From: Planktothricoides raciborskii GIHE-MW2
Lineage (GTDB): Bacteria; Cyanobacteriota; Cyanobacteriia; Cyanobacteriales; Laspinemataceae
Direction of reading: 5' to 3'
Length of the DNA: 64,000 bases
Assembly (NCBI RefSeq): GCF_040564635.1
Contig: NZ_CP159837.1
Location: forward strand, 3,149,001-3,213,000
Part shown: positions 1 through 64,000 of the stretch, in pieces
How positions within the stretch are numbered: the stretch's first letter is position 1
Layout: each line of letters opens with the position of its first letter
Program-made: the position numbers and the translations under genes
Notes under the pieces: model-generated
The model's database searches: none
Seen by the model: only the letters and a program-made list of their open reading frames with translations
Told to the model about the DNA's origin: nothing

Positions 1-180
1 TCTTTTATTGGTTTACCCGTCTTATCTGTGCCGATTCATTGCCGAGGCGATCGCCAAAATAATCTACCATTCGGAGTGCAAATTATTGCCGCACCTTATA
101 ATGAATCATTAATTCTCCGAGTTGCGGCTTACCTCGAAGCCCAAGGCATAATTTCCGCCCCAGTGACCCATCCGCTTTAA
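1..180 (+). CDS. Amidase family protein, C-terminal fragment
   Basis: The window opens inside a gene; 59 residues and the stop codon are visible. The peptide contains GLPVLSVPI, LPFGVQIIA and a final helix ILRVAAYLEAQG. This matches the C-terminal end of the amidase-signature family (GatA/AtzE-type amidohydrolases), where a 'G.P..S.P' strand and a 'P.G.Q.I...' strand are followed by a helix. The catalytic Ser-Ser-Lys part lies outside the window, so the substrate cannot be told. A strong hairpin follows the stop. Confidence 0.7.
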   Translation, partial: SFIGLPVLSVPIHCRGDRQNNLPFGVQIIAAPYNESLILRVAAYLEAQGIISAPVTHPL

Positions 181-208
181 ACCGCCAATTTGTCATAATT
201 CATCCCAT

Positions 209-243
209 AAAAAAATCCTTGTGTAAAACACAAGGATTTTTTT
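209..243. terminator. Bidirectional intrinsic terminator
   Basis: The inverted repeat AATCCTTGTGT / ACACAAGGATT has a short AAA loop, a run of A on the left and a run of T on the right. It sits between two convergent genes, the amidase (+) and the glutaredoxin (-), and can terminate both. Confidence 0.85.
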
Positions 244-262
244 AGTCAAAAAATCTGGAAAT

Positions 263-586
263 CTAAGAGGCCAATGCAACTTCTACCATTTGTTGCAACT
301 CACCTTTCTGATAAAGAGAAATCATAATATCAGAACCCCCAATAAATTCCCCATTCAGGTAAACTTGGGGAATGGTTGGCCAGTTTGAATATTCTTTAAT
401 CCCCTGACGGATCTCATAGTCCTCCAAAACATCAACAGTTTCGTAAGGAACACCCAGAGTATTCAAAATCTGGACTACATTATTAGAAAAACCACACTGG
501 GGCATGAGTTTATTGCCCTTCATAAACACCAGAATCTTGTTCTGATGGACTAAATTATCGATTCGCTCTTTCAGTTCCGGAGTCAT
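263..586 (-). CDS. grxD: Monothiol glutaredoxin, Grx4/GrxD family
   Basis: 107 residues, the normal length for a single-domain monothiol glutaredoxin. The CGFS active-site motif is visible (MPQCGFSNN, around residue 31), followed by WPTIPQVY and the glutathione-binding GGSDI segment. Members of this family bind a [2Fe-2S] cluster with glutathione and often form a heterodimer with BolA. The bolA gene lies just upstream on the same strand (140 bp gap), which supports an Fe-S delivery or iron-sensing role rather than classical disulfide reduction. The ATG start gives a full-length N-terminus. Confidence 0.93.
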
Positions 587-726
587 GTTTGGGTCTTACT
601 ATCTGATTGGTTGTACGTTCTAGGGATAAATTTTAGCGCTATCTTCACGCTTCTAGGAAAAACAGACGAAAAATTGAGGCAGGCGATCGCGGTCAACGGA
701 TTTTGACCCGTCCAATCTCATTTTAC

Positions 727-987
727 CTAGACCGCTTGGGTAACTTGTTGCCAATCTTCTGGGGTATAAGTTTTCATACTTAAAGCATGAATCGCTTCGC
801 TAGACATGGCTTCTTGCAGGGCGCCATAGACCATTTGATGCTGTTTGACGATGGTTTTCCCGGCAAATGCTGATGAAACCACAACTACCTGATAGTGATC
901 GCGGGTGCCGGTTAAATCTTGAACCTGCACTTCAGCGTCCGGTAATGCCGCTTTCAGCATTGCCTCTACTTGGTCTGGACTAACCAT
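727..987 (-). CDS. bolA: BolA family protein
   Basis: 86 residues matching the small class II KH-like fold of BolA. Visible signs are the N-terminal helix ([16 protein letters not shown]), the strand HYQVVVVS, the K-HQMVYGAL segment with the conserved His that can contribute to a shared Fe-S cluster, and the C-terminal [14 protein letters not shown]. The gene is followed on the same strand by the monothiol glutaredoxin, so the pair is probably co-transcribed and forms a Grx-BolA [2Fe-2S] complex. The cellular target in cyanobacteria is not evident from sequence. Confidence 0.93.
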
Positions 988-1407
988 TGATCTCCTAATT
1001 GTTGTTGGATACGAATTTCTTTTCTAATTTATCGTGAACAGCGCCGTCAGAACAGTGTAAAAGTTGATGGGGTTTATAGAGTCAAGGGGTGTTCAGTACC
1101 AGGATGACTAAACTGAGTGGGTAGGATCCTGTCGATCACTGACCGATCTTCCCCAGCCAAATTCGCGGTGACAACCGCAGCAAAATTGACATATAACCTA
1201 TAGCCTACATCATAGTTATCAGACTATGTAATAAAAATGTAATAAAAATGTAATGAATATGTAATCAAAATTTAGTCATAGTTTTCTCCAGAATCAGCCA
1301 ATCATCAACCCCTGAATCTGGGGAAATTTATTTTCGGGAAAAAATACCTCAAAGGTTTACGATGTAAGCTTTATGCGGTTTTAATCCCTAACTTATTTTC
1401 TGAATCA
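988..1407. other. Intergenic stretch, no gene seen
   Basis: AT-rich sequence upstream of bolA. A short run around 1229-1265 repeats TGTAAT several times. No coding frame with a plausible start and no strong hairpin was found. Confidence 0.5.
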
Positions 1408-1620
1408 TTACTCAGAACCTTGACCTCTGCAATGTGAGTCTGGCTTCAACCAATCAAATTCCGTGCGATCGCCACGTTTGGCTAACAACTCAATTGCTTG
1501 ACTTGGCGGAAAATTTTCTCCAAAAATTGCTGTTTTTGATCGCCTAATAATGCTTAAACCCTTTGACAAGCCATACTTATACCATTTTTTTATTTTCTTA
1601 ATATTATGAATATTTGTCAT
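1408..1620 (-). CDS. Small hypothetical ORF, doubtful
   Basis: A 70-codon frame starting with a Lys-rich segment (MTNIHNIKKIKKWYKYG) and ending in polar sequence. I recognise no domain. The middle (SKTAIFGENFPPSQAIELLAKRG) has an amphipathic, protein-like pattern, but there is no clear ribosome-binding site and no supporting neighbour. It may be a chance frame or a remnant. Confidence 0.25.
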   Translation of the reverse strand: MTNIHNIKKIKKWYKYGLSKGLSIIRRSKTAIFGENFPPSQAIELLAKRGDRTEFDWLKPDSHCRGQGSE

Positions 1621-1736
1621 AACTTCCAGACAATCATCTCTTTACAAAAGAGTAGCGAATGCTACAATCAAAAAATCTCAAAAAAATATGTGTTTTCTTA
1701 TACACTTCACTTACCTTTTATGAGGAAACAGCAACT

Positions 1737-1949
1737 ATGCCTCCTTACTTAGTCACTCTAGTATCAGGTTTTCTCTTTGTTTGGCTAATACGTCATACCC
1801 ATGAAGAAACCGTGGTGGTAATGGCCGCTTCCCTCGCCGCCATTCTATTGATTTGTGGGATTATTCTCGCCCCGTGGCCAATACAACTGGCCGGTTTTTT
1901 GATTTTGCTTGCGGATCGCCTAAATCAGAGATTTGAAGAGACTTTCTAA
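1737..1949 (+). CDS. Small two-helix membrane protein, unknown function
   Basis: 70 residues from the ATG at 1737. This start is preferred over the one at 1659 because GAGGAA lies just upstream and the protein begins directly with a hydrophobic helix (MPPYLVTLVSGFLFVWLI). A second hydrophobic block (VVMAASLAAILLICGIILAPWPIQLAGFLILLADRL) follows a short charged turn (RHTHEETV). The C-terminus is polar. It is probably an integral membrane protein with two or three short helices; I cannot name the family. Confidence 0.6.
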   Translation: MPPYLVTLVSGFLFVWLIRHTHEETVVVMAASLAAILLICGIILAPWPIQLAGFLILLADRLNQRFEETF

Positions 1950-2016
1950 TTAAAATAGCGCTACAGACGATTTAGACAAAAAATGATCCGCTAACGATCG
2001 GGATTTTTCCCAAACT

Positions 2017-2084
2017 ATAGAGATTTATCTTTACTCAATATTTGTGAAGCATAGAGATTTATCTTTACTCACTATTTGTGAATC
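2017..2084. repeat. Tandem duplication, 34-bp unit, two copies
   Basis: The unit beginning ATAGAGATTTATCTTTACTC occurs at 2017-2050 and again at 2051-2084 with two or three mismatches. It lies in the spacer between a small membrane protein gene and a transposon remnant. Confidence 0.8.
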
Positions 2085-2240
2085 ATCGCCTAGCTAAGAT
2101 CGCTTCAGTCATCCAGTCTACCCAAAGAAATAAGCAAGGGGACAAAAATAATTGCATCCCCTGCTGCTTCTGAACCATCGGATTTTTGCCGATCGCGGAT
2201 GGCAACAGATATAGTTACCGAAAATTTTCGGTTTAAAGCC

Positions 2241-3565
2241 CCGTCCTTTAAGGACGGATTTTTATTTATTATGCTATGCTGACAAAATACTCATAACCTT
2301 TCTAGAATGCTCTTACTTTCCTATCAGTAAAAGTTAATACCGACTTGGGGGCAAGCCACCACTATTGATGAGTGGCTAGATGTTTGTCGTTCGGTTTATA
2401 ACTATGCGCTGAAGGAAAGGAAAGACTGGGTGAACAGTAGAAAGTGTCCGATCGACCGATGTTCGATTCAGTCAGAATATATCATCTCTCCAGAAGCGAA
2501 ACGGCCAACTTATGCCAGTCAGTGTAAATCTCTAACTCAGGCTAAACTCTCAAACCAGAATCTCAAAATCCCCCAAGCTCAAGTATTGCAGCAAACCATC
2601 AAACAATTGGAAACTGCTTTTGTGAATATGTGGGAGAGAGGATTTGGGTTTCCCCGTTTCAAAAAGCGGATGCGGTCGTTCGTATTTCCCCAAGTTAAAC
2701 CCAACGCTATCGAAGGAAACACGATAGACCTTCCTAAGATTGGTAAGGTCGCATTTCGCAAATCGAGAGATATTCCCGACGGGTTTATCTGCAAGCAGAT
2801 TCGAGTTATCAAGAAAGCCAGTGGCTATTACCTCACCGTCACTATCCAGTGCGATGTTGACGTTCCCGATGTTATGCCTCATGGTTATGCTATTGGGATA
2901 GATTTAGGACGAAATCACTTTCTCGCCACCAGCGAAAACGAATTCATCAAAGGACACAAATTTTTCAAAGCATCTGAAGGCAAGCTGAAATTGCTGCAAC
3001 GGAGATTGAAAAATCAAAAAAAAGGTTCGCGACGGTGGTTGAGAGTTAAACGCCAAATTGGACTACTCCACGAAAAAATACACAATTGCCGCAAGGATTT
3101 CTTTTTCAAAACTGCCCATCATCTCTGCGATGGTGTAGGCATGATTTTTGCTGAGGATTTAAACCTCTTGGCGTTAGGGCGGTCAGCTTTAAGAAAAGCT
3201 TGTCTGGATGCGTCCTGGGGTTCGTTTCTGACAATCCTCAGTTCAGTCATGTTTGTGGGAAAAGAGGGGTGTATTTTGCCAAGGTGGATGCGAATGGGAC
3301 GATTCAAATTTGTCCTAATTGCGGTGTGAACTGTGGTAGGAAGAAATTGTCTCAACGAGTCCATTATTGCCATAATTGCGGCTACACCACCGATAGAGAT
3401 GTGGCCGCCGCAATTCTGGTCAAACAAAGAGGATTAAGTGCGGTCGGGCAGGTCGTACCAACGCTCGTCGAGGGTAAAGAGGTCGGGGTTGGAGTTTATA
3501 CTCCTTCTAGACTCTCCCTATGACGCGAGAATCCCCTCGCCTTTAGGCAGGGGAGTTGTCAAAAA
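2241..3565 (+). mobile_element. IS200/IS605-group tnpB-only element, decayed
   Basis: The left boundary is marked by a hairpin (CCGTCC TTTAA GGACGG, 2241-2257) and the right by a second one inside CCCCTCGCCTTTAGGCAGGG with GAGTTGTCAA after it. Such end hairpins are typical of IS200/IS605-group elements. Only tnpB lies between them; there is no tnpA, so the element would depend on transposase supplied in trans. The 3' end of tnpB plus the right end is where the guide RNA of such nucleases is encoded. Exact cleavage sites are not determined. Confidence 0.8.
2307..3523 (+). pseudogene. tnpB: TnpB RNA-guided nuclease, broken by a nonsense codon and a frameshift
   Basis: The expected N-terminus starts at the ATG at 2307 (MLLLSYQ) but meets TAA at 2328-2330, where relatives have an aromatic codon. 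The frame then stays open (TTIDEWLDVCRSVYNYALK...) to 3329. Around 3230-3245 the frame shifts: the RuvC D (AIGIDLG) and E (IFAEDLNL) are in the first frame, while the zinc ribbon (CPNC...CHNC) and the last catalytic D (TTDRDVAAA) are in the second (to 3523). All three catalytic acids survive but no single product contains them. This is a recent pseudogene unless the first stop is suppressed. Confidence 0.88.
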
Positions 3566-4083
3566 GCTAGAACGATATTTGTTGCATATAATTTTGCTGC
3601 AATATTTATGCTGCCAATATTCTGTGACAGATACGTAATAATTAATTATGCGATCGCCAAACTATAACCCATGTTTTGGGTTTCTGGGGTAGGGGCGATC
3701 GCTGCTGTTTGGCGACCCACGCCGATAGATCCCATACCCTCGATAATTTCCCGCCGCTAAACAACTTCATGGGCGATTTTTTGATAAATCAGGAGAAAAT
3801 GTCAAGGAATACTTACTTCTTGGCGGATTTTAGCTAAATCTGGAGCAGAGTAAATCTTTTTTTTACTTTTTTAATGCAAATTAAATATCAATAAAAAATT
3901 TTACTAATAAATAGATAAGACAAGTTTTTTAATTAAAGCAAGAAAAAAGTGAAAAATTTACATTTTATCGATATAGAAAAATACCTATTTAATTTTTTTT
4001 TAGCATTGTCAGCACGGCATGATATTATCTTTTGTGGTCTGTTCCATACCAGTCAACGATCTGGTCAAAATTTATTTTAGCTT
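3566..4083. other. Upstream region of the ATP synthase operon
   Basis: About 520 bp between the tnpB element and atp1. The last 250 bp are very AT-rich, as expected for a promoter region, but no -35/-10 pair stands out enough to place a promoter. No coding frame is credible. Confidence 0.5.
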
Positions 4084-4530
4084 GTGAATTTGCCTGATAA
4101 CTCTCCTGAACCAACCCTTGCTGCCGCAGAACAACTCACCACCAGTGAGGCTGCGGACAACCAGCCAAATGCCGCAATGCAAGACTATTACGACCTGCAA
4201 AACCAGTTGTTATTAGTCACCCTAGCAATGACGGCCATCATATTCATGTCAACTTGGTGGGGTTACTCCCTAAACATGGCATTGAATTATTTGCTCGGCG
4301 CGATCGCAGGTGTGGTTTACTTGAGAATGTTGGCAAGAGACGTTGGGAAAATAAACGGTTCCGCTCCGCCATTAATCTCTGGCAGGCTAGGGCTGTTTGT
4401 TGGCTTGATGATACTGGCCACCCAATTGAATCAGCTACAGATAATTCCCATATTTTTGGGATTTCTGACTTATAAAGCTGCGATCATCGTCTATGTATTG
4501 CGAACGACCCTTCTGCCTGAATCTAAGTAA
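4084..4530 (+). CDS. atp1: ATP synthase protein I (Atp1)
   Basis: 148 residues, GTG start at 4084. After a polar, Ala-rich N-terminus of about 40 residues come four hydrophobic helices (LLLVTLAMTAIIFMSTWWGY, MALNYLLGAIAGVVYLRML, LGLFVGLMILATQL, IIPIFLGFLTYKAAIIVYVL). The family is a non-structural ATP synthase protein thought to assist assembly of the c-ring. Its position as first gene of the atp operon, 48 bp before subunit a, matches other cyanobacteria. The N-terminus is poorly conserved, so the exact start is less certain than the family. Confidence 0.85.
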   Translation: MNLPDNSPEPTLAAAEQLTTSEAADNQPNAAMQDYYDLQNQLLLVTLAMTAIIFMSTWWGYSLNMALNYLLGAIAGVVYLRMLARDVGKINGSAPPLISGRLGLFVGLMILATQLNQLQIIPIFLGFLTYKAAIIVYVLRTTLLPESK

Positions 4531-4578
4531 GTCAGAAACCTATTGAAAACCTCAACTCCCTCCGGGGAAAATCCCTGA

Positions 4579-5334
4579 ATGGACATGATCGAGGTGTTAA
4601 ACACATTTAACCTTGTTCCACTCGCCGAATTAGAAGTAGGCCAACACTTTTACTGGCAGTTAGGCAATTTAAAGTTACACGGGCAGGTATTAATGACCTC
4701 CTGGTTCGTAATTGCTGTACTGATAGTTGCATCCTTCGCCGCCACTCGGAATATCCAACGAGTACCGAGCGGCATCCAGAACGTGATGGAATATGCCCTG
4801 GACTTTATCCGGGATCTGACCAAAACCCAAATCGGCGAAAAAGAGTATCGTCCGTGGGTGCCTTTTGTCGGCACTTTGTTTCTGTTCATTTTTATTTCTA
4901 ACTGGTCAGGTGCATTAGTTCCCTGGAAACTAATCCACTTGCCATCCGGAGAATTAGCGGCTCCCACCAGTGACATCAATACCACCGTAGCATTGGCTCT
5001 GCTGACGTCCTTGGCGTATTTCTACGCTGGACTGAAGAAACGTGGTTTGGGATACTTCTCGAAGTATATTCAGCCTACGCCGATTCTTCTGCCAATTAAC
5101 ATCCTAGAAGATTTTACCAAACCCCTCTCGCTGAGTTTCCGTCTATTTGGTAACATTCTAGCCGATGAATTGGTGGTGGCAGTGTTTATTCTGCTGGTTC
5201 CCTTATTCATCCCCCTGCCGGTGATGATTTTAGGGTTATTCACCAGTGCAATTCAGGCATTAATTTTTGCCACCCTGGCCGGGGCTTACATCGGAGAGGC
5301 GATTGAAGGTCATGGCGAAGAGCATCACGAGTAA
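4579..5334 (+). CDS. atpB: ATP synthase F0 subunit a
   Basis: 251 residues, the usual length. Hydrophobic helices dominate. The signature helix [20 protein letters not shown] carries the essential Arg that faces the c-ring, and the C-terminal helix [19 protein letters not shown] holds further proton-channel residues. Subunit a forms the two half-channels for protons in the thylakoid/plasma membrane F0 motor. Also called atpI in cyanobacterial and plastid naming. It follows atp1 directly in the operon. Confidence 0.97.
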
Positions 5335-5396
5335 TTATTGGACAGACCAAATCAGTCTTGTCTAAATGTTTACTCACCGACTCCGGTGCAAACGCT

Positions 5397-5421
5397 GTAG
5401 GGGCGCAACGCTTGCGCCCGC
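5397..5421. repeat. GTAGGGGC-type palindromic repeat
   Basis: GGGCGCAA / TTGCGCCC with a 3-nt loop, preceded by TGTAG. It belongs to a family of palindromes with similar feet and different cores seen at 9327-9635, 15123-15150 and 44996-45023. It lies between subunit a and subunit c genes. Confidence 0.7.
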
Positions 5422-5500
5422 AATGTTTATCGCCCTGGGCAAAGCAAATTTTGCCCCTTTAAATAAATTTCGTTGTGTCGTTTAACTTGTACTCTACTAA

Positions 5501-5755
<255 letters not shown>

Positions 5756-5767
5756 AATATAGCCCTT

Positions 5768-5905
5768 CTTGTAGGTAGAGACGTTACGCCCCTAAGCAAT
5801 CGTGAGACGGATCCTGTCACCAAGAGGCAACGAATGCCACCACGTGAGCAGAGCCATCACCCTGTGTACCAGTTACTCAGCAACGGTAACGTCTCTACAT
5901 ACAAG
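5768..5905. repeat. Palindromic element with 20-bp terminal inverted repeats
   Basis: CTTGTAGGTAGAGACGTTAC at 5768-5787 is repeated in inverse at 5886-5905 with one mismatch, enclosing 98 bp with no coding frame. This is the structure of a miniature inverted-repeat element lying inside the operon between subunits c and b'. Confidence 0.75.
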
Positions 5906-5966
5906 GATTTTTTCTGTTTTGTCAATAATAAGCTCAACCCAATAGCACCCTTGGTGCCGATTTGAT

Positions 5967-6452
5967 ATGACGCACTGGACAATCCTACTAGCCGTAGAAG
6001 AGGCTGCGGAAGGTGGGCTGTTTGATTTTAACGCCACCTTGCCTTTCATGGCATTACAATTTCTGATTCTGGCGGCTATCTTAAACGCAATCTTTTACAA
6101 GCCCCTTACTCAAGCAATTGATGAGCGAGACGAATATATCCGCTCTAACAAACAAGAGGCGAAAGAACGCTTGGCCAAAGCTGAACAACTCGCTAAACAA
6201 TATGAGCAAGAGCTTGCCAGTAGCCGTAAGCAGGCTCAACAAATTATTGCCCAAGCCCAAGCAGATGCCCAAAAAATGGCAGCGAGTGAAATAGCCGCTG
6301 CTATGCAAGCAGCCCAAAACCAACGGGAACAGGCTCAAAAAGAAATCAACCAGCAAAAACAAGAAGCATTGGCTTCTTTAGAGCAACAAGTCGATGCTTT
6401 GAGCCGCCAGATTCTAGAAAGACTCTTAGGTTCTGAGTTGGTCAATAGTTAG
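5967..6452 (+). CDS. atpG: ATP synthase F0 subunit b'
   Basis: 161 residues: a short N-terminus ([19 protein letters not shown]), one membrane helix ([18 protein letters not shown]), then a long charged coiled coil rich in Glu, Lys, Gln and Ala. Photosynthetic bacteria have two different b-type subunits, b and b', forming a heterodimeric peripheral stalk; this is the shorter divergent copy, placed before b as usual. Symbol follows cyanobacterial naming (atpF2 elsewhere). Confidence 0.94.
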
Positions 6453-6548
6453 GGTTGAGAAAGGGACTCATAATTATGACAACTTTCTCGATATTAACTT
6501 ATAAAAACTGAGAACCGCACTAATTAAGGGAGTAATCAATAGACTATC

Positions 6549-7081
6549 ATGGGTAATTTTTGGTTGCTGGCCCATGCGGAGGCAGCTTCAAAAGGCGGTT
6601 TCGGTCTAAATTTAGACATATTTGAAACCAACGTTGTTAACCTGATCATTGTTATAGGTGTATTGGTTTACTTTGGCCGTGGCGTGTTGGGAAAAATCCT
6701 GGCTGAACGGCGGGAAACGATCGCCTCAACGATCGCTGAAGCGGAAAAACGCCAAAAAGATGCGGCTGCCGCTTTGGCAGAAAAACAGCAGCTCCTTGGA
6801 GAGGCGCAAGCTGAAGCGAATAGGATCCGCGCTGAAGCTGAAACAAAAGCTAAAGCAGCTAAAGAAGTTATTTTAGCTCAGGCTCAAAAAGATATTGAGC
6901 GGTTGCAAGCGGAAGCGGTTCAGGATCTCACTGCTGCTCAAGAAAAAGCGATCGCTGAATTGCGTCAACGAGTGACCGCAATGGCTTTACAGAACGTGGA
7001 AAACCAATTGAAAACTCAGCTAGACGAAGGCAAACAGCAAAAGTTAATCGATCGCAGTATTGCACTGCTCGGAGGTGGTTC

Positions 7082-7085
<4 letters not shown>
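6549..7085 (+). CDS. atpF: ATP synthase F0 subunit b
   Basis: 178 residues with a single membrane helix near the N-terminus (VVNLIIVIGVLVYFGRGVLG), followed by a coiled coil of about 120 residues (RETIASTIAEAEKRQKDAAAALAEK...). It pairs with b' to form the stator stalk linking F0 to the delta subunit. Its stop overlaps the next start (ATGA, 4 bp), which implies translational coupling with delta. Confidence 0.97.
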
Positions 7086-9294
<2,209 letters not shown>

Positions 9295-9326
9295 GCAATG
9301 GTTCCGGTCTTCAGTAGGGGCTGTAG

Positions 9327-9635
9327 GGGCAAAGCATTCGGCAATTAATTCCTGATTATAACAGTGTGCTTTTGCCCGAATGCTTTGCCCTTACTGTAGG
9401 GGCAAAGCATTCGGATATTAAATTTGGGGTTTTTTCCAGAAATTGTTGCCCGAATGCTTTGCCCTAATCCACAGGGCAAAGCATTCGGATATTAAATTTG
9501 GGGTTTTTTCCAGAAATTGTTGCCCGAATGCTTTGCCCCTAGAACCCTAATTTAATTTTGATTTTTGTAAGGGCAAAGCATTCGGATATTAAATTTGGGG
9601 TTTTTTCCAGAAATTGTTGCCCGAATGCTTTGCCC
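9327..9635. repeat. Four tandem hairpins between atpA and the gamma gene
   Basis: Four palindromes with stem GGGCAAAGCATTCGG / CCGAATGCTTTGCCC lie at 9327-9390, 9400-9464, 9474-9538 and 9571-9635. The last three are identical over 65 bp, including the loop; the first has a different loop. Spacers are 9, 9 and 32 bp. Each copy can fold into a 15-bp stem. They may act as partial terminators, RNA-stability elements or simply be mobile repeats. Confidence 0.92.
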
Positions 9636-9675
9636 CTACAACCCTTTCGCAATTCCGCAATTCTGGGGAAAAATT

Positions 9676-10626
9676 ATGGCAAATCTCAAAACGATTCGCG
9701 ATCGCATTCAGTCAGTTAAAAATACCAAAAAAATTACCGAAGCCATGCGCTTGGTGGCAGCAGCTAAGGTGCGTCGGGCACAACAACAAGTGACCGCGAC
9801 TCGTCCTTTTGCTGATGAATTGGCTCAGGTGCTCTATGGTCTCCAGTCCCGTCTGAAGTTTGAAGATGTGGATCTGCCTTTGCTGCAAAAGCGGGAAGTT
9901 CGCACCGTCGGTCTGTTGGTTGTCACCGGCGATCGCGGTTTATGTGGCGGTTACAACAGTAACCTGATCAAACGCGCTGAAGCTCGGGCGAAAGAACTGA
10001 AAGCTGAAGGACTCGATTATAAATTTGTGTTAGTCGGTCGCAAAGCTACTCAATATTTCCAACGCCGCAATCAACCGATTGATGCTAACTATACGGGTTT
10101 AGAACAAATTCCCACAGCCACAGAAGCTTCTCAAATTGCCGATGAACTTCTGTCTTTGTTCCTCTCGGAAAGTGTGGATCGGGTGGAATTAATCTATACC
10201 AAGTTTGTGTCTTTGATTAGTTCTCGTCCCGTCGTCCAAACTCTGTTACCTTTGGATCCTCAAGGTTTAGAAGTTGCTGACGATGAAATGTTCCGTTTAA
10301 CCACCAGAGGCGGACAATTTCAAGTGGAACGGGAAAAATTCACTCCCTCTGTTCGTAGCTTCCCTCGGGATATGATCTTTGAACAAGATCCTGCCCAAAT
10401 TCTCAATGCTTTGTTGCCATTGTATTTGAATAATCAACTGCTGCGAGGCTTACAAGAGGCCGCCGCTAGTGAATTGGCAGCCCGGATGACGGCGATGAAC
10501 AACGCCAGTGAAAATGCCAGCCAATTAATCAGTACATTGACCCTGAGTTATAACAAAGCCCGACAAGCCGCTATTACCCAGGAACTCCTGGAAGTGGTTG
10601 GCGGTGCTGAAGCCTTGAACGGTTAA
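9676..10626 (+). CDS. atpC: ATP synthase F1 subunit gamma
   Basis: 316 residues from the ATG at 9676 ([20 protein letters not shown]), the universal gamma N-terminus. The frame is open further upstream to 9595, but that part lies within the repeat cluster and is not coding. The C-terminal helix ends in the conserved [26 protein letters not shown]. The insertion typical of photosynthetic gamma subunits is visible around residues 198-235 ([19 protein letters not shown]). Gamma is the rotating shaft. It closes the operon; a terminator hairpin follows. Confidence 0.97.
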
Positions 10627-10659
10627 TTTTAATCAACTAGGCATTGTTTTGATTTTATA

Positions 10660-10692
10660 TAAGGCGTCTGAGGCAACTCAGGCGCTTTATTT
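10660..10692 (+). terminator. Terminator of the atp operon
   Basis: GCGTCTGAG / CTCAGGCGC with a GCAA loop, followed by TTTATTTGTT. It lies 34 bp after the gamma stop codon. Confidence 0.75.
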
Positions 10693-10721
10693 GTTATTGG
10701 TTATTTGTTATTTGTTATTTG

Positions 10722-10787
10722 GTAGGGATTCTATTGTTGTTGGGTAGGGATTCTATTGTTGTTGGGTAGGGATTCTATTGTTGTTGG
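10722..10787. repeat. Three tandem copies of a 22-bp unit
   Basis: The unit beginning GTAGGGATTCTATTGTTG repeats exactly at 10722, 10744 and 10766. It is preceded by several TTGTTATTT-like heptads (about 10690-10720). The array runs into the 3' end of the LOG-like gene on the minus strand and supplies its last codons and stop. Confidence 0.9.
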
Positions 10788-11307
10788 TTGATTGTTGATT
10801 CTTAATTGTTGCTGCTTGATTGTTGAGCAGTTGCCTAACTTGCGCTATCGCCTCTTCAGGGGCCGTAACAATCATAACATTTTTCGGGGATAAATATTGC
10901 AAAAAAACTTGACTTTCTGGTTCATTATTTAACAAAATTACTGGCTTATTCGCTTTAATTGCTAGGGCAATTTCTGATACAGTTCCCGCTCCAATGCCAC
11001 AAGCAATCACCACATCAGACGAAAGCACATTAATACTATTGCGGGCGCTACCCATCCCGGTGACAATGGCAATATCTACCGCATCAGAAATATTTTGCGT
11101 ATCCGCTTCCGGTAGAATCCCAATAGTCAGACCATTGGCGGATTTTGCCCCCAGACTGGCCGCATCCATCACCCCGGATTTCCTGCCTCCTGTAAGTAAT
11201 ACCCAGCCGTTTTCGGCAATCAATTTTCCGAGTTTATAAGCATTTTTTAGATTAATTTCAGTGGCACCGAGGCTCGGTCCCATAATGCCGACGATTGTTT
11301 TTTTCAT
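10753..11307 (-). CDS. LOG/TIGR00725-like Rossmann-fold protein
   Basis: 184 residues. The N-terminal KTIVGIMGPS strand-loop, LLTGGRKSGVMDAAS and the GAGTVSEIALAI motif are those of the SLOG/lysine-decarboxylase-like superfamily (TIGR00725 group), whose best-known members release cytokinin bases from nucleoside phosphates. Substrate here is unknown. The conserved fold ends near residue 160; the final 20 or so residues (NNQAATIKNQQSTNNNRIPTQQQ) are low-complexity and come from a tandem repeat, so they are probably an acquired tail. Confidence 0.8.
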   Translation of the reverse strand: MKKTIVGIMGPSLGATEINLKNAYKLGKLIAENGWVLLTGGRKSGVMDAASLGAKSANGLTIGILPEADTQNISDAVDIAIVTGMGSARNSINVLSSDVVIACGIGAGTVSEIALAIKANKPVILLNNEPESQVFLQYLSPKNVMIVTAPEEAIAQVRQLLNNQAATIKNQQSTNNNRIPTQQQ

Positions 11308-11804
11308 TATGATTAAATTTTTTTCAAAAAATTATAGTAATTTTTAAAAAATTGTTTCCAGCTTAGGTTATGTCGATATATTTTCGTTTTTCTGACGCAA
11401 GATTATAGGCTAATTTCATGGGCATCAAGTAAATTTTGCCTGATTTATATCAGGTTCAAAAGATTGATGGTGAAATTTTCAGGACATTGGTCAATGAATT
11501 AGCCCGCTTTTTGTTTGAGGTTGTTGTTTAAGGTTTGCGCTTGACAATGTAATGTTTTCATAACATTTGGGGAAATTGAATTTTGTTAAATCTTAGGGAA
11601 ATTTTAGCAGCGATCGCGTGTAGAAAGCGAACAGGGGAGCGATCGCCTACGATACTGAGTCCACAATAATTCTCACTCCTAACCTTAAACCAGGCTTTTG
11701 GCTGAGGAATTCTTAAGAAGATATAAATCTAGAGAAATCTTGACACTGCTTTGGTAAAAATGGGTTGATAATAAAAATTTGTTTCTTGTAGGAGTGAAAA
11801 CATA
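11308..11804. other. Divergent regulatory region upstream of argG
   Basis: About 500 bp between the LOG-like gene (-) and argG (+). Two TTGACA hexamers occur (near 11540 and 11740), but neither has a well-spaced -10 box that I would commit to. AGGAG at 11790-11794 is the ribosome-binding site of argG. No gene is seen. Confidence 0.5.
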
Positions 11805-13007
11805 ATGGGTCGCGCTACTAAAGTTGTATTAGCGTATTCGGGCGGAGTCGATACCACCGTCTGTATTCCTTACCTGAAAAAAGAATGGGGCGTTGAAGAA
11901 GTGATTACCCTGGCGGCGGATCTCGGTCAGGGAGACGAACTCAAACCGATTCAGGAAAAAGCCCTCAAATATGGCGCCAGTGAATCTTTGGTGATGGATG
12001 GCAAGGAAGTATTTGTCAAAGATTATGCTTTCGCGGCGATTCAAGCAAATGCCTTGTATGAAAATCGCTATCCTCTATCCACCGCTTTAGCCAGACCGCT
12101 GATTGCTAAAATGTTGGTCGAGGTGGCGGAAAAATATGGGGCCGATGCGGTGGCCCACGGTTGCACCGGCAAAGGCAATGACCAAGTAAGGTTTGATGTG
12201 GCGATCGCTGCCCTCAACCCCAATATCAAAGTCTTAGCCCCAGCCAGAGAATGGGGGATGAGTCGGGAAGAAACCATCGCTTATGGGGAAAAGTTTGGCA
12301 TTCCCTCTCCCGTGAAAAAGTCTTCCCCTTACAGTATTGACCGCAATATTTTAGGACGCAGTATTGAAGCAGGGCCGTTAGAAGATCCCTGGAATGAACC
12401 CCTGGAAGAAATCTATGCCCTGACTAAGGCGATCGCAGACACCCCCGACCAGCCAGACTATGTAGAAATTGGCTTTGAACAAGGAATTCCCACCAGTCTC
12501 AACGGCCAAACCCTCGATCCCGTCAGCCTGATCGTCCAACTGAATGAAATCGTCGGTCAACATGGAATTGGTCGCATTGACATGGTGGAAAACCGCCTAG
12601 TAGGGATCAAATCGCGGGAAATTTATGAAGCCCCGGGCTTACTGGTGTTAATTCAAGCCCACCGGGATCTAGAAAGTCTTTGCTTAACCAAAGATGTGGC
12701 TCACTACAAACGTGGCATCGAAGAAACTTATGGCCATCTAATTTATAACGGTCTGTGGTATAGCCCGCTGAAATTGGCCTTAGATGCTTTCATCCAAAAT
12801 ACTCAAGAGCGAGTTTCTGGTACAGTACGAGTCAAACTCTTTAAAGGCAGTGCCACCATCGTCGGTCGTAAATCGGCCAACTCTCTCTACAGCATGGATT
12901 TGGCAACTTATGGCGCTGAAGATCAATTCGATCATAAAGCGGCTGAAGGCTTTATTTATGTTTGGGGACTGCCCACTCGTGTTTGGTCAGAAAAAATGCG
13001 GGGTTAA
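11805..13007 (+). CDS. argG: Argininosuccinate synthase
   Basis: 400 residues, full length. The N-terminal P-loop-like motif [15 protein letters not shown] and the conserved [16 protein letters not shown] and [17 protein letters not shown] segments identify the enzyme. It joins citrulline and aspartate using ATP to form argininosuccinate in arginine synthesis. The Asp usually found in the SGGLDTS motif is kept; Leu is replaced by Val, as in many cyanobacterial forms. AGGAG precedes the ATG by 10 bp. Confidence 0.97.
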
Positions 13008-13012
13008 TGAAC

Positions 13013-13096
13013 AAGAAACCGGGTTTCGCCGAATTTACCCGGTTTCTGTGCCGCAACATAAAGAAACCCGGTTTCAAGAAGAAACCGGGTTTCTTT
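13013..13096. repeat. GAAACCCGGTTTC palindromes, also a likely bidirectional terminator
   Basis: GAAACCGGGTTTC at 13013-13025 region, an incomplete copy near 13040, and a long hairpin at 13060-13096 with AAAGAAACCCGGTTTC / GAAACCGGGTTTCTTT. It lies between convergent genes (argG and 13110-13991), so the last hairpin can terminate both. Confidence 0.85.
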
Positions 13097-13109
13097 GCCG
13101 AAAAAAATC

Positions 13110-13991
13110 CTAAATGCCTTTCGCTGCTTCGCGAATCAATGCACGGGCAACGGTTTGAATTCCCGTATGCTCATAATAATTCGTCGCTTGATCGAGAAAA
13201 GCGGCGACAAAATCCAATTTATCATCGGAAAATTCAATAAAACCTTCCAGATGAGAAAAAACATTTTGCGGGGTTAAACCAGCGGATCCCACTAAATTAG
13301 TCATCCAGCCACTAACGGCTCCAAAACTGTTAGAAATAAAGCCTAATTTATCCTCTCCAGGAATCAAACTGCTGACGGAACTAAAAACTGGATTGCTGGT
13401 GAAAGCACTTTGACCCTCACTGCTCAAGGTATTCTGCACTTTTTGCAGAAAATTTGGGCCAAGAGGAACGAGGCCATCAATACAAACTAAAGCGGCCATT
13501 CGCATCAAAGCTGCATCGGTATAATGCTGATTAATTTCCGTGGCAAATGTTTTGGGATTAATACTGGGTAAACCATTTATTTTGGCATAAGCGAGTAGTT
13601 CTACCACAATTTTTAGACATAAATCAACGGATTGTATGGTGTCAGCTTTTGGGGTTAATTTATTTAAAAAAGAGAGAAAGCCAATTTTCTCCCCAACCTT
13701 ATTGGCCATTGCCGCTGCGCCCATTGCTTTGTCTGCACCATCAACGGTTTGGTAAAGCCAAATCGCTTGTTGATAGCCTTTTGATTTATCATTATAAAGT
13801 TCAATTGCCCGATTGCGAATTTGCATAATTTTATTCGCATCACTGACCCCGGTGACAGCTTTAATAGTGTTGTCAAAACCGACAACATTCTGCCATTTAC
13901 CCGGAATCACATAATCTAAAGCGTTGAGAACTTTTACGGTCAGGTTATTGCTGGGCAATGTATCGACTAATTGAATAATTGATTCACTCAC
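13110..13991 (-). CDS. Hypothetical protein, mostly helical
   Basis: 293 residues from the GTG at 13991, which has AGGAG 6 bp upstream. The frame is open to 14042, but those extra residues (MKKPGFSDF...) come from a palindromic repeat and are unlikely to be coding. I recognise no family. The protein has several Ala/Leu-rich helices (ADKAMGAAAMANKVGEKIGF, DLCLKIVVELLAYAKING, ALMRMAALVCIDGL), no signal peptide and no Cys or His cluster. The C-terminal part (EFSDDKLDFVAAFLDQATNYYEHTG) is acidic. Confidence 0.7.
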   Translation of the reverse strand: MSESIIQLVDTLPSNNLTVKVLNALDYVIPGKWQNVVGFDNTIKAVTGVSDANKIMQIRNRAIELYNDKSKGYQQAIWLYQTVDGADKAMGAAAMANKVGEKIGFLSFLNKLTPKADTIQSVDLCLKIVVELLAYAKINGLPSINPKTFATEINQHYTDAALMRMAALVCIDGLVPLGPNFLQKVQNTLSSEGQSAFTSNPVFSSVSSLIPGEDKLGFISNSFGAVSGWMTNLVGSAGLTPQNVFSHLEGFIEFSDDKLDFVAAFLDQATNYYEHTGIQTVARALIREAAKGI

Positions 13992-14023
13992 AATAAACTC
14001 CTGATAAATAAGTGAAAAGTCGG

Positions 14024-14086
14024 AGAAACCCGGTTTCTTCAAGAAACCGGGTTTCTTGAAGGTGACATCGGCGAAACCGGGTTTCT
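14024..14086. repeat. GAAACCCGGTTTC palindromes
   Basis: AGAAACCCGGTTTCTT / AAGAAACCGGGTTTCT form a near-perfect hairpin with a one-base loop (14024-14056); a further copy GAAACCGGGTTTC is at 14073-14085. They lie between purQ and the hypothetical gene downstream of it. Confidence 0.85.
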
Positions 14087-14090
14087 GTGT

Positions 14091-14816
14091 TTAAGCAACC
14101 GCAGCCGTAGCAGCGGCTAATATGCCCTGAAATAATTTGAGGCCATCAGTGCCACCGTTCGCGAAGCGTTGCGGATGCAAGATCGCTCGATCGGCGGCTC
14201 TTTCTGGGTGGGGCATCATCCCCACAACATTGCCTTTTTGGTTACAAATTCCGGCAATATTATTTAAGGAACCGTTGGGATTTCCCTCGGAATTAATTTC
14301 ACCGTTAGCCGTACAATACCGGAATAAAACTTGTTGATTGTCTTCGAGTTGTTTTAGGGTATCAGCATCGGCATAGTAGCACCCCTCTCCGTGGGCAATG
14401 GGCAAGGTAATAATTTCACCGGGAGAATAGCCAGAAGTCCAAGGTAGGTTAGTGCGTTCGACTTTTAAGGGAGCGCGATCGCAGATAAAATGTAAATCTC
14501 GATTGCGGGTCAGGGCACCGGGTAGCAGTCCCACTTCCGTTAAGACTTGGAAGCCATTACAAATGCCAATGACCCATTTCCCTTGTTCCGCGTGTTTGAC
14601 GACTTCATTCATTACGGGAGAAAAACGGGCGATCGCGCCACAACGCAAATAATCCCCATAACTGAAACCCCCCGGAACCACTACCACATCAATATCGGCA
14701 ATATCCTGATCCTGATGCCAAACTAAGCGGGTGGGTTGCTTCAGTAAACCTTCTGTCACCCAGACCACATCGCGATCGCAGTTGGATCCGGGAAAAACCA
14801 GCACGCCAAATTTCAT
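14091..14816 (-). CDS. purQ: Phosphoribosylformylglycinamidine synthase, glutaminase subunit PurQ
   Basis: 241 residues. The class I glutaminase signs are visible: [14 protein letters not shown] at the N-terminus, the nucleophile in GICNGFQVL (about residue 93) and the His-Glu pair in [10 protein letters not shown]. PurQ feeds ammonia to PurL in purine synthesis. It overlaps purS by 4 bp (ATGA). An oddity is ten extra residues, [10 protein letters not shown], after [10 protein letters not shown], exactly encoded by a 30-bp dispersed repeat (14157-14186); relatives usually go straight to a GTDGL segment. The insertion is in frame and near the C-terminus. Confidence 0.95.
14157..14186. repeat. 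Dispersed repeat inserted in frame in purQ
   Basis: GTTCGCGAAGCGTTGCGGAT... is a 30-bp copy of a repeat also seen at 28812-28845 and, as a variant, near 55724-55752. It encodes ten residues of PurQ without breaking the frame. Confidence 0.7.
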
Positions 14817-15097
14817 GCTGTTGCCTCCTCTAGCAGACCAATTTCGGTCAACTCAACGCAATAATTTTCAATCACTGGGTTGGCCAAAAGTTGATCGCAG
14901 ACGATATCCAGTTGTTTTCTCGCGGCTTCCTCCGTAGCAGAGGTAATCGTCAACTGAATATATTTACCAATTCGGACACCTTCGACATTATGGTATCCCA
15001 TATTCTTCAGTCCCGACTCCACAGCGGTTCCCGCCGGATCCAATACTGAAGGTCTAAGAGTGACGTAGATTTGAGCGTGATATTTTTTTTGAGTCAC
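14813..15097 (-). CDS. purS: Phosphoribosylformylglycinamidine synthase subunit PurS
   Basis: 94 residues, normal for PurS. The pattern [30 protein letters not shown] with the later [11 protein letters not shown] is the family signature. PurS is the small bridging subunit between PurQ and PurL. Translationally coupled to purQ by a 4-bp overlap. A palindromic repeat lies upstream. Confidence 0.96.
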
Positions 15098-15122
15098 GGT
15101 AAAGTGGTGTCAAGTATATGTT

Positions 15123-15150
15123 GTAGGGGCGAACGGCTGTTCGCCCCTAC
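15123..15150. repeat. GTAGGGGC-type palindrome
   Basis: GTAGGGGCGAACG / GTTCGCCCCTAC arms around a CT centre. Same feet as the repeats at 5397, 9327 and 44996, with a different core. Located upstream of purS. Confidence 0.85.
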
Positions 15151-15209
15151 TGCTATTTTCCAACTTGTTTGTCCGTTCCTAAAGGGATCGGCCAATTTTA
15201 TGTCATCAG

Positions 15210-17567
15210 TTAACCAAGTTTCTGCGCGTTTCGGGCTTTCAACCCTTGAAAATAGCGAAGTAAATCCTCGTAATTGGCTGTAACCCCACCATAGCGATAA
15301 GATACATAAGCCGTAGAAATTCGAGCGATCGCTGCTGCATCCTCTTGGTTAAAGTGCTCTCGTAGCATCTGGGCATATTCAAACGGGGTCTGAACCGATG
15401 ATTTACGATAACCTTTGACCGCTAACCAGTCGAGCATTTGTTGATATAACCGGACAATTGGGGGCAATTTCCCTAAAAATCTCTGCTTACGCCAATTTTG
15501 CCAACCAGTCCAACTCAGCCACAGTAAGAATCCTAAACCAGTGATGGCCAGCAAAAAGGCAAAAAAACCGATCCAACCTTTTGCCAGTAATCCAAATAAC
15601 CAGCCAAAAGTGGTAAAGACGATCGTGGCGATCGCCCGAAACAGATATTGCAACACCCCTGTAACCGGGGATGGCAACCAACCGGCCACCCATTGCCAAA
15701 ACTGGCGCAAGACGCCAAAAGTTTGGTTTTCCTCCACCGACGGGGGAATTAAATCATGGCCTGGAATGGGATCGAAGGCAAACCAACCATAACCGGGAAA
15801 ATACACCTCGGTCATGGCATAAGCATCGGTATTGCGAACAACGTAATATCCCGTAAACGGATTAAATTGACCTTGACCAAACCCAGCCACTAATCGTGCG
15901 GGAATGCCAATAGAACGCAGCATCACCGTTAAGACCGTAGAGTAGTGGTCGGGATAGCCCCATTTCCAATCAAATAAAAAGGCTTTGACTAAATCTTGGT
16001 CTGGCAATAAAAACGGCAGGTCTGGTTGATTAGATGGAGGTGCATATCTTTGCTTCAGATATTGGGCTAAATAAAGAGTTTTTTCATAAACAGAATCTAA
16101 ATTAGCCGCCTGAGATGGGTCACTGCCCGCTCTTTGGGCATTAGCTTTTAGTTCTTGGCGGTGTTTTTCCAGAATTTCTTCGGTAAATTGACGAATCTCC
16201 GGCAGAATTTCCGGCGGTACTTGCAAATAATATGGTGGAATTGATTTGGGATAATTGGTCGAGGCCGAATTTAAGGCGGTGCGATCGCGATAGGGGACCT
16301 CGGAAACCACCGAGTAAGTCAATCCATCGGCTAAATTTACTGGAGCACGCAAACTACCTTCTGTATCTAATTCGATTGTGGGGGTGGGAAAATAAATCTC
16401 CGTGGGATCTGCCATTGCCGGAATAATATTCGGCAGGTCTGCCAAAATCACATAAGTTTGCACCACCGATTCCAACTTCGCCCGGTTTCTTCTGGGGATG
16501 AAGACAGAAAAGCGATAAGTCCAACCCGGTCGGCTGAGTTCTTCCACTTGCTCATTCCGGGAAATTTCCCAGCCCTGACCCGTGTAGTGATCGAACGCCA
16601 AAGCCCGCCAAAAACCCGGAGACTGCGATCGCACCCGCATCACCACTTTGGGTTTCATCTGACCCCGCAAATTTTGGTTAATCCGGGTATTAAATCCATA
16701 GTAGAAAGTATCATCTACCTCACCGGATCTATCGGTGCCATCACTACCGCCACTGCCATCCGTCGCTCCATTTTCCCCATAACCCGGATTTCTAATACTG
16801 CCGCTTTGGAAATTGCCATCCAGTTCAATTCCTGAAGAAACTGGAAATGTTTGAATTTGATAACTAGGAAACCGAGGTAACACCGCAAAAATCCCCAGCC
16901 CTAAACTGACAATCACCAGTAAAAAAGCCCCTAAACGTTTCGGAGATAAATCAGCGCTCAACAACTTGAGCAGATTGCGGGTTTTCACTGATTTTCCAGT
17001 TTTCGGTGCGTTGGTCAGGGGAATACCCAGGGACAAACCAAGGCGCGATCGATAATCTAATACTAAAGTCGGTAGGGCGATCGCCAAAAATACCAGCAAC
17101 AACGGCGCAAAAGCCAAAGTCTGACTCAAAGTCCCCGCCACCCCCAGCAAAATCAAGCCAATCACCATCGAATAGCCTAAATCCTGACGGCGGGGTAAGT
17201 CAAAACTATGAAGTACCTGCACTTGAATCAGCAATTGTGCCAGCACCAACCGCGTATCATTTTGCTGCTGAAACAAGTCAGCAAAGAAAGCAAACAAAGC
17301 CACCAGCATCCCAATCGCCAGCAAAAACTTAACCCAAGTATTGCGATGGCGACGACGGTACCAACTCCAAACCGCAGCGGCAATTCCTGCGGGAACTGCC
17401 CAAACACTCATTTGAGTTTCAGCCGCCACATCTGTGGCGACGATGCCCACAATCACCAAAGCCTGAACCAGCACTCGTAACCAAATTGAGTCCTCAATGA
17501 CCACTGTGGATGATTCAGTCTGGCGTAACCTTTGCCGCAGACGCTGCCCGAATGAGCCAAAAACCAT
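15210..17567 (-). CDS. TgpA-like transglutaminase-fold membrane protein with degenerate triad
   Basis: 785 residues from the ATG at 17567; an upstream ATG at 17612 would add residues that come from a dispersed repeat. N-terminal membrane helices (about residues 40-240) precede a large soluble part, the transglutaminase core near residues 520-620, then further helices (TIVFTTFGWLFGLLAKGWIGFFAFLLAI) and a C-terminal DUF4129-like tail. The core keeps RSIGIPARLVAGFG and FDPIPGHD. At the Cys position it reads YPDHYS and at the His position DAYAM, so Cys and His of the usual Cys-His-Asp triad are absent. It is probably not a classical peptidase or transglutaminase; a structural or binding role is possible. 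Confidence 0.85.
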   Translation of the reverse strand: MVFGSFGQRLRQRLRQTESSTVVIEDSIWLRVLVQALVIVGIVATDVAAETQMSVWAVPAGIAAAVWSWYRRRHRNTWVKFLLAIGMLVALFAFFADLFQQQNDTRLVLAQLLIQVQVLHSFDLPRRQDLGYSMVIGLILLGVAGTLSQTLAFAPLLLVFLAIALPTLVLDYRSRLGLSLGIPLTNAPKTGKSVKTRNLLKLLSADLSPKRLGAFLLVIVSLGLGIFAVLPRFPSYQIQTFPVSSGIELDGNFQSGSIRNPGYGENGATDGSGGSDGTDRSGEVDDTFYYGFNTRINQNLRGQMKPKVVMRVRSQSPGFWRALAFDHYTGQGWEISRNEQVEELSRPGWTYRFSVFIPRRNRAKLESVVQTYVILADLPNIIPAMADPTEIYFPTPTIELDTEGSLRAPVNLADGLTYSVVSEVPYRDRTALNSASTNYPKSIPPYYLQVPPEILPEIRQFTEEILEKHRQELKANAQRAGSDPSQAANLDSVYEKTLYLAQYLKQRYAPPSNQPDLPFLLPDQDLVKAFLFDWKWGYPDHYSTVLTVMLRSIGIPARLVAGFGQGQFNPFTGYYVVRNTDAYAMTEVYFPGYGWFAFDPIPGHDLIPPSVEENQTFGVLRQFWQWVAGWLPSPVTGVLQYLFRAIATIVFTTFGWLFGLLAKGWIGFFAFLLAITGLGFLLWLSWTGWQNWRKQRFLGKLPPIVRLYQQMLDWLAVKGYRKSSVQTPFEYAQMLREHFNQEDAAAIARISTAYVSYRYGGVTANYEDLLRYFQGLKARNAQKLG

Positions 17568-17576
17568 AGAATCCTG

Positions 17577-17600
17577 TTCCCGAAGCGTGCCGGATGGCAC
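17577..17600. repeat. Dispersed repeat copy, GAAGCGTGCCGGATGGC
   Basis: Copy of a repeat also at 17814-17837, 18779-18803 and, as 25-bp tandem units, at 29392-30110. It lies just upstream of the start chosen for the TgpA-like gene. Confidence 0.8.
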
Positions 17601-17805
17601 TAGAAAAGTCAAACGTTGAATTTGTCAACCGATGGATCGAAAGATCCTCAGACCCGTCTCACCATTTTTTCAGGTTAACCCATATATTCCATCAACCGTC
17701 AACCGAATCTCAAGATTTTCAGACTATTTGACCCAGGATTCAGACTCCTCAGAGACAACCGCAGTCTCCCTTGACTCCCGCGAGGCTGACATTATGGTCG
17801 GCGAT

Positions 17806-19053
17806 CTATTTCCGTTCGCGAAGCGTGCCGGATGGCATTATGTAAACCGCAAAGGTCAACGAATTTTGCTCTGGATTGTTTAAATGTACTTCCAATAAAT
17901 AATTTTGCTCAAGATCGCGATTCGCTGACGCGATAGCTTCGCTAACGCACAACTCAATACTTAATTCTCCTGGGTTCGCTCTTTCTGATTTAGTCTGACT
18001 TTGACCATTGCTCAATCTCACCGAGCCACCACACGGTAGAGTCGCGGCAACTTTTACCACAGAAGAAACATTTTTCATCCGGGGATAATAAGAAATCTCC
18101 AGAGTCAGCAACCCCAAAGCAGTCAACCATTCCCGTTCCACTCTGGGCTTCGTCGATGACAATTCCAAAGTTAAATTGCCCATAATCTCCCGTGCAGCGA
18201 GTAATGACATCAGCATCTGTTGATTTGGGGTCGCCAGTTCATAACTGATTTCGCCGTTGACCTCTCCAGTTTTTTGCTTCACCGAGGGATCAATGGTCAG
18301 CGAACTGCGGTGTTGTTGAGCAATACTTAATCGATTGGCAATTTGATTAAGTTCCCAAAGCCGCCCGGGAAACAAAGTTTTTTCCACCACATCAACTAAC
18401 TTTGCCCATTCGCGTAAATTTGATTTCACCGCTTGAGTGCATTGTTCCAGCAGTTGCGTCAATAAGTCTTGTGGCATCCCCTCTAAACTATTCATATAGG
18501 GTAATTGATGAGCCCAAAAACCAATTTGATTTCCCGGAGATTTTCCATTGAATATAGAGGGAACCAGATTGCCTTGGGGAAAGTCTATGCTCTCAGGTTC
18601 GTAGTCCACAATTTCCGTTTCCCAAGGAAATAAGGGTGGGTGATGCTCAATTTCAGTTCTCAATCGACTTTTAATGATTGTTTGTGAACGTTCAGAAATC
18701 ACAGGGGTGTCTCCTGGTCTAAATAATTGATCGACATCCGAGACCGAATGTCCCGCGCCATCAGAAGACTCACAATCTGTTCGCGGAGCGTGCCGGATGG
18801 CACTACCCATCTCAGAAATTGGTAAAAATTGCAGTTCTTCTGACAAAAGTGGATCGAAATCATCCACTTCCCATAAGGCTGGGTCATCCGCAGAAGATTT
18901 CGGGAAACTGGAGCCATGGAGATGGTTGTCTCCTGGGATAGACAGGGGATGAGCGCGCCTAGATATAGCATCTGTTTTTAACCATTCTAGAAAGCGGCCC
19001 TCAAGGCGATCGCACTCCTCAAAGTTCTCAAAAGCTTCATTGTCCCGGTTCAT
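17806..19053 (-). CDS. patU3: PatU3-like heterocyst-pattern protein
   Basis: 415 residues. No catalytic motif is visible. The C-terminal half (LVDVVEKTLFPGRLWELNQIANRLSI, then NQQMLMSLLAAREIMGNLTLEL) resembles the PatU family as I remember it. The main support is context: it lies 26 bp after a HetZ-like gene on the same strand, the arrangement of hetZ-patU3 in filamentous cyanobacteria. The N-terminal half is acidic and low in structure. Two dispersed repeats sit in the frame: one encodes SAIRHAPRT (18779-18803), another encodes the last residues (MPSGTLRERK), so the C-terminus may be altered. A further repeat-like block is near 17925-17950. Confidence 0.65.
   Translation of the reverse strand: MNRDNEAFENFEECDRLEGRFLEWLKTDAISRRAHPLSIPGDNHLHGSSFPKSSADDPALWEVDDFDPLLSEELQFLPISEMGSAIRHAPRTDCESSDGAGHSVSDVDQLFRPGDTPVISERSQTIIKSRLRTEIEHHPPLFPWETEIVDYEPESIDFPQGNLVPSIFNGKSPGNQIGFWAHQLPYMNSLEGMPQDLLTQLLEQCTQAVKSNLREWAKLVDVVEKTLFPGRLWELNQIANRLSIAQQHRSSLTIDPSVKQKTGEVNGEISYELATPNQQMLMSLLAAREIMGNLTLELSSTKPRVEREWLTALGLLTLEISYYPRMKNVSSVVKVAATLPCGGSVRLSNGQSQTKSERANPGELSIELCVSEAIASANRDLEQNYLLEVHLNNPEQNSLTFAVYIMPSGTLRERK
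18779..18803. repeat. Dispersed repeat inside the patU-like gene
   Basis: GTTCGCGGAGCGTGCCGGAT... read in frame as SAIRHAPRT. A second copy at 17814-17837 forms the 3' end of the same gene. Confidence 0.8.
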
Positions 19054-19079
19054 GTCTTACACCCCTATTCATCAATAGA

Positions 19080-20225
19080 TCAGCTTTTTCCGGATGAACC
19101 ATTCCTAATTTCCCAAGCTAAATTGAGCAGCTTAAACCAACGTTTATTCACTTGGTTGACTGTACAACCCAGCTTTTGAGCAATTTCTGTGTCTGGTAAT
19201 CCTTGTTGCTTTAAGCGTAACAACTCTTTTTGTTCCGATTCAAGATTTTCTATAAAATCTTGCCATTGGGTAGGAGTCAAGCCTAAATTTCGATCTAAAT
19301 CCGCTTCCAACCATTCATGTACCAGTTCCCACTGATGAGACAAAGCAAATCGCATCAGGTGATATTTAAATCGCTGTTGTAAATAATCCCGCTCACGGGG
19401 GGTCAGACCCAGAATTGCTTCAATCTCTTGGGTCGGTAAATCTTGTAGCCGCAGGGCAAAATAGTCGGCACAGTCATTTTGCTGCCGTTCCTCCAGATAG
19501 GCAATTAATTCCTGAATCACCTTTTCCCGCAGAGACTCTTCGGCGGTTTCTGCTTCTGGACTGACCATTGCTTGTCGGACTTCACGGATCGAGGTATCAT
19601 TCTCCATATAGTTCAAGTCCAAGGAAGTCCCCTCAGCCGCTTGTTCTATATCCACCAAAGTTTCTGGGGGTTGCTGTTGGGAAAAAGTTTGCGCCCGCAA
19701 AATAATTAATTGCTGAATCCTACCGCCTGATAAAGTAATTCTTCTTTTGCCATACCGTTCCGTAAACGCCATATATTCCGCCAGTTCTAAGAGCGATTGT
19801 GGAGAAAAGGTTTCTCCGAGCTTGGCTTCTCGGCGAAATGCATTTAAGGATTCTACATAAAATGCTTGCAGAAAATCTTCAATTAAACTCAATCGGGCTT
19901 GATAACTAGATTGAATCTGCGGTGGCGTAATATAACGATAAACAATTGCACTGAGGGTACTATGTAATTCGACCCGCCCATTGCGAGAACCCAACTTGTA
20001 ATATTTTAAACATTGCTGTAACCGATTTTTTGCCAGGTTAATCATCCATTTTTGGATGTCTCCGGATGATTGAATTCGTTTACTTTCTTCACAAATTCTT
20101 CTGGCTTCTTCCACCAAACGCTGTGCCACTGGAAGACACTGTTTTTCAGAAGATCGAGTAGATTGCTTTAGTTCGGTCAAGATCATTTGCAAGATTTCAT
20201 TCACACCCCAGTCATTTTCCACCAT
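19080..20225 (-). CDS. hetZ: HetZ-like regulator of filament differentiation
   Basis: 381 residues. Segments such as ELAEYMAFTERYGKRRI, ILRAQTFSQQQPPE, QNDCADYFALRLQDL and ILGLTPRERDYLQQRFKYHL match HetZ as I know it from Anabaena. A C-terminal helix-turn-helix-like part (LKQQGLPDTEIAQKLGCTVNQVNKRW) resembles sigma-factor region 4. HetZ is a DNA-binding protein needed early in heterocyst differentiation, but homologues occur in non-heterocystous filaments, where the role is not settled. It leads a two-gene unit with the patU-like gene. The 1-kb AT-rich upstream region is long enough for complex regulation. Confidence 0.82.
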   Translation of the reverse strand: MVENDWGVNEILQMILTELKQSTRSSEKQCLPVAQRLVEEARRICEESKRIQSSGDIQKWMINLAKNRLQQCLKYYKLGSRNGRVELHSTLSAIVYRYITPPQIQSSYQARLSLIEDFLQAFYVESLNAFRREAKLGETFSPQSLLELAEYMAFTERYGKRRITLSGGRIQQLIILRAQTFSQQQPPETLVDIEQAAEGTSLDLNYMENDTSIREVRQAMVSPEAETAEESLREKVIQELIAYLEERQQNDCADYFALRLQDLPTQEIEAILGLTPRERDYLQQRFKYHLMRFALSHQWELVHEWLEADLDRNLGLTPTQWQDFIENLESEQKELLRLKQQGLPDTEIAQKLGCTVNQVNKRWFKLLNLAWEIRNGSSGKS

Positions 20226-21302
20226 CTAGTCCTCCGCAAGCTTACAGCCCTTTTGGGCTTCTAACCATTTACGCACGACGATTTATAGTCATTTTTTCCG
20301 ATATGATTCGGATCAAACAAAATATACTTTAAATTAAAGGTTTAAATTTGTCTTTATTTACGCTTTTTTTATTAGTTACTTTTCCATGGTTAATCAATAT
20401 AATATTTTACGTTAAAATAAGATCATCGTCAACCATTTTATTTTTCATATAACATCTGTTGTTTCTGAAAATCCAATCTCATGTTTATATTTATTTATGC
20501 TTATCTTGGTGGGAAAAACTTTAAATAAATTCATTTAAAAAATGTAATTTATTTAATAAAAAACACAATTTTCATCGTTTTATTTTATATAATTTATCGA
20601 TGAAAAGTGATGGTATACTCACTGTTAAAATAAAATAATTTGATGTTGGTTGTATAAAAAATTCACCCGGTTTTGCTTGAGGTTAACCCTGATTCTTTAG
20701 CACCCAAATTATCCCAACTTATGTTACGGTAGAATGATTGTCCCTGAATAACCTTGTCTCAAATCTAAAATCAATATTGGTTTTAATCTTTACAGTTGAT
20801 TTTAGGATGCAAAATTGATCGAGTATATCCGATGCAATTTTTAAAGGTTTATTCAATGAAATTTTGATGAGATTGATTGACTGACAAAATGTTGAGCAAA
20901 CTTGACCGAAATATCGATCCAATAAGTGATTGATTATTAGAGCAAATCGGTTTGGCCAAGAAAGCGCCAAGCCATTTAAAGATTATTTGATTTGGCAGAC
21001 CCAATCAATAATCTTTAAAAACTTTTCTCAAAAAAGTTTAGCATAAGTTTAAGTATAATCGCTGGCATGGGTTGAGACTTGTTTCGATTGATTTAAGTTC
21101 CACCAAGGAAATATGCTAAATTAAAGCTTTCCCACCCTGACAATTTGTAGATTTTTAGGATCACACTTAAATCATAGTCTATGCTTGCTTCCTGGAAACC
21201 GCGATGAGTCTCAGAAGATTTTGTCGGTTGCCCGAAAATATCTGTGGATCGGGGCTGAATTCCCGGAAAATGTAGATGTTGTCAGTTAATTTTTACCCGA
21301 AA
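20226..21302. other. Long AT-rich region upstream of hetZ
   Basis: About 1.05 kb between divergent genes. The part 20340-20700 is extremely AT-rich. A minus-strand frame at 20719-20970 has no ribosome-binding site and no recognisable sequence. Probably regulatory; no specific site can be placed. Confidence 0.5.
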
Positions 21303-21809
21303 ATGGATTATTTAGACCAACAATTGCAAGTGCTGATTGACGAGGCGCCTCAAGATGGACAAACTCCACAGATTGTAATTGCGATCGCCCCTGCACTGAA
21401 AATTATCGCCAGTCAGTTACGACATTCTCAGTATTATATTCTGCAAACCCCAGATGGCCGCCAACGTTGGCGTTGGGTTGTCACCACTCTCAGTCATCGG
21501 ACACAACCCAATCTGCAAAAGCAGGTGATTTATGCCTTTGCCTCCGAGGAAGATGCCCAGACTGGATCTTGGGTCGCCCAAGGAACCCAGGCGCTGGCAC
21601 GACCCATCCCTGTCACCCATATTTTATTTCAGACGATCGCGATCGACAGCGTTGATAGCTTGGTGTTTTTTGAAACTCCCGGCGATCTTTCTCAGGGGAC
21701 AGAAGTCTCCCGGGAAAAGATTCAATTATGTATTCAGGCGGAATTGAAAAACACCCTGGGCAATCCTAGCAAATTCCAGCTTCCTCAGATCCCGAACGAT
21801 CTCGCTTGA
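21303..21809 (+). CDS. Conserved-type hypothetical protein
   Basis: 168 residues from the ATG at 21303 (MDYLDQQLQVLIDEAPQDG); an upstream ATG at 21276 is possible. The sequence is well formed with alternating strands and helices (QIVIAIAPALKIIASQL, YYILQTPDGRQRWRWVVTTL, QKQVIYAFASEEDA, HILFQTIAIDSVDSLVFFETPG) and no signal peptide or metal motif. I recognise no family. It is convergent with the prenyl synthase gene and shares a terminator with it. Confidence 0.7.
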   Translation: MDYLDQQLQVLIDEAPQDGQTPQIVIAIAPALKIIASQLRHSQYYILQTPDGRQRWRWVVTTLSHRTQPNLQKQVIYAFASEEDAQTGSWVAQGTQALARPIPVTHILFQTIAIDSVDSLVFFETPGDLSQGTEVSREKIQLCIQAELKNTLGNPSKFQLPQIPNDLA

Positions 21810-21821
21810 AATATCATCTCT

Positions 21822-21869
21822 AACCAGGCCAAAGTTATTTGCCTTTCTCAGGATAACTTTGGCCTGGTT
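21822..21869. terminator. Bidirectional terminator
   Basis: AACCAGGCCAAAGTTAT at 21822-21838 and ATAACTTTGGCCTGGTT at 21853-21869 form a perfect 17-bp stem between convergent genes. Confidence 0.85.
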
Positions 21870-21891
21870 AATTAACCACAGTCATAAAACC

Positions 21892-22863
21892 TTAGTACAG
21901 TCTCTTGAGTACATAATCAGCAAGCTTGATCAGAGCTTCACGTTCTTCACAGGGTTGGAGAACCTGGAGATTTTCTATGGCTTGCTGTGTATGGTGATTC
22001 GCTAATTGCCGAGCGCGATCGATTCCCTGACTGTCTTGAATTAGAGTCAAAGCTTGCTCTAAGTCTCCGTCCTGGGCAAACTCGCGCTCAATCAGCGTCT
22101 CTAAATAAGGTTTTTCTTCTAAGGCAAATAATGCCGGAGCCGTCAAATTGCCACTTTTCAGATCCGAACCCGCTGGTTTACCCAACGCTTCGGTAGAACC
22201 TGTGAAATCGAGGATATCATCGACGATTTGAAATGCTAAACCAATATGACGTCCGTAATTATATAAATGATCGGAGATTTCGGCTGATTTCTCACTTAAA
22301 ACCCCGACCGCTTTAGAACTGTTGGCAATTAAAGACGCTGTTTTGTAGTAACTCTTTTCCAGATAAGCTTCCAGGGATAAGCTGGAGTCAAATCGATTCA
22401 GTCCTTGCTGAATTTCCCCTTCAGCAAGATCCATAATCACTTGTGAGAGTAATTTCACCACTTCCAAATTGTCTAAGGAAGCTAAATACCAGGAAGATTG
22501 GGCAAATAAGAAGTCTCCCGCCAAAATCGCTACTCGGTTGCCAAATAGTTTATGAACGGTGTCTACTCCTCGCCGAACTTCTGATTCATCAATGACATCA
22601 TCGTGAACTAAGCTGGCGGTGTGAATCATTTCGGTAATTTCCGCCAAACGCCGATGTCGAGGAGTAATCTCCTGTGGTCGCATGGTTGCCCGTGCTAATA
22701 ACAGGACAATCGCCGGTCTAACGCGCTTTCCCCGTGCTGAGAATAGATGTTCTGCCGCAGCATACAAAATCGGGTGACGGGTGCCGACGAGGTTTTTCAG
22801 GTTCTCTGTGAGTACCAGCAGATCGGCTTCAACCGGAGCAAAAAGGGAGGTGGTTGAGGTCAT
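21892..22863 (-). CDS. sds: All-trans polyprenyl diphosphate synthase, solanesyl type
   Basis: 323 residues, a complete long-chain prenyl synthase. First aspartate-rich motif in LVHDDVIDESE (about residue 83) and second in FQIVDDILDFTG (about residue 212); GKRVRPAIVLL is the substrate-binding segment. In cyanobacteria this enzyme makes the C45 side chain of plastoquinone-9. Chain length depends on residues upstream of the first motif (MIHTASLVHDD), which are small and consistent with a long product. Symbol by family; chain length is inferred. Confidence 0.93.
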   Translation of the reverse strand: MTSTTSLFAPVEADLLVLTENLKNLVGTRHPILYAAAEHLFSARGKRVRPAIVLLLARATMRPQEITPRHRRLAEITEMIHTASLVHDDVIDESEVRRGVDTVHKLFGNRVAILAGDFLFAQSSWYLASLDNLEVVKLLSQVIMDLAEGEIQQGLNRFDSSLSLEAYLEKSYYKTASLIANSSKAVGVLSEKSAEISDHLYNYGRHIGLAFQIVDDILDFTGSTEALGKPAGSDLKSGNLTAPALFALEEKPYLETLIEREFAQDGDLEQALTLIQDSQGIDRARQLANHHTQQAIENLQVLQPCEEREALIKLADYVLKRLY

Positions 22864-23446
22864 GGATAGGCGGATTCAGACGTAAATTTACGAAAGTTTA
22901 CATATATTCTAAGCGAAGCCTCTCATATGGGAAAGTTTTCCGGGGAAAATATCCGCCAAAGCTTTACGGGGCAAAATTTTGGGAATTTTTACCAAAAATG
23001 TCTGGTATTTTCGCTTAGGGATCGAATTCTGAGGAATATTATGTTAATCTATGAATTAAGGATTCAAACAATTCCATAACCTGGACGCCACCCAAGTTGC
23101 AGGTCTGATATCTCTACCTGCGATCGCAGAGATTGGCGTGTGAGAATTTTAGGCAGCATTTGTTCTGTCTATATTGCCGCACGATCTTCAGTGATGAAGT
23201 CAGATCGTGCCTCAACCTGATACCAAAAAGCCCAAAGCACGGCCAAAAAACTTTTTGAACCCGTTGACCGACGATTTGGGTCTTGGGGTATTTTTGGCAA
23301 AATTCGCTCAACCCGATTCGTCACCGAATCGTCATCCGTCTCACGGGTTTGTCTTTTTGATTCAAACCTTATAGTTTTGCGTCGTTTGCTGTTATGCCTG
23401 CGATTGATCTTTCACTGGACGTCTCCATCACACTTCTGGCTGTACT
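22864..23446. other. Intergenic region with one palindrome
   Basis: About 580 bp between divergent genes. GCACGATCT / AGATCGTGC (23181-23212 region) form a 9-bp stem. No convincing coding frame; a minus-strand frame at 23114-23311 is basic and without family features. Confidence 0.45.
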
Positions 23447-23578
23447 ATGAATGACTTTAATATGCCGTTGATGATTCCCTTGCTCGCGACTGCTTATGTC
23501 CTAGTGATTAATTTAATGTTGCGCTTCGCACAGCGATATGCAGCAGCCTCACATTCACCGTCTCAAAAAGTTCAGTAA
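23447..23578 (+). CDS. Small single-helix membrane protein
   Basis: 43 residues from ATG 23447: a short polar start (MNDFN), one hydrophobic helix (MPLMIPLLATAYVLVINLML), then a basic, polar tail (RFAQRYAAASHSPSQKVQ). This layout is typical of very small thylakoid or plasma-membrane subunits, but I cannot match it to a known photosystem, cytochrome or NDH subunit. A terminator hairpin follows at 23699-23735, which supports a real rightward transcript. No strong ribosome-binding site is visible. Confidence 0.45.
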   Translation: MNDFNMPLMIPLLATAYVLVINLMLRFAQRYAAASHSPSQKVQ

Positions 23579-23698
23579 TTCCGAGGGTTGGCTTTAACTT
23601 TAGGGATTTGTTGAGCGTCAGTGAAGTACCGACAACGGCAGTGACTCTGTGTCTGTGCGGAAAACTCAATCCATCGCTTTTTATGTTGACCAATTTTA

Positions 23699-23735
23699 GA
23701 TGGCCTGAACTTTTTGAGTTTAGGCCATCTTTATT
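23699..23735 (+). terminator. Intrinsic terminator
   Basis: GATGGCCT / AGGCCATC stem followed by TTTATTTT, 120 bp after the small membrane protein gene. Confidence 0.7.
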
Positions 23736-23749
23736 TTGGCTATTGCTCA

Positions 23750-23860
23750 GGTGGGCAAATATTTGCCCACCCTACCGATCTACCTTTATTTTAGCTATTG
23801 CTCAGGTGGGCAAATATTTGCCCACCCTACCGATCTGAGGTGGGCAAATATTTGCCCAGG
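23750..23860. repeat. Three palindromes GGTGGGCAAATATTTGCCCA
   Basis: Copies start at 23750, 23805 and 23839. The first two are part of a 55-bp direct duplication that includes flanking sequence (TTATTTT..CTATTGCTCA). The third is slightly diverged at its 3' end. They lie between the small membrane protein and murI. Confidence 0.88.
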
Positions 23861-23891
23861 CTACCAATGGAGTGCCTAGGTGCTATTTACT

Positions 23892-24893
23892 CTAAGGATT
23901 AGCCACGGGACTGCTTTGTACCGCCTGATTTAGGTTGACTTTTTCCACTTGAGGGGTAAATCCCAGCCATTGCTTGGCTCTTTGGGCGAATTCTTCGGGA
24001 CAACCACTGACACAGAATCGCGTGGGTAGGGGCGATCGCGTTTCGGTTAAGCCGAGTAGCTCTAGTTCTCGCACCGCTGCTGCGACTACATAGACTGCTG
24101 GATCCACAAGTTCAACCGATCGCGGCAAAATCTTCTGGATTACCGGAGCCAAAAAAGGATAATGGGTGCAACCGTAGACCAATGTATCAATCTGCTGCTG
24201 CATCAGTGGGGCGAGATATTCTCTGGCGACTTCCCTAGTGTAAGGTTCATGGATCCGATTGCTTTCAATCAATGGGACAAATTCAGGACAGCCCACTTGC
24301 CAGACTCTGGCTTCTGGATCTATTTCCTGGATAGCGCGACGATAGGCATTACTGGCAGCGGTCGCAGGAGTGGCAATCACCCCAATTCTGCGTCCTTTGT
24401 TGAGCGCGGCACGGGCGCCAGGGTGAATTAATCCCAAAATTGGCAAGTCAAATTCTGATTGGATGGTTTCCAGGGCTAAAGCGGAACTGGTGTTACAAGC
24501 AACGATCGCCATTTTGATTCCCTGGGGTTCCATCCAGTGCAAAATTTCTCGGACAAACTGGATAATCTCCTCTGGGGAACGGCTGCCATAAGGCAGTCGG
24601 GCGGTATCACCGAAATAGAGGATGGATTCGTTCGGCATTTGTCGGTAAACTTCCGTTAAAACCGTTAACCCGCCCAAACCACTGTCAAACACCCCAATTC
24701 TGGCTCTTTGAGAATCTTTGCCTTTGCCGGTGAAACGCGGAGGCGATCCCGCACTGGCGGTGGATTGATGTAACACAGGATCGGGATAGGGTCGTTGTGC
24801 CTCGCAATAGGCGATTCGCTTCGCGATCCGCTCTGGCGGAATCGCGTCGGCACCAAACTGAGAATGAGAAGACGATGCTGAAAAGTTAGACAC
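23892..24893 (-). CDS. murI: Glutamate racemase
   Basis: 333 residues. The racemase begins at ARIGVFDSGLGGLTVL (about residue 64). The two catalytic Cys are in VACNTSSALALE and VYGCTHYPFLAP. MurI makes D-glutamate for peptidoglycan. The first 63 residues are not part of the usual enzyme; they include RIAKRIAYCEAQR, encoded by repeat-like DNA (24797-24850), so the true start may be internal, or the N-terminus has been extended by repeat insertion. A remnant of a cell-wall amidase lies upstream, which fits a once larger cell-wall locus. Confidence 0.9.
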   Translation of the reverse strand: MSNFSASSSHSQFGADAIPPERIAKRIAYCEAQRPYPDPVLHQSTASAGSPPRFTGKGKDSQRARIGVFDSGLGGLTVLTEVYRQMPNESILYFGDTARLPYGSRSPEEIIQFVREILHWMEPQGIKMAIVACNTSSALALETIQSEFDLPILGLIHPGARAALNKGRRIGVIATPATAASNAYRRAIQEIDPEARVWQVGCPEFVPLIESNRIHEPYTREVAREYLAPLMQQQIDTLVYGCTHYPFLAPVIQKILPRSVELVDPAVYVVAAAVRELELLGLTETRSPLPTRFCVSGCPEEFAQRAKQWLGFTPQVEKVNLNQAVQSSPVANP

Positions 24894-24919
24894 AGGTAGT
24901 TGATGTTAGAGATATTCAA

Positions 24920-25604
24920 TAATATGTGAACAAGAGTCGATGATGTGCAAGCAACTCAAAACAAATGAGCCCGATCGCTATCCCAGACAAACTAGATTCA
25001 GTCTAGTTTTATCGGCATGAGCCAAAATTTCCCGGTCAATCTTGATTGATTTTTCGGGAGATGCTTGTAGGTACTGACGAAAATCCTAGCATTGACTCGT
25101 TCTGCGTTCTTGTACCCTGGGGTCTACATCAATTTCTGGGTCATCGCGACGAGTTAAAACCGTTTTTACCCCAAACTGTTCTAAGTTCGTGGCAACTTGC
25201 AGGGTAATGGAGAGGACTATGCTGCATCTGTATGCGGTCATTTCTCCACTGCTTTGAATCAAAAAACCTTTTTAATCGGTTGTTTCCACTTTTTTGACTT
25301 CAATGGGATTCCGACTTGGGGAACTGTAATCAGGAGAATCTGAAGGGATTATGTGGTTTTGTGGACATTAGGGAAAATCTGACCGAGTTGTAGGTGCATT
25401 AGGGACAGCCCCACAATCGTGACGCTGCCGAATCATATTAGTAAATCAAGTTAGTAAATCAAGGATGGGGCGATCGCGATGCTTAATTATGCGAGACTGG
25501 AGACAAATCTTTATCTATGATTTTACCGATGATAACGAATAACTCAACAAAATCATCACAGGATCGCGGCTTTAAACCCGTTGCTTGTTAGCAGACAGCA
25601 TATT
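24920..25604. other. Decayed region between murI and a STAND ATPase
   Basis: Contains a small hairpin (AAACTAGATTCAGTCTAGTTTT near 24988-25010), an amidase remnant (25064-25241) and about 360 bp (25242-25604) in which I see no gene. A short direct repeat TTAGTAAATCAAG occurs twice near 25437-25465. Confidence 0.6.
25064..25241 (-). pseudogene. Fragment of an N-acetylmuramoyl-L-alanine amidase (AmiC type)
   Basis: On the minus strand from 25241: IVLSITLQVATNLEQFGVK, then TVLTRRDDPEIDVDPR, which matches the middle of amidase_3 enzymes (KDVVL.I.LQVA..LEQ.GV...TR..D....). The frame then shifts and continues as NAERVNARIFVSTYK, equal to the A.RVNA..FVSIHAN segment. The metal-binding His of the SIHAN motif is lost (STYK). 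Both ends are missing. Next to murI it probably marks a deleted amiC gene. Confidence 0.7.
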
Positions 25605-26945
25605 TTAACCACAATTTCTCAGATATTCTCGAAAAACCGTAGATAAATCAAACAAAATCGCATCCCTTTCGATTGATTTGACTAAATAGCGTTTTTTCAA
25701 AGATTGTAACCCATTAATCAAGTTGATTTCGGATAAGGATACAGCTTTTCTTAAATACTCTCTTGACACAGGTTGGTTAGATTTACTGATTTCTAAGACA
25801 ATTTGCTGTTCCAGCGCGGATAAGCGATCTAACAATTCACTAAGGAGAAATTTCATATCTTCGGTTAGCAGCAGACTTTCTGCTTGTAAAAACTCAGAGA
25901 CTTTACCCCCAAAAATACTTTTAATTAAAATAGCAATATCTTTTAAATAAACTGGATGCCCTTCGTATCGGTTTAGCAGGGTTAACCAGCTTGCCTCATC
26001 TTTTAATCTCAATTTTTTCAAAATAGCCGGACTATCTAATCCCTGTAATTCTAAACATTTCACCGGATACAACTCCTCATCTAAGCCAATCATCTCTTGG
26101 CATTGTTCCTGACTGATTAATATCACAAGACTTTGATGGTCAATTTCGGCGATTTTTGTGAAAAAGCTTTTATAGTCTTTAAATTCTGGTTTGTACTGTC
26201 CGGCAAATTGTCCGCTGGTAAATAACTCTTGGACATCATCAAGGACGATTAAACATTTTTGCTCACATAACAGGTTGAAAAATTGGGTTAAGTTATGCTG
26301 ATTTTGAATAGGATCGGGATGAGTTGCGCTTAAAATTTCCGTCAGAATGGTATCTAAAGACGGAGTGAGTTTGATGCTTTTCCATATCACCAGATCAAAT
26401 TTTGGTAAATTTAGGTCAACAAACTGTTTAACCAGGGTGGTTTTACCAATTCCACTGAGTCCCAAAACTGAGATGAGATGGGGGTTTTGATTGGTTATCC
26501 AGTGGGATAGGGTTTGGAGTTCAGTTTCTCGTCCGCAGAAATGGGTAATTTTTGGCGCTAGGGCTAAATCGTAGTAGGATTTGTTAGCAAAATTTTGTTC
26601 AGTAGTTTTAGCAGAATTTTGAGGATTATTAGAGCACAGATTAATATGACTATTAATTAATAAGACTTGCTGTAAATTATTATCCGATTTCGCGAATCTT
26701 TTTATTGTCCAAATAAAATTTGATTTATTAACGGCTTCTCCTAATTGATCTGACAAAATATGCCATAATTTATACCCCACATCTCTGACTCGACTTTCAC
26801 TATGATTACACTCATCGGCTATATCATTGTAAGTTTTTCCCTGCCAAACTCCTTTAATCAGAGTTTCCTGAAGATCGTCTAAGTGTTTTCCCGTCTGCTC
26901 GAATACGAGGCGATCGGCCAATTGTAAAACTTCTGTAACATTCAT
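25605..26945 (-). CDS. STAND (NB-ARC-like) ATPase with VMAP-type N-terminal helix-turn-helix
   Basis: 446 residues from ATG 26945 (MNVTEVLQLADRLVFEQTGKHL); an in-frame ATG at 26972 is also possible. The N-terminal 90 residues match the helix-turn-helix found at the start of vWA-MoxR-associated and related cyanobacterial signalling proteins (GKTYNDIADECNHSESRVRDVGYKLW). Then an NB-ARC ATPase: Walker A VLGLSGIGKTTLVKQF (about residue 165), Walker B CLIVLDDVQEL, and a winged-helix part. No C-terminal sensor repeats and no effector domain follow. Such ATPases act in regulated signalling or defence. A second gene with the same N-terminal domain is at 38567. Confidence 0.8.
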   Translation of the reverse strand: MNVTEVLQLADRLVFEQTGKHLDDLQETLIKGVWQGKTYNDIADECNHSESRVRDVGYKLWHILSDQLGEAVNKSNFIWTIKRFAKSDNNLQQVLLINSHINLCSNNPQNSAKTTEQNFANKSYYDLALAPKITHFCGRETELQTLSHWITNQNPHLISVLGLSGIGKTTLVKQFVDLNLPKFDLVIWKSIKLTPSLDTILTEILSATHPDPIQNQHNLTQFFNLLCEQKCLIVLDDVQELFTSGQFAGQYKPEFKDYKSFFTKIAEIDHQSLVILISQEQCQEMIGLDEELYPVKCLELQGLDSPAILKKLRLKDEASWLTLLNRYEGHPVYLKDIAILIKSIFGGKVSEFLQAESLLLTEDMKFLLSELLDRLSALEQQIVLEISKSNQPVSREYLRKAVSLSEINLINGLQSLKKRYLVKSIERDAILFDLSTVFREYLRNCG

Positions 26946-27087
26946 AAAAGCTATGTAGGCTAACGGTTTCATTTATTTTAGCTTAACAGATTAAAGCATT
27001 TTACGACATTTCACGATGTTTTTGGCAATATATCTTAACAAAAGACACGATTTAATCAGGCATTTTAGGATTATGAAAAAACTGATT

Positions 27088-27123
27088 ACATGATAGATTA
27101 ATCATTGATTAATTTATCATGTA
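27088..27123. promoter_or_regulatory. 36-nt near-perfect palindrome upstream of the peptide gene
   Basis: TACATGATAGATTAATCA and TTGATTAATTTATCATGTA are inverse repeats with one mismatch. It ends 13 bp before the ribosome-binding site of the Cys-rich peptide gene. It could be an operator for a dimeric regulator or a transcript hairpin. It is too close to the start to be the terminator of a neighbour on the plus strand. Confidence 0.6.
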
Positions 27124-27145
27124 CAATTTCTGCATAGGAGTAAAA

Positions 27146-27301
27146 ATGAATTCTTTTCTGTCATCTATTATGATGAATTTTGAGAAATGCTTAGAAGTTC
27201 CTAGCTTCAATGTAATTATCGGCCATGAAAAATTACATACAAATTATGCTTCAAGTATTTGCGGCTGTGAGGGCACATGTGATGCTTGTGAAAATTATTA
27301 A
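27146..27301 (+). CDS. Cys-rich small peptide, likely RiPP precursor
   Basis: 51 residues from ATG 27146, chosen because AGGAG sits 5 bp upstream; the frame is open from 27119 but without a ribosome-binding site. The first 38 residues have the look of a leader (MNSFLSSIMMNFEKCLEVPS..); the end is CGCEGTCDACENY with Cys at 39, 41, 45 and 48 alternating with acidic residues. A radical SAM/SPASM enzyme is encoded 335 bp downstream on the same strand. Cys-rich peptides beside SPASM enzymes are typical substrates for sactipeptide- or ranthipeptide-type crosslinking. I know no named family with this core. Function is inferred from context. Confidence 0.7.
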   Translation: MNSFLSSIMMNFEKCLEVPSFNVIIGHEKLHTNYASSICGCEGTCDACENY

Positions 27302-27318
27302 TCTAGCTAGTCATCTGA

Positions 27319-27402
27319 CTGGATGGAAGTCTAGGATGTGATTCACCAGGATGTGATGCTTGCGATTCATGCGACAGTGATTTAAGTATCGATCTAAGGT
27401 AA
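27319..27402 (+). other. Orphan second Cys-rich core, no start codon
   Basis: A stop-to-stop frame reads GSLGCDSPGCDACDSCDSDL and then SIDLR before TAA. It repeats the CDAC pattern of the peptide encoded just upstream, is in a different frame and has no usable start after the TGA at 27316. It looks like the core of a second precursor whose leader is lost or frameshifted. Confidence 0.5.
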
Positions 27403-27505
27403 TAAGCTGTTAATCGTTTAAATTGGGGATCTGGATTCCAGAAGCCAGGAAACCTCGGCTGTCAGAGAGTTTAACTTATCTCAATCTAAATGCGTAACAG
27501 CTTAT
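27402..27505 (+). promoter_or_regulatory. Long stem-loop region in the peptide-maturase spacer
   Basis: ATAAGCTGTTA (27402-27412) pairs with TAACAGCTTAT (27495-27505); inner segments such as CTGGATTCCAG and GTTTAA/TTTAAC can pair too. No coding frame. Could be an RNA structure in the leader of the maturase transcript. Confidence 0.45.
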
Positions 27506-27541
27506 CAGCTTTGTCAGGTCACAAAAAATCATTGCCTATTT

Positions 27542-27596
27542 AAGAATGCTTCCTAAAAAATCTACATACGACAAACAAAAATAAGGAAGCATTCTT
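27542..27596 (+). promoter_or_regulatory. Hairpin just before the radical SAM gene
   Basis: AAGAATGCTTCCT and AGGAAGCATTCTT are exact inverse repeats separated by 29 nt. Placed between precursor and enzyme genes, it could lower transcription or translation of the enzyme relative to the peptide. It lacks a clear U-tract. Confidence 0.5.
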
Positions 27597-27636
27597 GGGG
27601 TTTAAATTTACTTTATTTTTTTACAGTGAGGCAAAA

Positions 27637-28680
27637 ATGCCAAATAACACAAGAGTATCCCAGTTAAGTTATATATGGATTAATCTTACTTCTAAGTGTA
27701 ATAATAGATGTTTCTATTGTTACGATGCTGGACATTCTGTCTCAGAAATAAATACTAACACTGTTATCAAAATCCTGGATTTAATTAGTGAATTAAAATT
27801 AAAGCAACTCATTTTGATTGGTGGTGAACCTACTATACATAGTAATTTTTTAGATATACTAAGGCTTTGCTCAGAAAAAGTAAAAAAACCGACTATTATC
27901 ACAAATGGGTTTCGCTTTGCTGACGAGCTATTTTGTAAAGATGTCTGTGAAATCGGTGTAACGGGCGTATTGTTCTCTGTACTTGGGCCTAGTGCCACTA
28001 TCCATGACGCTGGAACGAAGAGACAAGGAAGCTTTGACCAAATCGTAAAAGGAATTGAAAACTTAAGACATCTAATAGACATTGACAAGATTCGGACAAT
28101 TACAACCATTACAAAACGCAACCTAATCAACCTTAAAGAAATTATTGATCTGAATATAAGTTTTGGCTTAAAGCGTACAATATTCAATCTTTGTACCCCT
28201 TCAATTCTTGAAAAAGAGTTAGATTTATGTTTGAATCCCACAGAGTATTCAGCAATTATTGAGGATTTGTATCTATACTCTAAAAAGAATAATCATTTTA
28301 TAGAAATAGGAACAAATGTTCCAAAATGCCTTTTTAAAAAAGAACTAATCGAAAACTTGATATCAAGTGGTGTCATCAGATTTTCCCCATGTCAGCTATA
28401 TCGATCATCAGGAATTCAATTTTTAAGCGATGGCTCAGTTACTCCCTGCACTCATCTTTACGACGAAGTGCTTGGGAATCCTATAGAAAGAGGTTTTTCT
28501 ATTTCAGAATTTATGGATTGGCTGAATTATTCTACTCCAAAAGATTTCCGTGAAAATATGTGGAGATATCCATCTGAAGAATGCAAGAGATGCAAAGAAT
28601 GGGGCAACTGCACTGGGGGTTGTCCATTAATGTGGAGCAAGCATAATCCTACCGACTTTTTGCAAGCTATTTTACAATAG
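27637..28680 (+). CDS. Radical SAM/SPASM domain enzyme, probable peptide maturase
   Basis: 347 residues from ATG 27637, preceded by GAGG; a TTG at 27595 is an alternative. The radical SAM cluster motif is CNNRCFYC (Cys 21, 25, 28), followed by LILIGGEPT, the SAM-binding GGE motif. The C-terminal SPASM region holds six Cys (FSPCQLY, VTPCTHLY, ECKRCKEWGNCTGGCPL) for auxiliary clusters. SPASM enzymes modify small peptides. The upstream Cys-rich peptide is the likely substrate. No protease, transporter or RRE-containing gene is adjacent. The gene is AT-rich and without HIP1 sites, unlike its surroundings, suggesting transfer. Its TAG stop lies in the end of a small inverted-repeat element. Confidence 0.88.
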   Translation: MPNNTRVSQLSYIWINLTSKCNNRCFYCYDAGHSVSEINTNTVIKILDLISELKLKQLILIGGEPTIHSNFLDILRLCSEKVKKPTIITNGFRFADELFCKDVCEIGVTGVLFSVLGPSATIHDAGTKRQGSFDQIVKGIENLRHLIDIDKIRTITTITKRNLINLKEIIDLNISFGLKRTIFNLCTPSILEKELDLCLNPTEYSAIIEDLYLYSKKNNHFIEIGTNVPKCLFKKELIENLISSGVIRFSPCQLYRSSGIQFLSDGSVTPCTHLYDEVLGNPIERGFSISEFMDWLNYSTPKDFRENMWRYPSEECKRCKEWGNCTGGCPLMWSKHNPTDFLQAILQ

Positions 28681-28760
28681 ACCTCTTGCAAAATTCCTGC
28701 AAAGCCCCCCTTTTTAAGGGGGGTTGGGGGGATCGAGATATTTATTTTGCAAGAGGTCTA
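28678..28760. mobile_element. MITE-like element with 17-bp terminal inverted repeats
   Basis: TAGACCTCTTGCAAAAT at 28678-28694 and ATTTTGCAAGAGGTCTA at 28744-28760 are exact inverse repeats. The interior has a second stem (CCCCCCTTTTTAAGGGGGG). No coding capacity. The left TAG is used as the stop codon of the radical SAM gene. Confidence 0.82.
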
Positions 28761-28893
28761 ATAAATCATTGTGCTTATTCCGCAGCCCATTTCTTTTCAT
28801 TAAATCAAAGATGCGATCGCGTAGCGTTGCGGATGCAATATCGCTGAGATAATCAACTTAACCAACTGTCCCACCCTTCCAGTGTCAATGTAT

Positions 28894-29034
28894 TTAAGAA
28901 TGCTTGTCTAACAATTTTTCTAAGAAGCGATCGGATGCCCAAAAAGATGTGTTTTGCAGGGTTTGAATCGTTGCCGGTAAATCGATTAACTGCATCGTTG
29001 CGGCTCGATCTAAAATTACCAGAATACCCGCAAA
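28894..29034 (-). pseudogene. DUF3368/PIN-like toxin remnant
   Basis: Minus-strand frame: FAGILVILDRAATMQLIDLP, then ATIQTLQNTSFWASDRFLEK and LLDKHS before a stop. The final FW.SDR..E..L pattern resembles the C-terminus of DUF3368 PIN-like toxins. The N-terminal catalytic part is missing. It lies downstream of an antitoxin remnant, the usual order for UPF0175-DUF3368 pairs. Identification rests on a short stretch. Confidence 0.5.
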
Positions 29035-29060
29035 TCTTAAAAAATAGCAACAATAATCAT

Positions 29061-29362
29061 TCAGTTCCTAGTAAGTTACTTATGGCTTGGACATCGGCTT
29101 CTAAATCTGTTTCACTATCAGGTAAGTAAGCTTATTCATCTTTGAGGAATTGATAGGTTTCCCATCGCGATGAAAAATTGAGCATTCTGTGGACTTCTGC
29201 GGCACCAATCCGACCTTGACTATAGTGATCTGCTGCAATCAGTTCTAAAAATCGGCGGGAAATATTGTTGTTTTGCAGTTGTAGTCGATCGGCTAGAGTT
29301 GAAATTGCAGAGTAACAACCATGTATAGCCGCAAAATTCTTGACCCATGGGAAGTCCCACAT
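29061..29362 (-). pseudogene. UPF0175-like antitoxin, interrupted by a stop codon
   Basis: From the ATG at 29362: MWDFPWVKNF..., then STLADRLQLQNNNISRRFLE, LIAADHYSQGRIGAAEVHRM and LNFSSRWETYQFLKDE before TAA at 29132-29134. The frame then continues as AYLPDSETDLEADVQAISNL to a TGA at 29061, which fits the usual C-terminus of such proteins (TY.FL....AYLP...DLE.D...L). One nonsense change probably truncated it. The upstream region, where the normal N-terminus and promoter should be, is occupied by the 25-bp tandem array. Confidence 0.65.
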
Positions 29363-29391
29363 CCGGGCTAGTCCCACTCTAGATATTTCCG

Positions 29392-30110
29392 GCGATATGC
29401 CATGCGGCACGCGAAAGCGATATGCCATCCGGCACGCGAAAGCGATATGCCATCCGGCACGCGAAAGCGATATGCCATCCGGCACGCGAAAGCGATATGC
29501 CATCCGGCACGCGAAAGCGATATGCCATCCGGCACGCGAAAGCGATATGCCATGCGGCACGCGAAAGCGATATGCCATCCGGCACGCGAAAGCGATATGC
29601 CATCCGGCACGCGAAAGCGATATGCCATCCGGCACGCGAAAGCGATATGCCATCCGGCACGCGAAAGCGATATGCCATCCGGCACGCGAAAGCGATATGC
29701 CATCCGGCACGCGAAAGCGATATGCCATCCGGCACGCGAAAGCGATATGCCATCCGGCACGCGAAAGCGATATGCCATCCGGCACGCGAAAGCGATATGC
29801 CATCCGGCACGCGAAAGCGATATGCCATCCGGCACGCGAAAGCGATATGCCATCCGGCACGCGAAAGCGATATGCCATCCGGCACGCGAAAGCGATATGC
29901 CATCCGGCACGCGAAAGCGATATGCCATCCGGCACGCGAAAGCGATATGCCATCCGGCACGCGAAAGCGATATGCCATCCGGCACGCGAAAGCGATATGC
30001 CATCCGGCACGCGAAAGCGATATGCCATCCGGCACGCGAAAGCGATATGCCATCCGGCACGCGAAAGCGATATGCCATCCGGCACACGAAAGCGATATGC
30101 CATCCGGCAC
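29392..30110. repeat. Tandem array of a 25-bp unit, 28 full copies plus a partial one
   Basis: The unit starts GCGATATGCCATCCGGCACG and repeats in exact 25-bp register from 29392 to 30091, then 19 bp of a 29th copy. Copies are almost identical; copies 1 and 7 read CATGCGG and copy 28 reads GGCACAC. There are no spacers. Because 25 is not a multiple of three and no stop occurs, long frames are open on both strands with a 25-residue period; these are not genes. The core GCCATCCGGCAC is shared with dispersed repeats at 17577, 17814 and 18779. Confidence 0.97.
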
Positions 30111-30842
30111 ACTTCGCGATCGCCCTGTTTGTTAAGAATTATATACGAGATATTTACTAGGGACTCCCAGCAGTTAATTTTTCACTTAAATAGCACTAAT
30201 ACCCATCAACGGTTTTCCCAAGCTAAAAGGATAATGATCTATAGCTGGAAAAATCTTCCCTGAATCACTTACCGCGATTTTTTGGCAAAATTAATGAAAA
30301 ATATATGTTATAATCAATCCAGACATCGTTAACGCAACAACATAGAACTACTCTTCTATAGAGTGCGCCCCATAGCATTCCCAGATTTTTGCTAATATAA
30401 TGATGTTAGTGCTTAAAGTACACTAGCCATGTAGCTGGGAGTCTCCTGTTGCCAACAACCGTGATTTATAGCTGGCTTTGTGGAAAATGACATAAATCCT
30501 CAGCAGAATAGAATCAGACTCAGTAAAATGGTCACTAACAGTGACTTCCTGTTTTATCTGGCTGAATTAATGTTTAACTCTCCCTAGCTCCTTTGAAAGT
30601 GGCACGACTCAGCGTCGCTACCACTGACATTCAGTAAAGTTCTCTAGGCTAAAAGGATCCGGTTTCAACTTCTTGGCAATTGGCTATGACCATAGCTGTT
30701 CTCAGAAAAAGTTGCTCTCTTTGCTCCCCTTCACCTGCAAACGTAGGTGTGTTTAAGCTTTTGAGCAGCGATACTGAATTGTCAAGAGATCGAAACCCAG
30801 ACTCGACCCCCGCTGACCAGTTAATGAATTGCATCATCTCTA
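30111..30842. other. Long leader region upstream of infC
   Basis: About 730 bp. Starts with the degenerate end of the tandem array (CTTCGCGATCGCC). No credible coding frame; a minus-strand frame at 30649-30837 has no family features. A promoter and leader for infC are expected here but no site can be placed with confidence. Confidence 0.5.
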
Positions 30843-31376
30843 ATGCCTGTGATTAACAAAAAACATAATCGAGATTTACCACAGATCAACGAAAGAATTC
30901 GCTTTCCCAAAATTCGGGTTATTGACACGAACGGCGACCAACTGGGGATTTTGACTCCTCAAGAGGCTCGACAAATTGCCCAAGAGAGAGAACTCGACTT
31001 GGTTTTAGTCAGCGATAAGGCGGATCCACCAGTCTGCCGAGTGATGGACTATGGCAAGTACAAGTTTGAGCAAGAGAAGAAAGTACGAGAAGCCAAGAAA
31101 AAACAGCATAATGCTGAAGTTAAGGAAGTGAAGATGCGCTATAAGATTGAAGAGCACGATTACCAAGTGCGTCTGAATCAAGCCAAGCGCTTCCTAGCAT
31201 CAGGGGACAAGGTGAAAGCCACCATTATGTTCCGAGGCCGCGAAATTCAACATAGCGATCTGGCCGAGAGTCTGCTTCAGCGGATGTCAAAAGATTTGGA
31301 AGAAATAGCAGATATTCAGCAAAGTCCCAAAAAAGAGGGACGGATGATGATGATGTTACTCGCTCCTAAAAAATAA
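30843..31376 (+). CDS. infC: Translation initiation factor IF-3
   Basis: 177 residues, complete. N-terminal domain with [22 protein letters not shown], the basic linker ([19 protein letters not shown]), and the C-terminal domain with [22 protein letters not shown] and [14 protein letters not shown]-3 binds the 30S subunit and proofreads start codons and initiator tRNA. The ATG at 30843 gives the usual N-terminus. A terminator hairpin follows at 31477, so the gene appears monocistronic here. Confidence 0.97.
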
Positions 31377-31891
31377 CGCTTAGATATTAGTCAATAAATA
31401 TCACATAAACGGGTTCGGTCCAAAGAGTGTTTGGTGGTTTTGGCGCCGGAATGAATTGGCCATAATCACCGCAAGATAGATGTGTTAATCGACATCTATT
31501 TTTGGGGATCGGCCTTTTTTTTGACTGGTTTTTGGGTAAAAAAACGAAAATTAATAATCAATTAATCAAATTAAATTAAAACCAAAAAATATTTTTGGCA
31601 TTTTTTTACATAAAAAGAATATAAAAAAATGAAATTAAATACAGATTTTATTAGGATAAAATGATGATAAGATTGATGATAAGATTGCATGGGGAAGAAT
31701 TGTTTAAGCATCAGAAGAAAACATCAGGGATACCGATGAGTTGCTGATGAGTTGCTGACTTAAGCCGCGAATTGACCATAAGTCAGTCAAAATCGCTCAA
31801 AATAAATGATGTTGGCTGAGTCATTCAGTGAACGTGATAGTTATATATATGTGATCAGGAAACATCTCAAGGCGGAGGAAATCAGCGCTGC
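31377..31891. other. Spacer between infC and the NTT-like gene
   Basis: Contains the infC terminator and then about 390 bp of AT-rich sequence with no gene. The final part, up to GGCGGAGGAAATCAGCGCTGC, includes the ribosome-binding site of the next gene. Confidence 0.5.
31477..31503 (+). terminator. Terminator after infC
   Basis: TAGATGT / ACATCTA stem with an 8-nt loop followed by TTTTT. Confidence 0.75.
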
Positions 31892-34800
31892 ATGGAATTG
31901 AAAGATCGGCGTTTAGCTAAGGGTGTATTGGGACGATCGGTGCTGCAATGGCTGAATTTGCGGCCAGATGAAGCAGAACGAACTGGGTTGATGTTCGCGT
32001 TTTATACCACTACTTCGGTGGGACTGCTGTGGTTGGAAGCGACTGCGGTGGGTCTGCTGTTGGGAGAGTATGGGGCGGGATCGCTGCCTTGGATTTATAT
32101 TGCCGGAGCGGGCTTGGGTTCGGCTTTGGGCTTGTTTTATTCTTGGCTGCAAAAAATTCTGCCTCTGCGTCGGGTGATTGTGGCGATCGCCCTGTTAATC
32201 GCGATTCCCCTGATTTTCTGCCGCTTTGGTTTGACGGTGCAAGGTTCGATTCTTTACGGCATCACGGTCTTTTTGTTGCGACTGTGGGTGGAAAGTATTT
32301 ATATTTTGAATGACTTGAATACCGCGATCGCCGCCAATCAACTATTTAATATTCGGGAAATCAAGCGGACTTATCCCATTGTCAGTAGTGGCATCTTACT
32401 GGCTGATGTAGTTAGCGGCTTTTCTCTGCCGTTTATTCTCAAATGGTTTGGCCTGCCTAATGTGATTTTGGCGGCATTTATCATGTTTTGTAGCGGGGCT
32501 GGTATTCTGTATTATTTGAGCGATCGCTACAAACAAGCCTTTCCCGACGCTCCGGCACACCTAATCGAAGACGAAGAAACCCGGTTTGCCAACAAACGCC
32601 TCCAAGGAGAACAACGGGGCTATGTGGTGCCACTAATTATCTTTTTTCTTTTGTCGCCCATTCTCTATCTGCTGATTGACTTCCAATTCCTGAGTATGTT
32701 GGAAGCCCAAAGCCCATCAGAAGAAAGTATCGCCAGCTTTATCGGCATCTTCAATGGGAGCTTAGGCATTTGTGAAGTCATGGTTCAATGGTTTATTGCC
32801 AGTCGATTAATTGAAAGATTTGGCGTCTTTGTCTCGGCGACAATTCTACCAATTGGCATTGTGGCGATCGGGGTGATAGAACTCTTCATCATCCTCTGGT
32901 TTCCCGGCAGCAGCAAGGGTCAAATCGCCTTTGTCATCTTTGCCGGTTTAGTGGCGCTAAAATTTTGGAATGAACTGTTTCACTACACCCTCTCCGAAGC
33001 CAGTGGCCCCGTATTATACCAGCCCCTGCCAGATAGCAATCGCAATCGCTTACAATCATTCATTGGCGGAGTCCTCAAGCCTCTGTGTAATGGCCTCACC
33101 GGGTTAGCCATGCTGGGAATTATCGGGTTATGTCGCTGGGTAGTCAGCAACATCTCAGGGGCAGATCAGTGGCAGAATCTACAAGATTTATTATTTTTAG
33201 CCTTGATTGTCGCCAGTGCGGTGACTTGGCTATTTGCCATAGGAATTATTCGCTCTCGGTATGTGCGTTTATTGGTTTCCAGTGCGGAACGAGGACGCCT
33301 CGGTGTCTCGGACGTGGATATGCGGACTTTTAAGCGCACGGTGATTGAAAACCTGGAAAAGCCAGGTTCTTTGGAAGACAAACGTTCCTGCATTGAACTC
33401 CTGAGTCAAATTGACCCAGAAAATGTTGGAGAAGTCCTGGCACCGTTGCTGCTGGAAATGCCACCGGCTTTACAAAGTCAAAGCTTAGAGACAATGCTGA
33501 ACCATCCCAAGCCAACCCAACTCCAAGCGGTCAAAGCTTTGATCGATCAACCGTCTCTCTCTCCAGAAGTTTTGGCCTTGGGGCTACGCTTTTTCTGGCT
33601 GATGGAGTCCGAGCAAGACCTGGAGCAACTGCGACCATATCTGCAACAGGAAATCGATCCGGTGGTGCGCGGAACTGCCGCTGCCTTGATTATGCGCCGT
33701 GGCAACCGCGAACAAAAAGCGGAGGCGACGAATACGTTGCGGCGAATGGTGACGCACAAACAGGAACGGGAACGAGTGATGGGTTGCCGCGCTTTGGGAG
33801 AAGCGGATTATTTACAAGGGTTGCGGCTTTATATTCCTAATTTGTTGCAGGATGAGTCGATTCGAGTGCGCTGTGCTTTGCTGGAAGTGATTGCTTCCAC
33901 CCGATTAGAGGAATATTATTTCTCTCTGTTGCGGGGACTTTACTACAAGTCTACTCGCGAGTCGGCGATGCGAGCTTTGGTGCGATTGGGCAATGAGGTG
34001 TCAGGGCGATTAGTGGCTTTGGCCGAAGATATCCATAAGCCAGAGTTGGTCAGATTGCACGCTTGGAATGTGTTGGGAGAAATGGGCACCCGGGAATCTC
34101 TGGATTTGTTGGTGCTGCATTTAGCTAGTTCTTGGGGGCATACTCGCCGGAATATTCTGCGGATTTTGCTGAAGCGACCGAATGATTCGGGGATTGAACG
34201 AGTTTTAGATGTGTTTGGTCGTTCCGGGGTGGAGATTTTTATTGAGCAAGAGTTGATGTTTATGGGTCAGGTCTATGCGGCTTTGGTGGAAATCCCCGAG
34301 GAAGCGGTTTCTGGTCGAGAAGCGAATTTGCTGCGTTCCGGGTTGAGAGATTTGTTGTCCGATGCGAGCGATCGCCTCTTTTTATTGATGCGATTCCTTT
34401 ATCCCACGGAACGAATTCAAGCGGCTTCATTTAATCTGAAGTCCGGTCAACGGTCGAATATTGCTCGCGGTTTAGAAATTTTAGACAATACCTTCGATCT
34501 TCCCAGTAAGCGAGTGTTGCTGAATGTGTTGGATCGCCAATCCGATCGCGAAAAGCTGGAGCATTTGTCGCCGATGATTGACTACCAGAATATGACCCCG
34601 AGCGATCGCGTCCGCCGATTATTAGAGTTACGACACTTTTTGTCGGACTGGCCCTTAGCCTGCTGTTTTCACTTAGCCCGTGTCCAGCGTTGGAGTCTGA
34701 CTCCTGAATCCACCTTAGCCTGTTTGCGCCATCCCAAGGGTTTTGTCCGCGAAGCGGTCTTAGCCTATCTCCGATTAGCGTCCCCTCGGGCTTTGGCGGA

Positions 34801-34969
34801 ATTGCTGCCGATGATGAAAAACGACCCCGATCGCTTGGTGGCAGCGCAAGTACGAGAAATGATGAAAGATTTAGGGGTGAGCGATTCTACTCAATCCCGT
34901 TACGGCAATTCTTTACAGGATAGCCGGATTGTTAACTATCCCGGAATGGCTGGTTTTGAAGGCACATAA
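31892..34969 (+). CDS. NTT-like (ATP/ADP-translocase-type) membrane protein with C-terminal HEAT repeats
   Basis: 1025 residues. Residues 30-460 hold about twelve hydrophobic helices (GLMFAFYTTTSVGLLWLEAT, LPWIYIAGAGLGSALGLFY, VVPLIIFFLLSPILYLLIDF, LQDLLFLALIVASAVTWLFA) in the order of the NTT/Npt family, a branch of the MFS. Residues 480-1000 consist of helical repeats of HEAT type (VVRGTAAALIMRRGNREQKA, IRVRCALLEVIAS, PKGFVREAVLAYLRL). The substrate is unknown; true nucleotide transport is unproven for such cyanobacterial forms. A cyclic-nucleotide-binding protein is encoded 209 bp downstream; related proteins carry these domains fused. Confidence 0.82.
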   Translation: MELKDRRLAKGVLGRSVLQWLNLRPDEAERTGLMFAFYTTTSVGLLWLEATAVGLLLGEYGAGSLPWIYIAGAGLGSALGLFYSWLQKILPLRRVIVAIALLIAIPLIFCRFGLTVQGSILYGITVFLLRLWVESIYILNDLNTAIAANQLFNIREIKRTYPIVSSGILLADVVSGFSLPFILKWFGLPNVILAAFIMFCSGAGILYYLSDRYKQAFPDAPAHLIEDEETRFANKRLQGEQRGYVVPLIIFFLLSPILYLLIDFQFLSMLEAQSPSEESIASFIGIFNGSLGICEVMVQWFIASRLIERFGVFVSATILPIGIVAIGVIELFIILWFPGSSKGQIAFVIFAGLVALKFWNELFHYTLSEASGPVLYQPLPDSNRNRLQSFIGGVLKPLCNGLTGLAMLGIIGLCRWVVSNISGADQWQNLQDLLFLALIVASAVTWLFAIGIIRSRYVRLLVSSAERGRLGVSDVDMRTFKRTVIENLEKPGSLEDKRSCIELLSQIDPENVGEVLAPLLLEMPPALQSQSLETMLNHPKPTQLQAVKALIDQPSLSPEVLALGLRFFWLMESEQDLEQLRPYLQQEIDPVVRGTAAALIMRRGNREQKAEATNTLRRMVTHKQERERVMGCRALGEADYLQGLRLYIPNLLQDESIRVRCALLEVIASTRLEEYYFSLLRGLYYKSTRESAMRALVRLGNEVSGRLVALAEDIHKPELVRLHAWNVLGEMGTRESLDLLVLHLASSWGHTRRNILRILLKRPNDSGIERVLDVFGRSGVEIFIEQELMFMGQVYAALVEIPEEAVSGREANLLRSGLRDLLSDASDRLFLLMRFLYPTERIQAASFNLKSGQRSNIARGLEILDNTFDLPSKRVLLNVLDRQSDREKLEHLSPMIDYQNMTPSDRVRRLLELRHFLSDWPLACCFHLARVQRWSLTPESTLACLRHPKGFVREAVLAYLRLASPRALAELLPMMKNDPDRLVAAQVREMMKDLGVSDSTQSRYGNSLQDSRIVNYPGMAGFEGT

Positions 34970-35178
34970 GTTTCCCGGACAGACGCCCGAACCCCTATCC
35001 CCAGTCGGGGCAATTCATCCTTTGTCCCGACTGCTTAGGCTCATTGTTGGATTCAGCAAGTCCCGAAAGCAGTACAATGTCGATTGTCAACCCACCCAAG
35101 CTAGGTAGACCCGAATCTCAAATCTTTGTAAATGCTTGTTTTTTATTATATAAAAATAAAATATAAGGGTGTAGATAA

Positions 35179-35637
35179 ATGCTGACGAGCGTTGAGCGAT
35201 TACTATTTGTCAGGGGCGTTCCAATTTTTAAAGAACTGCGTGACGATTTTCTGGTGCGGTTAGCATCGGTGATGGATGAATTGTCTTTTCCTAAAGAATA
35301 TACTATTTTCACCGAAGGACAAGAAGGACGCGCTCTGTATATTGTGGTTTCGGGTCGAGTGCGGGTTCACTTGGGTAATCGAGATTTAGCGGAACTGGAT
35401 GAGGGCGCTTGTTTTGGGGAGATGTCTTTGTTTGATTCTGAGCCCCGTTCGGCTTCTATTACGACTTTAGAACCTTGTGATTGCTTGGTTTTGACTCAGC
35501 AGCAACTTTATGATGCGATCGATGAAACCCCTGGAATTGCGGTTAATATTATTCGTCTCTTATCGCGGCGGATTAGAGAATTAAATCGGAAAAGTCAAGA
35601 AGGGGAAACGCATCAAAAACCAGTTATTTCAAAGTAA
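35179..35637 (+). CDS. Cyclic-nucleotide-binding domain protein
   Basis: 152 residues, a single cNMP-binding domain of the Crp/Fnr type: FKELRDDFLVRLASVMDEL, IFTEGQEGRALYIVVSGRV, and the phosphate-binding cassette FGEMSLFDSEPRSASITTLE with the conserved Glu and Arg. No helix-turn-helix follows, so it is not a transcription factor by itself. Probably a regulatory partner of the preceding HEAT/NTT-like protein. ATG preceded by AAGGGTG. Confidence 0.9.
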   Translation: MLTSVERLLFVRGVPIFKELRDDFLVRLASVMDELSFPKEYTIFTEGQEGRALYIVVSGRVRVHLGNRDLAELDEGACFGEMSLFDSEPRSASITTLEPCDCLVLTQQQLYDAIDETPGIAVNIIRLLSRRIRELNRKSQEGETHQKPVISK

Positions 35638-35978
35638 AATTTGGGCGCAAATTTGCCCATATTATTGCCGTAATATGGCCAGGGAAACATTTCTCTGGCT
35701 TTTAACCCACATTCCGCACATCTTCATATATCGTTACATATCTTAACTCTATTCAGGATGTTTTTACGAAAAACTGCCATTACAGGAATACTTAATAATA
35801 AAACTTATCAATAGCTAATTTTTATGAGAAAATTTATTACAATTATTCATATTATGGGCAATGAATCCTGATAACTAGAATGCTTACAGGATAAAGATTA
35901 CAAGCGATATATTAGTAAAAATAATTCATTAAATGTTAAGAAGTGCGGAATGTGGGATTAATTATGTTCACCTACTTA

Positions 35979-36215
35979 TCAGGAGTTATCTGTGGGTGGC
36001 GAAAAAGAAACCCGGTTTCTGGGGTTCTGGGGTGGCTGTTGGGGCAAAGAAACCGGGTTTCTGCTGTGGGGATCAGGAGTTATCTGTGGAATGCGAACAA
36101 GAAACCCGGTTTCTAAGTTTCTGGGCTGGCTGTTGGGAGAAAGAAACCGGGTTTCTTTTGTGAATATCAAGAGTTATCTGTGGGATGCAAAAAAGAAACC
36201 CGGTTTCTGGGGGCG
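35979..36215. repeat. Array of GAAACCCGGTTTC palindromes in a larger unit
   Basis: AGGAGTTATCTGTGG recurs near 35981, 36069 and (as AAGAGTTATCTGTGG) 36169, each followed by alternating GAAACCCGGTTTC and its inverse. Five palindromic cores are spaced 40-55 bp apart. Same core as the repeats at 13013, 14024 and 46438. Confidence 0.88.
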
Positions 36216-36262
36216 GCTGACTACTATGTCTGATTCATCTGAATAGTTTACCTCTGTAGTGG

Positions 36263-36325
36263 CCCGCGCATTTCGGCAGTAAATTGGTCATTTTAACTGA
36301 TAACTTACGTGGCGAAATGCGCGGG
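36263..36325. repeat. Inverted repeat CCCGCGCATTTCG / CGAAATGCGCGGG
   Basis: Exact 13-bp arms at 36263-36275 and 36313-36325 with a 37-nt loop. No coding frame inside. Confidence 0.8.
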
Positions 36326-36375
36326 TCCTAGTTCAGTCAATAGCAAATTGCTGTAACTTATGGGGTGGAAAGAAA

Positions 36376-36540
36376 TTAATCACGGGCTAACCACCAAACT
36401 AATGCCCCAGCAGTCCCAACAGCTAATAAGGGTGCTGCTACGGCCACAAATGAACTAATAGCCACTGCCCCAACTGTTCCCGCTGCGGTAGTCACAGTCG
36501 CAATTCCCACACCACCAGTAGTAGCAATAATATGATCCTT
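36376..36540 (-). pseudogene. Gly/Ala-rich hydrophobic small protein, start missing
   Basis: Minus-strand frame KDHIIATTGGVGIATVTTAA..., then VAISSFVAVAAPLLAVGTAG and ALVWWLARD before the stop. The sequence has the pattern of a small Gly-rich membrane hairpin. No ATG exists in frame before the upstream stop; the 5' end merges into an 18-bp inverted repeat (36522-36575), so it was either cut by an insertion or starts at an internal GTG. Confidence 0.4.
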
Positions 36541-36575
36541 AAAAAAAATGACATTTTTTGAAGGATCATATTATT
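36522..36575. repeat. 18-bp perfect inverted repeat
   Basis: AGCAATAATATGATCCTT and AAGGATCATATTATTGCT flank about 17 nt of A/T-rich loop. The left arm encodes part of the small Gly-rich frame, so the right arm may be an inverted duplication created at a rearrangement. Confidence 0.75.
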
Positions 36576-36830
36576 GCTTGAAATGGTATAATTAGTTTGT
36601 ATTTTAGATTAAAATAATAAGTCAATTTTAGCGCAAAATTTAGTATTAATCTGAGGTGAAACCAGGAGATAATTTTGCCGTTAAATTTGTATGAAGCCGA
36701 AATTAACAAAAATTGTGCTTCGTAAATAAATGTAAGATTATCTAAATAAATATTACTAACTTTTTCTTTGGCATAATTTTTATTATCATTATGTAGCATA
36801 GTATTTTCTGATATATAATTTAAGATCACG

Positions 36831-37476
36831 GAACCTATATTAGCCGCAGCGTTAGCATTAGGAACAATCATCGGCACAAAAGCCTTAGAAAAAACTGGCT
36901 AAAAAATTGGTGAGGCTTGTGTTGAAAAAACAAAACAATTCTTAAAAAATCTTAACCAAGCAAGTACCAATACAGTAACGGCGATCGTTCAACATACACC
37001 CAATCAGTCGTTAAACTATAGTCAAATCATTCCCGCGATTCAAGCCGCAGCCGAAAAACAACCAGAATTAATGGCACAAATTCAAGAGTTAGCAGCATTA
37101 GGGCAACATCAACCAAAACTGATGCCCTATATTCAAGAAGCAAAACAATCGAATTATCAAAAAAATATTGTTAATCAAATGGGCGATAACCACGGTGTAA
37201 TTGCTGAAACAATTGATAAAAATGTGCATATTAATACCGTTCAAGGTTATCTACACATTTAGATAGGATAACCTGAATATTAACGGCAGGGGATTGATGT
37301 TAATTCATACCCAGTAACAGCTAATGCCATGAATGATAATTACGGGGTTAACGCCAAAAATATTAAGACAAGTGTTCTCATCCAAAAGGTTGAAGGCGAT
37401 GCAACAATAGGTGTCACACAGGAAAATACACCAAAACCTATTGATATCAATTGGCGCGAAGTCTGTCAAAACGGCC
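36831..37476 (+). pseudogene. Remnant of an accessory signalling protein, several stops
   Basis: In one frame: EPILAAALALGTIIGTKALE.., TAA at 36900, KIGEACVEKTKQFLKNLNQA.., QPELMAQIQELAALGQHQP.., NQMGDNHGVIAETIDKNVHI, stop at 37263, further stops, then MNDNYGVNAKNIKTSVLIQK and VEGDATIGVTQEN..IDINWREVC. The 'NNGV.A..I...V.I..V.G' strands are typical of linker regions in cyanobacterial proteins with effector or NACHT/AAA domains. The frame ends where it meets an AAA fragment of opposite orientation. No function can be assigned. Confidence 0.55.
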
Positions 37477-38140
37477 ACCATCCCCCATTGCCCGTTGACT
37501 CAATTGCGCGACTAAATGACACAAATTCTGAGTCAAAAACGGTTGTCCAGCCGTGAAATCTAAAATCGCCTTTACAACCGATGCTGGCTGTTCCACCTTC
37601 TTCTCTAGCCCTTGAATTAAAGGAGTTACTTCTGACCAATCAAAGCCTTTTAGTTTGATCGCTTGTCCAATATTAAACGGTGTCTTCGTCCTGTCTCGAA
37701 TCAAATCGGAAGGAGTTGCTACCCCAAAAATGGCAAAGGTAATGCGTTGATATTCTGGGTTGATTGCCCGTTGGTTATAGCAAAAGCGAATCAAGGCAAA
37801 AAAGTCGTCAATTGAAAATTTAAGACCTAGCAAACTATCAACTTCATCAATAAAGATAAACAACTTTTGTTGGGGAAACTGCACCAGTAGCAATTCCTCA
37901 ATAAACCACCGTAGCCGTTGCAATAAACCGAGATCGTTGCGTTCTTGCCACCAAGTTTTCAGATTCAAGGTTTCTAGTAGCCCCAACTGTCGCCATAAGT
38001 CAGCGGCGAATCCCTTGTACCATTGCACTGGCGTAATCTGCTTGCTCCCCACCACACTCAAATCCACCGCAGCGCAGTGAAAGCCATCTTGTTCAAGGCG
38101 ATGCTTAGTTCGTACTAGCAGCCTTAAGTTGTTACGAATG
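37447..38140 (-). pseudogene. AAA-like ATPase (PF14516 type) fragment
   Basis: The frame 38067-37447 reads DLSVVGSKQITPVQWYKG, LFIFIDEVDSLL (Walker B), FAIFGVATPSDLIRDRTKTP and FDFTAGQPFLTQNLCHL-like end, clearly the cyanobacterial AAA-like family. Upstream in frame, to about 38140, it continues as NNLRLLVRTKHRLEQDG, where relatives have the Walker A (GKSSLRVRT): the P-loop is lost. The 3' end joins an unrelated frame. It is a two-sided truncation, not a working ATPase. Confidence 0.75.
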
Positions 38141-38551
38141 GCCTTGGGGTGTATAAACGAGAATTTATACCAATTTTATGAGACAATTCTCAGGAAAGTT
38201 GATTTGAGGGGGGCTGATTTGGTTAAGGCTGATTTGAGATATGCCGATTTGACAGAAGCAAACCTATACCGAGTTGCCCTAGAGTTAGCTAACTTAGTCG
38301 GCGCTGACTTAAGCCGTACAAATCTAAAACGAGCCTCTCTATTTCAAGCTAACCTAGAGGGATCCGTCTTACAGGATACGAATCTGGTTGAAACCGATCT
38401 GAGATACGCCAACTTGAAAGATACTCAGCTAATGGGTGCTAATTTTTCGGGTTACCGTGTCAAAGGAGCTTGCTTTACAGGCGCTCAAGGTTTAACTCAC
38501 CTACAAAAGCAGTGGCTAAAAGCCAATGTAGCTTTAAATATCACAACCTAG
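38138..38551 (+). CDS. Pentapeptide-repeat protein
   Basis: 137 residues from ATG 38138 (a TTG at 38129 is also in frame). From residue 20 on it is made of A(D/N)LXX repeats: GADLVKADLRYADLTEANLY, GADLSRTNLKRASLFQANLE, ANLKDTQLMGANFSG, about seventeen units forming a right-handed beta-helix. It ends with GAQGLTHLQKQWLKANVAL, a C-terminal cap common in cyanobacterial members. Function of such proteins is generally unknown. In other proteins these repeats follow AAA-like ATPases, so this may be a detached C-terminal part. It lies 15 bp before the ATPase gene 38567. Confidence 0.8.
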   Translation: MALGCINENLYQFYETILRKVDLRGADLVKADLRYADLTEANLYRVALELANLVGADLSRTNLKRASLFQANLEGSVLQDTNLVETDLRYANLKDTQLMGANFSGYRVKGACFTGAQGLTHLQKQWLKANVALNITT

Positions 38552-38566
38552 CAAGTTGCTATTTGA

Positions 38567-39925
38567 ATGAAAAACATTGAAGAACTTGTTGAATTTGCAC
38601 TCCAGTTATTAGCTACAAAAACAGGGGTTTCACTTAGTTATATTCAAAAGGTAATCCTGCGAGAATCTCTACTTGAAAATAAAAAAACTTACGCTCTTAT
38701 TGCTGAAGAAAATAACTACTCTGAAAGTTATATTAAATTCACAGTCGCGCCTAAACTATGGCAGTTGCTTTCACCGGTGATCGGTGAAAAAGTTAATAAG
38801 AAGAATGTCTTAACACTGCTAGAACAAAAGTTCACAAATCAAAATCCTCCTCCGACTGAGACAATAACAGCAATATCTGCGACGAGATTGACTAGGCCAT
38901 GCTATGTTCTAGAATCTCCAGAAGGACAGGTTCCCCTCGCTTCTTCCTTGTACGTTGAGCGATCGCCTATTGAACAAACGTGTTATCAAGAGATTCTCAA
39001 ACCCTGTGCCTTCATTCGCATCAAAGCACCGCGAAAGATGGGAAAGACTTCCTTGATAGCCCGAATTCTGGATTATGGGAGCAGTCAGAATTACCATACC
39101 GTGCGATTCAGCTGCTATCACGCCGGAACACAGGTGTTGGAAAAGAGTGATCGCTTCTTACGCTGCTTCTGTGCCAATGTCACTCAGCAGTTGGGTTTGG
39201 AATCTAGATTAAATGATTACTGGGATGAGGATATGGGAGCCTTGATTAACAGCACGATTTATTTTCAGGGCTATCTTCTCAAGGAACTCTCTAACCCTAT
39301 AGTTTTAGCATTAGATGGCGTAGATCAATTACTTGAGTACCCAGAAGTCGCTAGTGATTTTTTCGTTTTGTTGCGTTCCTGGTATGAGGAAACCAAAGAC
39401 ACTTCAGTTTGGCAGAAATTACGAATAGTGATAGCTCATACCGTTGAAGTTTACATTCCCTTGCCTACCTATCGCTCTCCGTTTAATGTGGGATTGGAGA
39501 TCGAACTGCCAACTTTTAGCCCAGAACAGGTGCAAGATTTAGCCGAACGTCACCAACTTCAACTCACGAATTCTGAACTTGAGCAATTAATGAAGCTCAC
39601 TGGTGGCTTTCCATATTTAATCCGACTAGCATTGTATCATAGTAGTCGCTTGAATATTTCTGTACAAATGTTACTGCAAGATACTACAAGTTCTAGTGGA
39701 ATCTATCGTCAACATCTTCAGTCTCAGTTATGGAACCTGCAACAGCATCCTAAATTAGCTGACGCCTTTCAACAGATTTTAACGGCTCCAATCCAATTAG
39801 AAATTGAGGTGGCGTTTAATTTAAAAAGTTTAGGATTAGTGCATGTTATCGAGAATAAAGCAATTGTTAGCTGCGATCTATATCGCGCCGCGCGCGAGTA
39901 TTTCCGCGAATGGTACGCTCATTAA
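38567..39925 (+). CDS. AAA-like ATPase with VMAP-type N-terminal helix-turn-helix
   Basis: 452 residues. The N-terminal domain (EELVEFALQLLATKTGVSLS.., KKTYALIAEENNYSESYIKF) matches the helix-turn-helix at the start of the ATPase at 25605. Then comes an AAA-like domain of PF14516 type: YVERSPIEQTCYQEILKPCA, Walker A-like KAPRKMGKTSLIARI, Walker B IVLALDGVDQLLE, and FNVGLEIELPTFSPEQVQDL. No additional C-terminal effector is present. These ATPases are linked to conflict and signalling systems. Directly after a pentapeptide-repeat gene, possibly co-transcribed. Confidence 0.8.
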   Translation: MKNIEELVEFALQLLATKTGVSLSYIQKVILRESLLENKKTYALIAEENNYSESYIKFTVAPKLWQLLSPVIGEKVNKKNVLTLLEQKFTNQNPPPTETITAISATRLTRPCYVLESPEGQVPLASSLYVERSPIEQTCYQEILKPCAFIRIKAPRKMGKTSLIARILDYGSSQNYHTVRFSCYHAGTQVLEKSDRFLRCFCANVTQQLGLESRLNDYWDEDMGALINSTIYFQGYLLKELSNPIVLALDGVDQLLEYPEVASDFFVLLRSWYEETKDTSVWQKLRIVIAHTVEVYIPLPTYRSPFNVGLEIELPTFSPEQVQDLAERHQLQLTNSELEQLMKLTGGFPYLIRLALYHSSRLNISVQMLLQDTTSSSGIYRQHLQSQLWNLQQHPKLADAFQQILTAPIQLEIEVAFNLKSLGLVHVIENKAIVSCDLYRAAREYFREWYAH

Positions 39926-39991
39926 GGCTTTTATGCTTCATCTAAACTGGACTTTATCCATTCAGGCAGCGTAGTGCCTGCGAAGTCACGT

Positions 39992-40171
39992 TCACTGTTT
40001 AAAAATGAGTTGATAGATTAACTCATAACAATATCCTCCAAATAATACTCCACCTGCTCCAATCAAACCTAATAACGGAGGAACCGGAGCCGGTAGCTTT
40101 AACCAAGCAAATACCACACCGATAATCCAACCTCCAAGAATTGCCATTCCAGCCGCTTTAATGAATTCCAT
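39992..40171 (-). CDS. XapX-domain small membrane protein
   Basis: 59 residues from the ATG at 40171. Two hydrophobic helices, MEFIKAAGMAILGGWIIGVV with FAWLKLPAPVPPLLG and then LIGAGGVLFGGYCYELIYQL, match the XapX family (G...G..Y..L..P.P.PP...G..G...G). Function of the family is unknown. It is transcribed away from the ATPase gene; the gene downstream on the plus strand ends 67 bp before its stop. Length and helix pattern are complete. Confidence 0.78.
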   Translation of the reverse strand: MEFIKAAGMAILGGWIIGVVFAWLKLPAPVPPLLGLIGAGGVLFGGYCYELIYQLIFKQ

Positions 40172-40208
40172 AGTTTAGTTCTTCACGATCTCGTCAATCA
40201 AGCGAACG

Positions 40209-41087
40209 CTACTCTTTTATAAAACATAAGCACCGATCTAAAGACTGTTTTACTGTCTTAACAGCTTCTTCTAAAGGCATATTTTTGATTTTTTGATTCC
40301 AGGGTTCTACCGCGACAGGGCCTCGGTATCCTTTCTGATAAAGTGCTTGTAAAAAATCTTTAATCTTGGTTACTCCTGTCGTCAATGGTAGTTCCCGTTC
40401 AAACTCGGGAATGTTAAACATATCATAACCTGGTAATCCATCATTTAATTCCACATACAATATATATTCCAAATCCAAATGGTGAATATCCAATATCCCT
40501 GCCCCACTATTTTGCCAATGGTGAACATCTAATTTTAAGCCACCATATCCATATAATCCAGCACTAGCAATCAAAGCACGGGTGCCATCTATAGTATGAA
40601 TAAAATCGTATTTTGTGCTGCGTCTAGTTTCAGTTGGACCAATAAACTCTAAGCCAATTTTGATGTCATATTTTTGTAAAATCGGTTTGAGTTTACCCAA
40701 GCGATCGCTAGTTTGAATAAATAGATCGTTAAAATTGCGATCATTGCTAAATGGTGGGAGGTAACAGAGAGTTAAGTTACAGCCGATTTCTTGAGCTTCT
40801 TTAGCCTGTAATTCAAATAATGGTAAATTTTCTTCAAACTCTTTTTGACTGCCAAATAAGTTTACAGAAATGCCAAATGAAGCGGGTTTTAAATTAAGCT
40901 GCTTTAGCAATTGTTTGCAAGCAGAAATATTTAAGTTATTCCCCGCATTAAAATCAATATTAATCCCCTCAAATTGATATTTATGAGCCAAATAACAAAT
41001 TTTTTCAAAATCATTGACCGTATGACCAATATGTCCGCAATGATTTAAATTAGCAATAGGAGCAGTTAAATTCAAAACGGTATACAT
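40209..41087 (-). CDS. TIM-barrel sugar phosphate isomerase/epimerase-like protein
   Basis: 292 residues from ATG 41087 (MYTVLNLTAPIANLNHCG); an in-frame ATG at 41114 has no better support. Typical AP-endonuclease-2-type barrel motifs: IKIGLEFIGPTETRR with the metal Glu, GGLKLDVHHWQNSG with Asp and His, YVELNDGLPGYDM and VAVEPWNQ. Relatives are inosose dehydratases/isomerases (IolE/IolI) and epimerases of cyclitol pathways. It follows the sugar-phosphate cyclase gene on the same strand (102 bp gap), so the two likely act on the same cyclitol or sugar. Confidence 0.82.
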   Translation of the reverse strand: MYTVLNLTAPIANLNHCGHIGHTVNDFEKICYLAHKYQFEGINIDFNAGNNLNISACKQLLKQLNLKPASFGISVNLFGSQKEFEENLPLFELQAKEAQEIGCNLTLCYLPPFSNDRNFNDLFIQTSDRLGKLKPILQKYDIKIGLEFIGPTETRRSTKYDFIHTIDGTRALIASAGLYGYGGLKLDVHHWQNSGAGILDIHHLDLEYILYVELNDGLPGYDMFNIPEFERELPLTTGVTKIKDFLQALYQKGYRGPVAVEPWNQKIKNMPLEEAVKTVKQSLDRCLCFIKE

Positions 41088-41188
41088 TACAAATTTACCT
41101 ATCAATGTTTTCACACTTGGGCTTGGATCGTTGATGCTGAGGGACTAGAGGCTAGCTAGTCCCTCTTCGGTAAGCCTTTAGCTATCAG

Positions 41189-42373
41189 TTAATGAAATTT
41201 GCTTCCGTTTACGTGAAAAAATTGTTTATTGTTGAAGATAAACTTTTCAACAACTTTTTTCACCAAATCATGGTCAACAGTAACCAAAAAATCGCCTTCA
41301 GGGTTGTAACATTTGCCAAGTTTATCCAATAAGACAAAACGTAGATCTTCCCCGGTTTTTTTATTATCTGCTATCATTGCCTCCATTAGTCTTTCGGTGG
41401 TAATCGTTTCCGGAAGAGGATTTTTAAAGCCAAGTTTTTCTTCAATTAAATAATAATGTTTTTCCACATCTTCTTGTGAAATTAATCCTATTTCTTTAGA
41501 AAGTTCGGCAGCTATTTTCATCCCAAATGAAATGGCTTCTCCGTGAGAAATTTTACCCTTTTCCAGCCATTCAATACCATGACCGAAAGTATGACCGTAC
41601 TCAAGAATAATACCGTAGCCTTTCTCGCTGGGATCTTGCTTGAGAATCTCTAGTTTTGAGACAATGATATTATAGGCGAGTTTGTACAATTCTTCGTCTG
41701 TAAACTTAACATCAGGATTGAGGGCTTCTTCTAAATAGTCCAAAAATATTGCATCAGAAATAAAACCATTTTTTATTCCTTCAATTATGCCACTTCGCCT
41801 AGAAAAAGCTGGCTCTGTTTTGAGATATTTAGTATCTACCCAAATAAATAGTGGTGCATGATAAAGACCGAAATGATTTTTTCCAGTTTTACCATTGATC
41901 GCCTGCTTATTACTTAGTGTACTGTCCGTTTGGCCAGTCATACTTGTGGGGATTTCGACAAAACGGATACCTCGGTAAATCATCCCAGAGGCTAAACCAA
42001 CTAGATTTCCAACTGTTCCGCCACCAAAAGCTAACAAGATAGATTTTTTGGAAATACCTTTGGCAATAAGATTTTCGCAGGTTTCTTCCAAAATTGTAAA
42101 AGATTTACATTTCTCCCCTGGCGGTACCAATTCAAGATTGCAAGGAAATTCGGCACTAATTTGCTCGTACAGTTCTTTTCCATACAAATCAAGTAAATGT
42201 GGTTCTGTAAAGAAAAATATTTGGTCGAAACTGTATTTCTTTAATTCCAACAAAAATTGGTTATGGATGTCATATCCAAAATAAAATGGACTAGGTTTTT
42301 CCAGGTGGGTACTGAGTGCGATAACTTTACAGGGTTCCCATGCTAATGTTTGAGAATTTAGTTGAATTTTCAT
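41189..42373 (-). CDS. Sugar phosphate cyclase, dehydroquinate-synthase superfamily (2-deoxy-scyllo-inosose synthase-like)
   Basis: 394 residues. Superfamily motifs: PPGEKCKSF, GGGTVGNLVGLASGMIYRG, RFVEIPTSM, the catalytic Glu/Lys region SGIIEGIKNGF and the zinc-binding ILEYGHTFGHGIEW with HGEAISFGMKIAAE. The KQAINGKTGKN segment after the PT.. strand is closer to 2-deoxy-scyllo-inosose synthases than to AroB as I recall them, but the exact subclass (DOIS, EEVS, DDGS or AroB-like) needs alignment. With the adjacent TIM-barrel gene it could make a cyclitol. No aminotransferase or ATP-grasp partner is adjacent. HIP1 sites are absent from this gene. Confidence 0.78.
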   Translation of the reverse strand: MKIQLNSQTLAWEPCKVIALSTHLEKPSPFYFGYDIHNQFLLELKKYSFDQIFFFTEPHLLDLYGKELYEQISAEFPCNLELVPPGEKCKSFTILEETCENLIAKGISKKSILLAFGGGTVGNLVGLASGMIYRGIRFVEIPTSMTGQTDSTLSNKQAINGKTGKNHFGLYHAPLFIWVDTKYLKTEPAFSRRSGIIEGIKNGFISDAIFLDYLEEALNPDVKFTDEELYKLAYNIIVSKLEILKQDPSEKGYGIILEYGHTFGHGIEWLEKGKISHGEAISFGMKIAAELSKEIGLISQEDVEKHYYLIEEKLGFKNPLPETITTERLMEAMIADNKKTGEDLRFVLLDKLGKCYNPEGDFLVTVDHDLVKKVVEKFIFNNKQFFHVNGSKFH

Positions 42374-43020
42374 AATTTATTTTTTTACACTTTAGTCCAA
42401 CTATCCTCAAATATCAAAGCATAAAAAATTTATTTGATCAATATTACAAAGTTGGCTATAAATAAAAAGGTTTTGTTACCAAGTTTATATATTGCGTTTT
42501 TGAAAAAAAATGTGCATTGCTATATGGAGAGATCATTAGCTCGGTCTAACGAACTTCAGTAAGACTAACTTGGCGCTGGAATGTCATCGCACATCTTGAA
42601 ACCAACCTGTAGCTCTAAGTGGGGAATTAATTGACCAATTTAGTATATTGACAAAAGTAATTAATTGTGATTAGTTGGGTTTGCTAAATGCTACAGTATA
42701 ACTTTACACAAACATACCAAATCTATTTCTCGTAGTAGCTCAAGAACTGAATAATAGAGAAAGATTCTGCGTGAAGCGGCGATCGAAGCATATAGCTTTG
42801 GAGATCGCATAAACGAAACAGGGATCTTTCGGGTTAATGGGGAAAAATGTTCAAAAAAAATGTTACAAACCAGGGAAAAGGCGCGTTAGGCACGGGAATT
42901 TATTTATGGGTTGAAATGCTGAATTTATCGACCGTGCCTTTTCTTGAATGCCGTAGGCTATACACACCAAATCAGTTAAATAAAATTTTGTTATAGCGCT
43001 ACGCGGTGGGTGCATCCCAC
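42374..43020. other. Intergenic region upstream of the cyclase gene
   Basis: About 650 bp. Contains a dispersed-repeat-like block near 42772-42812 (GCGTGAAGCGGCGATCGAAG) and, near 43000-43045, GTGGGTGCATCCCACCTAGG with an inverted CCTAGGCAT / ATGCTTAGG, possibly the end of the ISKra4 remnant. No gene seen. Confidence 0.45.
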
Positions 43021-43557
43021 CTAGGCATAAACATAAATGCTTAGGCGGGATGATCGGTTCAAATAAGCACATCGAAGTCGAAGAATACGCTCTACATTTT
43101 CTCTAGCCCACTTTGCCCCAGAGATTTTAACTCGGGCTGCAACCTGCTTAATTTTGGATTTTACATCCCCTGAACCAATGGCAATACCCATATGCTGATA
43201 GTGTCTATAACAGGGAATACGATCACGATGACTTTCCAGATACTTGCGAAAGTTCACAGATCCTTTGTTTTTTTAATTCTCAAATTCTTGAATTGCTCTA
43301 TCCACCCAACCGTGCCATAAGAAGTTTTCGACTGGCCTCAAACGCCGGAGTGAACCCCCTACTTTGTAAAGATTTTTCTTGAGATGTAACCAATCTAAAA
43401 CCTCACGCTTGATGAGTATTTGATTAGCACCGAAGGTTTTTATAATCTTCCAGATTCCAGGATGCCCATCTCCCAAACACTTTAGAATCGGACTCAGAGG
43501 CACAGAGTTACTCCAGTTTAATAATCCCTCTGGGTCTTTGAAGAAAACCCTTACTCT
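43021..43557 (-). pseudogene. ISKra4-family transposase remnant
   Basis: Minus strand: GLLNWSNSVPLSPILKCLGD, GHPGIWKIIKTFG, EVLDWLHLKKNLYKVGGSLR, then a TAA at 43273-43275 and, in the same frame, NFRKYLESHRDRIPCYRHYQ, HMGIAIGSGDVKSKIKQVA and ISGAKWARENVERILRLRCA. The CLGDGH..IW and GSG.V.S..KQ...R.KI.GA.W patterns are those of ISKra4 transposases. The N-terminal half is missing and there is at least one nonsense codon. Confidence 0.8.
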
Positions 43558-43789
43558 TTAGAAAGAGATACAGAGAACGTTGATAATTTTGCTACATCGA
43601 TAAGCAGGGTTAAACAAATAGATTTAATTAATCATACAGTGAATCTCGTCGTCAATTTAACTCGTGACGATGTAGGTAACGTAATTGTGAATTTTCTATT
43701 TTTTCCCTCTTGAAATAGTCCGAATTTTCCCCGCAATCTCAAATTAATTATAGAGTAAGGAAAATTTACCCATTGATTATCCTCAGAAA

Positions 43790-44361
43790 CGCTCAAATTA
43801 TTAAGTGTAAATTAGAGGTAAAACCGGGGGAGAAGTTGGCGGTCAAAGTGGCATTAGGGGAAGCCGAAATCACCGAAAATTTTGTGGTGTAAACAAATGT
43901 AACTCTCTAGTTGGTTAAAATCAGAATCGATAGGAGGTTCAGGCACAATACTTAAATCAAGCAATATTTTAATACCAAACTTAACCCCTACCTATCAACA
44001 TTCAATCCCTAGCCGATGAAACAGACCCCAGTGCTATTTGTCAAGAACTTTGCACCCTAATTTACTCCCTCGCACTCCCCGATACAGACATCCCCACTGT
44101 CAGCAACTTTGCCCAACTCAAACAACAGATTATCACCGTAAAACATAGCTGCAAAAACGCCACATTGCCCTAATTTTCCATAACTGTAAACCTCATCCCC
44201 CACTCCTCAACTGCTGTCGCAAAATCGCCGATGCTAACCTGGGTTTACACATCCTCTGGATAACCGATGAACCCCTGGAAGCACCTTTACGCAGTTTTCC
44301 CCCTAGTCAGGATAATTTGTTAGGGGCGATGCAAAGTTGGTTAGAGGAAATGATAGAATAA
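43790..44361 (+). pseudogene. Degenerate accessory protein remnants
   Basis: Three protein-like pieces without a common frame: LEVKPGEKLAVKVALGEAEI ending TENFVV (to about 43892); LPINIQSLADETDPSAICQE, LCTLIYSLALPDTDIPTVSN ending at a TAA near 44170; then HNCKPHPPLLNCCRKIADAN, LGLHILWITDEPLEAPLRSF and LLGAMQSWLEEMIE ending at 44361. The last two resemble one gene broken by a frameshift. The first piece resembles the sequence near 36645-36725. I do not recognise the family. Confidence 0.45.
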
Positions 44362-44391
44362 AATTGACTAATCTTAGCACAAATAAAACCC

Positions 44392-44580
44392 ATGAAATTA
44401 AAAGTAACGGAACAAGTAGTTTTAATCCCCAAGGAATTATTAGGAGATAGCCAAGAAGTTGAACTAACTCAACAGGAAGGACAACTGATTATTACTATCA
44501 AACCGCCAGCCCTATCCTATCAAAAAACCACAGAATATGTCCTCAAGAAAACCCACGATTTTTATCAACGTCTAGCCTGA
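44392..44580 (+). CDS. Antitoxin-like protein of a Doc-type pair
   Basis: 62 residues: MKLKVTEQVVLIPKELLGDS resembles the SpoVT/AbrB-like swapped-hairpin start of MazE-type antitoxins, followed by QEGQLIITIKPP and a C-terminal helix (TEYVLKKTHDFYQRLA) that could bind the toxin. Its stop overlaps the start of the Fic/Doc gene by one base, the typical antitoxin-first order. Family assignment is from pattern and context. Confidence 0.7.
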   Translation: MKLKVTEQVVLIPKELLGDSQEVELTQQEGQLIITIKPPALSYQKTTEYVLKKTHDFYQRLA

Positions 44581-44963
44581 TGTTCTACTTAACCATAGAA
44601 CAAATTTTAGATATTCATCATCAAATTATTGCTCAGACGGGTGGGGGTTTAAGAATTACAAATCCGGGTTTAACCGCAAATGACTTTTGGGGGTCAAGAA
44701 ATGCAACTCTTCCAGAAAAAGCCGCAGCATTAGGATTTTTTTTGATTAAAAATCATCTTTTTCTGGATGGGAATAAAAGAACAGGTCATGCAGCAATGTA
44801 AGTTTTTTTAATCCTGAATGGTTTTGAAATTAATGCCAATGTAGAAGAACAAGAAAAAGTAATTCTTCAAGTCGCATCAGGAGAAATGACAAGAGAGGAA
44901 TTTACCCATTGGTTACAATCGGTAATTATAGTTGTTTCAATTAAGACTAATACAATTAGTTAG
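44580..44963 (+). pseudogene. Doc/Fic-type toxin with an internal stop
   Basis: MFYLTIEQILDIHHQIIAQT, GLTANDFWGSRNATLPEKAA and the Fic motif NHLFLDGNKRTGHAAM are intact, then TAA at 44799-44801, where relatives have a Glu-type codon. In the same frame the protein continues VFLILNGFEINANVEEQEKV and SGEMTREEFTHWLQSVI to 44963. Doc phosphorylates elongation factor Tu. The truncated product keeps the catalytic motif but lacks the last helices, so it is probably inactive. Confidence 0.8.
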
Positions 44964-44995
44964 GGGCGATCGCCGAAGCGGGTGTTCCCCTACTT

Positions 44996-45023
44996 GTAGG
45001 GGCGATTCGCGAATCGCCCCTAC
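44996..45023. repeat. GTAGGGGC-type palindrome
   Basis: GTAGGGGCGATTCG / CGAATCGCCCCTAC form a perfect 14-bp inverted repeat. Nearby (45130-45180) ATGGTTATTGGTTATT and AACCAATAACCAACAACCAA can pair too. Confidence 0.88.
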
Positions 45024-45205
45024 AGCATTGTATCAAGCACAATTGAAATAACTATAAAAAGCTCCCCTTGGATCCGCCATCGGTTGGGGCGATCGCACCA
45101 GCCTGGGAAAGCCAGAATTGTCTAATAACAAAAAAAATGGTTATTGGTTATTCAAACAACTAACAACCAATAACCAACAACCAAGAACAAAAATTAAGAA
45201 AATTT

Positions 45206-46099
45206 CTAGGCATTATGATTAGACTTGCGTTTGGCAGCGGCAAACAGACCACCGACCGCCATCAAACCCAGCATCGTAGAGGGTTCGGGAACTGATTCCA
45301 CCGGAATTCCTGCATGGTTCCAAGAGTAAATCCCACTGTAGGACTTGCCATCATCTTTGGCTACGAAGCCAGATTTAACCGCATCAAAGCTATAAGCATA
45401 GTGAACTTCGCCATTGATAGTCACTTTGGCAATTTCACTCATTTGCAGCGGCCCCATGCTATCAAGTGTCGTCTCTAACAGACTGATATTAGCCAAAAGT
45501 GCTTGTGAGGCGGCTTGCCCAACTAACGCTTTGAAGAATGGACTGTTAGCCTGAGTCTTAGCTTGGGCGATAATCGGATCTAATTTTGTATTCAGGTCAT
45601 ACCAACCCGCCATCTTGATATCCACGGCGCCGGTTTCATCCAGGTTAAACTCAGCAATGTTGGGGTCGCCAGAACCCATTGTGGTAAAAGCCCCGATCGC
45701 CATATCCTGAACGGTTTTGTTCAACTGTGGCCAAACATTATTCAGCGGTTCATAATTGGCAAATAAATCGCCGAGCCATTGAGATCCGTATGCACTCCAA
45801 TCAGCAGCGGTCACGCTTTCAACGCTTACGGTATGGGTTCCTGCGGTGGCGGTAAACCCTACATTATCTAAAACATCTTCGCCATCAAACCAAAGTTCAA
45901 CGTTAGTAGTCAGATCGCCATCCGTCAGGTAGCTGCTGTTAGCATCCACCCAAAGATTGCCATCTTGGTGAGTGTAGCTTTTAATATTTTCTGACCCATG
46001 AAATGTAATATCAAGGGCTTGTGCGGGTGTACCGACTACGGCACTCAGACCGGCTGCAAGAGAAGTACCGATGAAAACTTTTTTTGTTAATCCTGCCAT
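45206..46099 (-). CDS. PEP-CTERM sorting domain protein
   Basis: 297 residues. An N-terminal signal peptide (KKVFIGTSLAAGLSAVVG with a TPAQA cleavage context) is followed by a secreted part without recognised catalytic motif and ends with VPEPSTMLGLMAVGGLFAAA and KRKSNHNA, the PEP-CTERM signal recognised by exosortase. The product is expected to be exported and processed at the cell surface. No exosortase gene is in the window. Regulation is not visible. Confidence 0.9.
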   Translation of the reverse strand: MAGLTKKVFIGTSLAAGLSAVVGTPAQALDITFHGSENIKSYTHQDGNLWVDANSSYLTDGDLTTNVELWFDGEDVLDNVGFTATAGTHTVSVESVTAADWSAYGSQWLGDLFANYEPLNNVWPQLNKTVQDMAIGAFTTMGSGDPNIAEFNLDETGAVDIKMAGWYDLNTKLDPIIAQAKTQANSPFFKALVGQAASQALLANISLLETTLDSMGPLQMSEIAKVTINGEVHYAYSFDAVKSGFVAKDDGKSYSGIYSWNHAGIPVESVPEPSTMLGLMAVGGLFAAAKRKSNHNA

Positions 46100-46437
46100 G
46101 ACTTTGATCTCCTGTTGTTTCGAGAGAATTGGGGATATGGGATGGGAAAAAGGGGATGGAATAAAATCAGCTTTGCTGCTTGGTTAAAAGCCTATCTTAA
46201 AAGCCTATATTTTGACTATATTCTGTGTTCTTGTAATTTGCCTGTGACAGCTATCACGAAGCAGCCGTGATTATGTGGAAATGGGAAAATTTTATCCTTT
46301 CTAAAACACTTAATCTATTCTTGAAATTGCTTGGCTGGTAAAGGTTTCGTCCTTTATTTTTGCCATTATTTCTAGTCATTTCAAGGGGTATTCAATCTGA
46401 CAGCGTTTTTCTGATTGGTGAACCAAAAATCTTGTTC

Positions 46438-46519
46438 AGAAACCCGGTTTCTTGTATGGGTTACCCAAAGTGGTCGCCTCGTGGTCGCCCCGGCATGAAC
46501 CCAGAAACCCGGTTTCTGC
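46438..46519. repeat. Two GAAACCCGGTTTC palindromes
   Basis: Copies near 46439-46452 and 46502-46516, both with flanking CA/CT, same family as those at 13013, 14024 and 35979. Confidence 0.85.
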
Positions 46520-46561
46520 TGTGGGAATGGTTCGCCCTTACAAGCCTTATTTCTATTGTAC

Positions 46562-46605
46562 AAAAAAAATCTGCAAGCATTGATGAAGTTCTTGCAGATT
46601 TTTTT
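46562..46605 (-). terminator. Terminator of the aminotransferase gene
   Basis: AAAAAATCTGCAAG and CTTGCAGATTTTTT are inverse repeats with a 14-nt loop. On the minus strand the stem is followed by a U-tract. Confidence 0.8.
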
Positions 46606-46671
46606 AAAGTTTTTGTAAAGTTTTTGTAAAGATTGTTGTCCTGAGTCATTTGTCCTGAGTCATTTGACCAA

Positions 46672-46725
46672 CAAATAACAAATAACAAATAACAAATAAC
46701 AAATAACAATCAACAAATAACAAAA
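46672..46725. repeat. Heptanucleotide tandem repeat AAATAAC
   Basis: CAAATAACAAATAACAAATA... runs for about six units, then an imperfect copy. Such heptanucleotide runs are a known type in filamentous cyanobacteria. Confidence 0.85.
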
Positions 46726-46729
46726 ATAA

Positions 46730-47896
46730 TTAATGCAAAAATTGAGAAATTCTCTGAACCGCTGTTTCGAGAATTTCTGGATCGTGGACGAGGGCAAAGC
46801 GCACATATCCTTCTCCTTCTTTGCCAAAACCCGTACCCGGAGATACGGCAACGCCAGTGGTTTCGACGAGTTGACGACAAAATCCCAGGGCGTTGTTGCT
46901 CCAAGGTTCGGGCAGTTTTGCCCAGACGTACATGGTGGCAAGGGGTTCAGGGACTTGCCAACCGATCCGATTTAAGGCGCCGACAAAGGTATCGCGCCGT
47001 TTGCGGTAAATTTCTACGGTTTCGGCGATGCAGTCTTGGGGGCCGGTCATGGCGGCGATCGCCCCATTGAGAATGCCTTTATATTGGTTAAAATCAATCA
47101 CCGCTTTGACTTGTCGCAGGGCAAGAATCAACTCACGATTTCCCACCGCAAACCCAATCCGAAAACCGCCCATATTATATGGTTTTGACAGGGTAAAAAA
47201 CTCAATGGAAACGGTTTTATCCGGGTCAGCTTGTAAAATTGATGGGGCGACGCCTCCGGCAAAGACAATATCCGCATAAGGGAAATCGTGAACCAGGACT
47301 AAATCATGGTTTTGACAAAATGCCACGGCTTCTTGGAAAAAGGATAAGGGCGCGATCGCACTGGTGGGGTTATGGGGATAACTCAACACCATCATCCGCG
47401 CTTGTTCCAGGACAGCTTGGGGAATTTCTGAAAATATGGGCAAAAACCCGTTTTCTGCCCGTAAAGACATGGGATAAATTTGACCGGACGCCAAATAAAC
47501 TCCCCCCGCATGGGAAGGATAGCCCGGATCCATCAATAAGGCAAACTCCCCTGGATTTAAAATCGCCAAAGGCAAATGGGCAGTCCCCTCTTGAGAACCA
47601 ATCAGTTGGAGTACCTCGGTTTCTGGATCGATCGCCACTCCATATTTATTGGTGTACCATTGAGCGGCGACTTGCCGAAAATCTTTGGTGCCGTGAAACA
47701 ACAAATAACGGTGGGTTTCTGGGTCGGGCAGGGATTGGGCGATCGCCGAAATCGCATTTGGGGGTGCAGGCAGATCGGCTGATCCCAAAGATAAATCAAT
47801 CACATCAAGTCCAGCGGCTTTAGCCTTTGCCTTGGCATTGTCCATATCCGCAAAGACATTAGATCGCAGGGGGTCTAAACGAGTGGCAAACTTCAT
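46730..47896 (-). CDS. Class I/II pyridoxal-phosphate aminotransferase
   Basis: 388 residues. The family pattern is clear: VIDLSLGSADLPAPPNAISA, LLFHGTKDFRQVAAQWY, LIGSQEGTAHLPLAILNPG, SYPHNPTSAIAP, VLVHDFPYADIVF, and the PLP lysine in FFTLSKPYNMGGFRIGFAVG. The substrate cannot be set from sequence; close relatives are annotated as aspartate or LL-diaminopimelate-type aminotransferases. It precedes a thioredoxin gene on the same strand upstream (38 bp gap), and ends before a terminator. Confidence 0.88.
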   Translation of the reverse strand: MKFATRLDPLRSNVFADMDNAKAKAKAAGLDVIDLSLGSADLPAPPNAISAIAQSLPDPETHRYLLFHGTKDFRQVAAQWYTNKYGVAIDPETEVLQLIGSQEGTAHLPLAILNPGEFALLMDPGYPSHAGGVYLASGQIYPMSLRAENGFLPIFSEIPQAVLEQARMMVLSYPHNPTSAIAPLSFFQEAVAFCQNHDLVLVHDFPYADIVFAGGVAPSILQADPDKTVSIEFFTLSKPYNMGGFRIGFAVGNRELILALRQVKAVIDFNQYKGILNGAIAAMTGPQDCIAETVEIYRKRRDTFVGALNRIGWQVPEPLATMYVWAKLPEPWSNNALGFCRQLVETTGVAVSPGTGFGKEGEGYVRFALVHDPEILETAVQRISQFLH

Positions 47897-47934
47897 AAAT
47901 TTTTCTCTCCCAATCTTTCCTTTCTCTGAAACCC

Positions 47935-48282
47935 CTAAGAATCCGTCGCACCGCTTTGAAGCTGAGAATCGAGCAATTGAATGATTTTATCCTTGGTAAT
48001 TGCCCCTTCATGCTCCAGAATTAGCTCACCACTCCGAAACATCCGTAAAGCGGGAACCCCTTCAACCTTATATGCTTTCACGGTTTCTTGATTAGGATCC
48101 ACTTCCATTTTCACCACTTTGAGGCGATCGCTATACATCTGGGCGATCTTGTCCATCGAAGGTGACACCAAACGACAAGGGCCACACCAAGGTGCCCAAA
48201 AATAAGCTAAAACAGGTTGCTCAGACTCCAATACTTCTGTTTTAAATTCCTTATCTGTAATGACTTGAACGCTACCGCTCAT
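47935..48282 (-). CDS. Thioredoxin
   Basis: 115 residues with the WAPWCGPC active site (about residue 30), YKVEGVPALRMF including the cis-Pro, and a normal C-terminal helix. A typical soluble thioredoxin of the cyanobacterial type for redox control of enzymes. It lies directly upstream of the aminotransferase gene on the same strand and may be co-transcribed with it. The specific m/x/y type is not assigned. Confidence 0.94.
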   Translation of the reverse strand: MSGSVQVITDKEFKTEVLESEQPVLAYFWAPWCGPCRLVSPSMDKIAQMYSDRLKVVKMEVDPNQETVKAYKVEGVPALRMFRSGELILEHEGAITKDKIIQLLDSQLQSGATDS

Positions 48283-48614
48283 TAGACCTTCTCTATAAAT
48301 TCTTACTTGACTGTTAATAATCTTTCTCGATTGGTTACGAGAACAAGTTCAATTTGTTTTTTGGCGCGATCGTCAGCAGACAGATGGGATCTGCACTTTA
48401 CTGACTCCACCTTTCTTTAATTTATCATGTTAGGGTTTTCTCCTTAAACCCACGAGCATTTTTTCCGGGAAATGGCCAAAAAAATGATCCCCTGACCCCC
48501 AGGCCAGAGGATAATTCATTACAAGCGGTCAGCGATCGGCTATCGGTCATCAACTATCAGCTATCAGCGGTTGAGAGGCGATCGGGCGAAGTCTCTACAT
48601 CACCAAATGCATCA
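48283..48614. other. Spacer between vipp1 and the thioredoxin gene
   Basis: About 330 bp. A repeated AGCGATCGGCTATCGGTCAT / CAACTATCAGCTATCAGCGG-like stretch lies near 48530-48570. No gene is seen. Confidence 0.4.
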
Positions 48615-49382
48615 CTAAATGCCGTCAAGTTCAGCCCGTAATTTTTCCAACTCGTCGTCAACGGCTGTTTTTTTGCCAGTGGTTTGACCCGAAGAAGGTA
48701 ACTGACCTTGAGCCGCAGAACCTCCAGTTAACAATTGTTGCTTCATCGCCGCCAGTTCATCCTCCACGCCGCTACCAGCTTCCAGCAGAGCAAATTGTTG
48801 CTCCAGACCGGAACTGCCCAGTTCTGCTGCCGCTTGAGAACGCGCTTCCATTTGTAAGACTTTCTCTTCCATGCGGTCAAAGGCACTCATCGCACTGCTG
48901 GTATTCAGCGAACCAATGGTATTTTGCAATTGTTCATTTGCTTTGGCTGCTTGGGCGCGGGCTTTGAGCATATTTTTCTTGGTCTTGGCTTCGGAAATTT
49001 TACTTTCCAAACCGATCAAGTTGCGCTTGAGAGTCTCCACCTGGGAGCTTTGCTGGTCTAACTGAGCTTTAATCGTTTCAGCGGTTTCCGTGTTAGTTTT
49101 TTTCCGCTGGAGAGCTTGACGAGCCAGTTCTTCATCCCCTTTTTGTAAAGCCAGCATCGCTCTTTGTTGCCAGGTATTAGCCTCGGTTTGCGCTTGTTCG
49201 TACTGTTTCTGGCTTCTTTTTTGGGTCGCAATGGCCGTGGCCACTGCTTGACGCAGTTGTACCAGGTCTTCCTGCATATCAACAATCGCTTGCTCCAGAA
49301 TCTTTTCCGGATCTTCCGCTTTGTTGACTAAATCGTTGATATTCGCTTTAACTACACGCCCTATACGATCGAACAATCCCAT
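48615..49382 (-). CDS. vipp1: Vesicle-inducing protein in plastids Vipp1 (IM30/PspA family)
   Basis: 255 residues, nearly all helical coiled coil. It starts with the amphipathic helix MGLFDRIGRVVKANINDLVN, followed by KAEDPEKILEQAIVDMQEDL. Relative to PspA it has an extra C-terminal tail (residues 220-255: flexible GGSAAQGQLPSSGQTTG, then DDELEKLRAELDGI), the Vipp1-specific helix. Vipp1 forms membrane-remodelling rings needed for thylakoid maintenance. Monocistronic by spacing. Confidence 0.95.
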   Translation of the reverse strand: MGLFDRIGRVVKANINDLVNKAEDPEKILEQAIVDMQEDLVQLRQAVATAIATQKRSQKQYEQAQTEANTWQQRAMLALQKGDEELARQALQRKKTNTETAETIKAQLDQQSSQVETLKRNLIGLESKISEAKTKKNMLKARAQAAKANEQLQNTIGSLNTSSAMSAFDRMEEKVLQMEARSQAAAELGSSGLEQQFALLEAGSGVEDELAAMKQQLLTGGSAAQGQLPSSGQTTGKKTAVDDELEKLRAELDGI

Positions 49383-49995
49383 GATTCTTTTTTCCTTTCC
49401 GCGTTAACAAATATACTTAGTTTACTCGCGTCAGCGATCGGGTTGAATGAAACCAGACTCGCCCACTGCCATAGAGAGCTAGAACCATCGGACTGACGCA
49501 AATACTCTTTTTCTATTCTAAGTCCGATGCCAATTGCTTGACAGCAATTTTTATCGCCGCAGGGATATCTATGCGATATCTATCTAGTTTAAGAACTACA
49601 GGCGGCAATTGAGCAATTACAGAAAAAATTTTGTCTCAGTGGGGAGTAGCCGCCAGGGATCGGCTGAATCAAACAAGGATCCCGACCAAGAAGCAGTCCA
49701 ATCATCCCAAAGATCCCAAATTACGCCGATCTTTTTTTCTATCCTCGATCGCTGGAGGGAAAAAATCTGCCCTCCGCAGCAATTCAGCCAAACATGAAGG
49801 GGGCGATCGCGTAGTCATGGCCTAAACAAAACAATTGTTGAATTAATCAAGATTAATTTAACAATTCAGGTCGATCCCCCCCTAGGGGATATGATAAACT
49901 ATTTCACAAGAGTGTAACCCCGGTATAGCGTCTAAGTAATTGAACTTATCCGGGATTTAGCACTCGATCCAGCCACGCAAATGGAGGAAGATTAA
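49383..49995. other. Divergent region between vipp1 and the chelatase gene
   Basis: About 610 bp with HIP1-like sites. Frames at 49609-49825 are not convincing. Near 49895-49960 the sequence includes TATGATAAACTATTTCACAA, which may be promoter-like. GGAGG at 49983 is the ribosome-binding site for the next gene. Confidence 0.45.
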
Positions 49996-51144
49996 GTGGT
50001 TGCAACTCCCGAAAAACTCCAAGAAATCCCCCAAGCAATTTCCGGTAAAAATAAAATCGCTGTTTTGCTGATGGGATATGGCGAAGTAGAAAGCTACGAA
50101 GATTTCGCCAACTATAATGAACAAGCGCTCAATTTACTGACCGCAAAATTTGCCCCAGTTCCTACCTGGATGTATCCCCCGTTTGCCAAATTATTGGCGA
50201 TGTTTGATTTTCACGAATGGAATCACCAGCATGGACACTTTATTTCTCCCCATAATGGGATTTTTGAACAACAAAGAGCCGGGATTGAAGCCGAACTGCA
50301 AAAACGTTGGGGAAGCGATGTTCAAGTCTTCAAAGCTTTTAACTTTTGTGCGCCTTTCTTGCCCGCACAAGTCATCGCTGAAATCAAAGATCAAGGATTT
50401 GATCAGTTATTAATTTATCCTTTGTTAGTGGTGGATTCTATTTTCACCAGTGGCATTGCTATTGAGCAAGTAAATAAAGCATTGGATCGGTTAAATCAAG
50501 ATCCAGAACCCTGGCTCAAGGGAATGCGTTATATTCCGTCTTTTTACAATCAACCAGCCTATATTGATTTGATGGCCGAGATGGTTGAAACGGAAATTGC
50601 CTCGGAACTTGGTGATAAATATTTGCCTTCAGAAATTGGCATTGTGCTGATGAATCATGGTTGTCCCCATGAAGCCAAAGGATTTGTTTCCGGGATTGAT
50701 GAATCTCAGGCTCTTTATGAATTAGTCCGCAACAAACTGATTAACCGTTATCCCTTAATTTCTGTGGGTTGGTTAAATCATCAAACTCCTTTGATTAAAT
50801 GGACGCAACCGAATGCGGAATTGGCAGCGCTGAATTTAATTCAGTTAGGGGCTAAGGCGATTGTGTTTATGCCGATTGGATTTGCTACGGAAAATCACGA
50901 GACACTTTTAGATGTTCATCATATTATTCATGCGATCGAACGGCGTTTTAGTCAGGTGTCATTTATTCAGATGTCTTGTGTGAATGAACATCCCAGTTTC
51001 TTGAAAATGGCGGCAGAATGGGCGAATCCTCAAATAGAAGCGCTGTTATCCGAGTCGGCTTTATCCGAGTCAGCGATTGGACCCATCCATCACCATAGTT
51101 CATCTCACAGCCATCATCATTCACATCACCATCACAGTCATTAA
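49996..51144 (+). CDS. Ferrochelatase-family protein with His-rich C-terminus
   Basis: 382 residues, GTG start with GGAGGAAG upstream. KIAVLLMGYGEVESYEDFA matches the first strand of ferrochelatases; IVLMNHGCPHEAKG gives the catalytic-site His and PIGFATENHETLLDVHHI the conserved Glu. The fold is therefore that of a metal chelatase. It differs from the canonical cyanobacterial HemH: the usual GGP..DV.PFL start is absent, there is no C-terminal chlorophyll-binding helix, and it ends in HHHSSSHSHHHSHHHHSH, which could store or deliver Ni, Co, Zn or Fe. The substrate is not known; it may be a second chelatase rather than the haem enzyme. Confidence 0.78.
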   Translation: MVATPEKLQEIPQAISGKNKIAVLLMGYGEVESYEDFANYNEQALNLLTAKFAPVPTWMYPPFAKLLAMFDFHEWNHQHGHFISPHNGIFEQQRAGIEAELQKRWGSDVQVFKAFNFCAPFLPAQVIAEIKDQGFDQLLIYPLLVVDSIFTSGIAIEQVNKALDRLNQDPEPWLKGMRYIPSFYNQPAYIDLMAEMVETEIASELGDKYLPSEIGIVLMNHGCPHEAKGFVSGIDESQALYELVRNKLINRYPLISVGWLNHQTPLIKWTQPNAELAALNLIQLGAKAIVFMPIGFATENHETLLDVHHIIHAIERRFSQVSFIQMSCVNEHPSFLKMAAEWANPQIEALLSESALSESAIGPIHHHSSSHSHHHSHHHHSH

Positions 51145-51153
51145 AAGGTCTTA

Positions 51154-51203
51154 ATTATTCAGAATTCAGCAGTCTGAAGTATTGCTGCTGAATTCTGAAT
51201 AAT
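51154..51203. terminator. Bidirectional terminator
   Basis: ATTATTCAGAATTCAGCAG and CTGCTGAATTCTGAATAAT are exact inverse repeats of 19 bp with a 12-nt loop, between convergent genes. Confidence 0.85.
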
Positions 51204-51230
51204 CAGAACTAACGGCGATCGCCTTTAAGC

Positions 51231-53090
51231 TTAAGGTTCGCGATTTTTTCTCACTTTCAGGTCTTGTAAAGAGTTACCAATACCCTGAATAATTCCCTGA
51301 GCAATTAACCCAATTCCTCGACCTAATTGCATCAGCAAATAGCGACCTCCACTGCCGAGAAAGACCATCATGGATTCGACCCGGGGGGCGATCGCATCTC
51401 TGGTCTCCAGCAACAAAGTCACGGTTTGTTGTAATCCATTTAATTGGGCTAACTCCTCCCGTCGTGGGGCATAACTGGAAATTTTGCGGATGCCCCGCTC
51501 ATCTAACACTAATAAAACATATTGACTTTCAAAGATAGACTTGGGTTCTTGCCAATATTTTTGCCAGCGATATCGCCAAGATAAATTATTTCTAAAACGT
51601 TCAATTTCTCGCGTAGTCATCCACCGCGAATCATAAAAATCTTGTTTAATTTTTTCCACATCAGCCAACCGATTTAACAGGGGATAAATCACTGCATTCG
51701 CCACTTGAATCATTAAATTTTCTAGCAAAAATTCGGCGTGTTGCAATGATTCTGAACTGTCGGCTAAATATTCCACATTTTCTATAGTAAAAGATGTTTG
51801 AAATAATAAATAAGAAAATAACTCACTCCCTTGGGGTATTTTATTCAAAATACTGGCTTGAACCTGAGCGGCATCTTGGCTAATCAATGGCACAATATCA
51901 ACAATTTGTTGATTGCCCATAGACAAGCCCATAGACAGGGAAGAATATTTGCCAAAAAATTCAATAATGGTGGCTTGCCATAAATCACTCAGGAGTATTT
52001 CCTGTTTTTCCTGCAATCCATCAGGCTGAATCTGAGAATATTTTAAAGTGCCGATAATTTCCTCAAATTGGCGCAAAATTAGGTAGAAAAGTTGCTGTTT
52101 TTTTTCAAGCTTCAGAATATCAATTTCTAGGGGTATATCGGTTAAATTTTCCAACCGAGATTGGAGTTTAGTTAAGATGCGATCGAATAACTGAGATTTC
52201 AAGGTGGAGAAATCTAAAGGATAAATTTGGGGCGATCGCTGTAAATCTCCGGATACCGAAAACCTTAAATCTATGCTATTCTGGGTGGAAACTGGTGAAA
52301 TTTTCACCTCAGAAAAACTGACAGTATTTTCCAGAGTTAATTGCGTTTCAGATCCACTAATAGCAGGCAAAATCTGATTTACCAGCCAACGAGCGACCCT
52401 GAGTTCTCGTCGTCGTCCCAAGAGAAAAAAACGATCGAACTGTGATAAGTGGATATTTTTTAGTTGAGCATCTAATTCAACAATGTGGGCATTCATTTGC
52501 CGATTCGCCGATAGCCGCAGATTTTGCATCCATAAACGGCGAGGCTTCACAGAAATTGGCGACCCTGTGACCGTGGCCGATAACCGCCGCTGTTTTCCAG
52601 AAATTGGGATGTCACCGCCAACCCAATCGCTGATCCCCGCCGTGATTTGCCGAATGGCATTGACCAGAACTGTCGGCTCGGTGCCTTTAGGAAAATATCC
52701 TTTAACCCCTAATTCACGAGCCGCATGAATTTCTCTGTCACTGAGCCAGGAATCAATCAATAACAGAGGCAGTTGGGCATATTCACTTTTTAAGGTTTTA
52801 ATTAGAGCGATCGCGCCTTGGTCTGGTTCCGCCGGAGTGACTCCCTCCACAGCCAAAAGCACCAAGTCTATAGATGGCGCTGCCGAGGGTGCGCTTTTAA
52901 TTTCCTGACTTTTAATTTCCTGACTTTTAATTTCCTTTAACTCATGCAAAGCTGCGGCAACCGTTGAAACATCTACCAGGACAGAAATCTCGGCAAACTG
53001 AGCCAAAAAAGTTCTTAATCCCAGTCGAAAGATGGGGTCATGGTCAATTAGTATTAGCCTGATGGCTTTGCCCTGAAGATCATTGCTCAT
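51231..53090 (-). CDS. DUF3685 (Ycf55-like) protein with receiver-like N-terminus
   Basis: 619 residues. The first 160 residues look like a response-regulator receiver (IRLILIDHDPIFRLGLRTFL, LPLLLIDSWLSDREIHAARE, LGVKGYFPKGTEPTVLVNAI), but the phosphoacceptor position reads DLVLLAVEG, without Asp, so it is probably not phosphorylated. The rest is the DUF3685/Ycf55 domain with WRYRWQKYWQEPKSIFESQY and VLLVLDERGIRKI. Its role is unknown. A short tandem repeat (EIKSQEIKSQEIKS) sits in the receiver part. Confidence 0.82.
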   Translation of the reverse strand: MSNDLQGKAIRLILIDHDPIFRLGLRTFLAQFAEISVLVDVSTVAAALHELKEIKSQEIKSQEIKSAPSAAPSIDLVLLAVEGVTPAEPDQGAIALIKTLKSEYAQLPLLLIDSWLSDREIHAARELGVKGYFPKGTEPTVLVNAIRQITAGISDWVGGDIPISGKQRRLSATVTGSPISVKPRRLWMQNLRLSANRQMNAHIVELDAQLKNIHLSQFDRFFLLGRRRELRVARWLVNQILPAISGSETQLTLENTVSFSEVKISPVSTQNSIDLRFSVSGDLQRSPQIYPLDFSTLKSQLFDRILTKLQSRLENLTDIPLEIDILKLEKKQQLFYLILRQFEEIIGTLKYSQIQPDGLQEKQEILLSDLWQATIIEFFGKYSSLSMGLSMGNQQIVDIVPLISQDAAQVQASILNKIPQGSELFSYLLFQTSFTIENVEYLADSSESLQHAEFLLENLMIQVANAVIYPLLNRLADVEKIKQDFYDSRWMTTREIERFRNNLSWRYRWQKYWQEPKSIFESQYVLLVLDERGIRKISSYAPRREELAQLNGLQQTVTLLLETRDAIAPRVESMMVFLGSGGRYLLMQLGRGIGLIAQGIIQGIGNSLQDLKVRKNREP

Positions 53091-53176
53091 TGACTATTGT
53101 TTAGGGTTCAGGGTTTGTGGGCAAGATGTTGAATGTTGATTGTTTGAAAACAAGACACTCAACATTCAATATACCT

Positions 53177-55513
53177 TTATTCAATGCCATCAATTGCTGG
53201 AGCATCATTATAGGTTGGCTCAGACGCTGCTGGCTCTTGGTAAACCGGCTCCGGTTCTTGGTAAACCGGGGCGGGTTCTTGGTAAACCGGGGCGGGTTCT
53301 TGGTAAACCGGGGCGGGTTCTTGGTAAACCGGGGCGGGTTCTTGGTAAACCGGGGCGGGTTCTTGGTAAACCGGGGCGGGTTCTTGGTAAACCGGGGCGG
53401 GTTCTTGGTAAACCGGGGCGGGTTCTTGGTAATAAACCGGCTCCGGTTCTTGGTAAACTGGCGCGGGTTCTTGATAACGGGGCGGGGGTGGTTCTTGGTA
53501 AACCGGAGCCGGTTGTTGATAGGTGGCTCGTCGCGAGGCTTCTTGTTCCGCTCGAATGGCTTCTAACTGTCCTGACCACTGGGCGATCGCCTCTTGAGCT
53601 TGAGGATACAACGCCCGACCATAGCTAATTTGATAGGCAGTATCGATCGCCAAACCCAAACTGCCTTGGGCAGCCAAAGTCTTGGCTTGATCCAGAATCG
53701 GTTGATCCTGAGCAATTTCTATCGTGCTTTGCCATTTACTAATTTCTGCTTGCGCTTCTTTATATAATGCTCGATCTGAGGTAATTTTTTTGGCAGTAGT
53801 GATAGCTTCTGGCAACTTGTTCGCTTTTGCCAGGGCTAAAGCTTGATCTAAGATCGGTTGATCTTCAATCCGTTGAATTTTTTTCGTCCAATTCGCAATC
53901 AAAGTTTGGGCTGAAACCCGCATCTGTCGGCCTTTTTCTACCTGACTCGCCACGGCGATCGCGGCTTGGTAAGCTTCAATCGAGCCGGGGAGGGCGATTT
54001 GTTGCGCTTGGGCGACATAAAAGCGATCCTCAAATAGCTGAATTTCTTTGCTCCATTGACCAATTAAGCTTTGACCCTCGATTCGTCTAGGGCGGTCAAC
54101 AGTAACCATTTGCGCTTGGTCGATCGCCAGTTTTAATATCCAGGGATGATTAAAACTGGCAGTTAAAGTCGCTAATTGTAATTGCAATAAATCTTCAATT
54201 TGTTGATTGGCCTTGGTTTGGAAACCTTGAACTTCCTTATGTAAAGGGCTATTCGGTTCAATATTTCCCATCGCGGCGATCGCCTCAGAAAAAGCAAACA
54301 CTTGCGCCAATCGGTCACTGGCAGAATTCTGTGACTTCATCAGCTTCTGTGCGGCGATCAGGGTAATCAAATCGCGACTTTCGCGATACAAGGCCAAATT
54401 ATCGCGAGGCACCCAGTTCGCGGCTTTCACTGCACCTTCAATATCATTTTGCTGCCAAAGCTTTTGGGCAATTTGCAGCAAATCTCGACTCCAGGTGACA
54501 ATATCTTTTTTCGCCGCTTCAGCGGCTGATGTTTGTGGTTGAATTTGTCGAGCCAGGTCAATGCCAAAAGCCAAGTCTGCTACGCTTTTAAATCCAGCGG
54601 TGTACCGAGCTTCTTTTAATTTATCCCAAGCCTGTTTTTCTTGAGAAATTTGCTCCTTGAGTTGATTGTAACGAGTGCTGCGCCAGTAAACATTGTCAAG
54701 TTCTAATAAATTTCGGGCATAGTTTTCCGCTTGTCTCCAGTCTTGTTTTTTGATGGCATCTTGGGCTTTGTCATATATGGTTTTGCCATCCGCCCAATTG
54801 CCTTGCCAGGTAGCGACTTCATTTTGAATCGCTGTATATGCTGGGGAACTGGCGGGAATTTTTTGAATCAATGCTTCCGCTTGATCGAGATCCCCCGCTA
54901 AATATTGTTCGCGAGCGAGATCCATAATTTTCATCGACCATTCTCCGACCAATTTGTTGGCCTGAGCTTTTAAGGGGTGGTCATCAGGCCAATCTTGTAC
55001 CAGGGCGATCGCCGCTACCAAGTCGTCTAAGTTTTTGGACTCAGCACTTCTCTGGGCACAGTAAAGCCGCTGGCGATCGGAAGTCAATTGATCTGTTTGC
55101 TCACAATTAATCGGCGGGGGCATAGTCAGCAACCAACGCAGTGCCATCACCCCAGTGGTGCTGCAAGCCACAAGCACCGCCAGCCAGAGACTCGGCCAAG
55201 TAAAAATATATTTTGATCCATAACCCAACACTTTGCCGCAACCACGGAGCAGAAGCGCTCCCTTTTCTTTAAGCTGGATCTTTTTCGATGAATCTTTGGG
55301 CTGAGACAGAATCTCTTCAACCGAGTTAGGAAGATGTCCATGTTGTGAGTCCACAGATAACACACTGGAGCCATCAGATCCCTGTTTTAAGCTGATCTGG
55401 CGTTTATGAAGTAGTAAATACTGGGTAACGGCTGTGCCGCTCCGCCTGGTTTTTGGTCTGCGTAATCGTTGTACTGCCTGTGTATTCGATTGGTCAAATT
55501 GTTTTTTCACCAT
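53177..55513 (-). CDS. Membrane-anchored helical-repeat protein with Pro-rich repeat tail
   Basis: 778 residues. A basic cytosolic N-terminus of about 110 residues is followed by one membrane helix (YIFTWPSLWLAVLVACSTTG), so the long C-terminal part should be outside the cytoplasm or in the lumen. Residues 150-650 form helical repeats of TPR-like spacing with recurrent WS/WQ...A pairs (AQDAIKKQDWRQAENYARNL, ALALAKANKLPEAITTAKKI). The tail is EPAPVYQ repeated about eight times exactly, with variants on both sides. I cannot name the family; homologues without the tail are likely. The tail could bind other proteins or cell wall. Confidence 0.75.
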   Translation of the reverse strand: MVKKQFDQSNTQAVQRLRRPKTRRSGTAVTQYLLLHKRQISLKQGSDGSSVLSVDSQHGHLPNSVEEILSQPKDSSKKIQLKEKGALLLRGCGKVLGYGSKYIFTWPSLWLAVLVACSTTGVMALRWLLTMPPPINCEQTDQLTSDRQRLYCAQRSAESKNLDDLVAAIALVQDWPDDHPLKAQANKLVGEWSMKIMDLAREQYLAGDLDQAEALIQKIPASSPAYTAIQNEVATWQGNWADGKTIYDKAQDAIKKQDWRQAENYARNLLELDNVYWRSTRYNQLKEQISQEKQAWDKLKEARYTAGFKSVADLAFGIDLARQIQPQTSAAEAAKKDIVTWSRDLLQIAQKLWQQNDIEGAVKAANWVPRDNLALYRESRDLITLIAAQKLMKSQNSASDRLAQVFAFSEAIAAMGNIEPNSPLHKEVQGFQTKANQQIEDLLQLQLATLTASFNHPWILKLAIDQAQMVTVDRPRRIEGQSLIGQWSKEIQLFEDRFYVAQAQQIALPGSIEAYQAAIAVASQVEKGRQMRVSAQTLIANWTKKIQRIEDQPILDQALALAKANKLPEAITTAKKITSDRALYKEAQAEISKWQSTIEIAQDQPILDQAKTLAAQGSLGLAIDTAYQISYGRALYPQAQEAIAQWSGQLEAIRAEQEASRRATYQQPAPVYQEPPPPRYQEPAPVYQEPEPVYYQEPAPVYQEPAPVYQEPAPVYQEPAPVYQEPAPVYQEPAPVYQEPAPVYQEPAPVYQEPEPVYQEPAASEPTYNDAPAIDGIE
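53255..53422. repeat. Eight exact tandem copies of a 21-bp unit
   Basis: Unit TTCTTGGTAAACCGGGGCGG plus G, encoding EPAPVYQ on the minus strand. Diverged units extend on both sides (53220-53510). The period of 21 keeps the frame. Plus-strand frames open across this region are antisense shadows. Confidence 0.95.
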
Positions 55514-55816
55514 AGCTTATATAGATTCCTACCAGATCAACACCAGTTTTAGCCCTAAATATTTATGAGAGCAAGTATTAAATAATAAGTCTAGACAAGT
55601 CTAGCCATTCGTTCCTAGTCAGCGGAATTAGAGGTGCGGCGATAGTGCGTCCGCACCGCCGAAGCGATCGCTCCCTTTTCCAGCATATTTTTTCGGGGGT
55701 GCAATCAAGATCCGTTTGGCGATGTTGCATCCGCAACGCCGAAGCTATCGCTCACGGCGATCCAGTTGTCGGTGAATGTTTGGTCTTGACCTAAATTTTC
55801 CGCCTGTTAGACCGAT
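55514..55816. other. Spacer with dispersed repeats
   Basis: About 300 bp between two minus-strand genes. Two related repeat blocks lie near 55637-55672 (GGCGATAGTGCGTCCGCACC) and 55721-55755 (GGCGATGTTGCATCCGCAAC), both of the family seen in purQ. Confidence 0.65.
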
Positions 55817-56275
55817 CTAGTCAGTCACGGCAATCTGTTCAGAGGTTTCAGCCGACGATAATCGATAACCGTAAAAATCAATTCGGTAATCAGTAATTTG
55901 AACGCCAGTTTGCGCTTCTATTTGCTTGATCAGTTCTTCTGGTAATGTTACATAAATATCCAAAAGTTGACCTGTGTTGAGACAATTGATATGACTGTGG
56001 GAGTCACTGATGTTCCCATACAGCCGCCCATCGGATCGCTCGATACATTCGATAATCCCTTGACCGGATAAGGCTTCGAGGTTTTGATACACCGAAGTAT
56101 GACCAATGGCTTTGCCTTCTCGATTGAGGCGATCGTAAATTTCCCGCGCCGAAAGATGTTCTGGAACCTGCCACAGCAGTTCCAAAATAAATCGCCTCTG
56201 ACGGCTCATCCGCATCCCTAAATCTCGACATTGGTTTAAAGCATCTTCTAAAGAGGAAATTTTTTTCACAGCCAC
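55817..56275 (-). CDS. Fur-family transcriptional regulator
   Basis: 152 residues. The winged helix is clear (GMRMSRQRRFILELLWQVPE, LSAREIYDRLNREGKAIGHT, SVYQNLEALSGQGIIECIER). The dimerisation part has DSHSHINCLNTGQLLDI. Most Fur proteins have a CXXC pair at this position; here only the first Cys is present (NCLNTG), so the structural zinc site is altered, as in the cyanobacterial peroxide-type Fur branch. Likely a metal- or peroxide-responsive repressor. The target is not evident. Confidence 0.88.
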   Translation of the reverse strand: MAVKKISSLEDALNQCRDLGMRMSRQRRFILELLWQVPEHLSAREIYDRLNREGKAIGHTSVYQNLEALSGQGIIECIERSDGRLYGNISDSHSHINCLNTGQLLDIYVTLPEELIKQIEAQTGVQITDYRIDFYGYRLSSAETSEQIAVTD

Positions 56276-56500
56276 TCCTTTAGTTAGGACCTCACGAAAG
56301 TTTAATTTTTTTTATCAGTGATTTTATCGGTGCCACTTTTTGGGACAGCTTTGCGGTTTTGCATGGTTGATTCTATCGAAACAGAATCTTCTGCCGTTGG
56401 TGGCAAGTATCCAAAAAATCAACCAAAAAATCAACCCCTGTGCTGCCTAGTTATTTTAACGGATCGATAACTGAATCCAGGGACGAGCTTTGATAGAAGG
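56276..56500. other. Spacer before the IS607-type element
   Basis: About 225 bp between the Fur-type gene and the element; no gene seen. Confidence 0.4.
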
Positions 56501-56588
56501 CACAGGAGGTTAAAAAAAATATTACTAAACCTTATCATATTTTGTCATCTAGTGCTAGAATGACAGCAACGAGTAATTTTTTAGGCCG

Positions 56589-57215
56589 ATGAAATATGTT
56601 ACGCCCAGAGAAGCATCTGAATCTCTTGGAGTTGCCATTAGTACATTGCGGCGATGGGACAAACAAGGAAAAATCAAGTCCATCCGAACCCCAGGGGGGC
56701 AGCGCCGATTTGCAATTGTTGAGTACGAGCAGGACGCGAAACCAACTATTTGCTATGCAAGAGTCTCTAGTTATTCCCAGCGAGATGACTTGTCTAGACA
56801 AGTTGAATTTTTGCGCCACGCATATCCGTCATCTGAAATTGTTCAAGAAATTGGCTCCGGACTCAATTTTAAGCGGAAAAAACTTATCGCCATTTTGGAG
56901 CGAATCTACCGGGCTGATGTCGGATGCCTTGTCTGCGCTTACCCCGATAGAATCGTCCGATTTGGATTCCCGCTTATTGAGTGGTTATGCGACCAAGCTG
57001 GATGCAAACTCGTGGTTCTTAATCAACGTAATCTCTCTCCAGAAAGAGAACTCGTTGAAGATATCCTGTCCATCCTCCATTGCTTTTCTGCAAGGCTATA
57101 CGGACTGCGAAAATACAAAAAACAAGTTGAAAAAGTGCTTCAAGAAAAAAGCCAGAAACTCAACGACGAAACGGACTCAGAATGCCGTCAAGAGAATCCG
57201 AATATATCCCTGTAA
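56589..57215 (+). CDS. tnpA: IS607 TnpA serine recombinase
   Basis: 208 residues. An N-terminal MerR-type helix-turn-helix (YVTPREASESLGVAISTLRR, WDKQGKIKSIRTPGGQRRF) is followed by a resolvase catalytic domain with the nucleophile Ser in CYARVSSYSQRDDL, then ADVGCLVCAYPDRIVRFGF and NLSPERELVEDILSILHCFS. This is the IS607 order. It catalyses transposition through a serine-recombinase mechanism without target repeats. It overlaps tnpB at its 3' end. No disruption is seen. Confidence 0.93.
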   Translation: MKYVTPREASESLGVAISTLRRWDKQGKIKSIRTPGGQRRFAIVEYEQDAKPTICYARVSSYSQRDDLSRQVEFLRHAYPSSEIVQEIGSGLNFKRKKLIAILERIYRADVGCLVCAYPDRIVRFGFPLIEWLCDQAGCKLVVLNQRNLSPERELVEDILSILHCFSARLYGLRKYKKQVEKVLQEKSQKLNDETDSECRQENPNISL

Positions 57216-58314
57216 AAAACTTCATCAATTGTGGAAAAAATGGTTAGCTGCTTATCGCTGGATTTATAACTGGACGATTGCTTACCTGAGAAATAAACCC
57301 AACTTATCAGCGTTCTCATTACAAGCTTTAGCTCGCGAGGAAAATCGTCCTGATTGGGTCAAAGAATTGCCGGGTCACCAGTTACAAGAAGCTGTAGCAG
57401 ACGCCGTAGATGCTCATAAACAAGCCAAAGCCAATATCGGGAATGCCTCTTTTAAGTCTTGTCGCGCTTTTGATCAAGTGATTAAATTCAAGGTAGGTAA
57501 TTTCAAGAACGGGACTTGGTATTGTCAGGCAACTAAAGGACTTGAGTTCAAATCAGCCGAAAAAATCCCACAGCAATGCCGTTATGGAACTCAACTTCTT
57601 TATCAGAAAGGCTTATGGTTTGGAGTTTTTCCTGAATATCGAGAACCTACGGAAACTTCCCAGACGGGAGTGATTGCTTTAGATCCAGGAGTTCGCAGTT
57701 TTTTAACGGGCTATGATGGGTCAACGATTTTAGAGATTGGTAAGAACGACATCGGCAGAATCAATCGACTCTGTACGCATCTTGACAATCTAATGAGTAA
57801 AATTGCTAGATCTGACCACAAGCGTCAACGTTATCAAATGCGTAAAGCAGCGACCAGGATTCGTGGCAAAATCCAAAACTTAATTAAGGATTTACATAAC
57901 AAATCAGCATCTTTTTTGGTAAAAAATTACAAATTAATCTTTTTGCCGACTTTTGAAACCTCCAACATGGTTTCACGCCAAAAAAGAAAGATTCGTTCAA
58001 GAACGGCGAGAAATTTGCTGACTTGGAGTCATTATAAATTTGCTGAAAATTTAAAACAGATGGCGGCTAGAAATGGAGTAATTGTAGTTCGCTGCAATGA
58101 ATCATTCACCTCCAAAACTTGCCCGAAATGTGGTCAAATCCACGAAAAACTGGGAGCCAACAAAAAATTTCAATGTCCTAAGTGTGGATATATAGCACCA
58201 AGAGATTGGAATGGCGCTCGCAATATCATGTTACGAGCTTTGCAGGCGACTGCCTTCACCATTGTTGGTGATGTCATACTATTCTCAGAGATGTTCAGTG
58301 ATGAACAGGTTTGA
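57127..58314 (+). CDS. tnpB: TnpB RNA-guided nuclease of the IS607 element
   Basis: About 395 residues. The frame is open from 56596, but that region is tnpA in another frame; the TnpB-like sequence begins near KKARNSTTKRTQNAVKRIRI, so a TTG at 57127 is a possible start, uncertain. RuvC residues: D in VIALDPGVRSFLTGYD, E in IFLPTFETSNM, D in APRDWNGARNIML. A zinc ribbon (CPKCGQ...CPKCGY) is present. All key residues are intact. Acts as a guide-RNA-directed DNA nuclease that helps the element persist. Overlaps tnpA by about 90 bp. Confidence 0.87.
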   Translation: MKKCFKKKARNSTTKRTQNAVKRIRIYPCKKLHQLWKKWLAAYRWIYNWTIAYLRNKPNLSAFSLQALAREENRPDWVKELPGHQLQEAVADAVDAHKQAKANIGNASFKSCRAFDQVIKFKVGNFKNGTWYCQATKGLEFKSAEKIPQQCRYGTQLLYQKGLWFGVFPEYREPTETSQTGVIALDPGVRSFLTGYDGSTILEIGKNDIGRINRLCTHLDNLMSKIARSDHKRQRYQMRKAATRIRGKIQNLIKDLHNKSASFLVKNYKLIFLPTFETSNMVSRQKRKIRSRTARNLLTWSHYKFAENLKQMAARNGVIVVRCNESFTSKTCPKCGQIHEKLGANKKFQCPKCGYIAPRDWNGARNIMLRALQATAFTIVGDVILFSEMFSDEQV

Positions 58315-58394
58315 GAAGGTTAAATGTTGCACTACATACCTAAGAACTTGTAAAATATTCCTGACTTGAGAAATTTGTTCTTCTTCTAGTGGCA

Positions 58395-58877
58395 ATGGCA
58401 AATCTAATCACCGTCAATTCTGAGTGCTTCGGTTCTTTAGATATATCTGGGGCTGAAAAAGTGATTAAACCCTGGCAACAAGATGCTATGGCCGCTTGTT
58501 CAGCCGAGTTACAGTTTCAAATCGATTATCCCCGGGAACCGACCGATCCTCGCGAACTGTCGGAAATCCCAGAAATTCGGATGTGGTTTATTCGCTTGGA
58601 TGCCTGCTATCCTTGGTTGCCGGTTTGTCTGGACTGGAAGTCCGGAGAACTGGCTCGATATACGGCGATGCTGGTGCCCCATCAGTTTCATCGGACGGAA
58701 GGAATTCAGTACAATCCAGAAGCCTTGGAAATTTTCTTGATGCATAAAATTTTTGCGATCGCCCAATGGTTAAAATCCCAAGGTCTACCGAGCAAATCTA
58801 AACTCATGTCGATGGCCAATTTATTGGGTTACGACTTAGATGAGTCCTTGTTTGATTTTCTCGAAACTGACGCCTAA
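58395..58877 (+). CDS. crr6: CRR6-like NDH-1 assembly factor (DUF1817)
   Basis: 160 residues from ATG 58395; a GTG six bases upstream is also possible. The pattern IRMWFIRLDACYPWLPVCLD followed by LARYTAMLVPHQFHRTEGIQ and YNPEALEIFLMHKIFAIAQW matches the CRR6/DUF1817 family, needed in chloroplasts for assembly of the NdhI-containing part of NDH-1. The protein is soluble with no signal peptide. It stands alone between the IS607 element and the next gene. Confidence 0.85.
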   Translation: MANLITVNSECFGSLDISGAEKVIKPWQQDAMAACSAELQFQIDYPREPTDPRELSEIPEIRMWFIRLDACYPWLPVCLDWKSGELARYTAMLVPHQFHRTEGIQYNPEALEIFLMHKIFAIAQWLKSQGLPSKSKLMSMANLLGYDLDESLFDFLETDA

Positions 58878-59002
58878 GTCTGCCGAAATTTATTTCGTTG
58901 TCTTAGGCTCATCGTAGCATTTTATCGGGGAGATTTTTGCTCGATCTTCAACGGTATCCAGCTTGGCTGTAAATTTCCCGTCAAATTTTAAGTTTCAGTT
59001 CT

Positions 59003-59629
59003 ATGATTTTTGCTCAAATTTTTTCTCGTTGCCGTGGTGGGTTCAACTTCATTCCCCTGAGTGAGGACAAACCTCGTCGATTAATTGCCGGTTTTTTGCT
59101 GACCCTGTTGATGACTTTCACTTTTCTGGTGTTTAGTCAAATGCCCGAGGCGATCGCCGGGATCAAAGACGATCATTTTGATGGCAATATCTATGCCCTC
59201 TATGGCGGTAATGGCTCTTTAGTGCCGCCCAAAATTACTTTAGAACAAGCCCTGCAAAATCAAGACAAAGGCATTCTCCTTGTTTTTTATGTGGATGACA
59301 GCCAAGATTCTAAGCAGTATGCCAGTGTCGTCTCGCAATTGCAGTCATTCTATGGTCGCTCCACAGATATTTTGCCGATCATGGTCGATTCTATTCCGGT
59401 CAAAGACACTTATCAGCCAACCGAACCGGGCTATTACTATCAAGGAGTGGTGCCCCAAACAATCATTTTAGATCAATCTGGCCAAGTTGTCTTTAATGCC
59501 AAAGGACAAGTTCCCTTTATCCAGGTAGATAACGCTTTTCGGAAAATCTATAACCTGCCCCTTCGGTCTGAAGATCAAGACTTGAAGCAACGAACCGTGA
59601 ATGAATTTAATACAGAATTAGCCTATTAA
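59003..59629 (+). CDS. Thylakoid/lumen thioredoxin-fold protein without CXXC
   Basis: 208 residues. A membrane anchor or signal (RLIAGFLLTLLMTFTFLVFS, with AIAGI after it) precedes DDHFDGNIYALYGGNGSLVP and a thioredoxin-like part (KGILLVFYVDDSQDSKQYAS, GVVPQTIILDQSGQVVFNAK). The position of the usual CXXC is DSQDS, so it cannot act as a disulfide reductase. Proteins of this pattern are annotated in cyanobacteria as photosystem I accumulation factors; that name is from memory and the role is inferred. Confidence 0.7.
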   Translation: MIFAQIFSRCRGGFNFIPLSEDKPRRLIAGFLLTLLMTFTFLVFSQMPEAIAGIKDDHFDGNIYALYGGNGSLVPPKITLEQALQNQDKGILLVFYVDDSQDSKQYASVVSQLQSFYGRSTDILPIMVDSIPVKDTYQPTEPGYYYQGVVPQTIILDQSGQVVFNAKGQVPFIQVDNAFRKIYNLPLRSEDQDLKQRTVNEFNTELAY

Positions 59630-59725
59630 ATTAGCCTACGGGTTGACCTTTATTGACTGATTCTCCGAACATCCTTCGCCGGTGAACGCTAAAAAAATAG
59701 GGCTTTCTCTGGGCAATCTATATTA

Positions 59726-59765
59726 GATCGGGAGGTTGGGCTAAATGTTTACCCGCCTCCCGATC
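59726..59765 (+). terminator. Possible terminator
   Basis: GATCGGGAGG and CCTCCCGATC form an exact 10-bp stem with a 20-nt loop, 97 bp after the stop codon. The U-tract is weak (ATTAATTTTTTT further on). Confidence 0.55.
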
Positions 59766-60002
59766 CAGTGAGTTAGATTAATTTTTTTGGCTTCCTTAAA
59801 TATGTTTAAATGCCAATTTTGGTTGGCCAAAAAACCAGGTTTTGGTGATTAAGCCATATTGTTGGGGCTAAGTATGCCAGTGGATGAAGAGACTATTGTT
59901 CATCATTAAGATTTAATGACAGAACACCGATCCATTGTTTGATTTTCATTTAGGTAAACCGGAAGAAAAGGTTAGACTATCGAAAAAAGCTCGGAGTCTT
60001 CT

Positions 60003-60614
60003 ATGGAAAAGGTTTACACCACACAAGAACTGATTAAAATCTTAGAATCGGAGCGCCAAGCCTGCCTCAACGGTAAGCGTCGAAATCTGAGTGCGACTAT
60101 TTCCGATCTCAATCCAGTGATTGACAAAATTATCAAACCCGACGCAGTTCAAAAGTTCACCGCTTATCAAGATTTTCAAGTCACGATCCACCGATATCAG
60201 ATAGAACATCAGGTATCCGGTCTGGTCTGGCATCATCTGACTATTCACGGCAAGACCCTTAAGTATCCTGTGGTGGATGAACGGCTGATCGCCATTCCCC
60301 ACGATATGAGGATTCTCAGGGAATTCAAGAGTTCGGCGATCGATTTTTGGCAACAAGTCACCGAGGGGATGGATTTATATCTGATGGTGAATTATGGTAA
60401 AGACTATCGAAAAATTCTGCCAACGGAGGTGAAGGCGATCGCCCAGACCACAGAATGGGCTAGTCTTTGCAAATGGGAGAAATCGGATTTTTTGGAAATT
60501 ATCTTACAACTAGGTTGGGGTCAACCGGCACACGCTGCCGATCGCCGAGGCTGGCCTCATGCTGGCAGTGAGTATATTCATGCCGTGAAACCCAATCGGC
60601 GGCCTATTTGTTAA
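60003..60614 (+). CDS. Conserved-type hypothetical protein
   Basis: 203 residues from an ATG at 60003. The sequence is well formed: helix (TTQELIKILESERQACLNGK), then alternating strands (FQVTIHRYQIEHQVSGLVWH, LTIHGKTLKYPVVDERLIA), helices (SSAIDFWQQVTEGMDLYLMV) and a C-terminal part rich in Trp, Gly and His (LQLGWGQPAHAADRRGWPHA). No signal peptide or known motif. I do not recognise the family. Confidence 0.65.
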   Translation: MEKVYTTQELIKILESERQACLNGKRRNLSATISDLNPVIDKIIKPDAVQKFTAYQDFQVTIHRYQIEHQVSGLVWHHLTIHGKTLKYPVVDERLIAIPHDMRILREFKSSAIDFWQQVTEGMDLYLMVNYGKDYRKILPTEVKAIAQTTEWASLCKWEKSDFLEIILQLGWGQPAHAADRRGWPHAGSEYIHAVKPNRRPIC

Positions 60615-61425
60615 ATGGGGAAATTTTTACGGGTGAAATGTTAAATTTTAGTAACACATCCTCTGAAGATGATGGGCTTTGATGTTGAGAAATAGGCATT
60701 GTCATTACCCCGATCAGGGTGTACGATTAGTGCAAATTCTTGAGCGATCAAGGATCAACTTGGGGTAAACTGAATGAAAGTAGAAAATTCAATTCTCGGC
60801 TGGCTTTTAGGGAACAGGTCTGGAAGGGAAACAGTACAAGAGCCTGGGGAAGAGTCTTTCTCCAAATATAAGTGTATCCTCAAAGCGATTCCGCTTTCCC
60901 AGGGAAGCGATCGCGCATCGCACTGATGATGATTTATTTTTCCAGCAGATAAATATCTCGGCATTAAGATGCTGAAAGATGCTGAATCACCAGGATTTTT
61001 TCTTGATATCCACAACGAAATCTCCATCATACCTAGATTTGGCGCGGGGCGACTCCTTTAAAGTTCAAGTCACACGGATCTGAATATTCCCAAGTCGGAG
61101 GAGAGGAAAGTATTAGATATCTGGGGATCCGAAACTGAGTTTTGATTTTTTCGTTAATCCGCCAACAGCGAATGGTAAAAAACTGATTACCTGCGTGTAC
61201 ACTGGTGGAGAGTCGATCGGGGCTAATAGCAGCACCCCTAAATCCTGGTAAAAAAGCATAAAGTTGCATAAAATCGTTAGTCATCTGTTAAATTGGAAAC
61301 AATCATAATGAACACTCTGATGGCAAACAAGACAACCATATTTAGAGTTACCAGAACCGATTTCGGGCTAAGGGATGGGCTTTTTTATCAGCACCCATTC
61401 GCTCATTAGTGGGAGAGGACGATAG
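60615..61425. other. Intergenic region with one doubtful frame
   Basis: About 810 bp. A minus-strand frame at 61033-61284 is listed separately. CAGGGAAGCGATCGCGCATC near 60898 resembles the dispersed repeats. The last 100 bp include the likely left end of the next element. Confidence 0.45.
61033..61284 (-). CDS. Small hypothetical ORF, doubtful
   Basis: 83 residues (MTNDFMQLYAFLPGFRGAAI.. to ..DPCDLNFKGVAPRQI). The composition is protein-like and the sequence includes aromatic clusters (QFFTIRCWRINEK), but there is no ribosome-binding site, no recognised family and no linked gene. Could be a fragment. Confidence 0.3.
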   Translation of the reverse strand: MTNDFMQLYAFLPGFRGAAISPDRLSTSVHAGNQFFTIRCWRINEKIKTQFRIPRYLILSSPPTWEYSDPCDLNFKGVAPRQI

Positions 61426-62690
61426 ATGCGATTAGTCCAGAAACATCTGATTAACAAAAACCACCCTTATTGGTCTTACTTTGACCAGCAAGCGTTTTTG
61501 TCTAAGAATTTATTTAATCTGGCCAATTATCACATTAGGCAGCACTTCTTTAACACAAGGACGGTGTTGTCTTTCACTTCTCTTTATCATCTAGTATCCA
61601 AGACGGATGCTTATGGGGCATTACCTAATACCAAAGTTGCCAAGCAAATTATTAGGCGTGTCCATAAAGCATGGATTGGATATAAACAGGCGCATAAAGA
61701 TTGGCAGCGTCATCCAGAAAAATACCTTGGGGAACCTAAAATCCCGAAGTATAAATACAAGCAGAATGGAAGATATATCGTTGTCTTCCCCGATGAAACT
61801 GTCTCTAAACCAGCTTTGAGAAAAGGTGTGGTGAAACTGACCCCATGCCCGATAGAGTTTAATTCTGGATTGCGACAGGTCAATGAAGTTCGAGTCATCC
61901 CCAGATCTGGTTGCTATGTGGTGGAAATTGTTTATGAACAAGATCGAGTAGCATCAACCACAGGGGATGCAACTGCTGGGGTAGATATTGGATTAGTCAA
62001 CCTCGTTACTCTAACAACAAATCAGTCAGGCGTTAAGCCTTTACTGATCAAGGGAGGGGCGTTAAAGGCGATTAATACCTACTACAACAAGCAAAAAGCT
62101 AAAATCCAATCTGAATTGGCAACCAAGTACCAGCGTAAATCCAGTAGAAGACTAGAATCTCTCACTTTCAAAAGAAACTGCCGTGTAGACAATTACTTGC
62201 ACACAGTTAGCCTTTATAGTGATTGATTGGTGTCTTGCTAACGGGATTAACCAGTTAATTATTGGCCACAATGATGGATGGAAGAACGGAATTGAGTTGG
62301 TCAAACAGACCAACCAACAATTCGTCAGTATTCCTCACAATAAGCTGATTTCGCAACTCGTCTATAAGGCTCAAATTGTCGGGATAGATGTTGTCATAAC
62401 TGAAGAAAGTTACACCAGCAAAGCATCTTTTCTCCATGGCGATCCGTTGTCTAAATACGGAGACAAAGCCCCCAAATTTAGCGGAAAGAGAACCAGTCGT
62501 GGACTATATAAATCTGACAAAGGGATTCTCAATGCCGACATCAATGGGAGCCTCAATATTATTCGTAAGGTAAAGTCAAATGCTTTTGATGGCTATGACT
62601 TAAAGGCATTGCCGTTTATGCCTTTAGTGCTTGACCCACTAAGAACTCACGATTTTCTCCAAGTTGTGTGAACGGTATATCTATATAAGA
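61350..62690 (+). mobile_element. IS200/IS605-group tnpB-only element, frameshifted
   Basis: A tnpB gene without tnpA. The left part includes GGGCTAAGGGATGGGCTTTT upstream of the start; the right part, after CCCACTAAGAACTCACGATT, is where an end structure is expected. Ends are approximate. Confidence 0.7.
61426..62671 (+). pseudogene. tnpB: TnpB nuclease, split by a frameshift
   Basis: The first frame (61426-62226) covers MRLVQKHLINKNHPYWSYFD to NYLHTVSLYSD with the RuvC Asp in TAGVDIGLVNLVTLTTN. The second frame (62219-62671) continues as IDWCLANGINQLIIGHNDGW, VVITEESYTSKASFLHGDPL and ILNADINGSLNIIRKV, which carries the last Asp. The join near 62205-62219 needs a one-base change (HTVS then F/IVIDW). 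The family lacks the CXXC ribbon of the other two TnpB proteins here. Otherwise well preserved, so the break is recent, or programmed frameshifting would be needed for function. Confidence 0.85.
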
Positions 62691-62762
62691 AACACAGATA
62701 AGTTCACCAAAACTATCGGCACATAAGCTCACCGATGAGCGTTTCGTGCATCTAGAAAGGCA

Positions 62763-64000
62763 ATGTCTAAACAACAGCTTGATATACGCGCTCCGATTAT
62801 TACCACCCTAACTCGCGGGACTGGCATCGGCTGGTTACGGGTGGCAGTTGTCGTCCTCTTGGATAGCTTGATGATCAGTGGTGCCTGGATTTTGGCAGAT
62901 CAACTGGGAAATACTACCGAAACCTTTAATCTGCTAGGGGGTTCTGACTCACAGCCAGCATTTTTGCTACCCATCTTGGTGATTACTCTAGGAATTTGTG
63001 CATCATCAGGAATCTACGGCACTGATGATAAACAGCGTAACTATTTAAACTTGCTCAAATCCCTGACAATGGCTCAGGTTGTCTTATTAATGATCGGTTA
63101 TCTTTATGAGCCTGAGGCGGTGATTGCCCGATCTACCTTTTTGTTGTCCTGGTTTTTTACCATGACTTTGGTGGTGGTCGAGCGGTTATTTTTGCAATTA
63201 GCCATTGTGTCTTTACGTTACAAAGGCTTGATTCGCCAACGCATTGGTTTAGTGGGTACACCAAAAGATATCTATCAGGCACAAAAATTTCTTCAGAAAG
63301 CGCACCAGTTTAAAATTTGCGATCGCCAAGAAATTTTTGCCAAACAAAGACAACATGATTGGTCGGCCATGATTCAACGTCTAAACCGAAAAGAAGTGAA
63401 TGAAGTCTTTATTTGCTCGCAATTATCTGTCACCGATCAAATTTTTCTTTACTGGGAACTGAAATCGGCGGGGATTCATTTGCGAATCCTGCCTGTGGGT
63501 CTGGAATTACCGATTCAATGGTCGGAAATCAAAATGGTCAATGGCATCCCGACGATGCGGTTTAGTTCTCCACCGATTATTGGGGGTGATTATTGGCTCA
63601 AACGCTGGTTTGACTTGATCGCAGGCAGCATTATTCTGATGTGCCTGAGTCCGATTCTCTTAGCGATCGCTGTTGGCATTAAATTTGACTCACCGGGTCC
63701 AATCTTATACAAACAAACCCGGGTCGGACTGAAAGGGCGTCACTTCAAAGTTTGGAAGTTTCGCACAATGGTAGCAAATGCCGAAAAGCTACAGCAACAA
63801 CTCGAAGCCCAAAACGAAATGCAAGGAGGGGTGATGTTTAAAATGAAAGATGACCCTAGAGTCACCCGCGTGGGTAAATTTTTGCGTCGTTATAGCTTGG
63901 ATGAACTGCCGCAAATTTTTAATGTTTTGCGGGGAGAAATGAGTTTAGTTGGCCCGCGTCCCTTTCCCCTGCGAGACGTGGAACGCTTTTCTGCCCATCA
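62763..64000 (+). CDS. Exopolysaccharide polyprenyl-phosphate sugar transferase (WcaJ/CpsE type), 3' end outside window
   Basis: 412 codons are visible. Four N-terminal membrane helices (WLRVAVVVLLDSLMISGAWI, AFLLPILVITLGICASSGIY, MAQVVLLMIGYLY, FFTMTLVVVERLFLQLAIVS), then a Rossmann-like central part (RQRIGLVGTPKDIYQAQKFL), and the catalytic transferase domain: KRWFDLIAGSIILMCLSPIL, DSPGPILYKQTRVGLKGRHF, KVWKFRTMVANAE, SLDELPQIFNVLRGEMSLVG and PRPFPL. Such enzymes add the first sugar phosphate to undecaprenyl phosphate in exopolysaccharide synthesis. The sequence runs off the window while still open. Confidence 0.9.
   Translation, partial: MSKQQLDIRAPIITTLTRGTGIGWLRVAVVVLLDSLMISGAWILADQLGNTTETFNLLGGSDSQPAFLLPILVITLGICASSGIYGTDDKQRNYLNLLKSLTMAQVVLLMIGYLYEPEAVIARSTFLLSWFFTMTLVVVERLFLQLAIVSLRYKGLIRQRIGLVGTPKDIYQAQKFLQKAHQFKICDRQEIFAKQRQHDWSAMIQRLNRKEVNEVFICSQLSVTDQIFLYWELKSAGIHLRILPVGLELPIQWSEIKMVNGIPTMRFSSPPIIGGDYWLKRWFDLIAGSIILMCLSPILLAIAVGIKFDSPGPILYKQTRVGLKGRHFKVWKFRTMVANAEKLQQQLEAQNEMQGGVMFKMKDDPRVTRVGKFLRRYSLDELPQIFNVLRGEMSLVGPRPFPLRDVERFSAH

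Follow-up and report, generated by a model that had tools for sequence, protein, structure and literature searches.

The window analysed here, a single stretch of 64,000 nucleotides from Planktothricoides raciborskii GIHE-MW2, contains a 3.3-kb island that holds a small gene for a candidate precursor peptide, a gene for a radical SAM enzyme and a divergent gene for a STAND (NB-ARC) ATPase (Table 1). A preliminary description of the DNA had presented the locus as two genes; the peptide/enzyme pair exists, but the ATPase is part of the same island. The second core, the two inserted repeats and the palindrome listed in Table 1, like the divergent ATPase, had been overlooked.

Table 1. Features of the island, in positions of the window
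Feature	Position	Strand	Remarks
HIP1 octamer, left island edge	25470-25477		HIP1 site and flank junction in same-genus genome G001
HTH-like + NB-ARC/STAND ATPase (P0003)	25605-26972	-	455 aa; transcribed away from peptide gene
Palindrome, candidate operator between ATPase and peptide	27087-27123		18-bp arms, 94% complementary; 1-nt centre
AGGAG ribosome-binding site of peptide gene	27136-27140	+	5 nt before ATG
Candidate precursor peptide gene	27146-27301	+	ATG start; 51 aa
Degenerate second core LDGSLGCDSPGCDACDSCDSDLSIDLR	27319-27399	+	other frame; no ATG/GTG/TTG start
Repeat with inverted ends	27396-27504		overlaps end of second core
Inverted repeat	27542-27596	+	13 bp perfect; hairpin in RNA; between peptide and enzyme
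Radical SAM/SPASM-like enzyme	27637-28680	+	347 aa; Pfam and NCBIfam profiles, fold model
Dispersed MITE-like repeat	28676-28762		abuts enzyme stop codon
HIP1 octamer, right island edge	28813-28820		HIP1 site and G001 junction

The claim of a small gene with a strong ribosome-binding site holds: 51 codons follow the AGGAG element and end in the Cys/acidic core CGCEGTCDACENY (residues 39-51, at 27260-27298). None of 20,000 first-order Markov shuffles of the region 26973-27636 gave its equal under a criterion chosen post hoc with the peptide already known (an AGGAG- or GGAGG-led ORF, 40 aa or longer, whose last 15 residues include four or more Cys). The peptide recovered no matches in NCBIfam, Pfam or PADLOC. 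As read from the sequence, the locus has the layout of a small ORF, with a leader-like part and a distinct core, adjoining a possible peptide-modifying enzyme. The degenerate second core, which lies out of frame with the first peptide and is preceded by two stops, is related to the intact one by a repeat matching at 14 of 15 nucleotides (27277-27291 versus 27351-27365, spacing 74 nt), the like of which was present in 1 of 1,000 shuffles. The intact core contains a single CX3E motif (C45-E49) and the degenerate core two CX3D motifs.

The repeat overlapping the second core has one more copy in this genome and one in a same-species genome (94% each), and the MITE-like repeat gave, besides itself, 49 rows at 43 places in this genome. 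Truncation of the enzyme by the latter was considered and found unsupported, an in-frame stop sitting at the repeat's edge. The broken second core and the two repeats lying within or at the edge of genes suggest erosion, and decay of the locus may be under way. A stronger version, which we regard as unlikely, is that this is a dead or dying RiPP locus in which the enzyme is still intact and the peptide is what is left of a once longer precursor, either multi-core or tandem. The startless second core and the repeats at 27396-27504 and 28676-28762 would agree with it, as would the tandem precursors of the sister locus L136 (see below), but the first peptide retains a strong ribosome-binding site and start, and the 347-codon frame of the enzyme is uninterrupted with its CX3CX2C motif intact.

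The enzyme is, as had been proposed, a radical SAM protein encoded on the same strand as the peptide, with CX3CX2C at C21/C25/C28 and a Pfam Radical_SAM match of 75.4 bits (cut-off 29.5). The six-Cys SPASM region attributed to it stands in part: the SPASM-type Cys set is present for the most part (C231-X20-C252-X18-C271-X44-C316-X2-C319-X5-C325-X3-C329), but the last SPASM Cys, following CX2CX5CX3C and present in both L010 relatives, is absent and the Pfam SPASM score of 17.7 bits falls below the cut-off of 21.5. Among curated profiles AhbD ranks first (77.8 bits, cut-off 500), HxsC, NirJ2, ScmF and other models resemble the enzyme as well, all with scores far under cut-off, and the PapB model NF047865 ranks eighth (64.8 bits, cut-off 340), while FxsB is absent from the best 25 of the 80 matching profiles. 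The NF047865 alignment covers model positions 2-318 of 330, indicating that the enzyme and PapB are similar in size. PADLOC viperin models reach 54 bits and the closest PDB sequence match is BlsE (41 bits). In a Foldseek search of the PDB, the predicted structure (pLDDT 78.6, its SPASM half of low confidence) retrieved SuiB bound to SuiA at rank 1 and BlsE at rank 2, with SkfB and the thioether-bond entries 5wgg and 5why also among the top matches, and viperins appearing too. That the substrate of the enzyme is a small molecule or nucleotide, as with BlsE, viperins or heme-pathway enzymes, and the Cys-rich ORF incidental, seems to us rather improbable. The AhbD, BlsE and viperin matches do point that way, as does the PLP decarboxylase that occupies the same STAND site, with no peptide enzyme, in the same-species genome G419; the SPASM-type Cys set, a Cys-tailed ORF with a strong ribosome-binding site beyond chance expectation, and a sister locus (L127) that joins a radical SAM enzyme to a similar peptide argue against it.

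Searches for relatives of the pair returned little. No other of 59 relatives' genomes (own included) contained the enzyme at E 1e-15, and no close relative was found in plasmids, phages or viral contigs. Samples of 386 genomes of the phylum and 388 of the order, own genome included, gave weak superfamily matches in 97 of the 385 and 25 of the 387 others; the best-scoring match shows 27% identity across 225 residues, and the most identical one reaches 46% over 73 residues (G420, E 1.7e-10). A scan of genome contigs gave two loci at 26-29%, and the nearest of two compared enzymes beside other STAND genes (L170) has 31% identity over 133 residues. Because of overlap between these samples, and because the contig scan relied on exact words of 8 residues, a relative of the enzyme could have escaped. 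The peptide retrieved only itself in 388 genomes of the class (0 of 387 others at E 0.01), and in plasmids nothing better than E 4 and 8. The preliminary description had proposed testing whether peptide and enzyme are co-conserved and had taken a peptide confined to this genome as counting against its RiPP proposal; neither was found elsewhere, which by that rule does count against the proposal, and with no orthologue found of either the comparison is empty. Judged from these comparisons, the focal pair appears to be strain-specific, with no close relative in the searched genomes.

The ATPase matches Pfam NB-ARC above cut-off (40.2 bits, cut-off 23.5). Its residues 19-64 give a weak sigma-70-ECF match (14.8 bits versus 42.9), residues 139-197 alone a weak match to NF040586 (25 bits versus 300), and PADLOC weak matches only (33.5 bits at best). 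Given its HTH-like N-terminus and its position, it probably switches the cassette. The palindrome in the divergent gap scores 15, a value reached by none of 60 mononucleotide shuffles, and is the strongest among 18 intergenic stretches scanned; the stretch at L164 likewise exceeded all 60 shuffles and those at L169 and L126 nearly all, with unlike sequences, and no motif for a common operator emerged from the other 17 stretches. Promoter and terminator scans did no better than chance, and Rfam at the gathering threshold returned nothing in 24800-30900.

Composition had been taken to suggest transfer of an AT-rich island lacking HIP1 sites from about 25.5 to 28.8 kb. Both observations are borne out: the HIP1 gap runs from 25470 to 28813, and GC is 35.4% in the island and 33.8% in the block 26973-28680 against 43.2% in the whole window. 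The HIP1 gap by itself was rejected as a sign of transfer because the window has two longer HIP1-free gaps (34602-38959 and 40701-44966). Mobility of the island is supported by the same site in other strains. In a same-genus genome (G001) the flanks meet at a HIP1 octamer with the island absent, contig C8 running from the left flank (118 nt at 88%, 22 nt exact) to GCGATCGCG and then into the right flank, and no ATPase closer than 54% to that of the island was found. In the same-species genome G419 the site holds an allele of the ATPase (84% amino acid identity) with a different cargo, a STAS-PLP decarboxylase and a GNAT gene, and no peptide/enzyme pair. In line with the earlier statement that no exporter or protease is adjacent, none was seen when the ORF list of 20000-36000 was inspected by eye; the same list includes a 1025-aa membrane-like protein at 31892-34969.

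The genome contains 38 matches to the island ATPase, representing 37 genes with the focal one included, as two matches are halves of one broken gene. Cassettes were read at the focal gene and 35 others (of 36 regions fetched, L155 and L145 were read at one and the same gene, which leaves 35), some loci being reread with other limits of 55 aa and 3.5 kb. Seven of these 36, namely the focal one, L123, L126, L127, L136, L146 and L156, look like RiPP cassettes in divergent position and 29 do not; the types include graspetide-type, FxsB-like, HExxH, C39 and radical SAM. At L136 an FxsB/YhhB-like enzyme (389.6 bits, cut-off 445) occurs with an above-cut-off HExxH match and two tandem 58-aa peptides, and L126 encodes an ATP-grasp protein with an MvdD domain above cut-off; L156 was classed so for its radical SAM domain plus a sub-cut-off B12 match, and L146 for a C39 peptidase. 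L127 combines a PapB-like enzyme (116.1 bits, cut-off 340) and a GNAT gene with a Cys/acid-rich peptide, also of 51 aa, that lies behind the enzyme and ends in HCDCGHDCCPCNSECK. When 79 STAND loci were scanned for Cys tails, four matches came up: L127 and three others located within or abutting longer frames. The L127 and focal enzymes match at 25 bits and are no near relatives, which makes the pairs analogous at most. That sister STAND loci hold RiPP machinery, with a like-sized peptide beside a radical SAM enzyme at L127, strengthens the original proposal of a candidate RiPP locus.

In this genome, radical SAM matches are enriched in divergent positions up to 4 kb from STAND genes: four were observed against 0.34 expected (P=0.0005), and with the focal locus set aside the probability of at least three is P=0.0063; with the distance set to 1.5, 2.5 and 5 kb, P is 0.0002, 0.0016 and 0.001. 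Both HExxH matches in the genome are likewise divergent beside STAND genes, as in none of 50,000 rotations. Counted by eye, radical SAM matches lie beside STAND genes at 3 of 33 in G001 and 1 of 31 in G419, with none in G006 or G003. Of 28 loci read in other genomes, only L254 and L265 showed a candidate RiPP-like peptide, accompanied by an unassigned second gene; with so little outside the genus, the enrichment is established for this genome only.

Cargo swaps occur at two further STAND sites. A blastn comparison of this genome with G419 at seven sites (L157/L172 lying outside it) found two swapped, the focal site and L127, and five unchanged. Relative to G001, L123 and L127 are swapped, L122 is kept with extra genes and the focal site is without the ATPase. 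Candidate orthologous pairs of L124, L125 and L126 with L168 proved not to be orthologous. In two of four swaps, both versus G419, the cargo-side (N-terminal) end of the ATPase diverges along with the cargo: the last 330 nt at the gene start of the focal ATPase have 58-68% identity against 94-98% in the distal remainder, and in the L127/L164 pair the values are 75-88% and 97-99%. In the other two the ATPase end is without clear change, 150-nt blocks ranging over 86-100% (L127/L169) and 93-100% (L123/L167), the lowest lying away from the cargo-side end.

Among characterised systems, the pair resembles ranthipeptides of the PapA/PapB (freyrasin) type in enzyme size and in core Cys residues with downstream acidic residues, including one CX3E. 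The focal enzyme differs in its low NF047865 score and missing last SPASM Cys, and the core in its irregular spacing and lone CX3E versus the six CX3D/E motifs of PapA-type cores. According to one report, the links made by PapB follow the pattern Cys-Xn-Asp, n ranging over 0-6, and Glu is accepted as well (PMC9413430). FxSxx-COOH/FxsB cyclophane systems, whose family name links a TPR protein to a radical SAM maturase, are echoed by the FxsB-like enzyme of L136 and by the weak resemblance of the focal ATPase to the TPR-protein model NF040586; unlike them, the focal peptide end is not FxSxx and the ATPase match is confined to residues 139-197. A literature search on FxSxx-COOH found no paper. 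SCIFF, sactipeptide and SuiB-type maturases resemble the focal enzyme in their radical SAM fold and in a SPASM-like set of Cys residues; they carry an N-terminal RRE domain, for which the focal enzyme, with its SAM motif starting at residue 21, has no space, and their core pattern is different.

Association of STAND-type NTPases with variable effectors is also a feature of STAND/MoxR-vWA conflict systems in one survey (PMC7159879), which lists STAND proteins in conflict systems of multicellular bacteria, considers a radical SAM effector of FtsH ternary systems to modify a peptide, and states that bacterial STAND proteins, although chiefly investigated as regulators of transcription, probably resemble their eukaryotic counterparts more in how they act. 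The island might be a conflict or defence module in which the ATPase itself serves as sensor-effector, and either the peptide or the enzyme would be a toxin-like effector and not a secreted natural product. Other STAND-linked cassettes encoding an AHH nuclease (in G419, 27.8 bits, cut-off 22.3) and GTPases speak for this possibility, which we nevertheless hold doubtful: the PADLOC matches of the focal ATPase are weak, and no MoxR or vWA gene was seen among the island ORFs (by eye, with the three main ORFs searched against Pfam). The focal ATPase also differs from those systems in being divergent from its cargo and not fused to it.

The reading we favour, at a probability of about 55%, is that of an accessory, exchangeable RiPP-type cassette, perhaps producing Cys-Asp/Glu thioethers and probably under control of the ATPase. 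The enzyme would recognise the N-terminal part of the peptide and most likely modify its Cys-rich tail; by analogy to PapB, the likeliest product would be a thioether from Cys to a carbon of a nearby downstream Asp or Glu, with C45-X3-E49 as the obvious linked pair. The ATPase would probably sense a signal and then turn the cassette on, and the product may act on other cells or invaders. STAND genes of this kind would mark sites where strains exchange cargo, in some cases along with the N-terminal end of the ATPase.

More tentatively, and at somewhat less than even odds, dozens of divergent HTH-STAND ATPases in filamentous cyanobacteria may be docking points whose cargo is swapped wholesale between strains, sometimes with the matching N-terminal end of the ATPase, RiPP pathways of various unrelated chemistries (graspetide, cyclophane, HExxH, and radical SAM with Cys/acidic cores) being one preferred class; the focal locus and L127 would represent a Cys/acid-core RiPP type under immune-like switches. 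RiPP cassettes are usually discovered singly, via their enzymes. Should STAND ATPases prove to mark swap sites to which cargo for modified peptides is drawn, they would offer a route to RiPP types resembling nothing known, of which the focal enzyme is an example, and bacterial immune-like switches would be tied directly to peptide production.

The peptide gene and the radical SAM gene of the preliminary description were both found as described, and the divergent NB-ARC ATPase gene is part of one unit with them (see table). When the 664-nt region 26973-27636 was shuffled 20000 times, no ORF comparable to that of the peptide, MNSFLSSIMMNFEKCLEVPSFNVIIGHEKLHTNYASSICGCEGTCDACENY, arose, by a criterion chosen post hoc. 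Downstream of it, in another frame, lies a second core-like stretch, GCDSPGCDACDSCDSD, with two stops ahead of it and no start codon; at the DNA level it shares 14 of 15 nt with the first core, the two copies being spaced by 74 nt, and such a repeat occurs in 1 of 1000 shuffles. This stretch is best read, from its sequence, as a relic of a longer or tandem precursor. The RNA fold of 27300-27640 is stabler than that of shuffles (z -4.0), owing largely to the repeat with inverted ends and a 13-bp hairpin at 27542-27596.

Features of the island and of the RiPP-like cassettes beside STAND ATPase genes in the same genome (positions without prefix refer to the window)
Feature	Position	Strand	Description
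HIP1 octamers	25470 and 28813
STAND ATPase gene	25605-26972	-	NB-ARC domain; divergent from peptide gene
Palindrome	between ATPase gene and peptide gene		18-bp arms
Candidate precursor peptide gene	27146-27301	+	51 aa; AGGAG 5 nt ahead of ATG
Repeat with inverted ends	27396-27504		overlaps end of putative relic core
Radical SAM gene	27637-28680	+	347 aa
Dispersed repeat	28676-28762		adjoins enzyme stop; 43 further places in the genome
L123 cassette			HExxH hydroxylase above cut-off, methyltransferase, candidate 83-aa peptide
L126 cassette	L126:2530-4391	+	graspetide-type: 76-aa acid-rich peptide, 188-aa gene, ATP-grasp with MvdD domain
L127 cassette			PapB-like radical SAM, 201-aa GNAT-like gene (by eye), 51-aa peptide ending HCDCGHDCCPCNSECK
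L127 51-aa Cys/acid-rich peptide	L127:4522-4677, G000:C1 ~6026921	+	after radical SAM and GNAT-like genes; STAND paralogue adjoins
L136 cassette	L136:2587-5632	+	two near-identical tandem 58-aa peptides, FxsB/YhhB-like radical SAM, HExxH hydroxylase
L146 cassette			C39 peptidase and 132-aa peptide
L156 cassette			radical SAM with weak B12 domain

Profile searches of the enzyme recovered a clear Radical_SAM domain in Pfam, with SPASM under cut-off, and many weak NCBIfam matches, headed by AhbD, HxsC and NirJ2. The PapB profile came eighth (64.8 bits, nearly the whole length), so far under its cut-off that membership of the PapB family was rejected. SPASM-type cysteines are present at C231, C252, C271, C316, C319, C325 and C329; the last SPASM cysteine is missing, and is retained by two distant relatives on a Nanoarchaeota contig. 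Foldseek ranked for the AlphaFold2 model (19 sequences; mean pLDDT 78.6, SPASM half low) SuiB with its precursor first, followed by BlsE, SkfB and 5wgg/5why, PDB entries on thioether bond formation (CteB). Given this ranking, the predicted fold fits a peptide maturase, and other substrates are also possible.

The enzyme was sought in overlapping samples of 386 phylum and 388 order genomes, each including the window's own. Matches came from 97 other phylum genomes (E 1e-10) and 25 other order genomes (E 1e-9), all weak: the best covers 225 residues at 27% identity, and the highest identity is 46%, over 73 residues; no orthologue was found in either sample. The peptide matched 0 of 387 other class genomes at E 0.01. 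Thus the check on co-conservation of peptide and enzyme lends no support to the candidate RiPP locus and, by the preliminary description's own rule, counts as evidence against it.

Comparison with related genomes bears on the mobility of the unit. On contig C8 of the same-genus genome G001 the left flank of the window (118 nt at 88% and 22 nt exact) runs into the right flank at GCGATCGCG, common to both flanks; the initial 522 bases of C8 are unmatched and the remaining left flank is on a separate contig, C70. The reading of an empty site is based on this short left piece and on there being no ATPase in G001 nearer than 54% to that of the window. In the same-species genome G419 the flanks are 98.6% (left) and 100% (right) identical and the ATPase gene 89% (84% aa), but the match ends 13 nt upstream of the ATPase start codon and the DNA differs as far as 29293, past the right HIP1, the cargo being a STAS-PLP decarboxylase and a GNAT gene. 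Since identity falls from 94-98% in the distal part of the ATPase gene to 58-68% over the final 330 nt, coding the N-terminus, the exchange extended into its HTH-like end. A 25-bp tandem array at 29392-30110 has 28.8 copies (99% match) in the window and about two units in G419.

Seven sites were compared with G419, with the same cargo at five and different cargo at two, namely the window and L127, whose counterpart L164 carries a CDC48-like AAA ATPase and two further genes. In G001 the L123 site (L167) has a PapB-like 492-aa radical SAM gene (95.2 bits) in place of the L123 cargo, and the L127 site (L169) a 96-aa ORF and a 171-aa gene. In these three non-window swaps about 70-100 nt upstream of the ATPase remain matched. 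The N-terminal end of the ATPase diverges along with the cargo in two of the four swaps, the window and L127/L164 (75-88% versus 97-99% elsewhere), with no clear change in L127/L169 (86-100%, the lowest block lying further inside) and L123/L167 (93-100%).

At E 1e-40 the genome has 38 ATPase matches, representing 37 genes. The divergent sides read (the window and 35 others) carry very diverse cassettes, which mostly begin a few hundred bases off the ATPase; seven of the 36 are RiPP-like, the window and the six loci tabulated, and the remaining 29, named by eye, include GTPases, secreted proteins, beta-propeller-like proteins and unknowns. The L126 ATP-grasp has MvdD above the Pfam cut-off, its top NCBIfam match being a peptide maturase (221.7 of 350 bits). 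The L127 and window enzymes are not near relatives (25 bits). Scanning 79 STAND loci, orthologous ones included, for short ORFs that follow an RBS and carry 4 or more Cys among their final 20 residues gave four: the L127 peptide, and L142, L151 and L152, which lie within or adjoin longer reading frames. The L136-type arrangement of radical SAM and HExxH matches beside a STAND gene also occurs in G419 and G001.

Rotation of STAND against radical SAM positions on the same chromosome gave 0.34 expected divergent neighbors within 4 kb, as against 4 observed (P=0.0005); with the window left out, P is 0.0063 for at least 3. At 1.5, 2.5 and 5 kb P is 0.0002, 0.0016 and 0.001, and with one neighbor fewer 0.0083, 0.022 and 0.0115. 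Both HExxH matches of the genome are divergent STAND neighbors, equaled in 0 of 50000 rotations; the two tests both include the L136 cassette and are thus incompletely independent. By eye, 3 of 33 radical SAM matches in G001 and 1 of 31 in G419 are such neighbors of STAND genes, and none was seen in G006 and G003, of other genera of the family. Among 28 STAND loci of other genomes only L254 and L265 are possibly RiPP-like; these, from other cyanobacterial families, have by a STAND relative a 58-65-aa peptide with a Thr/Asp-rich end and a 280-330-aa gene without Pfam or NCBIfam match. In G001 a candidate 56-aa ORF (L170:2241-2411, +), lacking a ribosome-binding site by the criterion applied, was seen by eye ahead of a radical SAM gene of 375 aa that neighbors a STAND gene. 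An IMG/VR contig holds a 68-aa ORF ending NCNCNCACACGRGGL (L208:1590-1796, +), with a radical SAM gene about 1 kb on and another ORF between. STAND ATPase relatives, all below 60% identity, occur on 75 PLSDB cyanobacterial plasmid records, 34 of them Nostoc.

Among known systems, the FxSxx-COOH systems include, per their NCBIfam name, a TPR protein, which is presumably NB-ARC-like. Radical SAM and peptide effectors are already noted for FtsH-type ternary conflict systems in PMC7159879. The regulators linked to ATP-grasp loci that are catalogued in the available part of a graspetide phylogenomic study (PMC8939145) do not include STAND ATPases, and the main text of PMC8195603, as far as accessible, mentions neither radical SAM nor RiPP. 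No account of STAND loci as RiPP-cassette swap sites was found in the titles and abstract openings of the open-access papers retrieved.

These observations suggest a probable mechanism. The 51-aa peptide would be bound by the maturase through its N-terminal part, and cysteines of its tail would be joined to a downstream Asp or Glu, PapB being described in PMC9413430 as linking Cys-Xn-Asp (n=0-6) and accepting Glu too. A subgroup of ranthipeptide enzymes has, according to PMC10452713, an open substrate-binding site on the AuxI cluster; this may be inapplicable to the window enzyme, because C231 could be a fourth AuxI ligand. As the preliminary description had remarked, no exporter or protease was seen adjacent to the pair, so that the product might be exported or processed by genes located elsewhere, or be kept inside the cell. 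Bacterial STAND proteins have been studied mainly as transcription regulators, according to a passage of PMC7159879 that qualifies this by likening them to their eukaryotic counterparts. Given this remark, the position of the ATPase gene, a weak match in the HTH region and an end that changes with the cargo in two of four swaps, the STAND ATPase would probably control the operon of peptide and enzyme.
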